Positions 1 to 64,000 of a stretch of 64,000 nucleotides of DNA are shown in pieces. Both the position numbers and the translations under genes were made by a program. Source of the DNA: Acidobacteriota bacterium (GTDB taxonomy: Bacteria; Acidobacteriota; Blastocatellia; UBA7656). The notes below the pieces were generated by a model. The model searched no databases, was not told where the DNA came from, and saw nothing but the letters and a program-made list of their open reading frames with translations. Within the stretch, counting starts at the first letter, position 1, and each line of letters starts with the position of its first letter. The DNA lies in contig JACQDB010000108.1 in assembly GCA_016201275.1 (NCBI GenBank), positions 1 through 64,000 of the forward strand, in the 5' to 3' direction.

Positions 1-97
1 CGCGTGGTCGTCCGCCGGGTTTAGCCGCCGGGATTAAATCTTTGATATAATCCCATTCCTCGTTCGTTAGGTCGCTTGGATATAGTTTTTCATTCAT
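1..97 (-). CDS. IS5-like transposase, N-terminal fragment (continues past the window)
   Basis: Only about 32 residues are visible. The protein starts [20 protein letters not shown] and continues through a Pro/Ala-rich turn ending GGRPR. This is the classic N-terminal helical region (DUF4096-like) of IS5-family DDE transposases, which binds the element's ends. The catalytic DDE residues would lie beyond the window, so intactness is unknown. The start is the first ATG after the presumed IS end, 43 bases inside it. It faces outward from the repeat field at 285-840. Confidence 0.7.
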
Positions 98-140
98 TTA
101 CCCATTCTACCTGACCGACGAGGACTTTTCAGACAGGCTC
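1..140 (-). mobile_element. End of an IS5-like insertion sequence, cut by the window edge
   Basis: On the minus strand a transposase start lies just inside a sequence typical of an IS end. The outer end reads GAGCCTGTCTGAAAAGTC inward from 140. The triplet TTA at 141-143 just outside would suit the three-base TNA target duplication of the IS1031-type branch of IS5. The other end lies outside the window, so the inverted repeat and the target duplication cannot be confirmed. The family assignment is inferred from the transposase N-terminus and the end sequence. Confidence 0.6.
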
Positions 141-284
141 TTAGCAACAACTTCAAAACATAGTCGTACTCTTGAGGTATCAAATACAAAATGCGGCGAA
201 CTTTCAAACAATTTGCAAAGCTCGATTTTGTACAATTTCAGATTGAACAACACCTATCAAGAACTGACGTTGCAGTTCGCGCCG

Positions 285-329
285 GGAATGATTGCCCCTC
301 ACCTCAACAAGCTGAGGGGCAATCATTCC
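285..329. repeat. Perfect 17-bp inverted repeat (hairpin)
   Basis: GGAATGATTGCCCCTCA at 285-301 is matched exactly by its reverse complement at 313-329, with an 11-base loop. It lies in the gene-free stretch between the IS end and glpX (98-879), which otherwise holds only repeats. No T-tract follows, so it looks more like a REP/MITE-type palindrome than a terminator. Confidence 0.75.
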
Positions 330-388
330 AGGGGTTGAAAAAGCCTATGAAATCAGGCTGCTGCGCTGCTGAAAAATCCAGCAACGCA

Positions 389-575
389 GAGCCGAGGCGG
401 TTTGGCAATTCATCTGAATCCTCCCAACGGAGAGCCGAGGCGGTTAAGCAATTCGTCTGAATCCCCCCGATGGCAATCGGGGGATGCTTAAAGTCCAGCC
501 TACACACCACAAGCAAGCAAAGTTTTTTTGCAATCCCCCCAACGGCAGTTGGGGGATAGTTAAAGTCCAGCCTTG
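389..575 (+). repeat. Direct and palindromic repeats, forward-oriented block
   Basis: GAGCCGAGGCGG recurs at 389 and 432 (43-bp spacing), each copy followed by a CTGAATCC(C/T)CCC stretch. Two palindromic cores follow, CCCCCCGATGGCAATCGGGG near 464 and CCCCCCAACGGCAGTTGGGG near 535. Each leads into the same tail, TTAAAGTCCAGCC. The same core and tail occur in reverse orientation from 575 on, so this is one half of an inverted repeat field. Short open frames across it are repeat-derived and are not called as genes. Confidence 0.75.
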
Positions 576-840
576 AGCATCGGGCAAGGTTGGACTTTAA
601 GCATCCCCCGATTGCCATCGGGGGGATTTGTTGATCGTCGGCAGCGTTTCGTAGGTTGGGCTTTAACTATCCCCCAACTGCCGTTGGGGGGATTGGTTGA
701 AGTTTCGCGGTGTTTCGTAGGCTGAACTTTAACTATCCCCCCGATTTCCATCGGGGGATTGGTTGAGGTTGCACGGCGTTTCGTAGGTTGGATTTTAGCC
801 ATCCCCCGACTGTAGGCGAGAGATTGGCAAGCTCGGTTCG
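576..840 (-). repeat. About four tandem 66-bp palindromic repeat units
   Basis: GTTTCGTAGG occurs at 646, 712 and 778, exactly 66 bp apart, with a diverged unit beginning near 580. Each unit holds GGTTGGACTTTAA-like sequence, a C-rich/G-rich palindrome centred on GATTGCCATC or AACTGCCGTT, and GGATTGGTTGA. The palindromic core varies between units while the flanks are conserved. There is no unique spacer between repeats, so this is not a CRISPR array. Confidence 0.8.
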
Positions 841-879
841 CCCCTGAAAAATGTACCAAGTCGAGCAAAGAACTAACGA

Positions 880-1923
880 CTAAAACCGCACCACGGTATC
901 GGGGCCGCCTTCGATGTGAACGGTGTCAACGAAGCGCACACTTTTGGTTTTCGCGGTTGACATAATGATTGACGAGGTGCGAACGCCTGCGCCAAAAAAG
1001 CGCACGCCTTTCAGTATCGTGCCGTCGGTGACGCCGGTGGCGGCAAAAACGATGCTCTTGCCGGGGGCTAAATCGTCAGTGTCATAAATGCGTTTGGGGT
1101 CGGTGATGCCCATGGCGCGCATACGTTCCACCGCATCTTCAGGAATTTTTTTACGGTCTTCGAGGTCTTCCAACTGATCTTTCAAAACGAAACGAGCGAG
1201 GATTTGACCGTTCAAACATTTCATCGCGGCGGCGGTCAACACGCCTTCCGGGGCACCGCCCGTGCCCATCACCGCGTGCACACCCGAACCGGCAACCGCC
1301 GCCGATATGCCTGCCGACAAATCGCCATCGGTTATTAATTTAATGCGCGCCCCGGCGGCGCGTATATCGGCAATTAATTTTTTATGACGTGGGCGCTCCA
1401 AAACGATCACCACCAAATCATCTATGTCGCGGTTAAGGCGACGGGCGATGGCTTTGAGATTGTCTTTTACCGGCGCGTCTATGTCCACAGCGCCTTTCGA
1501 GGACGGGCCGACAATAAGTTTCTGCATATACAAATCGGGGGCGTGCAACAGGCCACCGCGTTCGGCGCAGGCCATCACCGCGATGGCGTTGGAGGAACCC
1601 GTGGCGCAGAGATTCGTGCCTTCCAAGGGGTCAACGGCGATGTCCACTTCGGGATAATTATTCGGGTCTTCCACATCGTTTTTGTAACCCAGTCCGAGTT
1701 TTTCGCCAATGTAGAGCATCGGCGCTTCGTCGCGTTCGCCTTCGCCGATGACGATTTCGCCGCGCATCGGCACGGTGTCCATAATCTGTCGCATCGCTTC
1801 GACCGCGACGTGGTCGGAATATTTACGGTCGCCCTGCCCCATCGTCTTTGCCGAGGCGATGGCGGCGGCTTCGACGATGCGAAGAAAATCCAGCCCCAAG
1901 TCTTGCTCCATCTTTCGCTCCAT
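880..1923 (-). CDS. glpX: Class II fructose-1,6-bisphosphatase (GlpX)
   Basis: The 347-residue product would hydrolyse fructose 1,6-bisphosphate to fructose 6-phosphate in gluconeogenesis, in the cytoplasm. Visible family motifs are the metal-site stretch [18 protein letters not shown], a [12 protein letters not shown] segment (the lithium-sensitive phosphatase DP(I/L)(D/E)GT motif) and [18 protein letters not shown]. The length matches GlpX enzymes. The start is the ATG giving [10 protein letters not shown], because it is preceded by a strong GGGAGGG ribosome-binding site. An in-frame upstream extension of 24 residues lacks family similarity. It stands alone, divergent from the LTD protein gene. 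Confidence 0.95.
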
Positions 1924-2296
1924 ATTAATTCCCTCCCTTTGTGGCGCTATGAAAACTCCATAAAAATTTACGGCAATCAAACCCGAAACCTGCACGCTTG
2001 TGCGTGCAGCAAACGCGGCTCAATATATCAATCTTTTTCGGCGGCGACAATGTGAGTTTCATTGCGCCAACGATTTTTCCACCTCGGAAAATTTCAGAGG
2101 CGCGGCGCGCACGCTTGGCCTTTCGACAAGCCTTTTGAGGTTGGTGAAAAAATAAAAATAATTGTACAGCTTTGCCGATTTTTTCCGTCCCTCTTATCAG
2201 AGGTCGTATTTGCGCCTTCGGTAAATTCATAGCCAACGCTTGCATCAAGCGCTACAAGAACCGGAGACCACTCAATTTTCTTTCAGGAGTTTTGCC
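1924..2296. other. Gene-free divergent intergenic region
   Basis: This lies between the glpX start (minus) and the LTD protein start (plus), so it should hold both promoters. An A-rich stretch at 2147-2163 follows a weak TTGAGG (2135-2140), but no convincing -35/-10 pair was found. No repeat or RNA gene was recognised. Confidence 0.5.
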
Positions 2297-5200
2297 ATGC
2301 GGAAAAAAACCTTTTCGTGGTGCGCTTTCTTGTTGTTGGTGGCGCTGGTTTTTCCATGCATTTTCGCTGTGATTTTTTCTTGGTTCAACTGGGCAACCAG
2401 CCACGCCAGCATAGCGGCTTTCCCTTCGCAATCCACGCCACAAGCGGCGACCTTGCTGATTAATGAATATCTGGCAGACCCGCCCGCCGGATCAGCAGGC
2501 GATGCTAACGGCGACGGCGTCACCAGTTCCACACAAGACGAATTTGTGGAGATCGTCAATTATGGTTTACTGCCCATCAACATTGGCGGCTTTACCCTCA
2601 GCGATGCTTCACAAGTGCGCTTTACTTTTCCGACCGGCAAAATTGTTCCCGCAGGCGAAGCCGCTGTAGTCTTCGGCGGCGGTCATCCAAGTGGGGCTTT
2701 CGGTAATGCCATGATGAATGGATTGGTGTTTGCCAGTTCAGGTTTGAGTTTGAACAACGGTGGCGACACCCTCATCATTAAAGACGCTTCCGGTATGTTG
2801 GTTGACAGTCGCACCTATCCTTCGGCGGATGGTTCGGCCAATCAATCCATCACGCGCAGTCCCGATGTCTCGGGCAACTTCGTGCGCCATGCGACAGCAA
2901 CCGGCAGCGGGATGGCGCTCTATTCACCCGGCACTCGCGTCAACGGCACAACCTTCAGCGACGGGCCGCGCATCACGCGCCTCTCGCCCGATCAAATTCT
3001 GCAAAGCAATTCGCCATTCGCGTTGGCAGTGCAGGGCAACAATTTTTCTATTGGCGCGCTGGTCTATGTGGATTTTATCGCGTTGCCAACCACCTTCAAC
3101 AGCAGTGCCAATTTAACCGCGACCGTGCCGGTCAGCATCGCTTCAACTGCCGGAAAACATTTCGTCGAAGTAGTGAATCAGGACGGCAATCATTCAAACG
3201 GGGCGTTTCTAAATATCATTTCGCCGCCGCCAGAATTGTTCTCCATTACGCCGCGCCTCGTCGAAATCGGCATCGGTTCCTTCACCTTGATTGTGCAAGG
3301 CAATCATTTCACACCTTTATCGAAAGTCTTAATCGAAGGCTCGTTGATGACCACTTTTTTCAGCGGCACGCGCCAACTCTTCGTCACCGTGCCAGCATCT
3401 TTCACCAACACCGTAGGCGTGCGTCGCGTTCAAGTTCGCAACGACGATGGCAATTTATCCGCTGAACTTTCGTTCGAGGTCATAGCGAAAAATCCGCGCA
3501 TCATCTCGTTGAATCCGCTGCAAACCATCGCCGGAAGTCCTGCCTTCACCTTGACCGTCAACGGCGCGAACTTCACCAGCGGCGCGGTCGTCAGTTTTCA
3601 GCAAACCTTGCTCGATACCAAATTTCTTTCTGCCTCAGTTTTGCTCGCCGAAGTGCCTGCCGCCTTGATTGCCGACATCGGTTTGAAATCGGTAGTCGTG
3701 CAAAGCGGCGGCGGCGCGTTGTCCAACGAATCGCCGTTTCGTGTCAGCGCCGCTGCGCCTCTGCTCAATAGTATTGCGCCCAATGCCGCGATTGAAGGAA
3801 GCCCTGAGCAAGCCCTCGTCATCAGCGGCACAGGGTTCAAACGCGGCGCAGTAGTGCGTGCGCTCGGCACTTCGCAAATCACTTCGCTCGATACCACCTT
3901 CATTTCCGCCGAACAATTGGCCGCTAAACTTCCTGCGTCACTTTTGCAAACCGCTACAAACTTGGCTTTGCAGGTAGAAAATCCCGACTTCGGTTTATCC
4001 ATCGAAATCGTCTTCAAGGTCTTCATCAAAGACCCTCTGGTGATTAACGAATATCTGGCAGACCCGCCGGATGGATTAGCAGGCGATGCCAACGGCGATG
4101 GCGCACGCAGTTCTTCGCAAGATGAATTCATTGAAATCGTCAACCGCACCGACGTCGCCAAAGACCTGTCGGGCTACGCGCTCGCCGATGCCGATGGCGT
4201 GCGCCACGTCTTTGCCTCCGCCACCATCATCCCGCCGTTTGAAGCCGCAGTAGTTTTCGGCGGCGGCAACCCGCAAGGCCGCTTTGGCAACGCTATGGAA
4301 AACGGCTTGGTGTTTACCGCTTCAACGGGCGGCCTTTCCTTAAACAACGGCGGTGATACCATCAAGCTCATAGACCCTGCGGGCAATCTGGTTCAGGAGA
4401 TCAAGTTTGGTGTCCCTGAAGGCAACGCCAGCCAATCTATCAATCGCAATCCCGATATTGACGGCGCGGTGTTCAGTAATCATCAGCGCGTGACCGGATT
4501 CGATAAATTGTTTTCGCCCGGCGCGAAAGCTACAGGCGAAGCCTTCACCATCAAGCCCGTCATCACAGCCTTGTCACCCACAAGCGTTCAAGCGCGTTCC
4601 GCAGATTTTTCGCTGCTGCTTTCCGGCGAGAATTTTCAACCCGGCGCGCTGGTGATCGTCAAACAAAATTTTCTGCCAGCCCTTTATCATTCGGAGTCTG
4701 AACTTGAAGTGCGCTTCAACGATGAGCTTTTGCTGGATGGTGGGACGTTTGACATTCAGGTGCAGAATCCCAAAGGCGAGATTTCCGGCAAAGCAAAATT
4801 CGTAATCCGTGACGACCCGCCGCAACTTCACTCGATCACGCCAAGTCAAACCGGAACCGGCGCGCAGAATCTGGAAATCACTATTCAAGGCGACCGTTTG
4901 CAACGCGGCGCGGCGGTGATGATTGCCAATGAAAAAGTTGAAACCCGATTCATACAAACCCGTGCGACCGCTGCGCTGGTTGCCATCGCGCCGGAAAAAT
5001 TCTTCACCGTCGCCAGAGACCTGGAGATTCGCGTCCTCAATGCTGATGGCAATCTGTCCAACCTGATAACGCTTAGAGTTGAAAACGGGCCGCTCATCAC
5101 CAGAGTCTCGCGGACGAAATTCAAAGCCGGACAAGGCACAATCGAAATCACTTTTTCCGGCGTGGCATTTCGTCCCGACATCGTTTTATTTGTGGGTAAC

Positions 5201-5350
5201 GAAGCAGTGCAGACGACGTTTCTCAACGAGACCTCGTTTGCGGCCAGGCTGCCAGCGGCGATGACCGAAAAGAGCGGACAATTGATGCTGCAAGCCCGGC
5301 ATCCAGATGGCGGCAGATCAAATCGCCTGACGATTAAAATTGTCGAATGA
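2297..5350 (+). CDS. Secreted protein with two lamin-tail domains and seven IPT/TIG repeats
   Basis: The 1017-residue protein begins with a hydrophobic signal region (about residues 5-30). The first lamin-tail domain (LTD) starts near residue 55 with INEYLADPP, a Gly/Asp-rich calcium-like loop and DEFVEIVN. Four immunoglobulin-like IPT/TIG repeats follow (starting near 224, 310, 398 and 486). A second LTD near 581 opens almost identically to the first. Three more IPT repeats start near 753, 840 and 931. No C-terminal anchor or sorting signal was seen, so it is probably released or periplasmic. The start is the ATG behind AGGAG. LTD and IPT domains suggest surface binding or attachment to other exported proteins, but no enzymatic function can be named. 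Confidence 0.85.
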   Translation: MRKKTFSWCAFLLLVALVFPCIFAVIFSWFNWATSHASIAAFPSQSTPQAATLLINEYLADPPAGSAGDANGDGVTSSTQDEFVEIVNYGLLPINIGGFTLSDASQVRFTFPTGKIVPAGEAAVVFGGGHPSGAFGNAMMNGLVFASSGLSLNNGGDTLIIKDASGMLVDSRTYPSADGSANQSITRSPDVSGNFVRHATATGSGMALYSPGTRVNGTTFSDGPRITRLSPDQILQSNSPFALAVQGNNFSIGALVYVDFIALPTTFNSSANLTATVPVSIASTAGKHFVEVVNQDGNHSNGAFLNIISPPPELFSITPRLVEIGIGSFTLIVQGNHFTPLSKVLIEGSLMTTFFSGTRQLFVTVPASFTNTVGVRRVQVRNDDGNLSAELSFEVIAKNPRIISLNPLQTIAGSPAFTLTVNGANFTSGAVVSFQQTLLDTKFLSASVLLAEVPAALIADIGLKSVVVQSGGGALSNESPFRVSAAAPLLNSIAPNAAIEGSPEQALVISGTGFKRGAVVRALGTSQITSLDTTFISAEQLAAKLPASLLQTATNLALQVENPDFGLSIEIVFKVFIKDPLVINEYLADPPDGLAGDANGDGARSSSQDEFIEIVNRTDVAKDLSGYALADADGVRHVFASATIIPPFEAAVVFGGGNPQGRFGNAMENGLVFTASTGGLSLNNGGDTIKLIDPAGNLVQEIKFGVPEGNASQSINRNPDIDGAVFSNHQRVTGFDKLFSPGAKATGEAFTIKPVITALSPTSVQARSADFSLLLSGENFQPGALVIVKQNFLPALYHSESELEVRFNDELLLDGGTFDIQVQNPKGEISGKAKFVIRDDPPQLHSITPSQTGTGAQNLEITIQGDRLQRGAAVMIANEKVETRFIQTRATAALVAIAPEKFFTVARDLEIRVLNADGNLSNLITLRVENGPLITRVSRTKFKAGQGTIEITFSGVAFRPDIVLFVGNEAVQTTFLNETSFAARLPAAMTEKSGQLMLQARHPDGGRSNRLTIKIVE

Positions 5351-5375
5351 AGTTTGGTGGAACGACAAAGGGACA

Positions 5376-5511
5376 GAGCGCCAAGAATTTTTGGTTCTCT
5401 GGTAGCTTGCGTGAACGCACTCAACATATAGAGGTCTCTACGTCAAGCGCCTACAACATTTTGTGAGTCTTCACGCACCCTATCAGAGAGCCGAATTTTT
5501 TCTTGGCGCTC
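5376..5511. repeat. 136-bp inverted-repeat element (MITE-like)
   Basis: The left arm, GAGCGCCAAGAA then TTGGTTCTCTGGTAG at 5376-5405, is mirrored by the right arm at 5480-5511, which reads CTATCAGAGAGCC and ends CTTGGCGCTC. The arms pair over about 30 bases with few mismatches around a 74-base centre. It fills most of the gap between the LTD gene (plus) and the DUF4097 gene (minus) and could act as a two-way terminator. No second copy was recognised in the window. Confidence 0.7.
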
Positions 5512-5635
5512 TTTCCAATTAATCTCAACGCTGCGGAAAAAAACTGCAACCATTCAGCCCAAGATTTTCAATCGCGCAAAAGCCGTTTGCCATATCGCGC
5601 TTCGTTACTTTTGTCTTTGTGCTTTTGCCTGCTTT

Positions 5636-6373
5636 TTAGATACGCGACAGCGTCAGGCTGCCCGACACCGAAGACATATGCAGGCGGCGCGAGCCATCGC
5701 CCAGGCGGCCTTTGACGGAGTTGCGCGGGCCATATTTTTCCTTGCGAATTTCCAGCGGAAAATCGGTCTTCAAAGAACCGCTCAAGGTTGACATATCCAC
5801 TTCGGCATCCAAATCACCGGGCATTTTTACCTGAACACTGCCGCTGACGGAGGAAAATTTCAGGTCGTCTTTTCCGACCAGTTGTTGAATTTCGACTTCG
5901 ACGCTGCCGCTCACGGATGAAGCGTTGACCGCGCCGCTGACATCTTTGACGTGGACTTCACCGCTGACGCTGGCGACTTTGATGTTGCCCCTCACGCCTT
6001 GAATTTCGACTTCGCCGCTCACGGAATGAATGCCCTCGAAATCGAAATTGATCGAGCGCGGCACCTGCACTTTGAAATTGATGCTGGCGTCGCAATTGCA
6101 ATGGCGCGGATATTTCACCTGCACCTCAACTCGATTGCTGCTGCTGAGGTCTTCGACTTCGACTTTATCGCGGTCGCGCCCTTCTTTGTTGGCGGTCACC
6201 AGGATGGCGTTGCCGTCATAGCCAGTGATGAAAATATCGCCGGAAACATTGCTGATTTTGATCTGCCCACCGGCATTGATCGAATAACTTTTTTGAAAGT
6301 CCTGCGCCGCCGCCGAGGTTGCAAAGATCAGCGCCGCAAACGCCAACGTAGTGCCAAGCAAGATTCTTTTCAT
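5636..6373 (-). CDS. Exported DUF4097-family beta-repeat protein
   Basis: The 245-residue product has a clear signal peptide ending ATSAAAQ near residue 23. Short repeats of about 20 residues follow, containing VSGD/VSGEV/SVSGSVEV, the signature of the DUF4097 (putative adhesin) family, which folds as a beta-helix or beta-roll. The repeats run from about residue 38 to the C-terminus. A run of basic residues (RKEKYGPRNSVKGR) interrupts them near 205-225. The start ATG is preceded by AGGAG at good spacing. It is monocistronic, and its function is unknown beyond a likely envelope or surface role. Confidence 0.85.
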   Translation of the reverse strand: MKRILLGTTLAFAALIFATSAAAQDFQKSYSINAGGQIKISNVSGDIFITGYDGNAILVTANKEGRDRDKVEVEDLSSSNRVEVQVKYPRHCNCDASINFKVQVPRSINFDFEGIHSVSGEVEIQGVRGNIKVASVSGEVHVKDVSGAVNASSVSGSVEVEIQQLVGKDDLKFSSVSGSVQVKMPGDLDAEVDMSTLSGSLKTDFPLEIRKEKYGPRNSVKGRLGDGSRRLHMSSVSGSLTLSRI

Positions 6374-6527
6374 GATTTCGAATCGCTCCTTTTGAATTGG
6401 TTTGGTTACGCCGAGTGAGTGGCGGCGGCGGAAAAAAGGTTGCAGATTTTTTTTGCTGTCAGCGAATCAATGTTGACGCCCACTCGGTAGCGTTTCACAA
6501 TGGTTGCCGGAGTGTGGAGACATGGAC

Positions 6528-6893
6528 ATGAAAAAATTGATCTTGATGGCGCTTCTAACGACGCTGTTGCTGGCCTGTAGCAACAGCAAAACGCCTAAGC
6601 AGGAAGCGCGGGATGCGGAACCGTACAGGGTTATTTCGTCGCTGGTGAATCCGGCGAATCACAGCCTTTTGGTGATGATCCAGGTGGATCCGCCGCTTAA
6701 CGAAGCGCGGGTCAAAAAGGCGGTTGAATTGGTGATCGAAAACAACAAAGGGCAGTTTCAAAACATCGAGGTGAAATCCTTCGCTACCCCGGACGCCAAC
6801 ACTCCGCCGTTTGCGACTTCTGACTTTGACGGCCAGAGCGTGTCGCATCGCTTCAACCCGCAGGCCGCGCCGCAAAAAATCCCTTCGCACTAA
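6528..6893 (+). CDS. Small predicted lipoprotein, function unknown
   Basis: The 121-residue protein opens MKKLILMALLTTLLLAC, a textbook lipoprotein signal with the lipobox cysteine at residue 17. The rest is soluble and moderately charged, with one compact predicted domain and a His/Pro/Gln-rich tail. No family was recognised. The ATG at 6528 was preferred to the one six bases upstream because the GGAG at 6515-6518 is then about 9 bases away. It is transcribed divergently from the DUF4097 gene. Confidence 0.65.
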   Translation: MKKLILMALLTTLLLACSNSKTPKQEARDAEPYRVISSLVNPANHSLLVMIQVDPPLNEARVKKAVELVIENNKGQFQNIEVKSFATPDANTPPFATSDFDGQSVSHRFNPQAAPQKIPSH

Positions 6894-7229
6894 AAGCCCA
6901 CGGATGCCGATCACCTTGGTTCATGCCGGCGATGGGTTTCGCACAATGCCGTGAAACTGGCTATGGTAGCCGGTTTGGTGTCACAGCGCTGTGGCTTCGT
7001 CTGACCAGCGATGCAGCGAAATCCGCTAATCCGTCGCGGCAGAAATTCATGTCCGTTTTTGGCTAGTTGCCTGCGCTTCTAAGGAACAGATAAAAATTAA
7101 CGCATCACGATTGGGTTTTTCGTCGCGTAGCGACCGGGTGCGTGTAGCCGTGTCTTTGAAGGCACGCAACGAGAATCACCCGCACGCCTTTACGCGCCGC
7201 TGACGCGCCGCCATCTGCTGATGATTCAA

Positions 7230-7249
7230 CCGGGTGTGGAAACACCCGG
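7230..7249. repeat. Short hairpin, 8-bp stem with GGAA loop
   Basis: CCGGGTGT and ACACCCGG flank a GGAA tetraloop. No T-run follows on either strand, so an intrinsic terminator role is uncertain. Confidence 0.5.
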
Positions 7250-7281
7250 CTAAGGATGGTGGATCAAATAAAGTGCAATCT

Positions 7282-7314
7282 TGTACGGGCGACCACCGCA
7301 GGGTCGCCCGTACA
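7282..7314. terminator. Strong 13-bp hairpin, possible two-way terminator or REP-like palindrome
   Basis: TGTACGGGCGACC at 7282-7294 pairs perfectly with GGTCGCCCGTACA at 7302-7314 around a 7-base loop. Its place between converging genes suits a bidirectional terminator. The absence of a U-tract makes a dispersed REP-type palindrome equally likely. Confidence 0.45.
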
Positions 7315-7439
7315 GGGCAAGGGAAAATTACTCAAGTCTTGCAGGTTATTTCAGCCATCATCCTAACCTCACCTGGTCGCTACGCGACCTTCACAAGAAA
7401 CTGGTGACAACTTATTTTTTACACGTTCCTAACTTCGCC

Positions 7440-9233
7440 TCAAGCCCAATCCATCTTCGGGTGCATGGTGTGCCAGCTGGTCGCCTGTTGATAGGCACTA
7501 GCGACGCGCAAGGGCGCGCCTTCGTCGTACAAGCCGCCGGTGAACATGATCGCTTGCGGTAAATTATTGATAAAACCACAAGGCGTTACCACCGCCGGAT
7601 GGCCGGTCAAATTTGTTATCAACAGACTCGCGCTGCCCGGCGCGGGCGACACGAAGACATCCCACGCGCTCATCAGTTTATCCATTTCGCGCATCAACAA
7701 CGTCCGCGCCCGTTGCGCTCTGAGGTACTCCACTGCCGGTATGAAACGCGACGAACGAAAGGTGTTCGGCCAATCACCCGGAGCCTGCCCAGACAATTCG
7801 TTGACGCGACCATCGCGGGTGATGTCATCGAATGCCGTTGCGGCTTCCGCGACCAGAATGATTCGCAAACTGCCGGTAGAAAATTTCGGCAACTCCAGCG
7901 GTTGCAGATGCGCTCCGGCTTTGCGTAAATCATCGAGCGCCTGTTGGTACAGGGCTTTTCTTTCGGCGGTATTATTCGGATTGTCGGCTTCAAACTCAGA
8001 CTTCAAATAACCGATTCGCAACTTGGCAAGCGGCCTGTTGGCATCGTATTGAAACGGCGCATCGGTGACTGTCAAATCGCGTTCGTCGGGGCCGTAAATC
8101 GCTTCCAGCACCATCGCGCAATCTTCGACGCTGCGACAAATCGGCCCGATCTTATCCATCGTCCAACTCAAACCCATCGCTCCGTAACGACTGACGCGGC
8201 CATAGGTCGGACGCAAGCCGGTTACGCCACAACGCGACGATGGCGAGACGATGGAGCCTAAAGTTTCCGTGCCTATCGAAAAGCCTACGAGTCCGGCAGC
8301 GGTAGCCGAAGCCGAACCTGCCGAAGAACCGCTTGACCCCAGCCGATCTTCTTCGACCTGCCAAGGGTTGCGCGTCATGCCGTTGAACCAGCGGCCACCT
8401 TGCGCGAGCGCCCCCATCGAAAGTTTCGCCAACAACACTGCGCCCGCTTGGCGCAGTCGTTCCACCACGGTCGCGTCATAATCAATCATCTGATTGCGAT
8501 AAGGCTCTGCGCCCCAAGTAGTCTTGATGCCTTTGGTAGCAAACAAATCCTTGACGCCGCAGGGAACGCCGTGCAAAGGGCCGCGATAATTGCCTTGCTT
8601 GATTTCGCGCTCGGCCTGTTCGGCCTGGGCCAGCGCTAACTCTTCGGTCAAGGTCACGACGTTGAGCAGTTTCGGCGCATAGCGTTTCAAGCGCGCCAGA
8701 TACATCTTGGTCAATTCGACCGGCGCGACTTGCCGTGTGCGAATCAATTCGCTGAGTTGCGTGGCCGTGAAGAAAGCAACCTCTTCGAGCGCCCCGAATT
8801 TCGGCACGGTGATTTTGGCGTGCGGCGATTTCGCCTGATTTGACGGGCTTTTTTTGCGCCTTGGCGTTTTGCCGGGTAAAGCCGGATGAAACCATATCGC
8901 CGGGTCGGTGTCGAGCGGCACTTCGATTTGGCGTAGCGTTTCGTAAGAGGCGAGGTTGTTATTGACATTTTGCAAAGCCATCGCTTCCTGCGCGTCGGTC
9001 AACTCGATGCCGATTAATTGTTCGGCGGTGTGCAGCATCTCTTTGGTGATGCGCTGTGGCGGCGGTGGCGGCGGGGGTTGTTGCGGCGCGGCGTCCCTTG
9101 CTGAAGCGAGGGCGGCAGGCGCGGCGAGACTTGCGGCAACGGTTGCCGGAAGAATTTTAACGAAGTCGCGGCGGGCTATTTTGCCTGGTCGTTTTTTTGT
9201 TGAAGTGGTTTGGTTCGGTGATGTTTTTTTCAT
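7440..9233 (-). CDS. Exported amidase-signature family hydrolase (Tat substrate)
   Basis: The 597-residue protein carries a twin-arginine signal (ARRDFVKILPA, residues 20-30, then an Ala-rich stretch). A Pro-rich linker (PPPPPPPQ, about 53-60) and a basic region follow. The amidase-signature domain starts near residue 150. The Ser-cisSer-Lys triad is visible: Lys228 in GVKDLF, the cis-Ser near 300 in LGSSGSSAGS, and the nucleophile Ser327 in GTETLGSI. Family members hydrolyse amides. The substrate cannot be read from sequence, and the lack of gatB/gatC partners and the export signal rule out the tRNA amidotransferase role. The start ATG follows AGGAAA. The gene stands alone. Confidence 0.88.
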   Translation of the reverse strand: MKKTSPNQTTSTKKRPGKIARRDFVKILPATVAASLAAPAALASARDAAPQQPPPPPPPQRITKEMLHTAEQLIGIELTDAQEAMALQNVNNNLASYETLRQIEVPLDTDPAIWFHPALPGKTPRRKKSPSNQAKSPHAKITVPKFGALEEVAFFTATQLSELIRTRQVAPVELTKMYLARLKRYAPKLLNVVTLTEELALAQAEQAEREIKQGNYRGPLHGVPCGVKDLFATKGIKTTWGAEPYRNQMIDYDATVVERLRQAGAVLLAKLSMGALAQGGRWFNGMTRNPWQVEEDRLGSSGSSAGSASATAAGLVGFSIGTETLGSIVSPSSRCGVTGLRPTYGRVSRYGAMGLSWTMDKIGPICRSVEDCAMVLEAIYGPDERDLTVTDAPFQYDANRPLAKLRIGYLKSEFEADNPNNTAERKALYQQALDDLRKAGAHLQPLELPKFSTGSLRIILVAEAATAFDDITRDGRVNELSGQAPGDWPNTFRSSRFIPAVEYLRAQRARTLLMREMDKLMSAWDVFVSPAPGSASLLITNLTGHPAVVTPCGFINNLPQAIMFTGGLYDEGAPLRVASAYQQATSWHTMHPKMDWA

Positions 9234-9300
9234 AGGTTTCCTGCGCGTTGAAATTGGTGAAAATGCTTTTTTATTGTAATGACTCAGCCAGCTTTGCCCC

Positions 9301-9483
9301 GGAGGCGCACAGGAGATTAACCTTTGGTGAAGGCACTGGAATCTCGTTGAGCAAAATCTTCGCGCTCTGAAAGGGTGCAGGAGGTTCGCCGTAGCAAACT
9401 CCCTGCGCTCTTTCGGAGTGCGAAATTTATTCTCTGTACTTTTTCCAGTGGCTTCACCAAAGGCTAATCTCCTGTGCGCCTCC
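9301..9483. repeat. Dispersed 183-bp inverted-repeat element, copy 1
   Basis: Forty-base arms at 9301-9340 and 9444-9483 are reverse complements with two mismatches. The right arm includes GGCTAATCTCCTGTGCGCCT. The centre (CGCGCTCTGAAAGGGTGCAGGA...) reappears in a related copy at 46246-46451, and an arm fragment occurs at 20399-20449. It has no coding capacity. It occupies the gap between the amidase gene and the polyketide cassette. Confidence 0.8.
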
Positions 9484-9497
9484 GGCGCGAAAATCTT

Positions 9498-10268
9498 TCA
9501 CCATTCATAAACGCGCCCGATTTCTGCTGCTGCAATCAAAGGATTGTTGAGCGCCTGAAGTTGGGTGATGACCTGTTGGCGATTGCTCGGTTTGATATGC
9601 ACCGCATAAACCTCGACTTCGCGGCGCAGTTTTTGCAAATCTCTGGCCAGCGATTGCGGCGTGAAATGTTTCGACACCGCCGCCAACTCTTCCAATTCAT
9701 TCGGGTACGACACATCTACGAAAAGCGCTTTGAGATTTTTCTGCTCCGCAGCCCGCTGCCATAATTCATCTGTGGTGTAAGTGTCCGCCGAAAAAATAAT
9801 CGTCGCGTGTTCGTCTTCGACAATCATGCCGCAAGCCGGAACGGTGTGATTGACCGGAATCGGCGTGATTCGCAAACCGGCTATGACCACCGGCGTTCGC
9901 GGCTCCAGAGTTTCATAGCGAATCGTCGCGCCTTGTCCGTTGGTCAGTTCGATCAATTCAAAATCCGGCCAGATTTGGTCATTGAAAATAAAATTCTTCA
10001 ACGCATGGATGACTTCTTCTATGCCGTAAATGGTGACCGGCGAATCCAACTCGGTAAAAGCTTCGGCGACAAATACCGGCAGACAGGCAATGTGGTCGTT
10101 GTGCGAATGCGTGATGACGACGTGGCGAATCAAAGACATTTCATCGGGCGTCAAACCAACCGAGATGCTGCCCGCGTCTATGGTCAGGCAGTCATTGATT
10201 AAGAATGTGGTCAGCGTTTGCAACTGACCGCTGGCGTGAACATTGCTTGGCAGAAGTTTGATTCGCAA
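9498..10268 (-). CDS. MBL-fold metallohydrolase, cyclic-nucleotide phosphodiesterase class II-like
   Basis: The 256-residue protein has the zinc-binding THSHNDHIA motif (HxHxDH), a later histidine in PVNHTVPACG and the aspartate in FSADTY, as expected for a binuclear metallo-beta-lactamase fold. The opening RIKLLPSNV and INDCLTIDAGS pattern resembles class II 3',5'-cyclic nucleotide phosphodiesterases. The start is a TTG with a strong GGAAGGAG ten bases upstream. Alternatives are the ATG at 10292, which overlaps the stop of the methyltransferase gene, or one at 10307. It is the last gene of the four-gene polyketide cassette. A cAMP-degrading activity could matter for the CNB-domain protein nearby, but that link is speculation. 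Confidence 0.8.
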   Translation of the reverse strand: MRIKLLPSNVHASGQLQTLTTFLINDCLTIDAGSISVGLTPDEMSLIRHVVITHSHNDHIACLPVFVAEAFTELDSPVTIYGIEEVIHALKNFIFNDQIWPDFELIELTNGQGATIRYETLEPRTPVVIAGLRITPIPVNHTVPACGMIVEDEHATIIFSADTYTTDELWQRAAEQKNLKALFVDVSYPNELEELAAVSKHFTPQSLARDLQKLRREVEVYAVHIKPSNRQQVITQLQALNNPLIAAAEIGRVYEW

Positions 10269-10288
10269 GCTCTGGCTTCTCCTTCCGG

Positions 10289-11032
10289 TCATCGCTTCAC
10301 GGCACATCCCGTATAACCTGTGAGCGTCGAATTGGTAAAGTGAAACGCGAAATCATCGGTCACCACGCCCTTCAGCAGCATTCGCCAGAACGCCTTTTGC
10401 ATGATCTTTGGCGCAAAGCCACGCAGCGTTTCAACGTGCAGTCGCTGACGTTCACACATCAACTGCAACTCTTCAGGCTTGATGAACAGTTGCAGTACGT
10501 GCAAATCTCGCGGCACATTTTTAACGAACCATTCCACCCCTTTAATGATGACAAGCCAGGCCACTATATTGCGATTGAAGGTGTGAAAAAAGAACAACCC
10601 GCCAGGCTTTAAGACGCGAGCGATCTCCGCTATCACCTGGTGCGGCGCTTCTATGTGTTCCAAAAAATCCATAGCGCAAGCCACTTCAAACGAGGCATCG
10701 GCATACGGCATACGATGAGCATCGCCGGTTTGATACTTCACGCTGCCGGTGATGTCGTAACGCCGCGCTACGGCGAGACTGTTTTCTGAAGCGTCCAAGC
10801 CGCTCACCTGAAACCCTTGTTGCGCCAGATCGTTCGATAAAAACCCCGCGCCGCAACCGACATCTAAAACGTGCGCCGCCGCCGTCCCGAAATGCTGGTG
10901 AATCGCTGCGACAATCCACGGATTGCGCGCTCTGGATTCCGCACGCAGCAAAGCAATCGGGTCGTCTTTCGCTTTGTACCAGCGCTCGCCTAGCTCTTGG
11001 TAGATTTCGTTGTTGACGAATTGGCTTTCCAT
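10289..11032 (-). CDS. UbiG-like class I SAM-dependent methyltransferase
   Basis: The 247-residue protein has the Rossmann SAM-binding motif VLDVGCGAGFLS (about residues 55-66), a post-motif acidic end at GLDAS, and MDFLEHIEAP plus ARVLKPGG motifs. Overall it is closest to the UbiG O-methyltransferases. Its start lies inside the coding end of the membrane-protein gene (43-base overlap), so the two are translationally coupled. Given the neighbouring type III polyketide synthase, O-methylation of an alkylresorcinol or alkylpyrone is more likely than a ubiquinone step. No other ubi or men gene is near. Confidence 0.87.
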   Translation of the reverse strand: MESQFVNNEIYQELGERWYKAKDDPIALLRAESRARNPWIVAAIHQHFGTAAAHVLDVGCGAGFLSNDLAQQGFQVSGLDASENSLAVARRYDITGSVKYQTGDAHRMPYADASFEVACAMDFLEHIEAPHQVIAEIARVLKPGGLFFFHTFNRNIVAWLVIIKGVEWFVKNVPRDLHVLQLFIKPEELQLMCERQRLHVETLRGFAPKIMQKAFWRMLLKGVVTDDFAFHFTNSTLTGYTGCAVKR

Positions 11033-11517
11033 ATCACATTCCAGTACAGCAGTTGATAAAAGCCGAACAGCAAGGTCAGCAAACTATTGACTGCAAAAAA
11101 CGTGCCTTCAAACCCTTCGTAGCGTATCCAGCCAAACGCCACGGCGGCGGCATTCGGCGCGTGCAGCGTCGGCCACAAGAGCGCCGCGCTAATCAGCAAC
11201 AAAGGATGCAACACGAACAGCACGGCGTGCAGCCAATGTTCGCCTGCCGGACAGTATGCTTGATGCACCCATTCGTCTTTGGTCACAAACAGACAAGAGA
11301 AAAGGCTCAAGCCCGCGTAGAGCGTAATCGCTCCTGCCGTCGGCGGCACCAATAAAATCACGCTCCAGCACATCAACACGGTAAGCGTGTCAAGCGGATG
11401 CCCCAGCCTTTCCCAACGCGGCAATTTTCTCTGCCAGTGAAAATAGAATTCGTCAAAGAGCATACACAGCATCTGCGCTGCAAACGGAAGCAAGAGATAG
11501 CGCGAAGAGATCATCAT
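10990..11517 (-). CDS. Integral membrane protein of the polyketide cassette
   Basis: The 175-residue protein has about five hydrophobic segments (near residues 5-20, 45-65, 66-82, 95-115, 140-160). Conserved-looking charged and aromatic residues (DEFYFHWQRKLPRWERLGHP) sit in the first loop. Small membrane proteins of this kind accompany type III polyketide synthases and UbiG-like methyltransferases in bacterial phenolic-lipid operons. The start overlaps the synthase stop (ATGA), indicating translational coupling. Its exact role, such as a desaturase-like, scaffold or membrane-insertion function, cannot be told from sequence. Confidence 0.8.
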   Translation of the reverse strand: MMISSRYLLLPFAAQMLCMLFDEFYFHWQRKLPRWERLGHPLDTLTVLMCWSVILLVPPTAGAITLYAGLSLFSCLFVTKDEWVHQAYCPAGEHWLHAVLFVLHPLLLISAALLWPTLHAPNAAAVAFGWIRYEGFEGTFFAVNSLLTLLFGFYQLLYWNVIWKANSSTTKSTKS

Positions 11518-12677
11518 CGTTTTCGGAACAGCGTACCGGCGACGGTCAAGCCGGGACCGAACGCCAGACTCGCAACCATAGTGCCGGGCTGCACTTCTTT
11601 GGCGTCCATCACCTTTGCCCAGATGTGCGGCAAGGTCGCCGAAGACATATTGCCGCGCTCGAATAAGACTTCCCGACTGAGCGCCGTTTGAGTATCGTTC
11701 AAGGCCAGCAATTCCTGCACAGAGTCTATGATTCGCGGGCCGCCGGGATGAATAGCAAAGACGGTTTGCGATTTTACTTCCGCATACGGTTGGCCGCCCT
11801 GGGCGAACAGGCGTTCGAGAAACGGCGGCAAGGCGGCGGCGATTTTATTCGGCACCTCGCGCGATAAAGTCATGCGAAAGCCGTATTCCGACAACCCCCA
11901 GGTCATGTCTTCCAACGAATCGGCAACGCTCTCTTCGCGCACCGCTAGAATTTCAAAGGCCGGTTGCTGAACAACCGACGCAGTTTCTTCTAGGCTCATT
12001 GAGTAGCGTATGTGACCATCGGCGAACAGGCTTTGCACCACCAGTTGTTCGGGCGAATGATTGAGCGGATTGAAATGCAAAGTACACAATTCGGTGTGCA
12101 ATAGATCGGCGCGGCGCGGCACTTCGTCCTGCGGATTGGCGAGCAGTCCGGCGGCCACGCGCAAGGCCGGTATCGCCGCATAACAACCCATGTGATAAAT
12201 GTGCGTGGCGCGGGTTTGTTGATGCCATTGCTTGTTGGTAATCAGGCGTTGGATGGCGCTCGGCGAAGCGTAGCCGGTGCAGGTGACGTGCAGTAAATCG
12301 GCGGGCGGACTATCTTCTTCGCGATAAAATTGTTCGACGACGCGATTGGCGGTGTCGGCAAAAAATTGGTTGCGCGCATCAAGTCCGCGACCTTCGGCGG
12401 CGTCGCTGAGATTGAAGATTTGCATCGCCGCCCACTCGGTATGCAGAAAATCGTTGAGTTCGGAGCGCCGCTGGCCGATGTGCGTAGGCGAACAACTGAA
12501 GCGCCGTATGAGTTTTTCCATGCGCGCTTTCCAACTCGCCTCCACAGGTTCACGCGAAGCGGTTTCAGCCGCTTTGGTGTGCGCTTCGGTCATCCAGTGA
12601 AACACTTGATCCTGAGCGCAATGATAACGCGGCAACTGAAGTTTGAAATTGTACAGCAACGGAGCAGTCTTCATCAT
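11514..12677 (-). CDS. Type III polyketide synthase (chalcone/stilbene synthase family)
   Basis: The 387-residue enzyme has the complete catalytic triad: Cys165 in HMGCYAAIPALR, His310 in IHPGGPRII and Asn343 in RGNMSSATLPHIW. The length is normal for the family. These homodimeric cytoplasmic enzymes extend an acyl-CoA starter with malonyl-CoA and cyclise it to alkylresorcinols, alkylpyrones or related phenolics. The start is the first of two adjacent ATGs, six bases after AAAGGA. It leads a tight operon with the membrane protein, the UbiG-like methyltransferase and the MBL hydrolase, which fits O-methylated phenolic-lipid synthesis. Confidence 0.93.
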   Translation of the reverse strand: MMKTAPLLYNFKLQLPRYHCAQDQVFHWMTEAHTKAAETASREPVEASWKARMEKLIRRFSCSPTHIGQRRSELNDFLHTEWAAMQIFNLSDAAEGRGLDARNQFFADTANRVVEQFYREEDSPPADLLHVTCTGYASPSAIQRLITNKQWHQQTRATHIYHMGCYAAIPALRVAAGLLANPQDEVPRRADLLHTELCTLHFNPLNHSPEQLVVQSLFADGHIRYSMSLEETASVVQQPAFEILAVREESVADSLEDMTWGLSEYGFRMTLSREVPNKIAAALPPFLERLFAQGGQPYAEVKSQTVFAIHPGGPRIIDSVQELLALNDTQTALSREVLFERGNMSSATLPHIWAKVMDAKEVQPGTMVASLAFGPGLTVAGTLFRKR

Positions 12678-13106
12678 CAGCTATCCTTTCCGAGGCCATC
12701 GCGCTGCTATGTAAGGAATAACAATACTCTACTCTGTTCGCCTATGAACACGCCATTGCAAAGCAAAGTCGCAAGGCGGCGTGAGGGCTTGCGGCAAGCG
12801 CCGCCCGAAGGCGGAACGCCAAATTTTCTTTCTCCCATCTTGACCCACTACCCAGGTTCAATCGTCGTTGACAGCTTTAGACCGTAGGGCAAGCTTAGAG
12901 CGATTTTTGTTTGAGATTACGGAAACCTCAAACCCGTTGAGCGGCGGTCACAGACCGTCGCGCGGTCGAAGACCGCTGCTCAACGATAGGGGGGTAGTAC
13001 ACACCTATGAAAACCGCTCTAGAAATACCCAATAAAACCGGGCGATTTTCAGCCCACATCTTTTCTGCAACGCCATCGCTGAAAATCGCCAACCAGATCC
13101 AAGCGT
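12678..13106. other. Gene-free region upstream of the polyketide cassette
   Basis: It holds the promoter side of the type III PKS operon, a GC-rich stem-prone stretch near 12775-12825, and a TA-flanked MITE-like element at 12896-13021. No gene was recognised. Confidence 0.6.
12896..13021. mobile_element. TA-flanked MITE-like element, copy 1 (126 bp)
   Basis: It runs from TAGAGCG to CGCTCTA, with imperfect terminal inverted repeats (AGAGCGNTTT / AAACCGCTCT). Inside are TTTGAGATTACGGAAACCTC, a GTTGAGCGGCGGTC...GACCGCTGCTCAAC stem and one 18-bp unit ending GGTCGAAGA. Longer and diverged relatives are at 52646-52826 and 20477-20578. TA at both ends is the target signature of IS630/Tc1-mariner transposases, so this is probably a non-autonomous derivative. 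No matching transposase is in the window. Confidence 0.75.
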
Positions 13107-16100
13107 TCATTCGCCGCCGATTTTAATGCCGATGCTTTCTAAAAACTTGGTCGGGCGGTCGCCGCCAATCAAGGCGAAGATGTAATCATTGGCCAATCGC
13201 GCCTTCTCTACGCCTTTGCTGTCCATCAACACCACTTCGGTTTCGCTGATCTCTTTGATCTGGGTGCGGAAGAAGACTTTGATTTTACCGGCGTCCATGC
13301 AATCGTAAACATTGATCTTGTTGCCGAGTTTCAAATCGCCTTTGAAATCGCTGCGAATCACCAGCGTCACTTCATTATTGCGCGTGAAGGTGATGTTATC
13401 GCCATCGCGTTTCAAGCCCGTCAGATCAACCGCCGACTCGATTGCCGAATTGCCCGCGCCCACGACGATGCACTTTTTCTTCACGTACTCGTCGGGATCG
13501 GTGAGGCGGTATTTCACTTTGCTGTCTTCGACGGGCGACGAATTCCGCAACGCGAATTTCTCGCCGCATTGGTTGCAGAACTTCTGCACATCGCGGCGCG
13601 GGTTGCCGCACTTGTTGCAGAACTTCGCCAGAACCGGCGGCGGCTGCACCTTGATTTTCAAATCCTCGCCCTTGACGCCGAGCTTCAAAGGGGTGCCGCG
13701 ATTGCCTATGGCGATAATCACTTTGCGAGTTTTGTAGCTGACTTTTTCCTGCAAACTGCCGCGTTCGCATTTGACCGTAAAGATGCCTTTTTCCAGTTTG
13801 ATGTCCTTGCAGCTTTCCTCTTCGTGAATGATGACGTTGTTCTTCATCATGGCATCGAACCAGCCTTGCAGCATATTCTCTTTCTTGTCGCCGACGCCGG
13901 GCAGCGGAATGCCGCCTTTGGTGTCCACGGTGTCCGGTTTGAAAAATACATACTTCCCGGCGGGATAAGTCTGTTGAATCGTAGCGACAATTTTATCTTG
14001 TTCGACGGCCACATAACGCAGGCCGCGTTGTTGCGCCAGCACCGCCGCTGATAAGCCTGCAGGGCCTATGCCGATGATCGCCACATCGTATTCGGCGGCG
14101 CTGTTTGCGCCTTCGCGTTGCAAATCTTCGACGATGCTTTCGACCACCGCGCCGCCTTCATTGATGGCGTTTTTGATGAGCGGCACGCCCGACACATCGC
14201 CGATCAGATAGATGCCTTCGACATTGGTTTTGAAGCGCGTGTCGCGTTCGGGAACTTTGCGCGCCGGAATCACTTTGTTGGTGTTGATGACGATGCAGGA
14301 TTTCGGATTGGTCGGGCATTCTACCTGACAGGCAGTGTCTTCCATGCATTGATCCGGGGCGACCGGCACGGCGATGCCTTCGACGATTTTCAGCACATCG
14401 TGCGGACAAGCCTCTACGCAGGCGTGACAGCCTATGCAGGTTTTCGGGTTGACCAGCGGATACGGATGCGCCGGGCCTTTGGCCTTCAACTTGTCCAAAT
14501 CAATATTGGCGGTCTCCAACCAACTCTCTTTAAGCTTCTCCCATTTGCCCGCCGCTTTGCTGCCTTTGGCGGCTTCGGCGGCGGCTTCCTGTTGGATGTC
14601 AATGCGCGCTTTGAGCAGCGCTTTGCGACGCGACGTGCCGATGATCAAACCGACCAGCGCCAGCGTGGGAAAGGTAAAAACCGCCGCCACCCAACCGTAC
14701 CAGGGAACCGCGCCAAAATCGGAATCAAGCGCCAGCCGGGGCAAATCTTTGTCTTGGCGAATGGCGCTGGCGCTGCCCAACCCTTTGAAGGCGACCAGCA
14801 TTTCACGCCCGTTTTTATTGGTGATTTTTGCTTCATCAACCGAATTCAAAAACTTGCTCACGTCGCGCAGATTCTGCGCCCCCTGGGTCGCGGCGACTTC
14901 GGCGCGGGTCGCCAATTGCCCTTCATTCGGATGTTGTTTGTGACAGGTGATGCAGTTGGCAAGGTTGGCTTTCAAGCCCGTGGTGGGGTCGGTCGTCGCG
15001 TGACATTTCAAACAGGCTTCGCGCAAACTCTTGATGCCTTCGGCGGATTTCGCGTCCAGCCGGTTGTCTTTGTGACAAACGACGCAGGCTTTCTCGTCCG
15101 CCACTTTGCCCAGATAATGAAGGTAATGAAACTGGTCGGTTTTGACGTAGCCTACGGGTTGCACCTTTTCGAGTTTCTGTGGCGTGAAGGCTTGCTGCAA
15201 GTCTTTGGTTTCCCAACGGTCTAAAGCCCTCTGCCAGCGCGCCGCATTCCAGCCCGGCCATTTGAATTCGACGCCAAGTTGCGGCAATCCTACGCTGCCG
15301 CCGCCGTGTGGCACGGCAAGTTTTTCGCCTTTCTTCGGCCCGTCTTCAATCGCGTAGTTACCATTGTGACAATTGACGCACAAACTGTAATTGAGCAAGC
15401 CTTGTGCGCTCGCTCGTCCTTGATGCTCGGTGTGGCATTGATTGCAGGCGGTGACGTTGGCTTTTTGATGACCGGCGATGAGAGTTTGCGGGCTGAAGCC
15501 TTTGGGATTTTGCGACGTAGCGGCAATGGTGCTACCCGCCGTGTTGTGACAATCTATGCACTTGTTCTGCACGCCGCTGATGACGTTGTGACACTCTGTG
15601 CAGGAATTGGCGTTGGGGCGCAGAGCGATGCCGCGTTTGCTTACATCAGTTTTCGCATGAGCATCGGCCACAGGGTCTGGCGCAAAGGTGTTGGGGCGAA
15701 TGAACACAGCAACCAGCGCCAGCACCAAGACCACGCCAGCGCCCCAAACCCAATAGGATTTGCGCCACAATTTTCTGAGGTCGAGCGTCGGTTTCCAATT
15801 GAATTGCGCCTTGCCAATTTTGCGTGCGCCTTTCGGGTGCAACGGCGTTTTTTCCGCCAGCTTGCCTTCTTCGCGTTTGCGTTTCGCCCAAAAAACTTTC
15901 AGCGCCTGTTCATCAGCGCCGTTTAGAAAGGTGGAGAGCCGCCCAGTGCCTTGCAAGCGTTGCGTGCCGCCGGGGGTGACGATGGGCTTGGCATTGCGCG
16001 CCGGAATATTGACCATCAAGGTCTTCATATTTTCTTCGCCGCCATTGCCCGTTGACGGCATCGGGATGTTGGTCTGCGCGATGATCGGCGTGACTTCAAT

Positions 16101-16436
16101 TTCGCGTTCAACCGTCAAGTAGAGCGCCGTGTTGCCATAATTGACTTTCAACAAGAAGGGGCCAATTTGAATCAAGTCGCCTTCGGCAAGCGGCGTGCGT
16201 TCGACCAGTTCGCCGTTCAGCAAAGTGCCGTTGGATTCCGAGAGATTGTTGATCCAGAAATCCTTGCCGATTTGTTTAATGCCCGCGTGCAGGCGCGACA
16301 CTGCCGGATGATTGAGCGCCAGATCGTTTTGAATTAAGCGGCCAATGGTCAGCCCCTCGCTGTCAATGACCAGTTCATCAATGGCGACGACACCATCTTT
16401 GCGTTTGACAATAAATCGGCTCAAAGCTTCGGTCAT
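13107..16436 (-). CDS. FHA - heptaheme cytochrome c - ferredoxin - flavoprotein fusion, membrane-anchored
   Basis: The 1109-residue protein has five parts. (1) An FHA phosphothreonine-binding domain, residues about 8-100, with IGRLIQNDL, VSRLHA and NGTLLNG. (2) A transmembrane helix near 228-246. (3) A domain with seven CxxCH heme motifs (CTECH, CIDCH, CNQCH, CVNCH, CVVCH, CLKCH, CITCH), then a second helix near 590-612. (4) A two-cluster ferredoxin (CIGCHACVEAC and CMEDTACQVEC). (5) A thioredoxin-reductase-like flavoprotein with GIGPAG (FAD) and GAGNSAIES (NAD(P)) and a four-cysteine zinc ribbon (CNKCG, CNQCG) between them. Predicted topology puts FHA, ferredoxin and flavin in the cytoplasm and the hemes in the periplasm. 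It is the last gene of the redox cluster. No ribosome-binding site is obvious. Confidence 0.9.
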   Translation of the reverse strand: MTEALSRFIVKRKDGVVAIDELVIDSEGLTIGRLIQNDLALNHPAVSRLHAGIKQIGKDFWINNLSESNGTLLNGELVERTPLAEGDLIQIGPFLLKVNYGNTALYLTVEREIEVTPIIAQTNIPMPSTGNGGEENMKTLMVNIPARNAKPIVTPGGTQRLQGTGRLSTFLNGADEQALKVFWAKRKREEGKLAEKTPLHPKGARKIGKAQFNWKPTLDLRKLWRKSYWVWGAGVVLVLALVAVFIRPNTFAPDPVADAHAKTDVSKRGIALRPNANSCTECHNVISGVQNKCIDCHNTAGSTIAATSQNPKGFSPQTLIAGHQKANVTACNQCHTEHQGRASAQGLLNYSLCVNCHNGNYAIEDGPKKGEKLAVPHGGGSVGLPQLGVEFKWPGWNAARWQRALDRWETKDLQQAFTPQKLEKVQPVGYVKTDQFHYLHYLGKVADEKACVVCHKDNRLDAKSAEGIKSLREACLKCHATTDPTTGLKANLANCITCHKQHPNEGQLATRAEVAATQGAQNLRDVSKFLNSVDEAKITNKNGREMLVAFKGLGSASAIRQDKDLPRLALDSDFGAVPWYGWVAAVFTFPTLALVGLIIGTSRRKALLKARIDIQQEAAAEAAKGSKAAGKWEKLKESWLETANIDLDKLKAKGPAHPYPLVNPKTCIGCHACVEACPHDVLKIVEGIAVPVAPDQCMEDTACQVECPTNPKSCIVINTNKVIPARKVPERDTRFKTNVEGIYLIGDVSGVPLIKNAINEGGAVVESIVEDLQREGANSAAEYDVAIIGIGPAGLSAAVLAQQRGLRYVAVEQDKIVATIQQTYPAGKYVFFKPDTVDTKGGIPLPGVGDKKENMLQGWFDAMMKNNVIIHEEESCKDIKLEKGIFTVKCERGSLQEKVSYKTRKVIIAIGNRGTPLKLGVKGEDLKIKVQPPPVLAKFCNKCGNPRRDVQKFCNQCGEKFALRNSSPVEDSKVKYRLTDPDEYVKKKCIVVGAGNSAIESAVDLTGLKRDGDNITFTRNNEVTLVIRSDFKGDLKLGNKINVYDCMDAGKIKVFFRTQIKEISETEVVLMDSKGVEKARLANDYIFALIGGDRPTKFLESIGIKIGGE

Positions 16437-16533
16437 AACAATTACTCAAACCAACGCGCAGACTATTTCCCTGCAAACACTCGGTCACTTTTCAGCCCCG
16501 GCGGAGCGCCCGGTCCAGGCGAAAACACGCGCT

Positions 16534-19152
16534 TCAACGCGCCAGATAATAGACCACCTGAATGATGTGAACGGTCATCAAGGCCAGCATCAAAGAGGTG
16601 GATAAAACGTGCGGCGGCAACCACATCTTTAACAACAGGTGCATATAAATCAAGGCGTCCACGCGGCGCAAGGTTGCTGCCGCTTCGACGGCGCGCTCCA
16701 GATTGCGGCGCTCTTCTTTGGCTGCTTCGATGGCGGCCAGAAATTGCAGCCGCCTTTCGACTTTGGCAAACTCCGGCAGCCCGATCAAAAAAGTTTCGTT
16801 CGCCGGATTCGCTATGATGTTTTTCGCCAGCGGGAGTTGCGCTTCAAATCCGGCGCTCCGCAAATCATGGGTCAGCCGCGCTTCCAGCAGATAATCTCCG
16901 GCGCTTTTGTATTCGGCTTTAGCTTCGGCAATCATGTCGTCAATCTTTTCGCGTTGCAGATATTGCCGAATCAAATACGCCGAGGTGACAAAGCGCGGAA
17001 TCACGCGCTTCAACACCATCTCGCGCAAAGGCTCGGAGGGCTGGCTGACAATGGTCGCCATCTCTTTCTGCAACTCGCGCCGCCGCGCCCGCAAATCGTC
17101 AATCAATAAAGGCGAGCCTTCGATTTTGGTCAACACTCGCGGCGCTACAAAATAAATCGCTATGCCGAACAGCCCCGTCACTATCACCACATCAAAAGAC
17201 CACATCAAAGCCGTCGTCAACCAACCGCCCGAATCCGCGCCGCCATGCAATAACAACATCAACCCGGCGATCACTCCCGCATAAGTATGCACCAGCAGCC
17301 AGTAACGCAGCGGCCCTTTGCGTTTGGTATAAGTTTGTCGCCGGAACGGATAGGTCATCACCAGCGCTATGCCCAAAAGTCCAACCACCCCGGTGATCCA
17401 ACGCATATTGAGAATGCCAAAGATGCTTGCGCCCATGCCGTAGCGTTGAAATCCCAACAGCGTCGCCGCCAATAACACTACAGTGGTCAAGATTCCGGCG
17501 ATGTGCAGCATCTTTTTCGGTGGGTCGGATTTGTGTATATTGCGCCCCAACGCATGAGTTTCGTCAATCTTGAGCAAGCCTTCAATCTGGCCGATCTCTG
17601 CGAAGTATTGAATCGGCGTGATGCGCGCCAAGGCTCCCGTCGGGCAATTCTCTTCGCAACTATATTTCGCCTCCTGGCTGTCCGGCGGATTGATCGAAGT
17701 GCCGTTGCAGAGATTGCATTTGACGGCGAGCAAATCGTCGGTTGCTTCCACAGCGGCAGGCAAAGGGTCGGGTTGCAGGCGCAGCAAATCTTTGATCTTC
17801 CAGGCGAAATTTTTGGTAACGTCGCTGGCTTCGACTTTGCGCGAAATCATGGAGATGGCGTTATATGGGCATTGCGTAGCGCAATCGCCGCAACCTATGC
17901 AGGTCTTGGGTTCAATATCCACCTGCCCTTGTCCGAAGCGGCCAATCGCCCCGGTCGGACAGCCCGTCATGCATTCGGGGTCGGCGCAGTGCATACAGAC
18001 TTCCGGCGACAACACGCTTTGCACAGCGCCCAAGCGTGCCGCTTCGAGTCGGGTGACGTGAACGCCGCGCCGCGTCAACCGGGATTGCCCATGAATCTTG
18101 TGACAGGCGAGCGAACAATTGCCGCAGCGCACACATAAATCCATGTCCATCACCAACAGATTGTTGCCGTCCACCAATCCCGTAGCGATTAAATCTTCCT
18201 GCGATTCTCTGACCAGTTTGCGGGTGTCGGCTTTTTTGATGACCTTGCCGAAATTGATGCGCGAACCAAGGGCGGGCGGCGTGAAAGCGGTAGCGGCGCG
18301 TATGAATTCATCGCGCAGTTCCAACGCCTGACGCAATTTGTTGATCGAAATTTCCAAGACCTCTGCACGCGACATGAGGGTGACGGTATAAGGCCAGCGT
18401 TCATTTTTCATCAAGCCTTCGAGGCCAAAGATGAAGCCGCGTCCGAGATAATCCACGATTTGCGTTTCGAGTTCAACGGTCGCCCCTTGGCGACGTTTGA
18501 GCCAACCTTGTTTGACCACGTAGATGCGATTGACCGGATCGCCTTCACGAAACAGCGTGTGATTTTTGGCAAACACGCGAAAGGTTGAAATGCTGCTCAA
18601 CTCTTTAACGAAGTCGGCATCGAGATTGGTCAACAGGCGTATGTCTTCGAGTATGGCGTTGCGCCCGTGCTTGCGATAATTTTTATCCAGTTCTTCGCTG
18701 AACTCCGGGATTTTGCGAAGCAGACGCAGCGCCGGTCTTTGAATTTCCAGCAGCTTGGCTTTTTGATTAGCAGGCGCTTTGATGGTGGCGTTGCGCGGCA
18801 ATCCGGCCAGCACAGACATTTCACCGAACAGAGTGCCGGGTTGAAATTCCGCAACCTTGACCTGTTGACGGTTGGGCGCGTTGACATAAACTTCGGCGAT
18901 GCCATCAACCAGCATGAAAAACGTATTGCCGCCCCAATCGCCTTCAACGATGACGGCTTCGTTCGGGTCATAGGTTAATAAACGCACGTAAGGGCCGACA
19001 TTTTTGCCGCGATAGTTGCGCCCGTAAACGGTTACTTCAAGATCGAGTTCATAATCGAAATGGCCTTCGTGAGTTGAGAGCAGACTCTTCAAAGGCGGCA
19101 GCGATTGAATGGCATCCAACACTTCACGGCGACTTTTATGTTCCTTCGGCAT
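16534..19152 (-). CDS. Cyclic-nucleotide-binding x2 - four-cluster ferredoxin - cytochrome-b-like membrane fusion
   Basis: The 872-residue protein starts with two cyclic-nucleotide-binding-like domains (about residues 60-165 and 180-290; GTLFGEMSVLAGLPRNATI is the phosphate-cassette region of the first, GFIFGLEGL in the second is weaker). A ferredoxin region (about 335-515) has four cysteine sets: CVRCGNCSLAC, CMHCADPECMTGC, CIGCGDCATQC, and CNLC with later CEENC. This resembles electron-transfer beta subunits of molybdopterin oxidoreductases. About four helices then span 545-700, with histidines spaced for b-heme ligation (VHTYAGVIAGLMLLLH). A long helical cytoplasmic stretch and a final His-rich helix follow. 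The ATG after AAAGG is preferred to the TTG three codons upstream. A role in passing electrons through the membrane under cNMP control is inferred. Confidence 0.88.
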   Translation of the reverse strand: MPKEHKSRREVLDAIQSLPPLKSLLSTHEGHFDYELDLEVTVYGRNYRGKNVGPYVRLLTYDPNEAVIVEGDWGGNTFFMLVDGIAEVYVNAPNRQQVKVAEFQPGTLFGEMSVLAGLPRNATIKAPANQKAKLLEIQRPALRLLRKIPEFSEELDKNYRKHGRNAILEDIRLLTNLDADFVKELSSISTFRVFAKNHTLFREGDPVNRIYVVKQGWLKRRQGATVELETQIVDYLGRGFIFGLEGLMKNERWPYTVTLMSRAEVLEISINKLRQALELRDEFIRAATAFTPPALGSRINFGKVIKKADTRKLVRESQEDLIATGLVDGNNLLVMDMDLCVRCGNCSLACHKIHGQSRLTRRGVHVTRLEAARLGAVQSVLSPEVCMHCADPECMTGCPTGAIGRFGQGQVDIEPKTCIGCGDCATQCPYNAISMISRKVEASDVTKNFAWKIKDLLRLQPDPLPAAVEATDDLLAVKCNLCNGTSINPPDSQEAKYSCEENCPTGALARITPIQYFAEIGQIEGLLKIDETHALGRNIHKSDPPKKMLHIAGILTTVVLLAATLLGFQRYGMGASIFGILNMRWITGVVGLLGIALVMTYPFRRQTYTKRKGPLRYWLLVHTYAGVIAGLMLLLHGGADSGGWLTTALMWSFDVVIVTGLFGIAIYFVAPRVLTKIEGSPLLIDDLRARRRELQKEMATIVSQPSEPLREMVLKRVIPRFVTSAYLIRQYLQREKIDDMIAEAKAEYKSAGDYLLEARLTHDLRSAGFEAQLPLAKNIIANPANETFLIGLPEFAKVERRLQFLAAIEAAKEERRNLERAVEAAATLRRVDALIYMHLLLKMWLPPHVLSTSLMLALMTVHIIQVVYYLAR

Positions 19153-19285
19153 ACAAGACAACCTTTGCGGAAACGGAAAATTGCAATCAATTTGTCATCG
19201 GTAAAAATTAGGTCGGTTAAGCAACATACCATTGCGGTTTTCTTGTGGTCAATCGAATGCGTATGAAGCCGTCTTTATCCGCCGA

Positions 19286-20257
19286 TTAAAACGGCAGCGC
19301 ATTGGTGTGGCATTTCGAGCAGACCGATTCTTTCTTCTGTACGTGGCAAGACCAGCAGGCGGAACTGTGTTTTTGACCACGCGAAGTATTGATTTGCTGG
19401 ATGTCAACGCGCGGCTCTGCGGGTGGCTCCATCATCTTGTGGCAGCGGTCGCAGCTTGCCGCTTTCAGGTGCGAGGCGCTGTGGCGGAATTTGAAATTCA
19501 AGGCGCTGCCCATCCCCGGATTGTACTTCACCGCTTGCGTAGCGTTGATGTGACAGATGCCGCAATCGCCGAGTTTCTGTCCCGCTTGATGGGTGTGGCA
19601 TTGATAACATTGCTGGTGTTTGCCAAAGGTCGCTCGTGTGGGATTGCTTTTCACGTCGTGACAGAGGGCGCAACTGACTTGCGCTTCGTTGCCCATCTTG
19701 GCTTGATCCATGTGGGTCTTGTGCGAAAAACCTTTCAAACCGCCCTTAATGCCGAACTCTTCCTCTCGCGTCGGATAGGGCAGGAGGTTCGCTTTGAAGG
19801 TCTGGTCGGCGGTTACGGCAACCGGCGGGTCGAGGTGACAGCCGCCGCAGAACGGATTATTTTTCGTGGTTCCGGTTTCCGTCAGATTATATTTTTCTCT
19901 GTCGGTTTTATGGCAACGATTGCAGGCATCGTGATACGGCTGCCAGTATGGATGACCGGGTTGCAAAGACACCGGCGCGGCGGGATTTTTGGTATCGCGT
20001 TTGTGACATTCGCCGCAATCGGTGAGTTGTTTGTGGCCGTCGCGGAAATGGTCGTAGGTGGACTTATTTCCGGGCGCGACGAAATTCGCTTCTTTGACAA
20101 AGCCAGTGGGCGCGTTCGGTTCCGGCGTGGTGGTCGGCGGTTGTTCGGGCGCTTGGTTGAGATTTTTTTGCGAGGTTTTACAGGCAGCAATCAGCACAAG
20201 AAAAACCACTACCGCAACCACCAGTTTTATGCTTTTCGATTTGTCTCTTGTCATCAT
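19286..20257 (-). CDS. Nonaheme c-type cytochrome lipoprotein
   Basis: The product, 323 residues, begins with a lipoprotein signal (VVAVVVFLVLIAAC, cysteine about residue 25) and a Pro/Thr-rich linker. It has nine CxxCH motifs: CGECH, CNRCH, CGGCH, CALCH, CYQCH, CGICH, CDRCH, CWSCH and CSKCH. Extra histidines (GHK, GHPYW, SHKTHM, RHSASHL) can supply distal ligands, as in class III multiheme cytochromes. It would be a membrane-tethered periplasmic electron carrier. The start is the first of two adjacent ATGs just before the signal. An in-frame extension of 63 residues upstream is not credible as protein. It precedes the CNB-ferredoxin gene in the same direction. Confidence 0.9.
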   Translation of the reverse strand: MMTRDKSKSIKLVVAVVVFLVLIAACKTSQKNLNQAPEQPPTTTPEPNAPTGFVKEANFVAPGNKSTYDHFRDGHKQLTDCGECHKRDTKNPAAPVSLQPGHPYWQPYHDACNRCHKTDREKYNLTETGTTKNNPFCGGCHLDPPVAVTADQTFKANLLPYPTREEEFGIKGGLKGFSHKTHMDQAKMGNEAQVSCALCHDVKSNPTRATFGKHQQCYQCHTHQAGQKLGDCGICHINATQAVKYNPGMGSALNFKFRHSASHLKAASCDRCHKMMEPPAEPRVDIQQINTSRGQKHSSACWSCHVQKKESVCSKCHTNALPF

Positions 20258-20330
20258 CACTGTTGCCTGTTGGTTCAAGTTTGGCGTACCGAAAATATTC
20301 GCAATCGTAATCGTCCGCCCGATGTTCTGT

Positions 20331-20449
20331 GAAAAAATAATCCCGCAATCCGCATCCTGCGCCCCGCCTAGGCGCAAGACAGAAGCCTCGAACGAAATTC
20401 CAGTGACTTTACCGCTGGCTAATCTCCCTGCGCGCCTCCGGCGCAAAGG
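20331..20449. repeat. Two repeat fragments side by side
   Basis: TGAAAAAATAATC at 20331-20343, then CGCATCCTGCGC, matches one end of the element at 34486-34602. Immediately after, 20399-20449 (CCAGTGACTT...GGCTAATCTCCCTGCGCGCC) matches the right arm of the 9301-9483 element. Together with the MITE at 20477-20578 they fill the 359-base gap between two cytochrome genes. This suggests repeated insertion in the same spot. No gene or clear promoter was seen in the gap. Confidence 0.6.
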
Positions 20450-20476
20450 TTATCGGATTATTGCATCAATGATCAT

Positions 20477-20578
20477 TATAGCGAATTTCATTTGCCCACG
20501 ACCTACGACACCTTGTTGAGTCGCACGGCGGTCACAGACCGCCTCTCAACCAATCGCACACCTCTGCAAGCCGCTATA
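20477..20578. mobile_element. TA-flanked MITE-like element, copy 3 (diverged)
   Basis: It begins TATAGCGA and ends CCGCTATA. The centre carries TTGAGTCGCACGGCGGTC and GACCGCCTCTCAA, matching the stem of the copies at 12896 and 52646. It lies in the redox cluster, between the octaheme and nonaheme genes, where it could affect readthrough. Confidence 0.6.
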
Positions 20579-20616
20579 AGGCGATATGCCAAACTTTTTT
20601 CTGCTTCAATTCACGC

Positions 20617-21573
20617 TTAATTTCTTCGGCTGCTGTTGCGAATCTCCTGCAAGGTATTCGCCGCCAGCGGGTCGGGCAATCCCAGTTTGCCGTTGTGACA
20701 GAGATTGCAGGTCATCTCTTCGGGCAATTTGATGTCGCTTAATTTTTTGGCCGCGTCCACCGTCTTGTGACACTCGGCGCACAGATAATCGCCGGGCTTG
20801 ACGCGGTATTCGACTTTCTTCACAGAGCGCGTGTCGTTATAGGTTTCATGGTCTTCGTGATGAAAGGTCTTGACGATGCCGTACAGATGCGGCGCTTTCG
20901 CGCCCTGCAAATCGTGACACTGGGCGCAGTCATTCATATAAGGAAAATCTTGGCGCGGCGCAGCAGGTTTTTCGCCGTGACATTGAAAACAGGTCGAATG
21001 GCCTTTTTCAATGACCATCTCCATGTCGTCCGTCCGCCGTGTGGCGATGCGTTGATGACAATCGTCGCAGCGCGGTGATGCGCCCACCGCGACTTTGAAT
21101 TTTGATTCCGGCGAACGCACAAACATCACATCGGCAGGCACCGGCTTGCGATGCGACGGGTGCGAAAAGTCTATGCCGAAATCGCTGGTCAATTGCCGGG
21201 TCTTGGTGACGAAATCGAGCATATAGGTCTGGGCTTTTGACACCGGCAATTTGGAATGGCAGATGGCGCAATTCTTTGTCGGTTTGAACAACGCTTCAAC
21301 GGCAAGGTTATGACAAGAGATGCAGGCGGCGTGACCGGGAAACTTGGTGACGTTGGGTTGGTCAACCGTGACTTTGTGACAGGTCGAACACTTCACCGTG
21401 CGATGTTTTTTCGAGGCGTGATCGAAACTCGCATTAGCCGGGTCGCCCTTAAAATCTTTTGCCATCAAAACCACTTCATCATCGGCGCGAGTCGGCAATG
21501 CGCCCAGGCAAGCGCCCAGCGCCATCACGCAAGCCAAAGCCAAAATTAGTTTTTTGATTTTTGCTGTCGCCAA
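20617..21573 (-). CDS. Octaheme c-type cytochrome
   Basis: The 318-residue periplasmic protein has a signal peptide (KKLILALACVMALGAC, then ALPTRADD). Eight CxxCH motifs are visible: CSTCH, CISCH, CAICH, CDDCH, CFQCH, CAQCH, CAECH and CNLCH. Paired histidines (DHASKKH, SHPSHR, HHEDHE) suit bis-histidine heme ligation. The start is a TTG five bases after a GGAGG. The ATG seven codons upstream (21594) is the alternative and would lengthen the signal's charged end. The lipobox-like LGAC could make it a lipoprotein. It sits between the tetraheme and nonaheme genes in the same direction. Confidence 0.88.
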   Translation of the reverse strand: MATAKIKKLILALACVMALGACLGALPTRADDEVVLMAKDFKGDPANASFDHASKKHRTVKCSTCHKVTVDQPNVTKFPGHAACISCHNLAVEALFKPTKNCAICHSKLPVSKAQTYMLDFVTKTRQLTSDFGIDFSHPSHRKPVPADVMFVRSPESKFKVAVGASPRCDDCHQRIATRRTDDMEMVIEKGHSTCFQCHGEKPAAPRQDFPYMNDCAQCHDLQGAKAPHLYGIVKTFHHEDHETYNDTRSVKKVEYRVKPGDYLCAECHKTVDAAKKLSDIKLPEEMTCNLCHNGKLGLPDPLAANTLQEIRNSSRRN

Positions 21574-21629
21574 CTCATCCTCCGAAACTTTCATAGGTGC
21601 GAAATCGCCAATAAAACCTGGCTTTTTTG

Positions 21630-22103
21630 TTACTCTGCCTTGTGACAACCGCCGCAGGTCGTCGGCCCTTTCTTGGATACGTTCATCGTGTAGTTTGCCC
21701 GATGACAGCCTATGCACATATCGTGATAAGCGCGTTCGGCATAGACTTCATCGAAATCCCGATTCTTCGGATTTTTCTCGTTCGCCTCGCCCTTGTGACA
21801 GGCGATGCACTTCCACAACTGCGGAATGCCGCGCTGGCTTTCGGTGTGGTGACAACCGGCGCAGGCGGCGTTCGGCTTGGCTTTCACTCGATAAACAAAT
21901 TGCGGATCGGGATTGATTAACGCCTCGTGTCCCTTGTGGCTGAAATAGACGATGCCGCGATAGCCTTTGGTGTCGAGCGTGATTACCTTGTCCTGCGGCG
22001 GCGTGGTTTGACTCACTGGCAAAGCGAACGCCACGACCCGCAAGGCCGCAGGCGTCAGTAACGCACCGAGGAACATCAGTAAAATTGCCAGCTTTAATCT
22101 CAT
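21630..22103 (-). CDS. Tetraheme cytochrome c3-type protein
   Basis: The 157-residue protein starts MRLKLAILLMFLGALLTP, a signal peptide or anchor. It has four heme motifs, CAGCHH, CIACH, CIGCH and CGGCH. The core, from GIVYFSHKGHEALINP to the third heme, closely parallels the N-terminal domain of the cytochrome/beta-barrel fusion at 26890-29229 (GLVVFDHKKHEALLNP...CIGCHH). The two are paralogues, and this could be the soluble or membrane-tethered partner of the barrel protein. The ATG was chosen because it immediately precedes the signal; a weak GAGAA lies upstream. Confidence 0.9.
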   Translation of the reverse strand: MRLKLAILLMFLGALLTPAALRVVAFALPVSQTTPPQDKVITLDTKGYRGIVYFSHKGHEALINPDPQFVYRVKAKPNAACAGCHHTESQRGIPQLWKCIACHKGEANEKNPKNRDFDEVYAERAYHDMCIGCHRANYTMNVSKKGPTTCGGCHKAE

Positions 22104-22104
22104 G

Positions 22105-22389
22105 TCAAATTCTCTGTCGGATAAATGGCTCAATCAACTCATCAGGTATGCGATTGCGCTCAATATGCGCGTTGATTTCCTCCTGATGATCACTGTAATA
22201 GCTCAACGCTTCAAAAACCTGCGCCAGACTGAGATGCGGCATACGACTGGGAATCTCTTCGGCTGCAACGCCTCGTCTCCAAGTCTCAACGATTGCCCGC
22301 ACCGGCGTGCGCGTCCCTTCAATAATCGGTTCACCGCTGAGGATCGTATCATCGGTTACGATATAACGATATTGTGTACCTACAGCCAT
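22105..22389 (-). CDS. DUF433 family small protein (antitoxin-like)
   Basis: The 94-residue protein contains the DUF433 pattern: GEPIIEGTRTPVRAIVE, then a short helix-turn-helix-like region with LSLAQVFEALSYYSDH. DUF433 proteins are often antitoxins paired with PIN-type toxins, but no PIN gene is adjacent. It ends one base before the tetraheme cytochrome start, so it is probably co-transcribed with the cytochromes. Why it sits there is unclear. It could regulate the cluster or be a stray module. Confidence 0.8.
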   Translation of the reverse strand: MAVGTQYRYIVTDDTILSGEPIIEGTRTPVRAIVETWRRGVAAEEIPSRMPHLSLAQVFEALSYYSDHQEEINAHIERNRIPDELIEPFIRQRI

Positions 22390-22406
22390 ACAGGATTCTC
22401 CTGCGC

Positions 22407-25400
22407 CTATTTTCGCAGTCTCGAAAACCTGAAGACAACCGCGCCGAACAAAGTTGCAAAGATCAGCACATCGGCTAGGCGATGATTTCGGGGCTGCTTC
22501 ATGGTCGCCTGTTCGTTGTCCGGCTTTGTCGGTTCCGCGTCCTTTTTCTCTTCGCCTGCTTCGCCTTTCGTTGCCTCCGCGCCTTTCTTTTTCATGGTTT
22601 CATCGGCGGCGCTGGGCTGTGCGGGCGTGCCGTAAAAACGGCGAATATCTTTGTTCATCTTGGTGTTGCCGTCTTTGATTTCCGGTACGCGGAACATCTG
22701 CCCGCCGAGGGTGTACATTTTGAGCAGCTCTTCAAAGTTCAGAGGTCTGGCTCCACGTCGTCCGAAGACCGCCAGTTGATAGCCGTTTTCGTCAACCGCA
22801 CGGTCGCGGTCAACGCCTTCGGAAATCGCCAGCGCTTCGCCTTTGAAACGATGCGACGCAATCAAACGTGGCGTCGGTTTCGGACTGAATCCATAATGCC
22901 CCGGCGTCTCTTCGGGAGAGATCAACTGCACCACTTGAAGTCCGCGTTTGCCTCCAGCTATGTAAGCGAACAAACTCACATTGGTCGCACCAACTTTGAC
23001 ATCGTGAGCATCGTCAATTTCGCCACCAGCGGTGAAGAGTTCTTCCAGGCGCGGCTGTTCAGGATTTTCAATATCCACAATCGCCAGCCCTTGTTTACCC
23101 GCCGCTACATAAGCATACGTCCGCACCAGATAAACTTTGTGCGCGTCATTCAACGGCACCACAGCGCGACTCACAGGCTTTGCGGCATCGGGGTTGGTCA
23201 CATCAATTACCTTCAAGCCTTCGGCATCGCACACAAACGCATAGCGGAATTGAATCTGCACATCGCGGGGCGCTTTGAGGAACGGCGCACCAAATTCCCC
23301 CGCCAGTTTCGGATGCAAGGGGTCGCTGATGTTGACGATGACCAAGCCTCTGTCGCAAGTGATATAAGCGTGCGTACCGGCGACGGTGATGTTGCTTGCG
23401 CCTTTCAAAATGTTGTTGGGATTCCACGCCAGAGCGCGCTCGATGAAATTATTATTCGGGTTGCCATCCAACAACGACGCGACGCCGATATTATTTTTAC
23501 CACCGGCTTTGGTATTGCCAATGACGACTAAACCTTCTTCGCTGTCCGTGCCGTAGAGGAAGCCATACAGCAGAGGGATTTTCTGATTGTCATCGCGGTA
23601 CAACGCCTCTTCGTTTTCGGGGCGATGATTGCGCGTCGGGTCAACCGCTAAAGTCGAAGGCGAAGCAATCGCCGTAGCGTTTTTCGACTTCACATAAAAC
23701 TTCTGACCGAGCGGCGAAAACGGCGCGGTCGTCACGCGCTCCGAAAAACCTTTCTGATCAATATTCGCCACATCGAAAAACTTGAACCCCGCCTTGCCGC
23801 AAGCCGCATACAAATATTCGCCCCTGAGTTGCAGGCTGGTAATATCAGAGCCGCCACCGACAAACGGTTTGAAATTCGTAGAGACATCATTGCCCGGATG
23901 CTCATACATTTCATGCAGTTCTTTGTGATGCTCCTGATGTTGCTTGTACTCTTCCGGGTATGCAATCTTGTGCAGATAGCTGCCGATGACCGCTTGCGGT
24001 TCGCTGCGTTCGGTGACGACGACCCCGGCGAAGCCTTCTTTGCCAAGTCCTACATAACAGAATCTGCCGATGAAGTTATAAAAATTCGTCCCCTGCATAT
24101 AGGTCATCGCCAAGTAAGCATTGTTGTCGTTGTTTTCCGACAGGTGGCAATCGTCACAACCGCGTGTCTCTTTGGTGCGAACCGTGTGCGGGAAGTGCGA
24201 ACTGAACGCTTGGCCGCTGTAGCCTTCTTCGGAGACCGTCTGCTGTTGCGAATAAATCCACTCGCGCAGAGCGTTTTGCGAACTGACATAGACGGCGCAG
24301 GCTGAACGCACGGGCGCAAAGCGATGGCCGGTCACCGTGCCATCTTTGCCCAGCAGAAATACATCATCGCGCAAGGTCTGGAAGTTGTACGAAGTCCAGT
24401 TGCGTAGCGAGTCTTCACCTTCGTTGTGCAGCATAGGCCGTTTTTCATTGGCTTCCATCTTCAAATGACAGCCGAAACAACTGGGCGTCCACGAAGTGTG
24501 ACAGGCAAAACAAGTCATCTTGCTATTGGCGTGCGCCAGTTTGCTGTCATCATTGGTTGCCGCGCCCCAAGTCTTGCCATCGTTTAGAATGGTCTTGGCC
24601 AGCGCCGCTTTTTCGTTGTAGTCCGGGCTTGCCGGATTGATGATGTCGGCGACCTGTTTGACTTTCCATTCCATCGGCTTGCCGTCTTTATCCATAGAGA
24701 CAGCGGCGCGTTGATAAAGTTCGCCATTCTTTTTGAAGAAGCGATCTTTGCGCGATGGCAGATTGCGATAATCGGTCATGCGGTTGCCGCCTGCTGCAGC
24801 CGAAGTCCTGGCGTCTTTTGAAGTCGGGTCGGCGCGTTCGGTGATCGTGCCGTGACAGTCTTTGCAATCAATCTCTATGGCGTTGCGAACCTCGCCGTAC
24901 AACTTACCGTTGCCGTGATTGTCCTGTTTGAAATGGCAATCCACGCAGTGCATACCTTTTTCCAGATGTATATCTTTCAAATGCACCGGTACGCCTTTGC
25001 GCGCTTCAGGATTTTCGGTGTCCTCTTTGATAGCGCGTTGCAGAGCTTCGTTGGTGACGTTGGAAATGACATTGCCGTCAACATCCAGGAGGTTGCCTTT
25101 GCGGTCTTTCTTAAAGGCCGAGCGGAAAATCCAGCCGTGACCGGCGAAGTCGGCAAACTGCGTGTGCTTGAGCGTAGGGTTTATGTCTTTGCCTAGGGTC
25201 TGTAAAAATTTCGGGTCAGCCCACTTGCCGCGCAAGGCCGATTCTTCGGGATTGCGCTTTAAAATATCGGCCTCTTCTTCAGCGCTGCGTTTCTTCGGGT
25301 CATACATCTTGTCGCCGTCGGTTTCCAAATCCCACCACATATAACCGAAGTAGGAATTCAACACATTGGTGCCGGGGTGCATATGACAGACGACGCAATT

Positions 25401-26612
25401 GCTGGACGGAATCGCCCGCGTGAATTGATGTTTTACGGGATGCCCCGCTTCGTTTTTGGCTATGGTCGGGTCGGCGCTTTGACTCAAACCCGTGTGACCA
25501 TATTTCGCATACGGCCCCGCGTGATACGGGTCGCTGTCGTTGGCATAGACGACGTGACAGGCAGTGCAGCCGCTCGAACGATAATCGCCGGGGTGGTCGT
25601 TAGTGCCGTAAAGCGACAGCATAGGATCAAGCAGGCGGGTCTTCTGCAAACCCAGAAACACCGGGTCGGTTCGCAGCAGTGTGCCAAAGCCGCGTTGACT
25701 TAAAAGATTTTGCGTAGGCTTGCCCGGCACCTCTTCAAGCAAAGGGTTGCCGATCTCTGCGGCTTTGCGTCCGCCGCGTTCAAAGGTGCGAAGCGTGTTG
25801 CCCATGTGGGTGATTTCCCAACGCGGCAAGGGGTCCAGAAAAGACAGCACGCCTTTCTCTTTCATCTCTTTTTCGGTCGGCTGCGGATAGGTCAGCAGGC
25901 GTTGCGGCAGACCTTCCGAGCTAAAGCTTTCGCCGAAGCGATAATTTTTCAGTGGGAACGAACCGTTGTTATAGAGCGCCGCGCCCCACAACATCGCGCC
26001 GGTCGTCATCATGCTTTTTTGCACGTTGTGAACATCGCCGACGTGACAGCCCGAAGTGCCGCAACTCAAATTCGCGACGCGCAAATCGCCGGGGTTGACG
26101 AAGCGTATAAATTCGGCGCTCTCTTTTACGGTGAGCATATAGGGTCGTTCGGGATTGGCGGCGGTCTTCCAGAATTCCGGGTAGCGCGGTTGAATGTGGC
26201 CTTTTTTCTTGGCCTCTTCGTAAGGTGCAGAGCCGGGTGTTGCGCCCTGTGGTCGTCTAGCGTCGGCATTGCCGCCGTGACAATCAATGCAGCCGATGGT
26301 AATCGAGCCGTTGTGCATATCCTCTATGCCTTGGTGGCAATCGTTGCAACCAGCGCTGCGACGTTCGGCTTCTTCGGGAGACATATTGAACAACGGCAAA
26401 GTTTTTTGTGTCGCGGTTGCAGGCGCTTCGGCGGGTGCATTAGCCGCAGGTGAAGCTGCATCATCGTGCCGCGTTTCCGCAGAAGGGGTCGCAGCAGCGC
26501 GCCTGGTTGAATCGGCGGTCGCTTTGGAATCGGCAAAGCCCATCAGGAAGTAGAGGCAGATCACAAAAGCAATGACCGATAATTTCAGCGCGTTGTTTGA
26601 TGATGCTTTCAT
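22407..26612 (-). CDS. Giant multiheme cytochrome (ten heme sites) with C-terminal LVIVD beta-propeller
   Basis: The 1401-residue protein has an N-terminal signal or anchor ([19 protein letters not shown]) and a low-complexity Ala/Pro linker. Heme sites lie between about residues 87 and 820. Nine are CxxCH (CNDCH, CIDCH, CTACH, CVVCH, CVDCH, CKDCH, CFACH, CFGCH, CDDCH), and there is one longer CGTSGCH (CX4CH). From about 915 to 1255 come LVIVD-type repeats ([44 protein letters not shown]) that should form a beta-propeller. A Lys/Glu-rich stretch and a final hydrophobic helix ([13 protein letters not shown]) close the protein. It is probably a membrane-anchored periplasmic or surface redox enzyme or conduit. 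No substrate can be named. No clear ribosome-binding site was seen; a GTG four codons upstream is an alternative start. Confidence 0.88.
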
Positions 26613-26654
26613 ATTCGCAAACACTTTGAGAGGAGGGCAGCGGTTGCCGCAGGC

Positions 26655-26870
26655 TTACAACTCGCCTTCCTCCAGTTGATAAAAACAGTTGTGACAAATC
26701 GTTTGAGGTGCCAGGTCGCAATCCTCAAGCGTGCATTCGTGATCTTCGCCGCACACTCGACAATAATGCGAGTGGAAGCCTTCATTTATCGGGTCGTTCG
26801 GTCGCCGATACACATAGGCTTCGCGGTCTTCCCGCCGCCGCCGTTTGGCTTCTTCCGCATCGGAGGCCAT
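26655..26870 (-). CDS. Small cysteine-rich (zinc-ribbon-like) protein
   Basis: The 71-residue protein has an Arg/Glu-rich start and a C-terminal half with HYCRVCGEDHECTLEDCD and CHNCFYQ, seven cysteines that could bind one or two zinc ions. No signal peptide is present, so it should be cytoplasmic. The ATG at 26870 has GGAG nine bases upstream. It lies between the two largest cytochrome genes in the same direction, which suggests a regulatory or assembly role in the cluster, but no family was recognised. Confidence 0.7.
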   Translation of the reverse strand: MASDAEEAKRRRREDREAYVYRRPNDPINEGFHSHYCRVCGEDHECTLEDCDLAPQTICHNCFYQLEEGEL

Positions 26871-26889
26871 AACCGCAGACTCCTTCAAA

Positions 26890-29229
26890 TCAATAAACAA
26901 ACTTCAACTTCACAAAAGCCGAATAGAGCGTCTTGGGATTTGCGCCGCACCCTTGCCCCGCACAATTGGAACTGAAAATGTCTTTGAAGCCACGCCCCGG
27001 CACCAGCGACGTAAAGCCGCCAGCGACAATAATATTCTCGCTCAACATCGGGCGGAAAATAACGCCGAGGCCATAATCGAAACCTATGGACTTGTGAACC
27101 TGCGGTTGAAATAACAATTCGGACAAGGTTTCGGTGTGATGAAAATGCGAATAGTTGGCATTCACTATACCGCGCAGTTTGGGCGTCAATTCGGCTTCAA
27201 GACCGGCGTTGTACACCAATATGCCTGGGTTGACGAAGTTCGATTGGCCTTCAAATTTGCTGCTTCGCAAGGAAGGCAACAAACTTTCAGGCGTGGTCAA
27301 CAACACGCCGGTGTTGGTGAAAGGAATCGCCTGCGAATTCCAGAAACTGAATTTGCCGCCGGCGAATTCCGTGGTATCCACAATTGAATCGAAACCTCTG
27401 GCCGTGCCATCGAACGGTTTGCTGTCGCCGGAAGCAAAAAATATAGAGCCTTTGAAACGCAACCAGTCGCGGTCACGGGACAATTCCAGCGCCGCCATCT
27501 GGGCGTTGATGCGGGTGCGCCGACCGGCTATCGGATTGCGCGTGTCGTGTCCCAACACCTGATAGAAAGCGTGATTGATGTTGAGCAAGCCGATGTGACC
27601 GTCGCCGGTGAAGCCTAAATAAATCGCCTTGATGCCGTGCATCGCTACATCGCCAATCAAGGCCGGGCGCACCAGAAAATCGTTCTCATCGAAACGCCGG
27701 CTCGGACGATCATTGTTGTAATGGAAACTGAATTGCGCGGTGTAGCCTTTCCAGATCGTGTCCTGCCGATAGAGGTTGCCGATGAACACCGTTTGATTGC
27801 GGAATTCGCCGCGATTGATGCGCGTGTTCAATTCGCTGTTGGTGTCTTTTTCGAGCATATAAAAATATGCCGAGTTGAAGTTGTAGCGATTGTTCGACGC
27901 CTGGCCGAAGAGCCGCGCTCCCAAATTGAAATCGTTGAAGATGAAGCCGCGAAAATCGCTGTTGAATTGTTGTATGCCTGCACGTATGAAAGTGGTGTCA
28001 AAATAGGCGCTCTCGCCCTTTTTGTTATCAATGAAACCTTTTTTATCGGTCTTGCTGCCTTTGCGGAAAAACGGCAAGAGGTTAGTGGTATCGCCCAAAC
28101 GCTTTTCAAAAAACATCTCTTGAAAACCGATGTAGCTGTCGAAGCGATTGGTGCCGATAAGCGGATTGATGTTGACGAGATTGCGCTCCTGCGTGTTCAG
28201 GTAATTGATATTGAAGTTCGGCGTAAAGCGCACGCGCCAATCCACAGGCTTGAATGACGCATCGCCGTTGAACAGTTCCACCGACAGCGAAAAATTTTGC
28301 CGCGTGAAGAGTTGTCCGCCGCGCCCGAAAAATTCGGCGCTGTTCGAGCGCTCTGAACTGACGCCGCTTGGCACAGGGATGCGCCGCCCGTTGATTAAGG
28401 TTTCGCTCTCCAGATTCAACACCAGAAAATTGTGCTGGCGGAAAATCGGATAATCGCCTTTCAAGACATTCTGCCGATAGGGATTGAAGAACGAGCCTTT
28501 TTTGTAGCGCGGGTCTTCGGGAAAACCTATGCGCCAGCGGTCGGTGACAGGCAATTTATCGCCCTCGTTCGAGGTGGCTTTCTCAATGCGCGATTTGCCA
28601 GCATAACCGATAGGCGGGTCAAAGGCTGTGTTGATGACTTCGCCGGGCGCGGGATAATTTTTGACGAGGGAGCGCGGCGGATAAATCTCTTCATTGGGAT
28701 TAAGGAAAGGCGCTTGCTCATCATTGACTTGAGCCATTTCCGAACCCATATTGCCACGGTCGTGGCACTCGCTGCATTTGGTGAACTTGCTGTTTTGGAT
28801 GCGATAATTCGAGGCACGAAAATCGGTAGCGCGATGACAACTGATGCACAAGCGGTGATAAATTTCCCGGCGGTTTAAATCTATACTGTCGGCATCGTCG
28901 GGATTTTTGTCATTGGCGATGTCTTTGTGACAGTCGGTGCAGTTTTGAAACTGTTTGAGATCGGTGACTTCTTTGACCGTATGATGACAGCCGATGCAGG
29001 CGAGATTGGGACGCGCTTTATGTTTGAAAGTGGCATCGGGATTGAGCAGGGCCTCATGTTTTTTGTGGTCAAAGACCACCAGGCCGCGCTGACCTTGTGC
29101 ATCGAGTTGAATCGGCACCGGCTTGCTCTGCTGCGTCGCATCCAGCGCGGCATTGGAACGCGCCGACGACTGCACGACGACAACAAAGGCCACAAGGTAC
29201 AGCGCAACGATGATAAACTTCAGCTTCAT
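26890..29229 (-). CDS. Tetraheme cytochrome fused to a probable outer-membrane beta-barrel
   Basis: The 779-residue protein has a signal peptide (KFIIVALYLVAFVVVVQSSA). Residues about 48-160 form a c3-like domain with four heme motifs (CIGCHH, CTDCH, CISCH, CSECH). A Pro-rich linker leads to residues about 250-779, which are rich in alternating aromatic/polar strands and short turns and end in LYSAFVKLKFVY. A terminal aromatic residue after a beta-strand is the usual outer-membrane barrel signal. The layout suggests a heme domain attached to a porin, which could carry electrons to or across the outer membrane. It is the first gene of the nine-gene redox cluster and has a strong GAGGAG ribosome-binding site. 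The barrel assignment is from pattern only. Confidence 0.85.
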   Translation of the reverse strand: MKLKFIIVALYLVAFVVVVQSSARSNAALDATQQSKPVPIQLDAQGQRGLVVFDHKKHEALLNPDATFKHKARPNLACIGCHHTVKEVTDLKQFQNCTDCHKDIANDKNPDDADSIDLNRREIYHRLCISCHRATDFRASNYRIQNSKFTKCSECHDRGNMGSEMAQVNDEQAPFLNPNEEIYPPRSLVKNYPAPGEVINTAFDPPIGYAGKSRIEKATSNEGDKLPVTDRWRIGFPEDPRYKKGSFFNPYRQNVLKGDYPIFRQHNFLVLNLESETLINGRRIPVPSGVSSERSNSAEFFGRGGQLFTRQNFSLSVELFNGDASFKPVDWRVRFTPNFNINYLNTQERNLVNINPLIGTNRFDSYIGFQEMFFEKRLGDTTNLLPFFRKGSKTDKKGFIDNKKGESAYFDTTFIRAGIQQFNSDFRGFIFNDFNLGARLFGQASNNRYNFNSAYFYMLEKDTNSELNTRINRGEFRNQTVFIGNLYRQDTIWKGYTAQFSFHYNNDRPSRRFDENDFLVRPALIGDVAMHGIKAIYLGFTGDGHIGLLNINHAFYQVLGHDTRNPIAGRRTRINAQMAALELSRDRDWLRFKGSIFFASGDSKPFDGTARGFDSIVDTTEFAGGKFSFWNSQAIPFTNTGVLLTTPESLLPSLRSSKFEGQSNFVNPGILVYNAGLEAELTPKLRGIVNANYSHFHHTETLSELLFQPQVHKSIGFDYGLGVIFRPMLSENIIVAGGFTSLVPGRGFKDIFSSNCAGQGCGANPKTLYSAFVKLKFVY

Positions 29230-29659
29230 TCAGTCTCCTCAAATGCTTGCCAACCATCCCACGAAAAAAAGCTGAAACAGGTAAAAGTGCTGTTGTTATA
29301 TCAAACCGTAGTGAATAGGGAGCAGAGTGCCTGCCTGGGTTTCTGCTTCCCGAAACTTCTATTTATCAGTGGCGCATCTATAAGCGATGCGGTGCTTGAG
29401 TGCTGCGATGACGAAAGCGTTTTCGTCACAGGCGATATATAACTACGAAACGCCTCATGCAGGCAAGCGAAAAAATCTCTCCGACAAGAATTTCTCCCGC
29501 CGACCGCTTCGCCAAATCCGGCTGTCAGTGGTTCGGACAGATCATGGGGTTTGCAAAATGGCAAACGCTAGTCATCGTTATCTGTCGTCAGAGTCAGCAA
29601 GCGCTTGCACGCAGAATTTTCAGCGATGAATTTTCCTGGTGACTCATCGGCAAAGCGTT
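29230..29659. other. Gene-free region upstream of the redox cluster
   Basis: It should hold the promoter of the redox cluster, which starts leftward at 29229. On the minus strand a TATAAC lies near 29297-29302, but its -35 match is poor. An 8-bp palindrome lies at 29409-29428. Short open frames across it look random. No RNA gene was recognised. Confidence 0.5.
29409..29428. promoter_or_regulatory. Palindrome, candidate operator upstream of the redox cluster
   Basis: TGACGAAAGCGTTTTCGTCA has perfect 8-base arms (TGACGAAA / TTTCGTCA) around GCGT. It is about 180 bases upstream of the first redox gene. It could be a dimeric regulator site or a short hairpin. No regulator gene is adjacent to support either. 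Confidence 0.35.
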
Positions 29660-30523
29660 TCAGTTATCTGCCGGACGGGTGAACATGATTTCGTTGGATT
29701 CGCGGCCATCAGGATTTTTCACCTTGATGGCGACGGTTTGTCCGGGCGCGATATTGCGTCCGGCCTTCTTCGCGATCAATGATGTACGGGGACTTGCCGC
29801 ATCATTTTGGGTTTTCTGTTTTTCTTCATTCATAAAAATCATCGCGCCATTGGCGAAATCCTCGCCTCTGACCAACAGCTTTTTCCCCTTGACGGTTGCC
29901 TCTGTTATTTTTGGATCAACTGCTGGAACCGACGGGCGAATCGTCGCCGTTGCGCTAAAGACAAAATCGCCGGTGCTGGTGCGGTTATTATCGGCCTGTA
30001 CGCCCGCCGCATAGAAGATAACTTCGTCGCTTGTGGTCGCCTGCCATTGAAATTTCCAGGTGGCTTGGGAGTCTCCGCGAAATGTTCCCGCCGCGCTGTT
30101 TTGAATATATTGGCGATCATTATTCGGCCCTTTATCGGGCAGCAACTCCGTCGTGCCATCGAGCGCGTCTATGAAGCGGCCTGCCGGTTGATTGCCGGAG
30201 GTCAGTGCTGTCACCTGAAACCCCCAACGATTTCGATTGGGATCGCTGGAGATGGATTTTACGGTGATGTCGTAGAGGTTGTTGTCGGTACTGGGTGGCG
30301 TTGCGGTGATCGTGAAATCTTCTTTATCAGTCTGTAGGAGGCTCGAATGACAACCGGATGTGGCGCAGGTTACTTCGTTGGGCGCACCAGTGAAGCCGTT
30401 ATTTAACCCAGAGGTAAAGGCTTGGGCGGTTTCGATAGCCTTATTGTTGAGCAACCCTCCTGCGGCGATCAACAATATGAAGATCATCAGGCAAACGCAT
30501 TTGGCGAGTTTTCTTTTCTTCAT
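29660..30523 (-). CDS. Secreted reeler-like protein with IPT domain and a CX4CH motif
   Basis: The 287-residue protein has a signal segment (KCVCLMIFILLIAAGGLL). A reelin-like (choice-of-anchor) domain of about residues 40-190 opens with GFTGAPNEVTCATSGCHSS. Relatives often have CASCH at this spot; here the spacing is CX4CH, like one site of the giant cytochrome at 22407-26612. An IPT/TIG-like domain follows (PKITEATVKGKKLLVRGEDF to the end). It is probably exported; heme attachment is possible but unproven. The ATG at 30523 follows a GAGA, with an in-frame TTG three codons upstream as the alternative. It lies between the redox cluster and the TonB receptor on the same strand. Confidence 0.75.
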   Translation of the reverse strand: MKKRKLAKCVCLMIFILLIAAGGLLNNKAIETAQAFTSGLNNGFTGAPNEVTCATSGCHSSLLQTDKEDFTITATPPSTDNNLYDITVKSISSDPNRNRWGFQVTALTSGNQPAGRFIDALDGTTELLPDKGPNNDRQYIQNSAAGTFRGDSQATWKFQWQATTSDEVIFYAAGVQADNNRTSTGDFVFSATATIRPSVPAVDPKITEATVKGKKLLVRGEDFANGAMIFMNEEKQKTQNDAASPRTSLIAKKAGRNIAPGQTVAIKVKNPDGRESNEIMFTRPADN

Positions 30524-30679
30524 CTTGGGCAATCTCTCTGATCCTTTGGAGACGAAATGGCTGTTGGCATTTTGGGCTTAGGACGGATGCGAATCCTTGC
30601 TTGGGAACTCTTCGTATCGCAAGGATTCGCAATCGCCCTAAGCCTGCCTATCGCTGCTTACCTCGAGCAATCGTCTAGC

Positions 30680-33600
30680 CTAGAAAATGAACTTCGCGGC
30701 AACGACGACTTGGCGGTTGTCTATGAAAGAGGGCAACGGGCCGGTGCTGGAACGACCAATACGTTGACCGCGACTAACGGTGACAGCGGGAACAAAAGCA
30801 CTTCCTCCGTTAAAGGAATTAGACGCAATATCATTGGTTCCGACATTCACATAGAGATTGGCGTGATTGAAAGCGTTATAGAATTCGCCGCGCAGTTGCA
30901 GTTTTACGCCTTCGCGTCCGAAGATTTTCGGCAACGAAAAATTCCGCATCACTGCCAGATTGTGATACTGGGTTCCCGGACGCCGGAAGATGTTGCGCGA
31001 AATGGCTCCGGTAAAGGGACCATTGACCGAACTCAAGGAAGTAAAATTCAGAGCGGGATTCAATAACAGATAGAGAAATGTGTTGGACTGGCTGGCATCC
31101 GGTATGCGTTCAGCTTTGACCAGGGTGCCTTTCAGAATGGGTCGCGGACTTGAGGTGCGATCATATCCTGTGGTTCCCCTGTCAAAAATGCTGAACGGCT
31201 GTCCTGATTGGAAGGAGAGAATGCCACTGATTTCCCATCCATCAAGAAGATGTTTCACCCAACGGTTACTCAGATTGTCAGCAAACGGAATCTGCCAGAT
31301 AAAATTGGTGACAAATCGGTGGCGGGTATCGAAATCCGAAGCGCCCCGGTCGAGATCGGGATTAAAGGCATCCAGAAATCCAAAGCCTACTGGATTGGCA
31401 GTCCCATCTTCATAGAAAAAAGAACTGACATTATCTATCGAATGGCTCCAAGTGTAATTCGCGCCCAATTGCAATCCCAACTTTTTCAGTCGGTCGGTCT
31501 CCGCTCTAACTTGCAAAGCGTTATAGCTGGAATAACCGAGATTGCCACGAGTGTTAATCTCCGCAAGAAAGACATCCTTGTCATCTTTATCTTTCGCCAT
31601 AACCAGATCGCCCGGCCTGCCCAGCAATACTCCGCTGTCTATCTTGTTAATGTTATTCAAAGAATAAAGGCGCTCTCCTCTGGTTCCCACATACGTCAAA
31701 CCCATTAATAAAGACGGTGTCACTTTATGTTCAAGACTGGCATTGACCGAGACCGAGTAAGCGGTTTTGAGATTCTGGTCGAGGTGTCTGCCACTGGTGA
31801 AGGACAAGGTGAATTGGGCACCGGGAGGCAATAAGGCATAGGGATTTTTCACCAGATCAGAATTGAGTATGAACCCTCCAAAATTGGTTTGAGCAAAGGA
31901 GGGAGGATTCACACTTACATTGGCCAACACATTGCCGAAATTGCGGTCATAAAAAACACCTACGCCAGAGCGCAATACGGTTTTGCCGGTGCCGAACATA
32001 TCCCAGGCAATGCCGAATCGAGGGGCGAAATTTTTATAGTCGGGCAGATAGAAATGCCCTTTGTATTTGCTTGGCGCGTCACTGACACGGAGGAACTTTC
32101 CATTGGCGATTCTTTCCAGATTACTGCGGCCTTCGCCGTAGTAGAAGTTTGCATCCAAATCCTTTTCACTTCTGGCGCTGTGCAGAACGCCGAAGTATTC
32201 ATAGCGCAAACCGGGAGTAATGGTCAGGCGGGGATGAGCTTTCCAAGTATCCTGAATGAATACGGAAAACTCATTATAGTTGTAGTGGCGTTTAATCGTC
32301 CCCGGCGAAAACGGCGCGATGACATTGCCGCCCGGTGCCTGCCCTTGCGGGTCAAAGGTCAGTTGGTAATTGCCAAGCACACCATTGACAAAACTTTGGG
32401 TACCGAAAAACTGTGCCACTGGTAATTCATTTAACACTGGAGGAGTGATGGCCTCGCGGGCGTGATAATATTGCCCTCCAAATTTGAGCAGGTGTTCTCC
32501 TTTGGTGTAGGTTGCCGTTTGATAAAGCTGATAGGTATTTTGTAAATCCAGAAATTCGCTGGAACCAAACGGAATGCTAACGTCGTCGGCAACGCCAAAT
32601 AGCCCGAAAATCGCTAAATAGCCCTTGGCGGGATTACTGACTCTTGCGGTGGCTTCATCTTGGCGTTTGGCGCGTCCGTAGATGGCTCGTGATTCGCTCA
32701 CCAGATTATTGGACCAGATTCTGGTCAGGTTCAGGTGAATGTTGTGTGAGCGCACCTCTTCGCCTTGATATAAGTCTTCGCTATAGGGTTGGTTGACCTG
32801 CCCGAAGATATCGGAATAATCTAGCGAGTATCTGCCAAAGAGTTGCATCTTCTCACTGATATTGTAATCCAAGCGTCCCGAAGCTAGAACCGAATTTTGA
32901 GGGTTGCCAGCGCCAAAATTTCTCGGACCATTTACGGTAACCGGAACATACGCAGGTATGGTAATGCGCCCTTGTTGGCTATTCGGGGGACAAGTCACCC
33001 CGAATGGACAAATCGTTCGTAACAATGCTCCAGGCTGATTGCCGTCAGGCCGAAAGGCTGCCGAATTTTTGCGTTGTATAATCGCCTCGGTCTGCGTAAA
33101 TATATCTCGCGTTCCTGCGACACTTCGATCAAGGAGTTGTTTGGTCGGCACAAAAAAGTTCACCGATCCATTACTACGAACCACGATTGGCTCAACTGCG
33201 GTAAAGAAGAAGAGCTTTTCTTTTACTACAGTTCCGCCCAAAGAGCCGCCGAATTGATGGCGATTAAAATTTGGGCGTGCAATCCCTCTCGCATTATTGT
33301 CAAAGCTGTTAGCCGCAAGCGCCGAATTACGAATGAAATCGAAAAGATTGAAATGGTAAGTGTTGCTGCCGACATTCGAGACGATATTGGCAATGAACCC
33401 TAAATTACGCCCATATTCGGCAGTAAAGTTATTGGTCAGAATGCGAAATTCCTTGATTGATTCCATCGAGAGATTCTGCGCCGGGCCGGCAAAAAAGATG
33501 TTGTTATTTTCGCTGCCATCCACCACATAATTGCCGCTTGAAGAGCGTTGCCCATTTACCGCAAGACCGATACCGCGACTTTCGCTGGTGGGGGAAGCAC

Positions 33601-34114
33601 CGGGACTCAAGGCGACAAATTCAAAAACATTGCGCGTCAAAGACGGCAGTTCGGCGATCTGCTCCTTTGAGATAACATACGCAATCGCATTGCCGGCGTC
33701 GGTGTTAATTATCGCATTCGGCGCGGTTGATGTGTCAGGGGAATTGACCATGACCAATTCATTCATGCCGCCGGTCTTGAGGGTGATGTCGGCGAGTTCA
33801 TTTTGGCTCGCCACGCTGACTTCGATGTTGTTGAGTTGCGATTTGGAAAAGCCGGTGTATTCAGCGGTCAAGGTGTAGGTGCCGGGCGGGATGCTGATAA
33901 AAGTATAGTTGCCGTTTTCGTCGGCGGTGATTTCCCGTTTCAAGGCGGTGCCTTTGTTGGTCAAGGTCAGTTTGGCGTTGGCAATCACTGCGCCTTTTTC
34001 GTCCAGTACGCGACCGGAGACCGTGCCGTTGGGGCTTTGGGGCAAGGCTATAGAGTTTAAGGTGAGCAGCAAAATGCCGACCACAAAAAAGCGTTTCCAA
34101 TTCAGGTGTGTCAT
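30680..34114 (-). CDS. TonB-dependent receptor with N-terminal carboxypeptidase-regulatory-like domain (Oar-like)
   Basis: The 1144-residue outer-membrane protein has a signal peptide (VVGILLLTLNSIALPQ). A CarboxypepD_reg-like beta-sandwich lies at about residues 28-105 (GTVSGRVLDEKGAVIANAKL, then NGNYTFISIPPGTYTL). A plug domain (RNVFEFVALSPG, GLAVNGQRSSSGNYVVDG) and a long barrel follow, ending VVVAAKFIF. The layout matches the Oar-like receptors that are especially numerous in Acidobacteriota. The ligand is unknown; no classical TonB box was pinned down. The start follows a strong GGAGGAG. It may be expressed with the reeler-like gene downstream. Confidence 0.93.
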   Translation of the reverse strand: MTHLNWKRFFVVGILLLTLNSIALPQSPNGTVSGRVLDEKGAVIANAKLTLTNKGTALKREITADENGNYTFISIPPGTYTLTAEYTGFSKSQLNNIEVSVASQNELADITLKTGGMNELVMVNSPDTSTAPNAIINTDAGNAIAYVISKEQIAELPSLTRNVFEFVALSPGASPTSESRGIGLAVNGQRSSSGNYVVDGSENNNIFFAGPAQNLSMESIKEFRILTNNFTAEYGRNLGFIANIVSNVGSNTYHFNLFDFIRNSALAANSFDNNARGIARPNFNRHQFGGSLGGTVVKEKLFFFTAVEPIVVRSNGSVNFFVPTKQLLDRSVAGTRDIFTQTEAIIQRKNSAAFRPDGNQPGALLRTICPFGVTCPPNSQQGRITIPAYVPVTVNGPRNFGAGNPQNSVLASGRLDYNISEKMQLFGRYSLDYSDIFGQVNQPYSEDLYQGEEVRSHNIHLNLTRIWSNNLVSESRAIYGRAKRQDEATARVSNPAKGYLAIFGLFGVADDVSIPFGSSEFLDLQNTYQLYQTATYTKGEHLLKFGGQYYHAREAITPPVLNELPVAQFFGTQSFVNGVLGNYQLTFDPQGQAPGGNVIAPFSPGTIKRHYNYNEFSVFIQDTWKAHPRLTITPGLRYEYFGVLHSARSEKDLDANFYYGEGRSNLERIANGKFLRVSDAPSKYKGHFYLPDYKNFAPRFGIAWDMFGTGKTVLRSGVGVFYDRNFGNVLANVSVNPPSFAQTNFGGFILNSDLVKNPYALLPPGAQFTLSFTSGRHLDQNLKTAYSVSVNASLEHKVTPSLLMGLTYVGTRGERLYSLNNINKIDSGVLLGRPGDLVMAKDKDDKDVFLAEINTRGNLGYSSYNALQVRAETDRLKKLGLQLGANYTWSHSIDNVSSFFYEDGTANPVGFGFLDAFNPDLDRGASDFDTRHRFVTNFIWQIPFADNLSNRWVKHLLDGWEISGILSFQSGQPFSIFDRGTTGYDRTSSPRPILKGTLVKAERIPDASQSNTFLYLLLNPALNFTSLSSVNGPFTGAISRNIFRRPGTQYHNLAVMRNFSLPKIFGREGVKLQLRGEFYNAFNHANLYVNVGTNDIASNSFNGGSAFVPAVTVSRGQRIGRSSTGPLPSFIDNRQVVVAAKFIF

Positions 34115-34804
34115 AATCTCCTCCAGGTAAATGTTTCTCTCGCGCTTGCCAACAAGGGTTGTCGCAAGCGACGCGGATCGGTTGGAGAGTTCTTCATTAC
34201 TGACTGCAGGCTTTTATTCAGTCTCTCCCAGACTCCATCCTCATGGTAAAAAGCAAGGCAGCCAGTAATGAAAAACTCTCCTTACTCAGCAAACCTCAGA
34301 TCAGTAAGAAAAGTCCTCAAGGAAATATAAAAAAAATATCAAAAAATTCTTTCACCTAATAAAACCGCAGGGTTTCAAGGCGAAAAGTCGCGCCTGTCGT
34401 TCAGTAGATTTACCCTACAGACACAACCCTCCTGACGCCTTTGTCGGGCGACAAAAGCGGGAAGCATTTTGGCATTGCTGGTCATTGAAAAAATAATCCG
34501 CTAACCGCCATCCTGCGCTTTGGCGCAAGACGGAACGGCGATGGTCAACACTACGGCTGCCGACACATCTACGACGTGAGAGGTCAGGCGATTATTTTTT
34601 CAGGAGAACTCCGAGCTTTCGGTACTTGCTGTAAACTTCCCTTCCCAAATTTCCGCAGGGAGTAAAACTGCTGCTCAAGAAGTTTGTGCTGACCAAGGAT
34701 CAGCAAGTTCGGGGCTTGATAACTACCCTCGCTATATATTCCGAAAACCTTACCCTAGTTCGACAGCTTTTTTTCAACTTTCTTGGCGCGGCTCACGCGC
34801 TTCA
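34115..34804. other. Gene-free region upstream of the TonB receptor
   Basis: The 690-base gap lies between the TonB receptor start and the PEGA-like gene stop, both on the minus strand. It contains one inverted-repeat element (34486-34602). Otherwise no gene, RNA or clear promoter was recognised. Confidence 0.5.
34486..34602. mobile_element. 117-bp element with perfect 13-bp terminal inverted repeats
   Basis: TGAAAAAATAATC at 34486-34498 is the exact reverse complement of GATTATTTTTTCA at 34590-34602. The inside includes CATCCTGCGC and TGGCGCAAGACGGAA. A solo end with the same TIR and CATCCTGCGC...GGCGCAAGACAGAA is at 20331-20395. It is too short to encode a transposase, so it is MITE-like. 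Confidence 0.65.
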
Positions 34805-35566
34805 TCATGACCCAGACTCTACGGTTTCTCCGGCTCCCACATAAATCGTTTTTTGCGTCGTCGTGCCATCCTGATGGACGATCTTCAAGCAATGCTCGCC
34901 GATGGTGGCGTAAACTATCGCCTCGCCGTTTTCCTGTATGACGCTTGCCGATTGATTATCCAGATAGAGGGTTGCGCCGGGTTGACCATGAACGATCAAT
35001 CTGCCGCGCACCACATTAAACATCGGATTGATGCGTAGGCGGCTGCCCATTTTTACCTCTACCTCCTGCGTGTAGTCTTCTATGGTCGGGTGTTTGAAGG
35101 TCAAGGTGTAATGCCCACAGGGCAGGTTCTGTAGTTCCAAGCTGGTCGCCGACACCGGCTGTTTATCTGCCGGTTCGATGCCGTCAATCAGTATGTGAAA
35201 ATCCGCTTCATCAAAGGGGTCAAGTTGCAAAGCCTTTAGCTCGATGAGAAGGGTTCCCGTGCCTACAGGCGCAGTCGCTTGGTCGCTCTTGACCTCCGGC
35301 TTCGCCCCTTTATGCAGCAAGGCCGCCTGCATCATGGGCTTGTCCTTTGGCTTGTTCTTTTTTTTCTGGCCGGTGGGTTTGCTAATCTTGTTGGTGGTTG
35401 GCGGCTTTTTTCTCTCTTCAAATTTGTCTCTATTCAAATCACGTTGCGCCTCGGCCAAGCCCACCAGCGCGAAGACAAACAGCGCTACACCCAACAGCCC
35501 AGGCCAGCGACCAGACCTGTGCCAGTTGCTGGCAAGCGAACGATGGATGACATTTTTCTTCTGCAT
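34805..35566 (-). CDS. Exported protein with PEGA-like beta domains
   Basis: The 253-residue protein has a signal peptide (LLGVALFVFALVGLAEAQ, near residues 24-41), a Lys/Pro-rich linker and two small beta modules. The second carries GRLIVHGQPGATLYLDNQS, a typical PEGA-type pattern (short repeats that decorate the surface). The final strands include TVGAGETV-like turns (YVGAGETVESG). It follows the kinase/FGE gene by 13 bases on the same strand, with a GGGAGG ribosome-binding site, so the two are probably one operon. Function is unknown. Confidence 0.78.
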   Translation of the reverse strand: MQKKNVIHRSLASNWHRSGRWPGLLGVALFVFALVGLAEAQRDLNRDKFEERKKPPTTNKISKPTGQKKKNKPKDKPMMQAALLHKGAKPEVKSDQATAPVGTGTLLIELKALQLDPFDEADFHILIDGIEPADKQPVSATSLELQNLPCGHYTLTFKHPTIEDYTQEVEVKMGSRLRINPMFNVVRGRLIVHGQPGATLYLDNQSASVIQENGEAIVYATIGEHCLKIVHQDGTTTQKTIYVGAGETVESGS

Positions 35567-35579
35567 ACTCGCCTCCCGA

Positions 35580-38975
<3,396 letters not shown>

Positions 38976-39150
38976 GGAAATGCCTTTGGTGAAGAGGAGC
39001 CTGGAAGAGTGGATACAACATAAAGGCTTGCCTTCGAGAAGTCAAGGTTTTGGAGTTGTGGTCTAATCGTATGCTGCGGTCGTTAGCTCACGAAGTGGGC
39101 GCAAGCATAAAGCCACGAGGGTAGCTGGTGGACGAGCGTCCATCCGTATG

Positions 39151-39309
39151 GTTAGCCCACCAAGCGGGTGATAGCCAATTCCCTAGAGGGTGTCGCAGAA
39201 TTCCAGCAACCGCCCATATATTGTAGATGGTTAAACTATCACACACAATATATGGACAAACATCCATTTCTGCGACCCGCTCTATCTATCACCCGCTTGG
39301 CGGACTAGG
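39151..39309. repeat. Inverted repeat whose centre is occupied by a MITE-like element
   Basis: GTTAGCCCACCAAGCGGGTG at the left arm is mirrored by CACCCGCTTGGCGGACTAGG at the right (about two mismatches over 21 bases). The element at 39184-39284 fills nearly all the loop, which suggests insertion into an older palindrome. Confidence 0.65.
39184..39284. mobile_element. 101-bp MITE-like element (GAGGGTGTCGCA family), copy 1
   Basis: The ends TAGAGGGTGTCGCAGAA and TTCTGCGACCCGCTCTA are inverted repeats with two mismatches. Inside is CCCATATATTGTAGATGGTT...ACACAATATATGGACA. The copy at 50019-50130 matches it in reverse orientation, with a diverged centre. There is no transposase; family parentage is unknown. 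Confidence 0.75.
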
Positions 39310-39455
39310 AGGCCATCACCACCCGCCGCTACCCAGCGCTGACGCACTGGGCTTTAGGCTGTCATCCGCTGCGCGGGTTATCAACTACCACCACAACTTT
39401 AGGACACTGCCGGTTTTCAACCGCCGCTTGGTTGAACGGTAAGTCGGTGCGGCTT

Positions 39456-40823
39456 TCAGTTTTGCCCGGTCGCCGGTTTGCCGTTGATGCCCAACGCTTT
39501 CATACGACGATAAAGGTGCGAGCGATCATAGCCCATCGCTTCAGCCGTGCGCGTGATGTTGCCCTCGCATTCGGCAAGCTTTCGCAAAATGTAATTGCGC
39601 TCAAACGCATCGCGCCCTTCTTTGTACGAAGCGAAGGTAAAGCGCGTTGGCAAGGCTTCGTCCGTAGTCGTTAAGGCGGGTAAATCTTCGGCGCGTATAA
39701 TCGTCCTGGCTGTCATGATGACGACGCGCTCGACGATGTTTCGCAACTCGCGCACATTGCCCGGCCATTGGTGCGCGGCCAATAGGTCTAGCGCTTCCGG
39801 CTCGAAAATTTTCGGCGCACGATTATACTCGGCAGAATATTTCTGATTGAAATAATCAATCAACAGCGGCACATCTTCGACGCGCTCGCGCAGCGGCGGC
39901 ACTTCAAAGGGAATGACGTTGAGGCGATAAAACAGATCGGCACGAAACGCGCCGCGCTCGATCTCTTCATCCAGGCGTTTATTAGTCGCCGCGATGATTC
40001 GCACGTCAACGGCGGTCGTCGCATTCGCCCCCACCGGCTCGAAGCGTTGCTCTTCCAGAACCCGCAAAACTTTCGCCTGCACTTTCAAACTCATATCGCC
40101 GACTTCATCGAGAAACAGTGTGCCGCCATCGGCTTGTTCAAACTTGCCGCGCTTGGCCTGCGTTGCGCCAGTGAAAGCGCCCTTGGTATGCCCGAACAAT
40201 TCCGACTCGATCAACTCTTCGGGAATCGCCGCGCAGTTCAATTCCACAAATGGCAAGGTAGCACGGCGCGATAAACGGTGCAGGGCGTGCGCCGCCAACT
40301 CTTTGCCGGTTCCCGATTCGCCATAAATCAACACCCGCCCGTTGGTCGGCGCAGCCAACGCCAGCTGTTGCCGCAGGGCGCGCATAGAAATGCTTTCGCC
40401 CACCATCGCGTATTCGTCTTCAAGTTGTTCACGCAGTCGTTGGTTATCGGCTTCGAGTTGTCGCTGGCGCAGAGCGTTGCTGATGGCGATCACCGTGCGT
40501 TCGATTTGCAGAGGCTTTTCGATAAAATCGAGCGCCCCTAATCGAGTCGCTCGCACGGCGGTTTCAATATTGCCGTGACCGCTAATCATCAACACGGCGG
40601 TTTCCGGGTAAGCCGCTCGTAATTTTTCCAGCGTTTCGATGCCGTCCATTCCTGGCAACCATACATCGAGCAACACACAACTATAGACACGACGTTCAAA
40701 CGCCTCCAAGCAAGCCTCGCCTGAAGCGGCGGTCTCGACCACAAAGCCTTCGTCTTCGAGAACCCCGGCCAGCGTGCGGCGTATCCCGGCTTCATCATCC
40801 ACTATGAGTACGGAGTTGGGCAT
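39456..40823 (-). CDS. NtrC-family sigma-54-dependent response regulator
   Basis: The 455-residue protein has a receiver domain (acidic pocket D9/D10, phosphoacceptor D53 in LLDVWLPG, Lys in IEKPL). An AAA+ domain follows with the Walker A GESGTGKE (about 170), the sigma-54-contacting GAFTGA (about 220) and Walker B GGTLFLDEVGD. A Fis-type helix-turn-helix ends it (ITRTAEAMGYDRSHLYRRM). It would activate sigma-54 promoters on phosphorylation. No histidine kinase is adjacent, so it is an orphan here. The receiver resembles NtrX-type proteins. The targets, possibly including local genes, are unknown. Confidence 0.95.
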   Translation of the reverse strand: MPNSVLIVDDEAGIRRTLAGVLEDEGFVVETAASGEACLEAFERRVYSCVLLDVWLPGMDGIETLEKLRAAYPETAVLMISGHGNIETAVRATRLGALDFIEKPLQIERTVIAISNALRQRQLEADNQRLREQLEDEYAMVGESISMRALRQQLALAAPTNGRVLIYGESGTGKELAAHALHRLSRRATLPFVELNCAAIPEELIESELFGHTKGAFTGATQAKRGKFEQADGGTLFLDEVGDMSLKVQAKVLRVLEEQRFEPVGANATTAVDVRIIAATNKRLDEEIERGAFRADLFYRLNVIPFEVPPLRERVEDVPLLIDYFNQKYSAEYNRAPKIFEPEALDLLAAHQWPGNVRELRNIVERVVIMTARTIIRAEDLPALTTTDEALPTRFTFASYKEGRDAFERNYILRKLAECEGNITRTAEAMGYDRSHLYRRMKALGINGKPATGQN

Positions 40824-40860
40824 ATTTTTCCAAATGAAAAGACAAGCGCTGTGGGCAATG

Positions 40861-41100
40861 AGGGAGTGGGGAGAAGGGGAGAAGGGGAGTAGGGGAGACG
40901 GGGAGTAGGGGAGAATTTGAATATCTCGAATTTTTTGTTATTCAAATTTTTCGCTATCTTGATGCCGCTGGTTTCATGCAAAAACGAGACAAACTTTATT
41001 CCCTTTCTCCCTTTCTCCCCGTCTCCCCGTCTCCCTATCTCCCTATCTCCCTATCTCCCTTTCTCCCTTTCTCTTCTTCTCCCCTACTCCCTCACTCCCT
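40861..41100. repeat. Facing purine and pyrimidine low-complexity tracts with 7-8-bp periods
   Basis: A GGGGAGAA/GGGGAGTA tract (40861-40913) faces a TCTCCCTA/TTTCTCCC tract (41001-41100). They are loosely reverse-complementary, around an 87-base AT-richer centre. They lie between the regulator start and the stop of the DUF6599-like gene, whose stop codon falls in the tract's edge. It could form a large stem or triplex DNA and might vary in length between strains. Confidence 0.7.
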
Positions 41101-42411
41101 GTCGTTCGCCGGGGGCAGGCCGAGCAGAGCATCTTCAATTGGGTCAAGATGCAGGCCAATCATGCCACCGGCGTCGGAAAAAACTTTGCGCTGTTGTTTG
41201 CGGCGGCGCAGGAAAATCGTGATGCCGAGAAGGCTGCCACAAAGCAGTACGATTCCGCCGGTCAAGCCAATCAGACTGAAGGTCGAAACTAACATCTGTC
41301 CGGCTTTCTGTATGCGGAACGGATCGTTGGTAGGAATGGCCGGATTTTGCAGCCACTTCACCACGTAAGGATATTCAATGCTGTTGACTAAGGATTCGGC
41401 AAAGTCGCGATCATCGAAATCCGTCGCTTCAACAATGAAATTGCCGACGCGCTTGACGAGGAACCGCTGGCGCTCGTCTTCCGCAAGCGTGTTCACATAA
41501 CCGTTCAACCGATTCAACGCATCGGTAGCAAATTGCGGCGTGTGATATTCGACGATGACCAACTTCAAAGGCTTGGCGGCAGGCGTTGCCGGATTCACCG
41601 CAGTCGGGTTGCCGAAAGCCGCTGGCTTGGCGGCGGCTGTTGGTTTGGTCGCGCCGACTACGGCGTTAGGATTAACCGGATTTTCCCTGCGATATTCGGC
41701 GACCACGGCTTCGGCTTGGCCGTCAAAGGAAAACATATCGTGGGCGCGTTGCACATAAAAGTTGAGCGCTTCAGGGCCTAAAAAATATTTTTCGCTTCCG
41801 GTGACGAGAAAATTTTTCGGCAGACTAGCGAACAAAGTAGGGCGCTTGGCCGCTTCTGCATCGGCGGGAATCTTGTCGGTTACGGCGGCAGCAAAACTCG
41901 CGTGCAGCGATGAAGGCTTGAGGCTTGGCATCACACTGGTCACTTTGACGAAATAGTTTTGTTTCCACAACGCTACACCATCCGCAACAAAACCGCTGCC
42001 GAGGTCAGGGGCTGTCAAAGATACCTTGTACGGATTCTCTTTTGCCGTGCTGCTAAACAATCCGAACGCCGCAGGGGGCGTCGCCATTTGAAAAACGTCA
42101 ACGCGCAGAGTGTTGTACATCCGCGAGGCGGCAGCTTTGACGTGATATTCCTGATAAATGACGGCTTGGTTAGCGACCAGTTCAGCGATATTTTCAGCCG
42201 TGTATTGTCGCAGTTCGCTAGTCGCTTTCGCGCCCGCCAGTTTGTCCGGCAACAGGTCTGTAAAAGAAAGCGGCGGCGCGCTCGGCGCATTCATGGTTAC
42301 AAGGGTCGTGGTTTTTTGTTGGTGATTCTCCTGCTGCGCCGTAATCCTAAATGGCGCAAGCAGAAATAATGAAAATAAGATAATGGATAAACTTCTTCTC
42401 TGTTTTTTCAT
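41092..42411 (-). CDS. DUF6599-like exported membrane-anchored protein
   Basis: The 439-residue protein has a signal peptide (ILFSLFLLAPFRITAQ). A soluble region follows with SFTDLLPDKLAG, YNTLRVDVFQMATPPAAFGLF and FVKRVGNFIVEAT, a pattern I associate with the DUF6599 family common in Acidobacteriota. An Ala/Pro/Thr linker sits near 250-280. A C-terminal membrane helix (LIGLTGGIVLLCGSLLGITIFL) is followed by a basic tail. Function is unknown. The ATG is about ten bases after a GAGG. The gene stands alone on this strand between the repeat tract and the PH-domain gene. Confidence 0.7.
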   Translation of the reverse strand: MKKQRRSLSIILFSLFLLAPFRITAQQENHQQKTTTLVTMNAPSAPPLSFTDLLPDKLAGAKATSELRQYTAENIAELVANQAVIYQEYHVKAAASRMYNTLRVDVFQMATPPAAFGLFSSTAKENPYKVSLTAPDLGSGFVADGVALWKQNYFVKVTSVMPSLKPSSLHASFAAAVTDKIPADAEAAKRPTLFASLPKNFLVTGSEKYFLGPEALNFYVQRAHDMFSFDGQAEAVVAEYRRENPVNPNAVVGATKPTAAAKPAAFGNPTAVNPATPAAKPLKLVIVEYHTPQFATDALNRLNGYVNTLAEDERQRFLVKRVGNFIVEATDFDDRDFAESLVNSIEYPYVVKWLQNPAIPTNDPFRIQKAGQMLVSTFSLIGLTGGIVLLCGSLLGITIFLRRRKQQRKVFSDAGGMIGLHLDPIEDALLGLPPANDRE

Positions 42412-42533
42412 CCGCTACAACCTCTATATTTCGTTATTGGGTACTGGTTTGAATCGTCGTTTGCACGAACCAGTAACCAATAACCAGAATCATTAGACAC
42501 CCGAAAGCGGCTTGGCGTTCCGACCTGGGCAAT

Positions 42534-43163
42534 TTATTTCAGGCGTCGGAGTTCGCTCAAAATTACGTTGGCATAATATTCAGGATTGTGAATCTCGTCC
42601 AAAATAATTTTGCCGGTTTCCGAGGCGCTGTCTATTTCGATGTCGCCCAATTTCAACAGCCGCTGCCACACCGAAGCCTTCACCGTTACATCCTGAATCT
42701 TCGATAAGGGAATATGGCGCACGGTCTTGGCAATAATGCCGTAGCGCATATCCAGTTTGTGATTGGTCAAGGTATAAACTTCGCGGCGTCTGACGATGTG
42801 TTTGTAAATTGGTATGGAAAAAATCAGCAGCGCGGCTCCGACCAGGGTGAACAAAATCACCCAGCCGTTCAGATTTTTCAACAAGCTGTTGTTGAGTATG
42901 CCCAACAAAGCGGCCACGCCAATCACCAGTAGCGCCGCCATGGCGTACCACACCAACACGAAAATCATCGTCGGCCTGATGGTGAAGATGTTGTGTTCAT
43001 CGGCTATCGAATTCAGCGCTCCGCCACTTTGAGCAACCCCCTGGCCTTGCCCATAGCCCGATGGCGGCGGTTGCACATTGGCACCAGCCCCAAGGGTCGC
43101 TCCGCACTTGTTACAAAACCGACTGCCATCGTTGAGTTGCGCGCCACATTGATTACAAAACAT
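42534..43163 (-). CDS. Zinc-ribbon and bacterial PH-domain membrane protein
   Basis: The 209-residue protein opens with a zinc ribbon (MFCNQCGAQLN, FCNKCGATLG). A Gly/Gln linker and two membrane helices (about 70-90 and 100-122) come next. The bacterial PH-like (YdbS/bPH2) domain starts near 125 and contains the RREVYTLTNHKLDMRYG, HIPLSKIQDVTV and LGDIEIDSASETGKI patterns. bPH2 proteins are membrane-associated and of unclear function. The ATG at 43163 was preferred to the GTG four codons upstream, with GGTGGG nearby. It is divergent from the hydrolase gene. Confidence 0.85.
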   Translation of the reverse strand: MFCNQCGAQLNDGSRFCNKCGATLGAGANVQPPPSGYGQGQGVAQSGGALNSIADEHNIFTIRPTMIFVLVWYAMAALLVIGVAALLGILNNSLLKNLNGWVILFTLVGAALLIFSIPIYKHIVRRREVYTLTNHKLDMRYGIIAKTVRHIPLSKIQDVTVKASVWQRLLKLGDIEIDSASETGKIILDEIHNPEYYANVILSELRRLK

Positions 43164-43394
43164 ATTTTTTCCCACCCACTTTCATTCGTAAAATTTGCGG
43201 TCGAGAGCTTCGCTGTTTTTGTACCGGTCAGAAAAATTCTAGCATAGGAAGAATTCCGGCGGCGAAGCCTGACCGCAGAAAATCACCTGCCCGGTTAGCA
43301 TAAATAGTATTCGCATCGCTGTGGCAGACATCTTATACTGTACTTGTGCCTTCTTAAAAACGCCTTGTCCCGTTACCGCGAAGGAGCCTGATAG
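43164..43394. promoter_or_regulatory. Divergent promoter region, weak -10 candidate for the hydrolase gene
   Basis: TATACT at 43334-43339 is a good -10 match for the rightward hydrolase gene, but the -35 position (TCGCAT, 17 bases upstream) is poor. The leftward PH-domain gene starts at the other end. No repeat was seen. Confidence 0.3.
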
Positions 43395-44420
43395 ATGAGC
43401 GACAAAGAGAATCCGGAACCCGCCTTGAAACAATCGCGGCTGGCTGCCGCTGCACACCTCCTCGACCATCTGGACAAAGAACGCGCCGCCTGGTGGTTGA
43501 AACTCTTTGGCTTGATCGCCGCCGGAACCGCTGGTTCGTTGACCTTGCTGTTGGGAGCCGCCAGCTATCCGCTCTCCGGCGTTTTGATTCGCCCCAAACT
43601 CAAACGCCTGTCGCAACTCAAAAGCCCACACCTGCGCGCCTTTCTCAAACGCCTCAACGTCGGCTTTGAAGATGTGTTGATTCCGTCCTTTGATAACATC
43701 AGACTGCACGGCTGGTGGTTGGAAGTCGGCACAGACGCGCCGACCGTGGTGCTGATTCACGGCGTCAAAAAAAATCGCACCGATGTATTGCGCGCCGCTT
43801 TAGTTCTGCGCCGCAACGGCTTCAACGCGCTGGTCTTTGACGGGCGCGGCCACGGCAACAGTGAAGGCCGTTATGTGACTTATGGTTATTATGAACGCCG
43901 CGATGTTGAAGCAGTGATTGACTGGCTGGTGAAAGAAAAATCCATCAATAAAAATCGCGTAGGACTGGCCGGTGAATCTATGGGTGCGGCGATTGCCTTG
44001 CAGGTAGCGGCGCACAACGAATGGGTCAAAGCGGTGTGGGCTGATTCGCCTTTCGCTTCCTTGCGTCGGGTGTCGCACGAGTTTCTGCAAAGCACTACAC
44101 ATCTGCCCGATGCCGTGGTCAGTCCGATGATGTGGACGGCCAAACACATGGCCAACTATCGCGGCAACTTTGATATGGAAACCATTGAACCGGCTTTGCT
44201 GGCGGCCAAAATTCAATGCCCGGTCTTTTTGATACACGGCACCGCTGACCAGTTAATTGCCACCGAACATTCGCAAATGATTTACGACGCGCTGACCGGC
44301 GACAAAGAGTTGTGGATTGTCAAAGGCATACGCCATGCGCGTGCGGCGCGACACGCCAAAACCGCTTACACCGAAAAGCTGGTGCGCTTCTTCACCGCCA
44401 AACTCGCGCCGACCGTATAG
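43395..44420 (+). CDS. Alpha/beta hydrolase, membrane-anchored
   Basis: The 341-residue protein has an N-terminal membrane helix (WWLKLFGLIAAGTAGSLTLLLG, about 33-54). An alpha/beta-hydrolase fold follows: oxyanion region LIHGVKKNR, nucleophile elbow GESMG (Ser about 205), acid in HGTADQLI, and a histidine-rich end (IRHARAARHA). FDGRGHGNSEG is typical of serine peptidase S9-like or BAAT-type hydrolases. The substrate is unknown. A strong AAGGAG precedes the ATG. Confidence 0.9.
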   Translation: MSDKENPEPALKQSRLAAAAHLLDHLDKERAAWWLKLFGLIAAGTAGSLTLLLGAASYPLSGVLIRPKLKRLSQLKSPHLRAFLKRLNVGFEDVLIPSFDNIRLHGWWLEVGTDAPTVVLIHGVKKNRTDVLRAALVLRRNGFNALVFDGRGHGNSEGRYVTYGYYERRDVEAVIDWLVKEKSINKNRVGLAGESMGAAIALQVAAHNEWVKAVWADSPFASLRRVSHEFLQSTTHLPDAVVSPMMWTAKHMANYRGNFDMETIEPALLAAKIQCPVFLIHGTADQLIATEHSQMIYDALTGDKELWIVKGIRHARAARHAKTAYTEKLVRFFTAKLAPTV

Positions 44421-44565
44421 AAATCTCTAGCGGCATTTTGCCACCTCTGGAAAATCGCGGCTTGGTTTTTCTCTCAACCGCGCTTGTAACTCCTCAAACT
44501 TAGCTTACTGGCGGCGCGTCTTTTTGGTTGCCTGATGACCAATTTATGATTATTGTTTGCTGTTG

Positions 44566-45348
44566 ATGGCACGAATAATTGCAGTCACCAATCAAAAAGG
44601 TGGCGTAGGAAAAACCACAACGACAATCAATCTCGGAGCCAGCCTTGCCGTAGCAGATATGCGGGTGTTGCTGATTGACGCCGACCCGCAGGGCAACAGT
44701 TCGAGCGGCTTTGGTTTGCGTGGCACCTTTCGCAAGAGCCTCTATCATTCGCTGGTTTTGGGCGAGTCGTTGGAGAGTCTGTTTCTGGATACCGATCTGC
44801 CGAGCCTGAAAGTAGTGCCATCGGAAAAAATTCTGGCGGCGGCAGAGATCGAACTGGTGGAGGTGGAGGAACGCGAGTTCCGTTTGAAAAAACTGCTCAA
44901 CGGCATCACCGAACAATTCGATTATATCTTGATTGATTGTCCGCCCAGTCTTGGACTCTTGACCTTGAACGCGCTGGCGGCGGCGCATTCGGTGTTGATT
45001 CCAATTCAATGCGAATATTATGCGCTCGAAGGCGTCTCCGATTTGTGGGACACCTTGACGAAAATTCGCCGCACCCTCAATCCGAGTTTAACCATTGAAG
45101 GATTCCTGTTGACCATGTTCGACGAACGCACGCGGCTGTCGAATCAGGTGGTCTCCGACCTCCGCGATTTTCTTGGCGCGCAGGTTTTTTCGACCATCAT
45201 TCCTCGCAACGTGACGCTTGCCGAAGCGCCAAGTCACGGCAAACCGGTGATCCTTTATGAGATCAAATCCAAAGGCGCGGAAAGCTATCTCAAGTTAGCC
45301 AAAGAGGTGATTAACAATGTCAAAGAAGGCTCTGGGCCGAGGTCTTAG
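44566..45348 (+). CDS. parA: ParA-family chromosome-partitioning ATPase
   Basis: The 260-residue protein has the deviant Walker A KGGVGKTTTT (residues 11-20), INLGASLA, the DADPQGNSSSG motif and LIDCPPSLGLLTLNAL. It is a Soj/ParA protein that drives chromosome segregation with ParB. The ATG was chosen because it begins the conserved core; no ribosome-binding site is evident, and TATGAT at 44545-44550 would leave a leader of only a few bases. The stop overlaps the parB start by 32 bases. Confidence 0.95.
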   Translation: MARIIAVTNQKGGVGKTTTTINLGASLAVADMRVLLIDADPQGNSSSGFGLRGTFRKSLYHSLVLGESLESLFLDTDLPSLKVVPSEKILAAAEIELVEVEEREFRLKKLLNGITEQFDYILIDCPPSLGLLTLNALAAAHSVLIPIQCEYYALEGVSDLWDTLTKIRRTLNPSLTIEGFLLTMFDERTRLSNQVVSDLRDFLGAQVFSTIIPRNVTLAEAPSHGKPVILYEIKSKGAESYLKLAKEVINNVKEGSGPRS

Positions 45349-46198
45349 CGCGTTATTCAATCCGACAAGTCCTCTGGAAAACGACCTGCTGGAATTGAAC
45401 ATTGACCAGATTGAACCGCATCACTCGCAACCGCGCCGCCTGTTTAACGAAGAAAAACTGGAAGAGTTGGCGCAATCCATTCGCGCCAACGGCTTGATTC
45501 AACCCATCGTCGTGCGCCGCCTTGGCGAGAGCTTTCAAATCATCGCCGGAGAACGCCGCTGGCGCGCCGCCCAGCGCGCCGGACTGCTGCGAATTCCCTG
45601 CGTCATCAAAGATGTACAGGATCAAGAAGTCCTCGCCCTGTCGTTGATTGAAAATATTCAGCGCGAAGAATTGAACCCTATCGAAGAAGCCACGGCGTAT
45701 AAAAATCTGCTCGAACAACTCAACGTCACGCAAGAAGAGATCGCCCGTCAGGTCGGCAAAGACCGCTCTTCGATTACCAACGCCCTGCGCTTGTTGAAAT
45801 TGCCACTTGAAGTGCAGACCATGGTCGAAGAAGGGGCGCTGGCGATGGGACACGCCAGAGCCTTGCTGGCGCTTGAAGCGGCAGAAAAACAGATCGCGCT
45901 GGCCAAGCGAGTCGTGCATGAATCGTTGTCGGTGCGCGAAACCGAACGCCTGGTCAGAGCTTTGCAGGAACCGAAAGCCGAGGCCAAACCCAAGCCTGCT
46001 CCTGACCCGCAGATCGCCGCCGAACGCGCCAACATACACGCCGCCGAAACTCGTTTGAGCAAAAAACTTTCTACGCCGGTGAAGATCAAATTCACGCCCA
46101 ACGGCGGCGCTATCGAAATCAAATTCACTTCAATGGAAGACCTCACGCGAGTCTATGATTTGCTGGAAGAGTCGGCCAAGCAAAGCACCGCGAGGTGA
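45317..46198 (+). CDS. parB: ParB-family chromosome-partitioning protein
   Basis: The 293-residue protein has the N-terminal KKALGRGLSALF patch that contacts ParA. Then come the CTP-binding ParB/Srx region (HHSQPRRLF, GERRWRAAQRAG, LIENIQREELNPIEEA), a helix-turn-helix (TQEEIARQVGKDRSSITNAL) and a C-terminal dimerisation region. It would load at parS sites. No parS (TGTTTCACGTGAAACA) was noticed in the window, and the usual gid/rsmG neighbours are absent. The frame runs in an operon with parA. Confidence 0.95.
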   Translation: MSKKALGRGLSALFNPTSPLENDLLELNIDQIEPHHSQPRRLFNEEKLEELAQSIRANGLIQPIVVRRLGESFQIIAGERRWRAAQRAGLLRIPCVIKDVQDQEVLALSLIENIQREELNPIEEATAYKNLLEQLNVTQEEIARQVGKDRSSITNALRLLKLPLEVQTMVEEGALAMGHARALLALEAAEKQIALAKRVVHESLSVRETERLVRALQEPKAEAKPKPAPDPQIAAERANIHAAETRLSKKLSTPVKIKFTPNGGAIEIKFTSMEDLTRVYDLLEESAKQSTAR

Positions 46199-46758
46199 AG
46201 TGGAGACGCCAAAAGGCAGAATAAACGGTCATCATTCGTAACTACCCAGCCTGCTTTGCCCCGCAGGGGTGTAGGAAATTAGCCAGTGCGGTAGGCACTG
46301 GCATCAAGTTGGGCAAATTCTGTGCGCCCTGAAAGGGTGCTGGAGAGGGATTGCCGCCAGCCTCCGGCGCTCCTTCAGAGCGCGACCTTTCAGCCGCCTT
46401 CACCTTCCCGTGGCTTCACCACGGGCTAATCTCCGCTGCGCCTCTGGCGCAAAAACGAATTCCCGTGGCGCTCCTACGGGCTAATTTCCTGTGCGCCTTT
46501 GGCGCAAAAACGAATTCCCGTTGAGCAGCGGTCTCTGACCGCTGGCTTGGCTGTGCGCCGACGGCGCAAAACTCAGCGACCGGCAATTTTCAAACAAGCT
46601 GAGTAGATACCATCATTCACCCTTGATGCAGCAAGATGAAAGAGCAAGCTTGGCGGCTTGGCGACTTAGCGCGAAAGCTGTTGATTGTTTACCAATTGGC
46701 GGTCTCGCGCCAAGCCGCCAAGCAACCCCAAGTCAGAGACCATGATTAATCAGGCGCT
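46199..46758. other. Gene-free region between parB and the phosphoesterase gene
   Basis: The genes flanking it converge. It contains the dispersed repeat at 46246-46570; the remainder (46571-46758) shows a GGCGGCTTGGCG / CGCCAAGCCGCC inverted repeat near 46650 and 46710, and no gene. That inverted pair may act as a terminator. Confidence 0.55.
46246..46570. repeat. Dispersed inverted-repeat element, copy 2, with tandem arm remnants
   Basis: 46246-46451 is related to the 9301-9483 element: CAGCCTGCTTTGCCCCG, then GCACTGG...TCTGTGCGCCCTGAAAGGG, then GTGGCTTCACCACGGGCTAA and CGCCTCTGGCGC. Two more partial arms follow (CGTGGCGCTCCTACGGGCTA and CTGTGCGCCGACGGCGCAAA), separated by AAAACGAATTCCCGT, up to 46570. 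It has no coding capacity. Confidence 0.7.
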
Positions 46759-49700
46759 TTACTCATCGGCATCGTGCAGGCGTTTTCGTGACGCGCCGTT
46801 TTTCCCGATGAGGTTTCGCGTGCGTTGGTCTGCGCGTTCTTCTTTCTCTTTGTCATCTTCGAGCAAGCCTTCGCGCATGGCATCAAACAGCGGCAGCCGC
46901 GCAATCGGCGGCATCGGCGCATCCTGGCCGCGCACCGAAAACCAGATGATCTCATTCATCACCCGCGCCTCGGCCATATCGGCGTGCGCCAAATCCTGTT
47001 CGCCGGTCTTCTGCATCCAGTACCGCATCGAAGTGGTGGTCGGCACGGGCGTAAGTAAATTAGTCAACGCCACATCCGGCAACATCGCGGTGAACGGTTT
47101 GAGATCGGCGCGCTCCTGAAACATATCTATAGGCGCAGCGGTCGCGTCGAGTTGGTTCATCGGCTCAAGACCGAGCAGGATTTCCATGGTGCGAATCAAA
47201 CTGACGGTGTTATGAAAATCATGCACGAGCGCGCCGGGTTTGTTATAGGCGCTGATGATGAGCGCTGGCGAACGATGCGCGTCAACGTGATCGGGGCCGT
47301 CCTGCGCGTCGTCTTCGACAATGAAAATCGCCGTGTCTTTCCAATACGGGCTGTTCGATACGGCTTCGACCAAACGTCCCACCGCATAGTCATTTTCGGC
47401 TACATAAAATTGCGGCGAAGGTTTGCCCACGGCTAACCCCGAAGTGTGATCGTTGGGAAATCGCAGCGTCGAAAAATTGGGCAGGCGGTCGCCTTTTCCG
47501 GCCTGCAAATCGGCGACGAAGGAATTAAATTCTTCCAGCCAGGCGCTCAACCGCGAAGTGCCGCGAAACTTCTCTTCAGGGTTCGTCGGATAAATCATCG
47601 CCGCCGTTTTGCCGTTCGTTTCTTTGGCAGCGCGATAAGAATCCACGGTCATCGCATCCGGCGTGTTCATATCGAAATTGCGAAACGTCAGCGAGTGATT
47701 GCCTTCCAACGATTGTTTCGTGGGGAAGGCCGACACCGTGGGCGAAAGGTCGGGATACGATTTGGCGCGATTGGCATTCACTTCATCCACATCCGTCTTG
47801 GACAGCGTCACCACAAATTCGCCGTAGTTGCGATAGCTCAACTTGGCGCGCTTCACGGCATCCCACAGGTACAGCGTTTCCGGCTCGCCTACGTCACGCG
47901 AGCCATTCAAATATGGAATGTAGCGGCGGATTACATTGGCCAGGTCGCTGGCTTCAATCGGTTTGTTGAAATAAGGCGCGGCTTTGCGATTCGGCGTCAG
48001 GCTCGGCAAACGATTGAAGCCCTCGTAATCATAAGTGCGTCCGCGCCCCGAATAATCCCAGCGATAAGCTTTGTCCACATAGTCGTTCGAGAAGGCGGCG
48101 GTTGACCAGTTGTGGCCATCTGGGCTGGCTTCGGCGTTGACAAAAAATCTATCGAGCAAACCGAAACGCAAGGCCAGAGCGCGTTGATTGGGCGTGATGT
48201 TTTGCATCTGCCCGTTGACCTGTGCGGCGTTGCCTGCGCCGAAGATCGCCAGCGCCTCGTCACCATCGGCGGCCTGGCCGTTACCGGCGCTCTTCACATC
48301 GCCGAACAATTGGTCATAGGTGCGATTCTCTTTGATGATATAGATGATGTGCTTGATGGGCGATGCGCCGCGAAAGAGTTTGGTCTTCACTTGGCCGATT
48401 AAATTATTATTCCGCATCACCGCTTGAGTGTATTGCGCCAGTTGGCGTTCATCGGGTTCGCCCAAAACGCTGAGGTTGCCAGAGGCCAACGAGACGCTGT
48501 ATTGTCCGCCGCGTCCGCTGCGCCCTGTGGTGGTTGGGAAGCGGTCGTTCGGCAGGTTCGGCACGCGCCCCGAATTGTTGACCACCAACGAAGAAGGTTC
48601 AAACCCTGTGCCTTTGCCGTTGCCTATAAAGAGTTGATGATTGGCGACAGCGACCGCCGAAGGATATTGCCCGGTTGGCAGAAAGCCGCGCACACGGCTG
48701 CGCGATTCGGTTTTCTTAGCCTGCGTGTTTTGCTCGCCGGCTTCGCTTGCTCCTTGCGCGACCGCCGCCAGCGCCACCACCGCTACGGCATTGCTGTGGG
48801 CGTTGGCGACATACAGCGTCGCACCGTCCGCGCTCAAGGCCAGACTTTCGGGGCTGCTGCCGACGAGTTGGCTTTCGGCGAGTTTCACGTTAATGCGCTC
48901 GACTTCTTTATCGCTTGCGGTGTTGATGACCGAGACTGAATCGGCATTGGAATTGACCACGTAGAGCCGCGTGCGCGCCGCATTCAAAAGCATAGCGGTC
49001 GGGTGATAGCCAACCGCTATGCTGGCGATCAGTTTTTCATGGCGCGGGTCAACCACGGCTATAGAAGCATCGCTCCAACACGAGACATAGACTTTCGCGG
49101 TTGATGAATGGTTGCTCGCCGGTAAAGCGACGACGCCATATGGATAGATGAACGCCTGTTTGTTGTCGCGGTGCAAATCCACCCGCGAAAGTTTTTTCTC
49201 GCCGCGAAGATGGCTGACGATGCCCAGCGAGTCGGCCAGATTGTTGGCGACAAACAAAGTGTCGCCATCGGGGCTGAGTGCCAGTCCGGTCGGATAGACT
49301 GGCGCAACTTCATCGTTGTAGCGCGGCGTCGCTGCTTCGCTGGCAAGGCTGGTCAAATCCAGGAACGGCGCAGTGACCTGGGTATCGGGACCTGCCGAAG
49401 TTGGGGTGATGGGAAAGCGCGCCTCGGGTTTGAATTTGAACATCCATATTTTATTTTCAAAACCACCCGCTACATAAAGCGGATACGCGCCATTGGCATC
49501 CGCGTGAGCGTCGAAGACTACACCGACGTTGACGCTCTGCGGCATCGGGAAATAGACATTCTGAATCACTGCCGGAGCCGGTTTCGCATTCAGGTCTATG
49601 ACGGCAAGAGATTGTTGAGCGCGATTGGTGGCGGCGTTGAACTGTATGCCGAAGCCGCTGTTGACGGCGACGAGGTAGCGCCCCTGTTGATCCGCGCCTG

Positions 49701-49926
49701 TGCTATCGGGGCTGCGAACGAAATCCACCGGCAGCGCGCCTACGGCAGGTTGTCGCGTCGTCACATCCAAAACGAGCGACCCGGCGGGCGAGATGGTGCG
49801 CCCTTCGGATGCCGGATTATTGGTAATCTGAATATCGGCCTCCGATTTCATCACCACAATGGAAAGGGTGAAAAGCGAAAGCGTAACCCCCATGAGCAAA
49901 AGATAGCGCGAACCTGAAAGACGCAT
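46759..49926 (-). CDS. Exported YncE-like beta-propeller fused to a phosphoesterase domain
   Basis: The 1055-residue protein has a signal peptide (YLLLMGVTLSLFTLSIVVM). Seven-bladed-type propeller repeats cover about residues 40-470 (GLALSPDGDTLFVANNLADS, TRLYVVNSNADSVSVI, ATLYVANAHSNAVAVV). A phosphoesterase/alkaline-phosphatase-superfamily domain runs from about 545 to the end: HIIYIIKENRTYDQLFGD, ASPDGHNWSTAAF, FIVEDDAQDGPDHVDAHRSP. This pairing is common in Acidobacteriota, and relatives are often annotated as bifunctional YncE/phosphoesterase proteins. Location is probably periplasmic. The ATG follows AGGAGG. Confidence 0.9.
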   Translation of the reverse strand: MRLSGSRYLLLMGVTLSLFTLSIVVMKSEADIQITNNPASEGRTISPAGSLVLDVTTRQPAVGALPVDFVRSPDSTGADQQGRYLVAVNSGFGIQFNAATNRAQQSLAVIDLNAKPAPAVIQNVYFPMPQSVNVGVVFDAHADANGAYPLYVAGGFENKIWMFKFKPEARFPITPTSAGPDTQVTAPFLDLTSLASEAATPRYNDEVAPVYPTGLALSPDGDTLFVANNLADSLGIVSHLRGEKKLSRVDLHRDNKQAFIYPYGVVALPASNHSSTAKVYVSCWSDASIAVVDPRHEKLIASIAVGYHPTAMLLNAARTRLYVVNSNADSVSVINTASDKEVERINVKLAESQLVGSSPESLALSADGATLYVANAHSNAVAVVALAAVAQGASEAGEQNTQAKKTESRSRVRGFLPTGQYPSAVAVANHQLFIGNGKGTGFEPSSLVVNNSGRVPNLPNDRFPTTTGRSGRGGQYSVSLASGNLSVLGEPDERQLAQYTQAVMRNNNLIGQVKTKLFRGASPIKHIIYIIKENRTYDQLFGDVKSAGNGQAADGDEALAIFGAGNAAQVNGQMQNITPNQRALALRFGLLDRFFVNAEASPDGHNWSTAAFSNDYVDKAYRWDYSGRGRTYDYEGFNRLPSLTPNRKAAPYFNKPIEASDLANVIRRYIPYLNGSRDVGEPETLYLWDAVKRAKLSYRNYGEFVVTLSKTDVDEVNANRAKSYPDLSPTVSAFPTKQSLEGNHSLTFRNFDMNTPDAMTVDSYRAAKETNGKTAAMIYPTNPEEKFRGTSRLSAWLEEFNSFVADLQAGKGDRLPNFSTLRFPNDHTSGLAVGKPSPQFYVAENDYAVGRLVEAVSNSPYWKDTAIFIVEDDAQDGPDHVDAHRSPALIISAYNKPGALVHDFHNTVSLIRTMEILLGLEPMNQLDATAAPIDMFQERADLKPFTAMLPDVALTNLLTPVPTTTSMRYWMQKTGEQDLAHADMAEARVMNEIIWFSVRGQDAPMPPIARLPLFDAMREGLLEDDKEKEERADQRTRNLIGKNGASRKRLHDADE

Positions 49927-50018
49927 GATGAATCCTCCTGATGAAACGGTTGATGCTGCGTGAACCAAAACCTTACCGCTTGTACGTTGCGACGCTGTTA
50001 CAGCGATGTAAAAAAACT

Positions 50019-50130
50019 GTAACGAGAGGGTGTCGCATCAATGGGTTTTCTGTCCAGATATTGTGTTCGATGGTTTCACCAACTACAATATATGGGTGGT
50101 TGCAAAAATTCTGCGACACCCTCTCGTTAC
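50019..50130. mobile_element. MITE-like element (GAGGGTGTCGCA family), copy 2
   Basis: GTAACGAGAGGGTGTCGCA at 50019-50037 is the perfect reverse complement of 50112-50130. The centre (TGTCCAGATATTGTGTTCGA...CAACTACAATATATGGG) is the inverted form of the 39184-39284 element with scattered changes. It sits between the phosphoesterase and ATP-grasp genes. Confidence 0.78.
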
Positions 50131-50161
50131 CAAAAATCTGCATCCAGAGCTTGCACGACTC

Positions 50162-51367
50162 TTAGGCCCAGGGTTTATCCGGCAACGGCTCGACGGCCAG
50201 AAAATCCTGAACGAAGCGCTCGGCATAATGGTTGAGCAAGGCTTCGACGCGCTGCGGGTCGGGCGAAGCGACAATCAAACCGGCGTGATGTTTTTTGTTC
50301 ATGCGCCAGACGATTTCCGCATCGTTATAAGCAGAGGTGTCGGGATGCTCCTGTCGGGCCAAGGAAATCAAGATGCCAGAATAATCGTGGCGATGAGCGG
50401 GCAACACATAAGGTTTTTCATCCAGCCCGATTTCCACCTTCGCCCATTCCGCCCATAGATTGATGCCGGTCGCCGCTTCGATGACTTCGGCAATGTTGGC
50501 TCCGCCGACTCGCGCTGCGGTCTCTAAAAAATAGTAGCGCCCGTCTTCGTGACCGCGTATAAATTCCGCGTGCGTGACGCCGCGCACCAGCCCCAAAGCT
50601 GCCAGCAATTCCTGGTTGAGGTGTAACAGCGCCTGCGCCTCTTCGCCATCACGCGGCAGACTTCGCGTGATAAAGACGCCGCCTTCGTGCGCCGTGTTCA
50701 TCGGCGGCGCGCCGTATTTGTGCGGCACGGCAAAGACGATGTCATTTTCCGAGACGATGGAATCTACGTGATACACATCGCCGGCAATGTAATGCTCCAA
50801 AACATAGTAAGATTGTTTGTCGCCCAGAGAATGAAGAATCGGCCAAAGCTCTTGCGCCGTGTGAACTTTTTTGATGCCGATGGCAGAGGCTTCCGAACGC
50901 GGTTTCAATACCCACGGCGGCGGCACGCGCTCCACATATTCGTTGATCGCCTCGTAGTTGAGCGCGTGAACAAAATCGGGAACTCGTATGCCGGCGCTTT
51001 GCGCTTTGACGCGCATGGCGAGTTTATCGCGGAAGTGTCGCGCCGTGGTGTCGCCCATTCCCGGCACGCGCAGATGTTCGCGCAAGGCGGCGGCGGTTTC
51101 AATTTCAAAATCATCAAGCGCGACGATGCGATCAAGCTTTACGGTGCGCGCCAGATAACTGACGCCTTTGATGATGTCCTCGCGTTGATAACCGTCCGGC
51201 ATATAGTAAACATCGTCGAGCGCTTCGCTTGGCCAGTTGGCGTTTTCGAGCGATTGCACGGTAATCAGCACGACGCGACACCCTTGACGTTTGCATTCGC
51301 GCATGAAGTCCTGGCCTTTTTCATAACTGGTCACGCATAGCACGGTGAGCGGCTGCGATTGCGACAT
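50162..51367 (-). CDS. ATP-grasp family ligase
   Basis: The 401-residue protein shows a preATP-grasp domain, then the ATP-grasp fold with [20 protein letters not shown] (ATP-binding lysine and Gly-rich loop), [19 protein letters not shown] and the metal-site [15 protein letters not shown]. These enzymes form amide or similar bonds via an acyl-phosphate. The substrate is unknown, and the C-terminus (about 320-401) may carry specificity. The ATG follows AGGAG. The glycosyltransferase gene lies upstream on the same strand, 131 bases away. Confidence 0.88.
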
Positions 51368-51498
51368 GAGGAAAGCTCCTTTTAACACGATTGCTGAATT
51401 GGAAAAGATGTATGATTACCGATTCCGTAGAATCTCAGGCATTATACAGGCGAGCGTTATTTTGCGCGATAGCAGATGCGCGGCGCGAGCCGGGAACC

Positions 51499-52596
51499 TC
51501 ACTGCACGCGAAATTCGGCGATGGTGTAAATCAAGGTCAACGGAATCAGCAAGGCAAAGAGCAGATACAAATAGTGGCGCGGAATGCCGTGCAACCAGAA
51601 CAGCAGTATCGGCGGCGCAGCAGGCATCAGCAAACGCGCCGTAGAGATAAAGCCCCAGTTGATGCCTTTGCCGTGCAGCACCGTTTGTAATAATAAAAAG
51701 GGCAAGGCCCAGAGCATCCAGACCACCCAAGTGGGTTGATTGCGCCGCCAGCGCAGGCACCCGATTAGCAAACCACCCAGATAGAACACGACAACAAAAG
51801 CGATGTAGGGCTTGCGATACCACGCAATGGTCGCATCGGCAAAACCGCTGACGTAAGCCGAGAAAGGATAGGAGAAATAGCTGCCGCCCCACAATTGATT
51901 GTGTTGTTGAAAGTAAATCGCGAAACTGCCAAAACGCCATTGCAGATACAGCCCCAGCAGCACCAACCCGGCACAGGCCGGAATCAGCCAGCGCAGGTTT
52001 CGCGTCAGCGGCTGGCGCAATTCATAGAGCTTATAAAAAAACATCGGAAACAGGAAAATCCCGGATAGCTTGGTCACGCAAGCCAATCCCAGCACCCCCC
52101 CCGCAAGCCCGATCTGCTCGTTTTCCAATAGTTGAAAACTCCATAAAAGCAGCAGCAGAAAGAGCGCTTCACTCATCGCCAATTGGCTGATGTTGAACCA
52201 GCGAAACGGAAAGACCGCAAAGATCAAAGCCAGCGCAAACCACTGCTCGCTATAACGGCGCAGCACCTGCCCATAGACCACCACCGCGACACTGCCAGCC
52301 ACTAGCGACACCAACAGAGCGGCATATTGCGCTGGCATACCAAACGCCAACAGCTTGATGACCAGCGGATAGAAAGGAAAATGAATAACCGTATGCGCCT
52401 CGGCATAAGGCGGCCAGCTAGTCGCCAGAAAAATATAGGAAGGCCCATCCTGAAAGCCGACAATTTGCTTTACGCTCAAGCCCAGAACTTGACTTGCCAG
52501 CAGCAACGAAGCCAAGCGCAGCAAGAACGCGATGGTGAAGAGCAGCAGTGCAGGCTTGAGCCTGACCAGCAGTGGTGCAGGTTGGTTCGGTGTCAT
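51499..52596 (-). CDS. Polytopic GT-C-type glycosyltransferase (mannosyltransferase PIG-V-like)
   Basis: The 365-residue protein has about nine or ten hydrophobic helices. The first lumenal loop follows the pattern VGFQDGPSYIFLATSWPPYA, an acidic residue in an early loop typical of GT-C enzymes, then FPFYPLVIKLLAFG and the middle FPFRWFNISQLAMSEALFLL. These traits resemble PIG-V/GPI-type mannosyltransferases that use polyprenyl-phosphate sugars. The acceptor is unknown. The start is uncertain because the nearest AAAGG directly abuts the ATG at 52596. Confidence 0.72.
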   Translation of the reverse strand: MTPNQPAPLLVRLKPALLLFTIAFLLRLASLLLASQVLGLSVKQIVGFQDGPSYIFLATSWPPYAEAHTVIHFPFYPLVIKLLAFGMPAQYAALLVSLVAGSVAVVVYGQVLRRYSEQWFALALIFAVFPFRWFNISQLAMSEALFLLLLLWSFQLLENEQIGLAGGVLGLACVTKLSGIFLFPMFFYKLYELRQPLTRNLRWLIPACAGLVLLGLYLQWRFGSFAIYFQQHNQLWGGSYFSYPFSAYVSGFADATIAWYRKPYIAFVVVFYLGGLLIGCLRWRRNQPTWVVWMLWALPFLLLQTVLHGKGINWGFISTARLLMPAAPPILLFWLHGIPRHYLYLLFALLIPLTLIYTIAEFRVQ

Positions 52597-52962
52597 CCTT
52601 TTATCAAAATGTAAATCGCCAACAGCGCAAGGCAACAAGAACGCCTAGCGCGGTTTGTGTTTGAGATTACGGAAACCTCAAGCCCGTTGAGCGGCGGTCT
52701 CTGACCTTCGCGCCGTCGAAGACCTTCGCACGGTCGAAGACCTTCGCGCCGTCGAAGACCTTCGCACCGTCGAAGACCGCTGCTCAACGATAGCGCATTC
52801 CGTACACCCATATGAAAACCGCTCTAGCGCCGGATGGTCTATGACTTGAAGTCAGGCTTGTGGATGAAATCGGGAAGCGCGAATGTTCACCTACGCATTT
52901 TCAAATCGGCGTAGGTGGAGGGTCGCGTTTCCTATAAGAATGGCGTTTTCACGCCGTGCCGT
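52597..52962. other. Gene-free region with MITE
   Basis: It is filled mainly by the MITE-like element at 52646-52826. The remainder, toward the amidase stop, shows nothing recognisable. The upstream glycosyltransferase promoter should lie in it. Confidence 0.5.
52646..52826. mobile_element. TA-flanked MITE-like element, copy 2, expanded by 18-bp tandem repeats
   Basis: The ends are TAGCGCGGTTT and AAACCGCTCTA, with the same TTTGAGATTACGGAAACCTC and GTTGAGCGGCGGTC segments as the copy at 12896. Inside, CCTTCGCGCCGTCGAAGA and close variants occur four times at 52705-52776 (18-bp period), against one in copy 1. The length difference (181 versus 126 bases) is explained by three extra units. Confidence 0.8.
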
Positions 52963-54396
52963 TTAGGCGCTCACCGGCGGACGACGTTGCGCCCACGGAC
53001 GCGCCGCTTCCAGTTGCGCGGCGAGTCGGAACAAAGTCGCTTCGTCGCCATAGCGTCCGATGTAATGCGTGCCGACGGGCAAGCCTTCGTCGTTCCAATA
53101 CAGCGGCACAGACATCGCCGGTTGCCCGGTTGAATTGCAAATCGGCGTGAACGGCACAAACGCTGTAGCGAACTTCATTCCCGCCATCGCGTCTTCCGCC
53201 GTTGGCTCAAACGATCCCAAAGGCACTGGCGGCATTCCCAAGGTTGGCGTCAACAGCACATCATAATTCGCCATAAATCCGGCCACCTGCCGACCGAGAA
53301 TTTGCAGATATTGAACCGCCATCAAATAATCCGGCGCGCTGACCGCTTGTCCCATGTCGTAAAGCGCCTGCGTGCCGGATTCGAGTTCACCAGCGACCGG
53401 CATTCGTCCGATGGCGAAACTCAAACTCTGCACCGTCCAAGTCAAACCTGCCGCCCAGATCGCCATAAAACTTTTCACCATCATATCGCCGTTGATTACC
53501 GGCGCGGCTTCTTCCACCTCGTGGCCTAAATCGCGCAGTAACTTTGCCGCCTCTTCCGTGGCTTTCACGCAATCTTCATGCAAGGGCGTGCCGAGCGGCG
53601 TTTTCGTAGTGAAGGCGATGCGGAGTTTGCCTGGGTCTTTGCCAACCTCTTCGGCAAATGGACGCACGGGCAGCGGCGCGCAATACGGGTCGCCCGCCGC
53701 ATATCCCGAAGTTGCGTCAAGCAAAGCGGCGCTGTCACGCACCGAAATGGTCACCGCGTGTTCGGCGACCAGACCGCTGAACATATCGCCGAAATTCGGC
53801 CCCAACGGATTGCGCGCTCGCGTCGGCTTCAGGCCGAACACGCCGCAACACGAAGCCGGTATGCGAATCGAACCGCCGCCGTCATTGGCATGAGCCATCG
53901 GCACGAGGCGCGCCGCCACCGCCGCCGCCGAACCGCCCGATGAACCGCCGGTATTGCGCCTCGTGTCCCAAGGGTTGCGCGCCGCGCCAAACACCGCCGG
54001 TTCCGTAGTCGGCAGAATACCGAATTCGGGAGTGTTGGTTTTGCCTGTGACAATCAACCCTGCACGTTTGTAGCGAGCGACCAACTCGCTGTCTTGATCG
54101 GGCTGGAAATCTTTGAGGTATTTGGAACCGGAAGACATCGGCACGCCTTTATAAGCGGCCAGCAAATCTTTAAGCAGAAACGGCACACCGGCAAACGGCG
54201 CGTCGGGCAAGGGCGCATTGGCCGCCGCCCGCGCCTCGTCGTACATCTTCGTCACCACGGCGTTAAGGTGCGGGTTGAGGCTTTCGATTCGTGCAATCAC
54301 CGCGTCAACCAGTTCTATCGGTTTGACCTCTTTTTTCCGCACCAGTTCGGCCTGCGCGGTGGCATCAAGGCTTGCCCATTCAGCTGAATTCGACAT
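52963..54396 (-). CDS. Amidase-signature family amidase (6-aminohexanoate-cyclic-dimer-hydrolase-like)
   Basis: The 477-residue cytoplasmic enzyme has the triad: Lys76 in FLLKDL, the cis-Ser near 152 in [10 protein letters not shown] and the nucleophile Ser176 in [15 protein letters not shown]. The overall pattern ([32 protein letters not shown]) resembles the NylA-type amidases. No signal peptide is present, unlike the amidase at 7440-9233. The substrate is unknown. AGGAG precedes the ATG. It is divergent from the acyl-CoA synthetase gene. Confidence 0.9.
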
Positions 54397-54582
54397 GATT
54401 TTGTTCTCCTGAAAAATAGATTTTACCGGTCAAGAAGTCGCCGCTTCAGCGGTCAAAACCAAGCTTCTCGACAACCCATTAATTGCCGCCCTGCACTACG
54501 GATGGTTTCGCAACTTTGATTCATTGCATGAAGATTTGTCAATTCGCCTGCTGCTTTTCGATAGCGAAACTTTTTGGGTAAG

Positions 54583-56196
54583 ATGAAGGCCATGCCGGAA
54601 CCGCTATGCGAAAATCTCAAACAACTACTCGAAGCGCGTGTCGCCCAATGCGCCGACAAAGCGTTGCTCTTTTCCGAAGCCGATGGTCGCGTCTTCACTT
54701 ATCGCACGTTTGATGAAGCGGTCAATCGCGCCGCCGCTTTGTTGCACGCGACGGGGGTAAAAAAAGGCGATTGCGTCAGTCTGTTTTTAACCAACGGTGC
54801 GGAGTATCTGATTGCTTATTTTGCCTGCTTCAAGTTGGGCGCGTGGGCAGGGCCAGTCAATGCTCATCTGAAAACGCCGGAGCTTGCATTCATCCTCGCC
54901 AATTCCGCCGCCGCTGTGGTCATCACGCAAAACGACCTGTACGCGCAACTCGCCGCCGCGCAGGCCAACCTTCCATCGCTGCATCACCTTGTCATCATTG
55001 GCGCAGAATGGTCAATTATCCGGTGTCCGGCGTCCGGCGTCCGCCCGACTCACCAGACCGCGCCATCTGCAACATCAGACCCCGGACACCGGACATCAGA
55101 CGCCGGACTCTCAACCGACACCGGACACCGGACACCGGACGTGGAACTGGCAGCCGACGATGAAGCGGTAATTATTTACACCTCTGGCACGACCGGCAAA
55201 CCCAAAGGCGTGTTGTTGACGCACGGCAATCTGTTGACCAATGCGAAAGAGATCGCCGAATGGTTGCGCCTCACCGCCGCCGACCGCTCGTTGATGCTGA
55301 TGCCGCTTTTTCATGTCAACGCTTTGATGACCACAGGAATCGCGGCGCTGTGGGCAGGCGCAAGCATTGTGCTGGCCGAAAAATTCAGCGCCTCGCGCCA
55401 TTGGGACATCATTGCGAAATATGGCGTCACCTATTTCGGCTCCGTAGCCACCATGCTGTCGCGGTTGAATCACACTTACCCGCAAGGCCTACCCGATGGC
55501 TTTGACACGCGGTGTTTGCGCTTTGCCTTGTGCGGTTCCGCGCCGGTTCCGGTCGAGGTGATGAAGACCTATGAAGCGTTGTTCAAGAGTCCGGTCATCG
55601 AAGGCTATGGGCTTTCGGAATCCACCTGTCGCGCCACGTTTAATCCCCTTGATGAGCGGCGCAAACTCGGCTCGATAGGTTTGCCCATCGGCAACGAGGT
55701 GAAAATTTTCGATGACGATGATAACGAGCTTGCGCCTTATCAAGTGGGCGAAATCGTGTTGCGCGGTGCGAATTTGATGAAGGGCTATTATCAAAACGAG
55801 GAAGCGACCGCCCAAGCGTTTCGGTCGGGCTGGTTTCACTCCAACGATTTAGGCTATCGCGATGAAGAGGGCTTTTTTTACCTTGTTGATCGCAAGAGCG
55901 ACTTGATTATTCGCGGCGGTGAAAATATCTATCCGCGTGAAATTGACGAAACGCTGTATCAACATCCGAAGGTCAAAGACGCCGCCACCATAGGCGTAGC
56001 AGATGCATGGTACGGCGAAGAAGTGCGCTCGTACATTGTGTTGAAAGACGGCGAGACCGCAAGCGCAGAAGAGTTGATGGAGTTTTGTCGTCGGAAACTG
56101 GCCGATTTCAAATGCCCGAAGTCGGTAATCTTTCTCGCCGACATCCCGAAGGGGCCGACCGGCAAACTTCTGAAAAAAATCTTGCGCGAAGGATAG
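54583..56196 (+). CDS. AMP-forming acyl-CoA synthetase with an in-frame repeat insertion
   Basis: The 537-residue protein belongs to the ANL superfamily: P-loop IIYTSGTTGKPKG, VIEGYGLSE, GWFHSNDLGYRDEEGFFYLVDR, and the C-terminal DFKCPKSVIFLADIPKGPTGK with its catalytic lysine. It would activate a fatty or aromatic acid through an acyl-adenylate to acyl-CoA. Between about residues 147 and 188 it has a Pro/Thr/Ser/Gly/His-rich stretch with no family counterpart, encoded by GTCCGG/CCGGAC repeats (see the repeat entry). The frame stays open through it and the loop precedes the P-loop, so activity may survive. The ATG at 54583 was chosen by position; 54592 is possible. Confidence 0.9.
   Translation: MKAMPEPLCENLKQLLEARVAQCADKALLFSEADGRVFTYRTFDEAVNRAAALLHATGVKKGDCVSLFLTNGAEYLIAYFACFKLGAWAGPVNAHLKTPELAFILANSAAAVVITQNDLYAQLAAAQANLPSLHHLVIIGAEWSIIRCPASGVRPTHQTAPSATSDPGHRTSDAGLSTDTGHRTPDVELAADDEAVIIYTSGTTGKPKGVLLTHGNLLTNAKEIAEWLRLTAADRSLMLMPLFHVNALMTTGIAALWAGASIVLAEKFSASRHWDIIAKYGVTYFGSVATMLSRLNHTYPQGLPDGFDTRCLRFALCGSAPVPVEVMKTYEALFKSPVIEGYGLSESTCRATFNPLDERRKLGSIGLPIGNEVKIFDDDDNELAPYQVGEIVLRGANLMKGYYQNEEATAQAFRSGWFHSNDLGYRDEEGFFYLVDRKSDLIIRGGENIYPREIDETLYQHPKVKDAATIGVADAWYGEEVRSYIVLKDGETASAEELMEFCRRKLADFKCPKSVIFLADIPKGPTGKLLKKILREG
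55017..55143 (+). repeat. CCGGACACCGGAC-type repeat insert inside the acyl-CoA synthetase gene
   Basis: GGTGTCCGGCGTCCGGCGTC near the left edge faces CCGGACACCGGACACCGGAC at the right edge, giving an inverted pair around a less regular centre. It encodes about 42 residues in frame (near 147-188), including DPGHRTSDAG and TDTGHRTPDV. The composition is unlike the gene's own sequence, which suggests insertion of a short interspersed repeat. Confidence 0.75.
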
Positions 56197-56258
56197 ACAA
56201 AATTCAACTGATGCGCTGCTGCGCGACGATAAATCATCACCCTGGTTTGTTGTTTGAC

Positions 56259-57080
56259 TCACTCTGCGCTATCGCTGATCGGGGAAGCCTCAATCGCAAT
56301 ATTCTTAACGGTCCCATTCAAAGCAGAGATAAATGGCGTGTGACCGAATGAAAACTTTTCGGTGGTCGCTGTCGTGTTTCGTCGGGCGCGTTTGTAATCG
56401 GCGCTGGAGAGATAGGCAACAAAAACATCATAGACATTCCAATGCTGATTCACTCGATCAAAGGTAACCACCAGGTGTATTCCTTGATGCGGATGATGGC
56501 AGTCCACGCGAATAGATTTTCCTCTCTGCGATTTGACTTCAACGCCATCCGGCACCGATGTCGGTTTTATTTTTTTCAACGCCGGGCCACTGGGATTATT
56601 TTCGGTACGTTGTGGGAGTATCTTGTAATCGGCTCCCTTGAAATACAAATCAGGGTATGTACTGCGATTATTTTTCGCTAAATCAGGGGCAACTTCACAT
56701 AAGAAATCGGCAATCAGGCTCGACACCGTTTCACCGGTAATCTCGGTAATCAATTTAGCCTCAAGCTCAAGTTCGGCTGTGATGAAAAAAATATCTTCGA
56801 CCAACTCTTTTCTCAGTTCTTCAGGAATCTTCTGATTATCCAATAGGGGTGCGATTTTTTTGCTCCATACTTCACGGATCAGCATCGGACTGTTCAACGT
56901 GCGCTGAACCGCTTCTATTAAATCAGGCGCGTTTGTAATCAAATCCGGAATAAACGAATGGACGCTTTTGCTTACGCGATCATACCAGTCCGTATAGGGA
57001 AGCGCGTTCAGCGCTTGCCGATCTGCCTGAACCTGTTGCAAGACATAATCCAATATTTTGTTGGTGTTGGCCTTACTCAT
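56259..57080 (-). CDS. Probable type II restriction endonuclease
   Basis: The 273-residue protein has no recognisable domain by motif except a PD-(D/E)xK-like arrangement: D144 in TYPDLYF and E181-V-K183 in VPDGVEVKSQRGK, the expected metal-binding and catalytic residues. His/Cys-rich VDCHHPHQGIHLVV and a Trp-rich strand follow. The gene begins by overlapping the XRE gene's stop (ATGA), and a C5 methyltransferase is transcribed in the other direction beyond it. This is the gene order expected of a controller-regulated type II system. The recognition sequence is unknown. Confidence 0.75.
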   Translation of the reverse strand: MSKANTNKILDYVLQQVQADRQALNALPYTDWYDRVSKSVHSFIPDLITNAPDLIEAVQRTLNSPMLIREVWSKKIAPLLDNQKIPEELRKELVEDIFFITAELELEAKLITEITGETVSSLIADFLCEVAPDLAKNNRSTYPDLYFKGADYKILPQRTENNPSGPALKKIKPTSVPDGVEVKSQRGKSIRVDCHHPHQGIHLVVTFDRVNQHWNVYDVFVAYLSSADYKRARRNTTATTEKFSFGHTPFISALNGTVKNIAIEASPISDSAE

Positions 57081-57337
57081 GCTTTCCGAGTGCGCCCTTT
57101 CTTTACAACTTGAGAATCAGCAGGTAGCAACAGTTGGTACGGCTGCACGCCTATGGCTTTGGCAAGAATGCCAATATTGATGAGCGATATATTCACTTCT
57201 CCTCGCTCCACCGCGCCGACATAGCTGCGGTCAAGCTCGGCTTTATGAGCCAGCCCTTCCTGAGACAGTCCAGCATCCTTTCTCAGTTGCCGTAAGCGTT
57301 CACCGAATGCTACTTTGGGGTTGGGTGGATTCTTCAT
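57077..57337 (-). CDS. XRE-family DNA-binding protein, likely R-M controller
   Basis: The 86-residue protein has one helix-turn-helix, with FGERLRQLRKDAGLSQEGLA, then the recognition helix LDRSYVGAVERGEVN and a short C-terminal helical tail. The size and fold match C proteins that time expression of the nuclease after the methyltransferase. It is translationally coupled to the nuclease by an ATGA overlap. The palindrome GTTATAAC in the C-M gap is a possible binding site. The ribosome-binding site is weak. Confidence 0.85.
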   Translation of the reverse strand: MKNPPNPKVAFGERLRQLRKDAGLSQEGLAHKAELDRSYVGAVERGEVNISLINIGILAKAIGVQPYQLLLPADSQVVKKGRTRKA

Positions 57338-57356
57338 CGGCTGAAAGATTGTTTCA

Positions 57357-57385
57357 TTGACGATTTTTTGTCCACGGGTTATAAC
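57357..57385 (+). promoter_or_regulatory. Sigma-70-type promoter for the methyltransferase gene
   Basis: TTGACG (57357-57362) and TATAAC (57380-57385) are separated by 17 bases, close to consensus. The -10 lies in GTTATAAC (57378-57385), a perfect palindrome inside GGGTTATAACTCCC. Binding of the XRE protein there would block or tune the promoter. That is inference. Confidence 0.65.
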
Positions 57386-57444
57386 TCCCAGGTCGGAAGG
57401 GTCAGGCGGGTCACCTCAGTTTGAACAAAAGGACTAAAAACAAG

Positions 57445-58650
57445 ATGCAGCCAGGATTTCTGGAGTTTTTTGCTGGCATTGGCCTGGTTCACTTGGGGCT
57501 ACAAGCTTCAGGATGGCGCTGTGTATATGCGAATGACATTTCTGAAAAGAAAATGGCAATGTATCTGCAAGAGATGCCCGACGCCTCGGCCTATTATCAC
57601 TGTGAAGACATTTGGAAAACGGATGTCATCGTTGACAAAATCACGGAGCCAGCGCTCCTGGCAACGGCTTCGTTCCCTTGCATTGACCTGTCTCTAGCCG
57701 GTCAGATGAAAGGTCTCAGTGGGCTTCATTCCTCCACCTTCTATGGCTTTATTGAGGTGATGAAACAACTCAAACACGAAGGGCGAATGCCTGCTTGTTT
57801 GCTCATTGAAAATGTCACGGGACTCTTAACCGGCAATGCCGGAAAAGATTTCCGGCAAGTTTGTTTAGCGGCTGCTCATCTGGGTTTCTACCTGGATGCT
57901 TTTATTGTGGATGCCAAACATTTCACCCCACAAAGTCGGCCACGCTTATTTATTATTGGAATGTTGGAAAGCGTATTGCCTCCCTATGCCGTTCGATATG
58001 GTCAAGAGGATTGGTGGAAACGACTTCAATACCCTAGTGAGATTCGACCGCTACGTTTAGTAAACACCTTGAAAACTTTAACTCTCCCGACGGGTTGGGT
58101 GGCTTTTGACCTGCCGCCGCTTCCGCCTGTGCAAAATCATCTCGCCTCGGTTATTGATTTGGATGAAGAGCAGGAATGGTGGGATGAACAGGCCGTGCAA
58201 AAACATCTGGAAATGACCAGCGACTTACATCGCCAGAGAATTGAAAAGATGCGGCGCTCCGAGCAACTTTGGATCGGCACTATATTTCGTCGCATACGAG
58301 AAAAGAAAACTCGCGCCGAAGTCCGCTTTGATGGACTTGCGGGCTGTCTTCGGACCGCGACCGGTGGCAGCGCCAAACAGATTGTGATTGTGATCAATAA
58401 AGGAACCGTCCGGATGCGTTGGATGTCCACGGTAGAATATGCTCGATTGCAGGGCGTTCCCAATTTCACAATCTCGGTGCCGCGCAATCAAGCCTTGACG
58501 GGGTTTGCCGACGCCGTTTGTGTGCCGGTTATTCAATGGATTGACCTGCATATCTTCTCATCGGTCGCGGCTCATCTTGGCTTCGACTCGGCTCTTGAAC
58601 TATCACGAGACCTGAATCAATATGAACTTGGGTTAGCTGGCAAGAGGTGA
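57445..58650 (+). CDS. DNA (cytosine-5) methyltransferase of a type II R-M system
   Basis: The 401-residue enzyme shows the C5-MTase motifs: I (LEFFAGIGLVHLGL), IV with catalytic Cys79 (FPCIDLSLAG), VI (ENVTGLL, Glu122), VIII (QSRPRLFIIG, residues 163-172), and IX/X-like RWMSTVEYARLQGVPNF. The variable target-recognition region lies about residues 175-300. It transfers methyl groups to cytosine C5, protecting DNA from the nuclease. The ATG at 57445 is preferred to the TTG eight codons upstream because AAAGGA lies about 11 bases ahead. It converges with xerC. Confidence 0.95.
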   Translation: MQPGFLEFFAGIGLVHLGLQASGWRCVYANDISEKKMAMYLQEMPDASAYYHCEDIWKTDVIVDKITEPALLATASFPCIDLSLAGQMKGLSGLHSSTFYGFIEVMKQLKHEGRMPACLLIENVTGLLTGNAGKDFRQVCLAAAHLGFYLDAFIVDAKHFTPQSRPRLFIIGMLESVLPPYAVRYGQEDWWKRLQYPSEIRPLRLVNTLKTLTLPTGWVAFDLPPLPPVQNHLASVIDLDEEQEWWDEQAVQKHLEMTSDLHRQRIEKMRRSEQLWIGTIFRRIREKKTRAEVRFDGLAGCLRTATGGSAKQIVIVINKGTVRMRWMSTVEYARLQGVPNFTISVPRNQALTGFADAVCVPVIQWIDLHIFSSVAAHLGFDSALELSRDLNQYELGLAGKR

Positions 58651-58691
58651 AGCCAACGGAATGGCGACAGCGAATCGTTTTCTTGCCAAGC

Positions 58692-59609
58692 TCAGGCTTT
58701 GGGGTGCGCTTTGTCGTACACCTCCATCAATTTTTCCATCGAGACCTGCGTGTAAATCTGCGTCGTTGACAATCGCGCATGGCCTAAAAGTTCCTGAATC
58801 GAGCGCAGGTCTGCGCCGTTGCTCAACAAGTGCGTAGCGAAAGAATGGCGCAAGGAATGCGGACTGATCTCCATAGACAGGGCGCATTCTTTGACATACT
58901 TATCCACCATACGACCTACCGAGCGCGTGGTGATGCGCGTGCCTTGATAATTGTAAAAAAGAATCTGGTCATCGCGGTCATCCACCGGCGCTTCCAACAA
59001 CAACTCGCCGCGCACCTGCATATAAATTTCCAGCGCTTCTTTGGCCTTCGAGCCAAACGGCACGATGCGTTCTTTGCGACCTTTGCCGCGCACTCGTATG
59101 GATAGGTTTTTATAATCCACGTCTGCAAGATTCAAGCCGGTCAATTCGTTGACGCGAATGCCTGCGCCGTACAGCAATTCCAGAATAGCGCGGTCGCGTT
59201 TGCCCAACACGGTTTCGAGGTCCGGCGATTCGATGAAGCGAATCACGTCTTCAATCGAAAGCACCTTGGGAAGTTTCTTTTCCAATCGCGGACTGGAAAC
59301 CAGTTTGGCGGGATTCATCTCTAAAATCTGCTCCCGACATAAAAACTTGAAGAAAGAACGCAGGGTCGCCAGCTTGCGCGCAATCGAAGTTTTCTTGTGA
59401 TGGTCTTGGTAATAGATCGCCAGATATTCGCGTATAGTGATGTGGTCTATTTGCTGAATGTCCACGGCGCGCCGCTTGCCGTTGGCGTCCAGCGGACACA
59501 GATGGTCATGGAATTGTTTGAGGTCACTCATATAATTCCGCAAGGTGTGTTCCGACACATTGCGCTCATACTTCAAGTGTTCTTCAAAACGGGTAAGATA
59601 TTCCTGCAT
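58692..59609 (-). CDS. xerC: XerC-type tyrosine recombinase
   Basis: The 305-residue protein has an N-terminal SAM-like DNA-binding domain and a catalytic domain with all residues: Arg152 (GAGIRVNEL), Lys176 (GKGRKER), His251 and Arg254 ([10 protein letters not shown]), His277 (LGHA) and Tyr286 (TTQIYTQV). The length matches chromosomal XerC/D recombinases that resolve chromosome dimers. GGGAGA precedes the ATG. It is divergent from the CinA gene. It could also be a XerD. The R-M system beside it might have come in with mobile DNA, but no attachment site was seen. Confidence 0.92.
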
Positions 59610-59833
59610 AGCCGAACTCTCCCAAAGGCCAACACCAAACGGGTCAACTTCATTCTATAGTCGAAGCCACAGGCGTCAAGCGGAATGCGGCAGATCAACA
59701 AGCAAGGCGGGCGGAGTTTGCTGATGGCGCTTGCCATCGCCGGGTCTGGTGTGGTCGTCTGTACGACTGGGCAAATCCCAATTGGTGCGATACACAATTG
59801 TCAGGAATGACGAGTGAAAGTAGTATTTCCCCT

Positions 59834-60577
59834 ATGCGACAAAAGACAGCAGCCATCATCGTCATCGGCAACGAAATTCTTACCGGCAAGTCCGCAGACC
59901 AGAACGCCAGTTTCTTAATCAAAGAACTCTACGCGTTGGGCGTGGCGTTGCGTTATGTCGTCATCATTCCCGATGAGGTGGACGAAATCGCCAAAGCGGT
60001 GCGCGAGTCGGCGGCAAAATATGATTACGTTTTCACTTCGGGCGGCGTCGGTCCCACGCACGATGATTTAACCATTCCGAGTATCGCTCGCGCTTTCAAC
60101 CGCGAAGTCGTGCGGCATCCTGAACTGGTCGCTTTGCTGCAAGGTTTTTTCGGCGACAAGATGGACGAGCCGCGCCTGCGCTTGGCGGACGCGCCGCAAG
60201 ATTCACGGCTGGTGTACGGAAAAGATTTAACCTGGCCGGTACTGGCTACGGAAAATGTCTATATCCTGCCGGGGGTGCCGGAATATTTTCGGCGCAAGTT
60301 CGCAGCGATCAGCGAACAGTTTCGCGGCGAGCCGTTTTACGTCTGCGCCATTTACACGCTCGAAGAAGAACTGGATATTGCCGAACGCTTAGACGCTTTA
60401 GCCGCGCAGCACACCGATGTAGAAATTGGCTCTTATCCAGTTTTTTCGCGTGATGATTATCGCGTCAAAGTGACCATCGAAGCCAAAGAGGTCGCCGCTG
60501 TCGAACGCGCCCGCGACGCCCTGCTCGCCCAATTGAAAGCGGATAAGTTAGTGAAGACCGAAGCGAACTATGAGTAG
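59834..60577 (+). CDS. CinA/MoaB-type molybdopterin-binding domain protein
   Basis: The 247-residue protein holds the MoCF/MoaB domain: AAIIVIGNEILTGKSADQN, TSGGVGPTHDDLT and ENVYILPGVPEYF, as in the N-terminal part of CinA (competence/damage-inducible protein A). The C-terminal CinA amidohydrolase (PncC) domain is absent, so this is the short form. The start is uncertain; an ATG at 59807 is an alternative, and neither has a good ribosome-binding site. Confidence 0.87.
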   Translation: MRQKTAAIIVIGNEILTGKSADQNASFLIKELYALGVALRYVVIIPDEVDEIAKAVRESAAKYDYVFTSGGVGPTHDDLTIPSIARAFNREVVRHPELVALLQGFFGDKMDEPRLRLADAPQDSRLVYGKDLTWPVLATENVYILPGVPEYFRRKFAAISEQFRGEPFYVCAIYTLEEELDIAERLDALAAQHTDVEIGSYPVFSRDDYRVKVTIEAKEVAAVERARDALLAQLKADKLVKTEANYE

Positions 60578-60635
60578 CACAGTTGCAGAGCGTCAATGAA
60601 CCTTTACGTACTCTTGCGGAAACTAAGCTCATTTC

Positions 60636-61352
60636 TTATTCATCAATCCATCCAACGATTGCCGTTAGCCCTTTGACATCAATAGTCGTCCATTTGCCGC
60701 TTGCCTGACTCCATACCTGTATGCCCTTTGGGTAGCCTAGATTTGCACCGACCTCTCCGTATTCAACGGCTATGTACTCATCATTGGTGAGTGCGTTCCA
60801 TACATCGCCCCATACCTTGCCGATCTCTTGGCCTCGATAACGAACAATATGCCCATACAAGGGATTACGCTCGGTTTCAGTCGTGAATTGATGGCCTAGT
60901 GCTGACCATTTATATGGAGTATAACTTCTATTCTTTATATCAATAGCAAACGCCTCTCCACTGCATTTATAGGTAATGTTCCCCTCTCCATCTCTATAAA
61001 AATAGGGCAAACTTACCGCTGGTTTTTTAACGGGAATATCAACAATTGGTGCGACTGTTCCATCAAGTCGAAGTATAACAATTTTCCCATTAGCCTTTTG
61101 CGTGAGGATGTTGTTATTGTCGAGCCAGAATAGCGGAGGCTTTGACATGGTAGAAGCGCGAATATCCAGATTTACCCAGAAACCAGAGCCAAGCAGTTTT
61201 CGCGTACCATTTAAGTTATATAACCAAATATTGTCCGCTCCCCCTTCAATACTTTTAGCTTGGTCAGGAGATAATAAACCTCTTAACGTCCACTTGCTCG
61301 GCAAACGAAGACGACCATACTGCTTCTGCTTTACGTCATAGTAGTTTTTCAT
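60636..61352 (-). CDS. Hypothetical protein, possibly the C-terminal part of a broken gene
   Basis: The 238-residue product has beta-rich, propeller-like repeats (DNIWLYNLNGTRKLLG, NILTQKANGKIVILRLDG, YIAVEYGEVGANLG), but no family was recognised and no signal peptide is present at this start. The same frame stays open upstream to 61556 without a good start. The 423-base gene immediately upstream is in the same frame and encodes an exported N-terminal part. The two may once have been one protein, interrupted near 61353-61622. Base composition is AT-richer than neighbours. Confidence 0.55.
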   Translation of the reverse strand: MKNYYDVKQKQYGRLRLPSKWTLRGLLSPDQAKSIEGGADNIWLYNLNGTRKLLGSGFWVNLDIRASTMSKPPLFWLDNNNILTQKANGKIVILRLDGTVAPIVDIPVKKPAVSLPYFYRDGEGNITYKCSGEAFAIDIKNRSYTPYKWSALGHQFTTETERNPLYGHIVRYRGQEIGKVWGDVWNALTNDEYIAVEYGEVGANLGYPKGIQVWSQASGKWTTIDVKGLTAIVGWIDE

Positions 61353-61622
61353 GAGCCTGCGGCTCACCCATAAATGATGAAAATATGGTCGAGCGATGCT
61401 ATAGTAACCACAGTCGGTATGAAGGTCGAATACTCCTTGGTGCCTTGATCCCGTATAAGCAGTTTGACCTGGGCATCTTTTTGGTACCCCAAATTGTTGC
61501 CTTAGAGCACGCAGAGCAGACTCTTGATTTTGTACCGATGCCCTACCGACAACCAATTTTATGAAGCTGTGCGTTCAGAGTTTCGCACAGGCTCGGAAGG
61601 GCTTGTCGATATCACGAAATTA

Positions 61623-62045
61623 TCAACATTTAACGCCCTCTTTATTTTCAGAGCAGAAGTAGCCTTCCAGATTTATGTTGTTTATATTCAGAATGACTTG
61701 ATCGCCCTCTGTGCCAACATATTTCCCTTTACCAACGTGAAGCAGTTCCTTAGTTTGTACATCTATAACATCTCCCCAATTGGTGATTACATATCTATTC
61801 TGATAGATGTGATTGTTCCCTAAGTCATAACGAATACGGTCTGTCTCACTGGTTAGGATCGTATCTTTAGATAGTAACTCGCCATTCTTAAATCGAAAGC
61901 GAACAAGATGTTGTATTTCGCAAACACCATTTTTAGCTTCACACTCAACAGCAAGAAGCGCAACCTGACCCCTAGAATGCTGCGCCCACGAAGTTACCGA
62001 AAGCGTAACGAGCAAGCTGATAAGTAGTAATGAACATAATTTCAT
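61623..62045 (-). CDS. Exported small hypothetical protein, possibly a truncated N-terminal half
   Basis: The 140-residue protein starts MKLCSLLLISLLVTLSVTSW, a signal peptide. A beta-rich part follows (YDLGNNHIYQNRYVITNWGD, VDVQTKELLH-like repeats), ending VKC. Consecutive TGA and TAA stops end it; a third stop in the same frame (TGA, near 61583) precedes the next open stretch. See the C-terminal companion at 60636-61352. No family was recognised. Confidence 0.6.
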   Translation of the reverse strand: MKLCSLLLISLLVTLSVTSWAQHSRGQVALLAVECEAKNGVCEIQHLVRFRFKNGELLSKDTILTSETDRIRYDLGNNHIYQNRYVITNWGDVIDVQTKELLHVGKGKYVGTEGDQVILNINNINLEGYFCSENKEGVKC

Positions 62046-62065
62046 TGGATTACCTTTACAACCAT

Positions 62066-63181
62066 TTATACTCCCGGCAGAAAGAAGAACGCCATAGCGA
62101 GGATCACATAGACCGCCAGCAACAACACGCCTTCCATCCAATTGGATTCGCCATCGGAAGCGACTTGCCCGACGATCATCACCGCCAGGCCGACGCTGAT
62201 GACTTCAAAATTCGTGAACAGCAAATCCATAGGCTTGCCTATCGCATAACTCAAAAACACCAGCACCGGCGCGACAAATAACGCAATCTGCATACTCGAA
62301 CCGACAGCAATGTGATACGACAAGTCCATCTTGTTTTTGAGCGCCATCAAAATCGCCGAACTGTTTTCCGCCGCGTTGCCGATAATCGCCACGACAATTA
62401 CGCCGACAAAAATCTCCGTCATCCCTAAAGCCTTCGACGCTGGCTCTACCGCTTCGACTAACAGTTCGCTCATGAAAGCAACCAGCGCGGTCGCGCTGAT
62501 TAACACAATCAACGCCGTTCGTGATTTGAAATGCACAGGCTCCTGGTGCGGTTCGCCGCTGCCTGAATAAAGGTCTTTGTGGGTTCGCAACGAAAAGATG
62601 AGACTCAAAATATAAGTCGCAAACAACACGATGCAAATTTCCAGACTCAAGCCCGATTCTTTTGCCGAACGCCCTCCGGTCACCCAATGAAAGACCGCCG
62701 GAATCAACAAGCCTATGGCGCTCAAAGTCATCAACGTGCCGCTCATGCCGGCGGCGGTGGGATTGAATTTTTGATGCTTGTGCTTCAAGCCTCCGGCGAA
62801 AATGCTGATCCCTAAAACCAATAACAGATTGCCGAGAATTGACCCGGTGATCGAAGCTTTGACCACGTCTTTGAGTCCCGCCTGCAAGCCTTGAAAAGCG
62901 ATAATCATTTCCGCCGCATTGCCAAATGTTGAACTCAGCAAACCGCCTGCGCCTGCGCCAAGTTTTGAGGCGAGGCTTTCGGTCGCTTTGCCCATCAAGC
63001 CAGCCAGCGGAATAATCGCCAAGCCCGACACCACGAACGTCCAGATCGGCGGGCGATGGGTGTAATGAAAAATTGCCGCAATCGGTACGAAGACCAAAAA
63101 TAAATCGAGCCAGTGGTCGGCCAGAAACTTTTTGTTTGTTCGCTTTGTTGTGAAGTTTTTCTTCGCCGCAGCTTTTTTCAT
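62066..63181 (-). CDS. CaxA-type Ca2+/H+ antiporter
   Basis: The 371-residue protein has about eleven membrane segments and both CAX signature regions: [14 protein letters not shown] (c-1) and [14 protein letters not shown] (c-2), each with the acidic residue needed for cation exchange. A basic N-terminus precedes the first helix. It would export Ca2+ using the proton gradient. A longer same-strand frame running across it to 63494 is a shadow. The ATG follows a region without a clear ribosome-binding site. Confidence 0.93.
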
Positions 63182-63352
63182 GGAGCGCCGTTATCCTTTG
63201 TGTCGAGTTTTGAGTTTCTGCTTTTCTCTGTGCGTGACCAACCGAGTTGTTGAAAGTATCGTTGTCGGTGCATTTTTTCAACTCATTTTGCGATAGCTGA
63301 GGATACCGCTTGCGCTTGCTCGTGATGCGACGCTTGAGGCAATGTAGAAACC

Positions 63353-64000
63353 GTGAGTGAACAAAAAATACACGCGCCGCAATATGGACGCTGGCTCGAT
63401 GATTTTCGCGTGGGCGAAATTTTTCATCATCTATGGGAAGTGACGCTTGATGACGGCTTGCTGGGGTTGTGCGCCGCCGCGTTCCTTGATCCAAATCCCT
63501 TGTATGCCAGCCGCCGCTTTGCTTGTGAAACAGGTTTTCGTGAGCGCGTCGTGCAGCCCTTGGTGTTGATGAATCTGGCGTTGAGTGCTTCGGTTCACGA
63601 CGTATCGGAGCAGGCCATCGCGCACCTCGCCTACATCAATCTGCGCTTTCCCAACGCCGCTTACGTCGGCGATACGCTGTCGTTCACCTCGCAAGTTGTG
63701 AGCGTCCGCGTGTCGGATTCCAAACCGGATCGCGGCGTCGTTCACGTTCGCACCACGGGGTTAAATCAGGACGGCTTGCCGGTCGTGACCTTCGAGCGCA
63801 AGGCCTTGATACCGGCAGGCAAGCTCGCTAATCGCGCTCATCCTGATAGCGCGGAAACGGTCGCGGCGCTTGAGGCTGCCAACCCCGTTGGTGCAAATGT
63901 GGCTGCACCTGCGGAGGTGATTCTCCCGAATGAACTGGCAAGCGAAATCACCATCGCCCATTGGCCGGGGCGTCCGCGAGGTGGTTTTGAAGACTTTGCC
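63353..64000 (+). CDS. MaoC-family dehydratase (mesaconyl-CoA hydratase/beta-methylmalyl-CoA dehydratase-like), partial
   Basis: The open frame runs to the window edge (216 codons seen). It starts GTG and reads VSEQKIHAPQYGRWLDDFRV, with hot-dog-fold patterns: FLDPNPLYASRRFA (the DxNPxH-like site, Tyr in place of His), RFPNAAYVGDTLSFTSQV and SVRVSDSKPDRGVVHVRTTG. These resemble the two-domain hydratases acting on mesaconyl- or methylmalyl-CoA. The second hot-dog domain would lie beyond the window. An upstream ATG is followed by a stop, so the GTG is preferred. No ribosome-binding site is close. Confidence 0.78.
   Translation, partial: MSEQKIHAPQYGRWLDDFRVGEIFHHLWEVTLDDGLLGLCAAAFLDPNPLYASRRFACETGFRERVVQPLVLMNLALSASVHDVSEQAIAHLAYINLRFPNAAYVGDTLSFTSQVVSVRVSDSKPDRGVVHVRTTGLNQDGLPVVTFERKALIPAGKLANRAHPDSAETVAALEAANPVGANVAAPAEVILPNELASEITIAHWPGRPRGGFEDFA

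Follow-up and report, generated by a model that had tools for sequence, protein, structure and literature searches.

Can one polypeptide serve both as an outer-membrane pore and as the multiheme cytochrome that passes electrons there? The question is raised by an open reading frame at 26890-29229 on the minus strand of a 64,000-nucleotide stretch of DNA from a Blastocatellia genome (the window), which begins with ATG and is uninterrupted up to its stop codon and whose product starts with a hydrophobic signal segment, i.e., a signal peptide. The original prediction, made from this sequence, held that a tetraheme c3-like domain precedes a barrel-like region in one chain and that a single protein could perform both functions. 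The domain order is borne out by a Pfam match to the cytochrome, by a barrel in the AlphaFold2 model and by the intact recurrence of the two parts in a single frame in other genomes, whereas the division of labor turns out to be different from the one proposed (Table 1).

Table 1. Features of the fusion protein and of the gene cluster around it (positions in the window)
Feature	Position	Strand	Evidence
c3-barrel fusion protein, 779 aa	26890..29229	-	open frame; intact in 9 genomes including the window's
Tetraheme cytochrome c3 domain, residues ~54-157	28759..29070	-	PF02085 above cut-off; heme ligands conserved
Linker, residues ~158-260	28450..28758	-	alignment; low pLDDT
18-strand AlgE-like outer-membrane barrel (predicted), residues ~261-779	26893..28449	-	AlphaFold2, Foldseek, VIA
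Decaheme cytochrome with C-terminal LVIVD beta-propeller, 1405 aa	22407..26624	-	9 CxxCH and 1 CxxxxCH; PF08309; adjacency
Free tetraheme c3, paralogue of the fused domain; likely start ATG near 22103	21630..22133	-	42% identity
Octaheme c7-type cytochrome; frame start given, true start probably further in	20617..21717	-	
Nonaheme c7-type cytochrome, possible lipoprotein	19286..20446	-	
cNMP-binding multi-4Fe-4S protein with five C-terminal TM segments	16534..19161	-	
FHA - TM - heptaheme - TM - 4Fe-4S - FAD/NAD(P) oxidoreductase protein	13107..16436	-	

The cytochrome part belongs to class III, as indicated by a match of residues 60-156 to PF02085 (Cytochrom_CIII; 36.0 bits, E 9e-9, compared with a Pfam cut-off of 22.9 bits) together with four CxxCH motifs at residues 78, 97, 128 and 152. 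Shuffling the protein 20,000 times gave a mean of 0.003 such motifs and never gave four. When seven fused homologues are aligned with four free ones, none of the four motifs varies, nor do the distal histidine ligands of classical c3, namely those of FxHxxH, the second histidine of CxxCHH and the histidine before the third motif. This conservation of FxHxxH, CxxCHH and HxxCxxCH argues for bis-histidine ligation of all four hemes. The fused domain thus shares with class III cytochromes c3 the four CxxCH motifs and the distal histidines in their classical order, but those proteins are soluble while the domain in question is tethered to a barrel and has a soluble paralogue in the same cluster. 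AlphaFold2 modelled the c3 part poorly (pLDDT ~30-50, in a model without hemes). Purifying selection acts on the c3 domain with a strength not far from that on the barrel, the dN/dS ratios being 0.12-0.19 and 0.09-0.10, respectively, with synonymous sites near saturation.

Sequence searches of Pfam and PDB with the C-terminal ~520 residues yielded no significant match and the fold of this region consequently had to come from modelling. AlphaFold2, given the full-length protein and an input alignment of 69 rows, folds residues 267-778 into 18 long strands, with pLDDT mostly above 90. Foldseek returned AlgE as the best solved structure for the barrel (E 4e-17), followed by OprD/Occ-type channels, and VIA-align superimposed residues 269-779 on AlgE with a Z of 28.8 and an rmsd of 2.8 Å over 360 residues. 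AlgE (PDB 5d5d, 3rbh) has the same 18-strand barrel fold but differs in sequence (~13-14% identity), in having no cytochrome and in its gene context. The window protein has no match to the Pfam alginate export family PF13372, which gave one weak match (E 0.0087) among 17 relatives. The original prediction had proposed AlphaFold-type modelling, with a beta-helix or a soluble domain as the outcome that would speak against it, and had noted an aromatic C-terminal residue; the model is a barrel, and the last residue is Tyr in the fusion protein and Phe or Tyr in all relatives aligned. As far as prediction goes, the C-terminal region is therefore an outer-membrane barrel. We also considered a TonB receptor and rejected it, since the frame at 26890-29229 contains neither a plug nor a TonB-barrel match; its neighbor at 30680-34114 is such a receptor, and the window's genome carries more than two dozen TonB-receptor-like genes of the OMP_b-brl_4 type. 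Just upstream of the fusion gene, 29660-30532 (minus strand) encodes a secreted protein of 290 residues, which contains one CxxxxCH motif (CATSGCH) and matches no Pfam family at the cut-off.

Relatives of the barrel were found in at least 573 loci on GTDB contigs, of which the best 80 were inspected, so that more fusions may exist elsewhere. Among these best 80 of at least 573, the family is mostly found in Acidobacteriota (Blastocatellia, Terriglobia, Bryobacterales, Pyrinomonadaceae), and the remainder includes some KSB1, Nitrospira and others as well as sphingomonad plasmids. One locus titled Bordetella parapertussis (L070) carries a barrel gene that groups with Bryobacterales in the tree, and the entry is probably a mislabelled metagenome bin. 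A barrel match is present in 20 of 199 genomes sampled across the phylum and in 78 of 162 in the class. Only seven of an initial set of barrel genes carry hemes; the heme-free barrels have a CarboxypepD_reg domain, an Ig-like domain or almost nothing in the N-terminal position. The last 30 residues of the linker (DRWRIGFPE...NVLKGDYPI) are aligned and conserved in heme-free relatives as well.

The absence of the c3 domain from most relatives is what might be expected if two genes had been joined through an error of sequencing or assembly. We can dismiss this explanation with near certainty, including its variant of a frameshift, because the fused frame is intact in eight further Blastocatellia genomes besides the window's and purifying selection acts on the c3 domain; the conserved ligands and the number of CxxCH motifs relative to shuffled sequences lead to the same verdict. 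Within the class, the intact four-heme fusion is present in all seven genomes of the window's family and in two of a second family (G326 and G329), and in a third genome of that second family (G325) the fusion is cut by a contig end. The heme-bearing barrel genes form one clade in the tree (SH-aLRT 99), where the lone heme-free row (L028) is likewise a sequence cut by a contig end. From the single clade, the spread over two families and the dN/dS of the c3 domain we conclude that the fusion is old, of single origin as far as sampled, and maintained.

Across phyla, the barrel gene has a constant companion in the decaheme propeller gene, which lies directly downstream on the same strand in 94 of the 99 loci. 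Of the five exceptions, four stop where their contig ends; the other (L012) covers little sequence, and in a longer version of it (L047) the decaheme gene is found 1,150 bases further on. Heme-free barrels have the same partner. Conservation is higher in the decaheme protein, with a mean column identity of 54%, than in the barrel, with 38%, and the ten heme motifs of the former are invariant among the proteins aligned. The propeller is modelled confidently and the heme part poorly, and the fold matches are to the propeller only. Residues 1383-1401 constitute a hydrophobic segment followed by basic residues, resembling a C-terminal sorting tail, which some relatives have and others do not. A short frame of 71 codons between the barrel and decaheme genes (26655-26870, minus strand) encodes paired cysteines in a zinc-ribbon-like arrangement and has no Pfam match.

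The genes of the window from the barrel to the FHA protein are all on the same strand. The decaheme gene is separated from the free tetraheme gene by a DUF433 gene (22105-22389, minus strand). The FHA protein has 1109 residues, with two TM segments flanking seven CxxCH motifs and followed by ferredoxin and YpdA-like FAD/NAD(P) domains, and as judged from this domain order it could possibly provide a one-chain electron path through the inner membrane. In the three longer fused loci, the genes for the free tetraheme, octaheme and nonaheme cytochromes follow the window's order, and two of these loci also have the cNMP gene. In other Acidobacteriota and in KSB1, the pair has as neighbors another multiheme cytochrome and a homologue of the cNMP-FeS protein; several phyla have such homologues beside the pair. 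An unfused pair is also encoded by Chloracidobacterium. Plasmids of Sphingobium and Sphingopyxis carry an unfused barrel (38-40% identity) together with the decaheme protein (41-45%), and near the pair of S. herbicidovorans there are genes for an FHA-multiheme protein, a b561-like protein (below the Pfam cut-off) and a FAD-cNMP-FeS protein, the last being split from the b561-like protein in Sphingobium. That the same modules are joined differently across lineages speaks for a functional link among them. In the S. herbicidovorans locus (L107; noted at 8058-10034 and 333-6611), the pair also lies beside genes for an HbpS-like lipoprotein and a c554-like cytochrome, and further up there is a protein of 2092 residues adjoining an FhaC-type secretion gene.

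How might these proteins work together? In the standard topology of outer-membrane barrels, an even number of strands leaves both ends of the barrel in the periplasm. Since the model has 18 strands, the c3 domain would be held in the periplasm by what is expected to be an outer-membrane protein. By the usual barrel geometry, 18 strands correspond to a backbone diameter of ~32-34 Å, compared with ~47 Å for 26 strands, and so a full heme wire should not fit into the pore. Nor should the whole c3 domain or the whole decaheme protein; either heme-bearing parts would extend into the pore from its two ends, or a small substrate would enter it. The narrow barrel and the separate decaheme protein, which accompanies it in essentially every locus and even where the barrel is heme-free, make it improbable that the fusion protein does both jobs alone, and here we depart from the original prediction.

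We assign a probability of roughly 0.55 to an arrangement in which the barrel, with its flexibly linked periplasmic c3 domain, works together with the decaheme propeller cytochrome encoded by the adjacent gene. The barrel and the decaheme protein would form a complex and electrons would be transferred at or across the outer membrane. In our best reading, the two constitute an undescribed outer-membrane electron-transfer module, to which the c3 fusion adds a periplasmic relay in one Blastocatellia lineage, derived from a duplicated c3. Electrons could exit the inner membrane via the FHA-heptaheme-FeS-FAD and cNMP-FeS-TM proteins, and the octaheme, nonaheme and tetraheme cytochromes would then carry them on to the c3 domain of the fusion protein. 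This domain might take electrons from its multiheme neighbors, or give electrons to them, and would pass electrons on at the barrel to the decaheme protein; the latter may in turn exchange them with a substrate that is outside or enters the pore. A more far-reaching version, which we hold at somewhat less than even odds, is that the 18-strand barrel and the decaheme protein represent a new class of outer-membrane electron-transfer complex, distributed across the Acidobacteriota and on sphingomonad plasmids and fed from the inner membrane by FHA/cNMP/FAD-FeS proteins, with the c3 fusion as a lineage-specific, hard-wired periplasmic input.

This arrangement has two serious rivals, each of which we regard as unlikely. 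The fusion protein could act as a Cyc2-like oxidase or reductase, where a small soluble substrate such as Fe2+, quinone or a humic fragment meets the c3 domain at the periplasmic mouth of the pore and no wire spans the membrane. The 18 strands are indeed close to the 16 of Cyc2 and the cytochrome is N-terminal in both, but no sequence relation to Cyc2 was seen, and the heme-free relatives retain the barrel and the decaheme partner, from which it follows that the fused heme is dispensable for the core function. The other possibility, to which we give about the same low weight, is that the decaheme propeller protein acts as an enzyme in the periplasm, that the barrel is the channel for its substrate or product, much as AlgE is an export channel for alginate, and that the c3 domain only supplies this enzyme with electrons close to the outer membrane. 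The higher conservation of the decaheme protein and the C-terminal TM tail of some members would also fit such an enzyme, and part of the protein weakly matches an eight-heme nitrite reductase. Against it, none of the ten heme sites varies, we identified no catalytic site in the decaheme protein, and the wider cluster consists almost wholly of electron carriers.

Among described systems, Cyc2 is a monoheme cytochrome-porin fusion with a predicted 16-strand barrel (PMC8406198, PMC5566968), in which a small substrate is proposed to enter the pore (PMC8406198); the statement in the original prediction that known conduits use separate subunits overlooked this case. The protein described here resembles Cyc2 in having an N-terminal c-type cytochrome and a C-terminal outer-membrane barrel in one chain, with the cytochrome expected at the periplasmic mouth. 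Cyc2, however, has one heme, 16 strands and no obligatory decaheme neighbor, whereas four c3-type hemes, 18 strands and a decaheme partner gene are found here, and we do not assign the protein to the Cyc2 family. The MtrAB, MtoAB and PioAB conduits consist of a 26-strand barrel and a separate decaheme wire (PMC8406198, PMC10654088). They are similar in that a barrel gene is paired with a decaheme cytochrome gene, but their wire is compact, while the decaheme protein in question has widely spaced hemes and a propeller. With 18 strands and not 26, the barrel is not MtrB-like; the absence of MtrB and Cyc2 from the best fold matches proves nothing alone. No description of LVIVD multiheme cytochromes, of the barrel module or of the Chloracidobacterium and Sphingobium cases was found in the literature searched, which excludes subscription journals and preprints. 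Within that literature, the protein appears to be a new form of cytochrome-porin fusion, which uses an AlgE-like barrel and is set in an undescribed module of barrel and decaheme propeller.

The fused cytochrome-porins in the literature searched have a single heme, and a counterpart with four hemes and another type of barrel would mean that pores were hard-wired to an electron carrier on more than one occasion. The location of the fusion beside a conserved decaheme cytochrome suggests an uncharacterized passage of electrons at or through the outer membrane. More importantly, the conserved pair of barrel and decaheme propeller points to an uncharacterized redox system of the cell envelope in abundant soil bacteria and in cultured Sphingobium strains.
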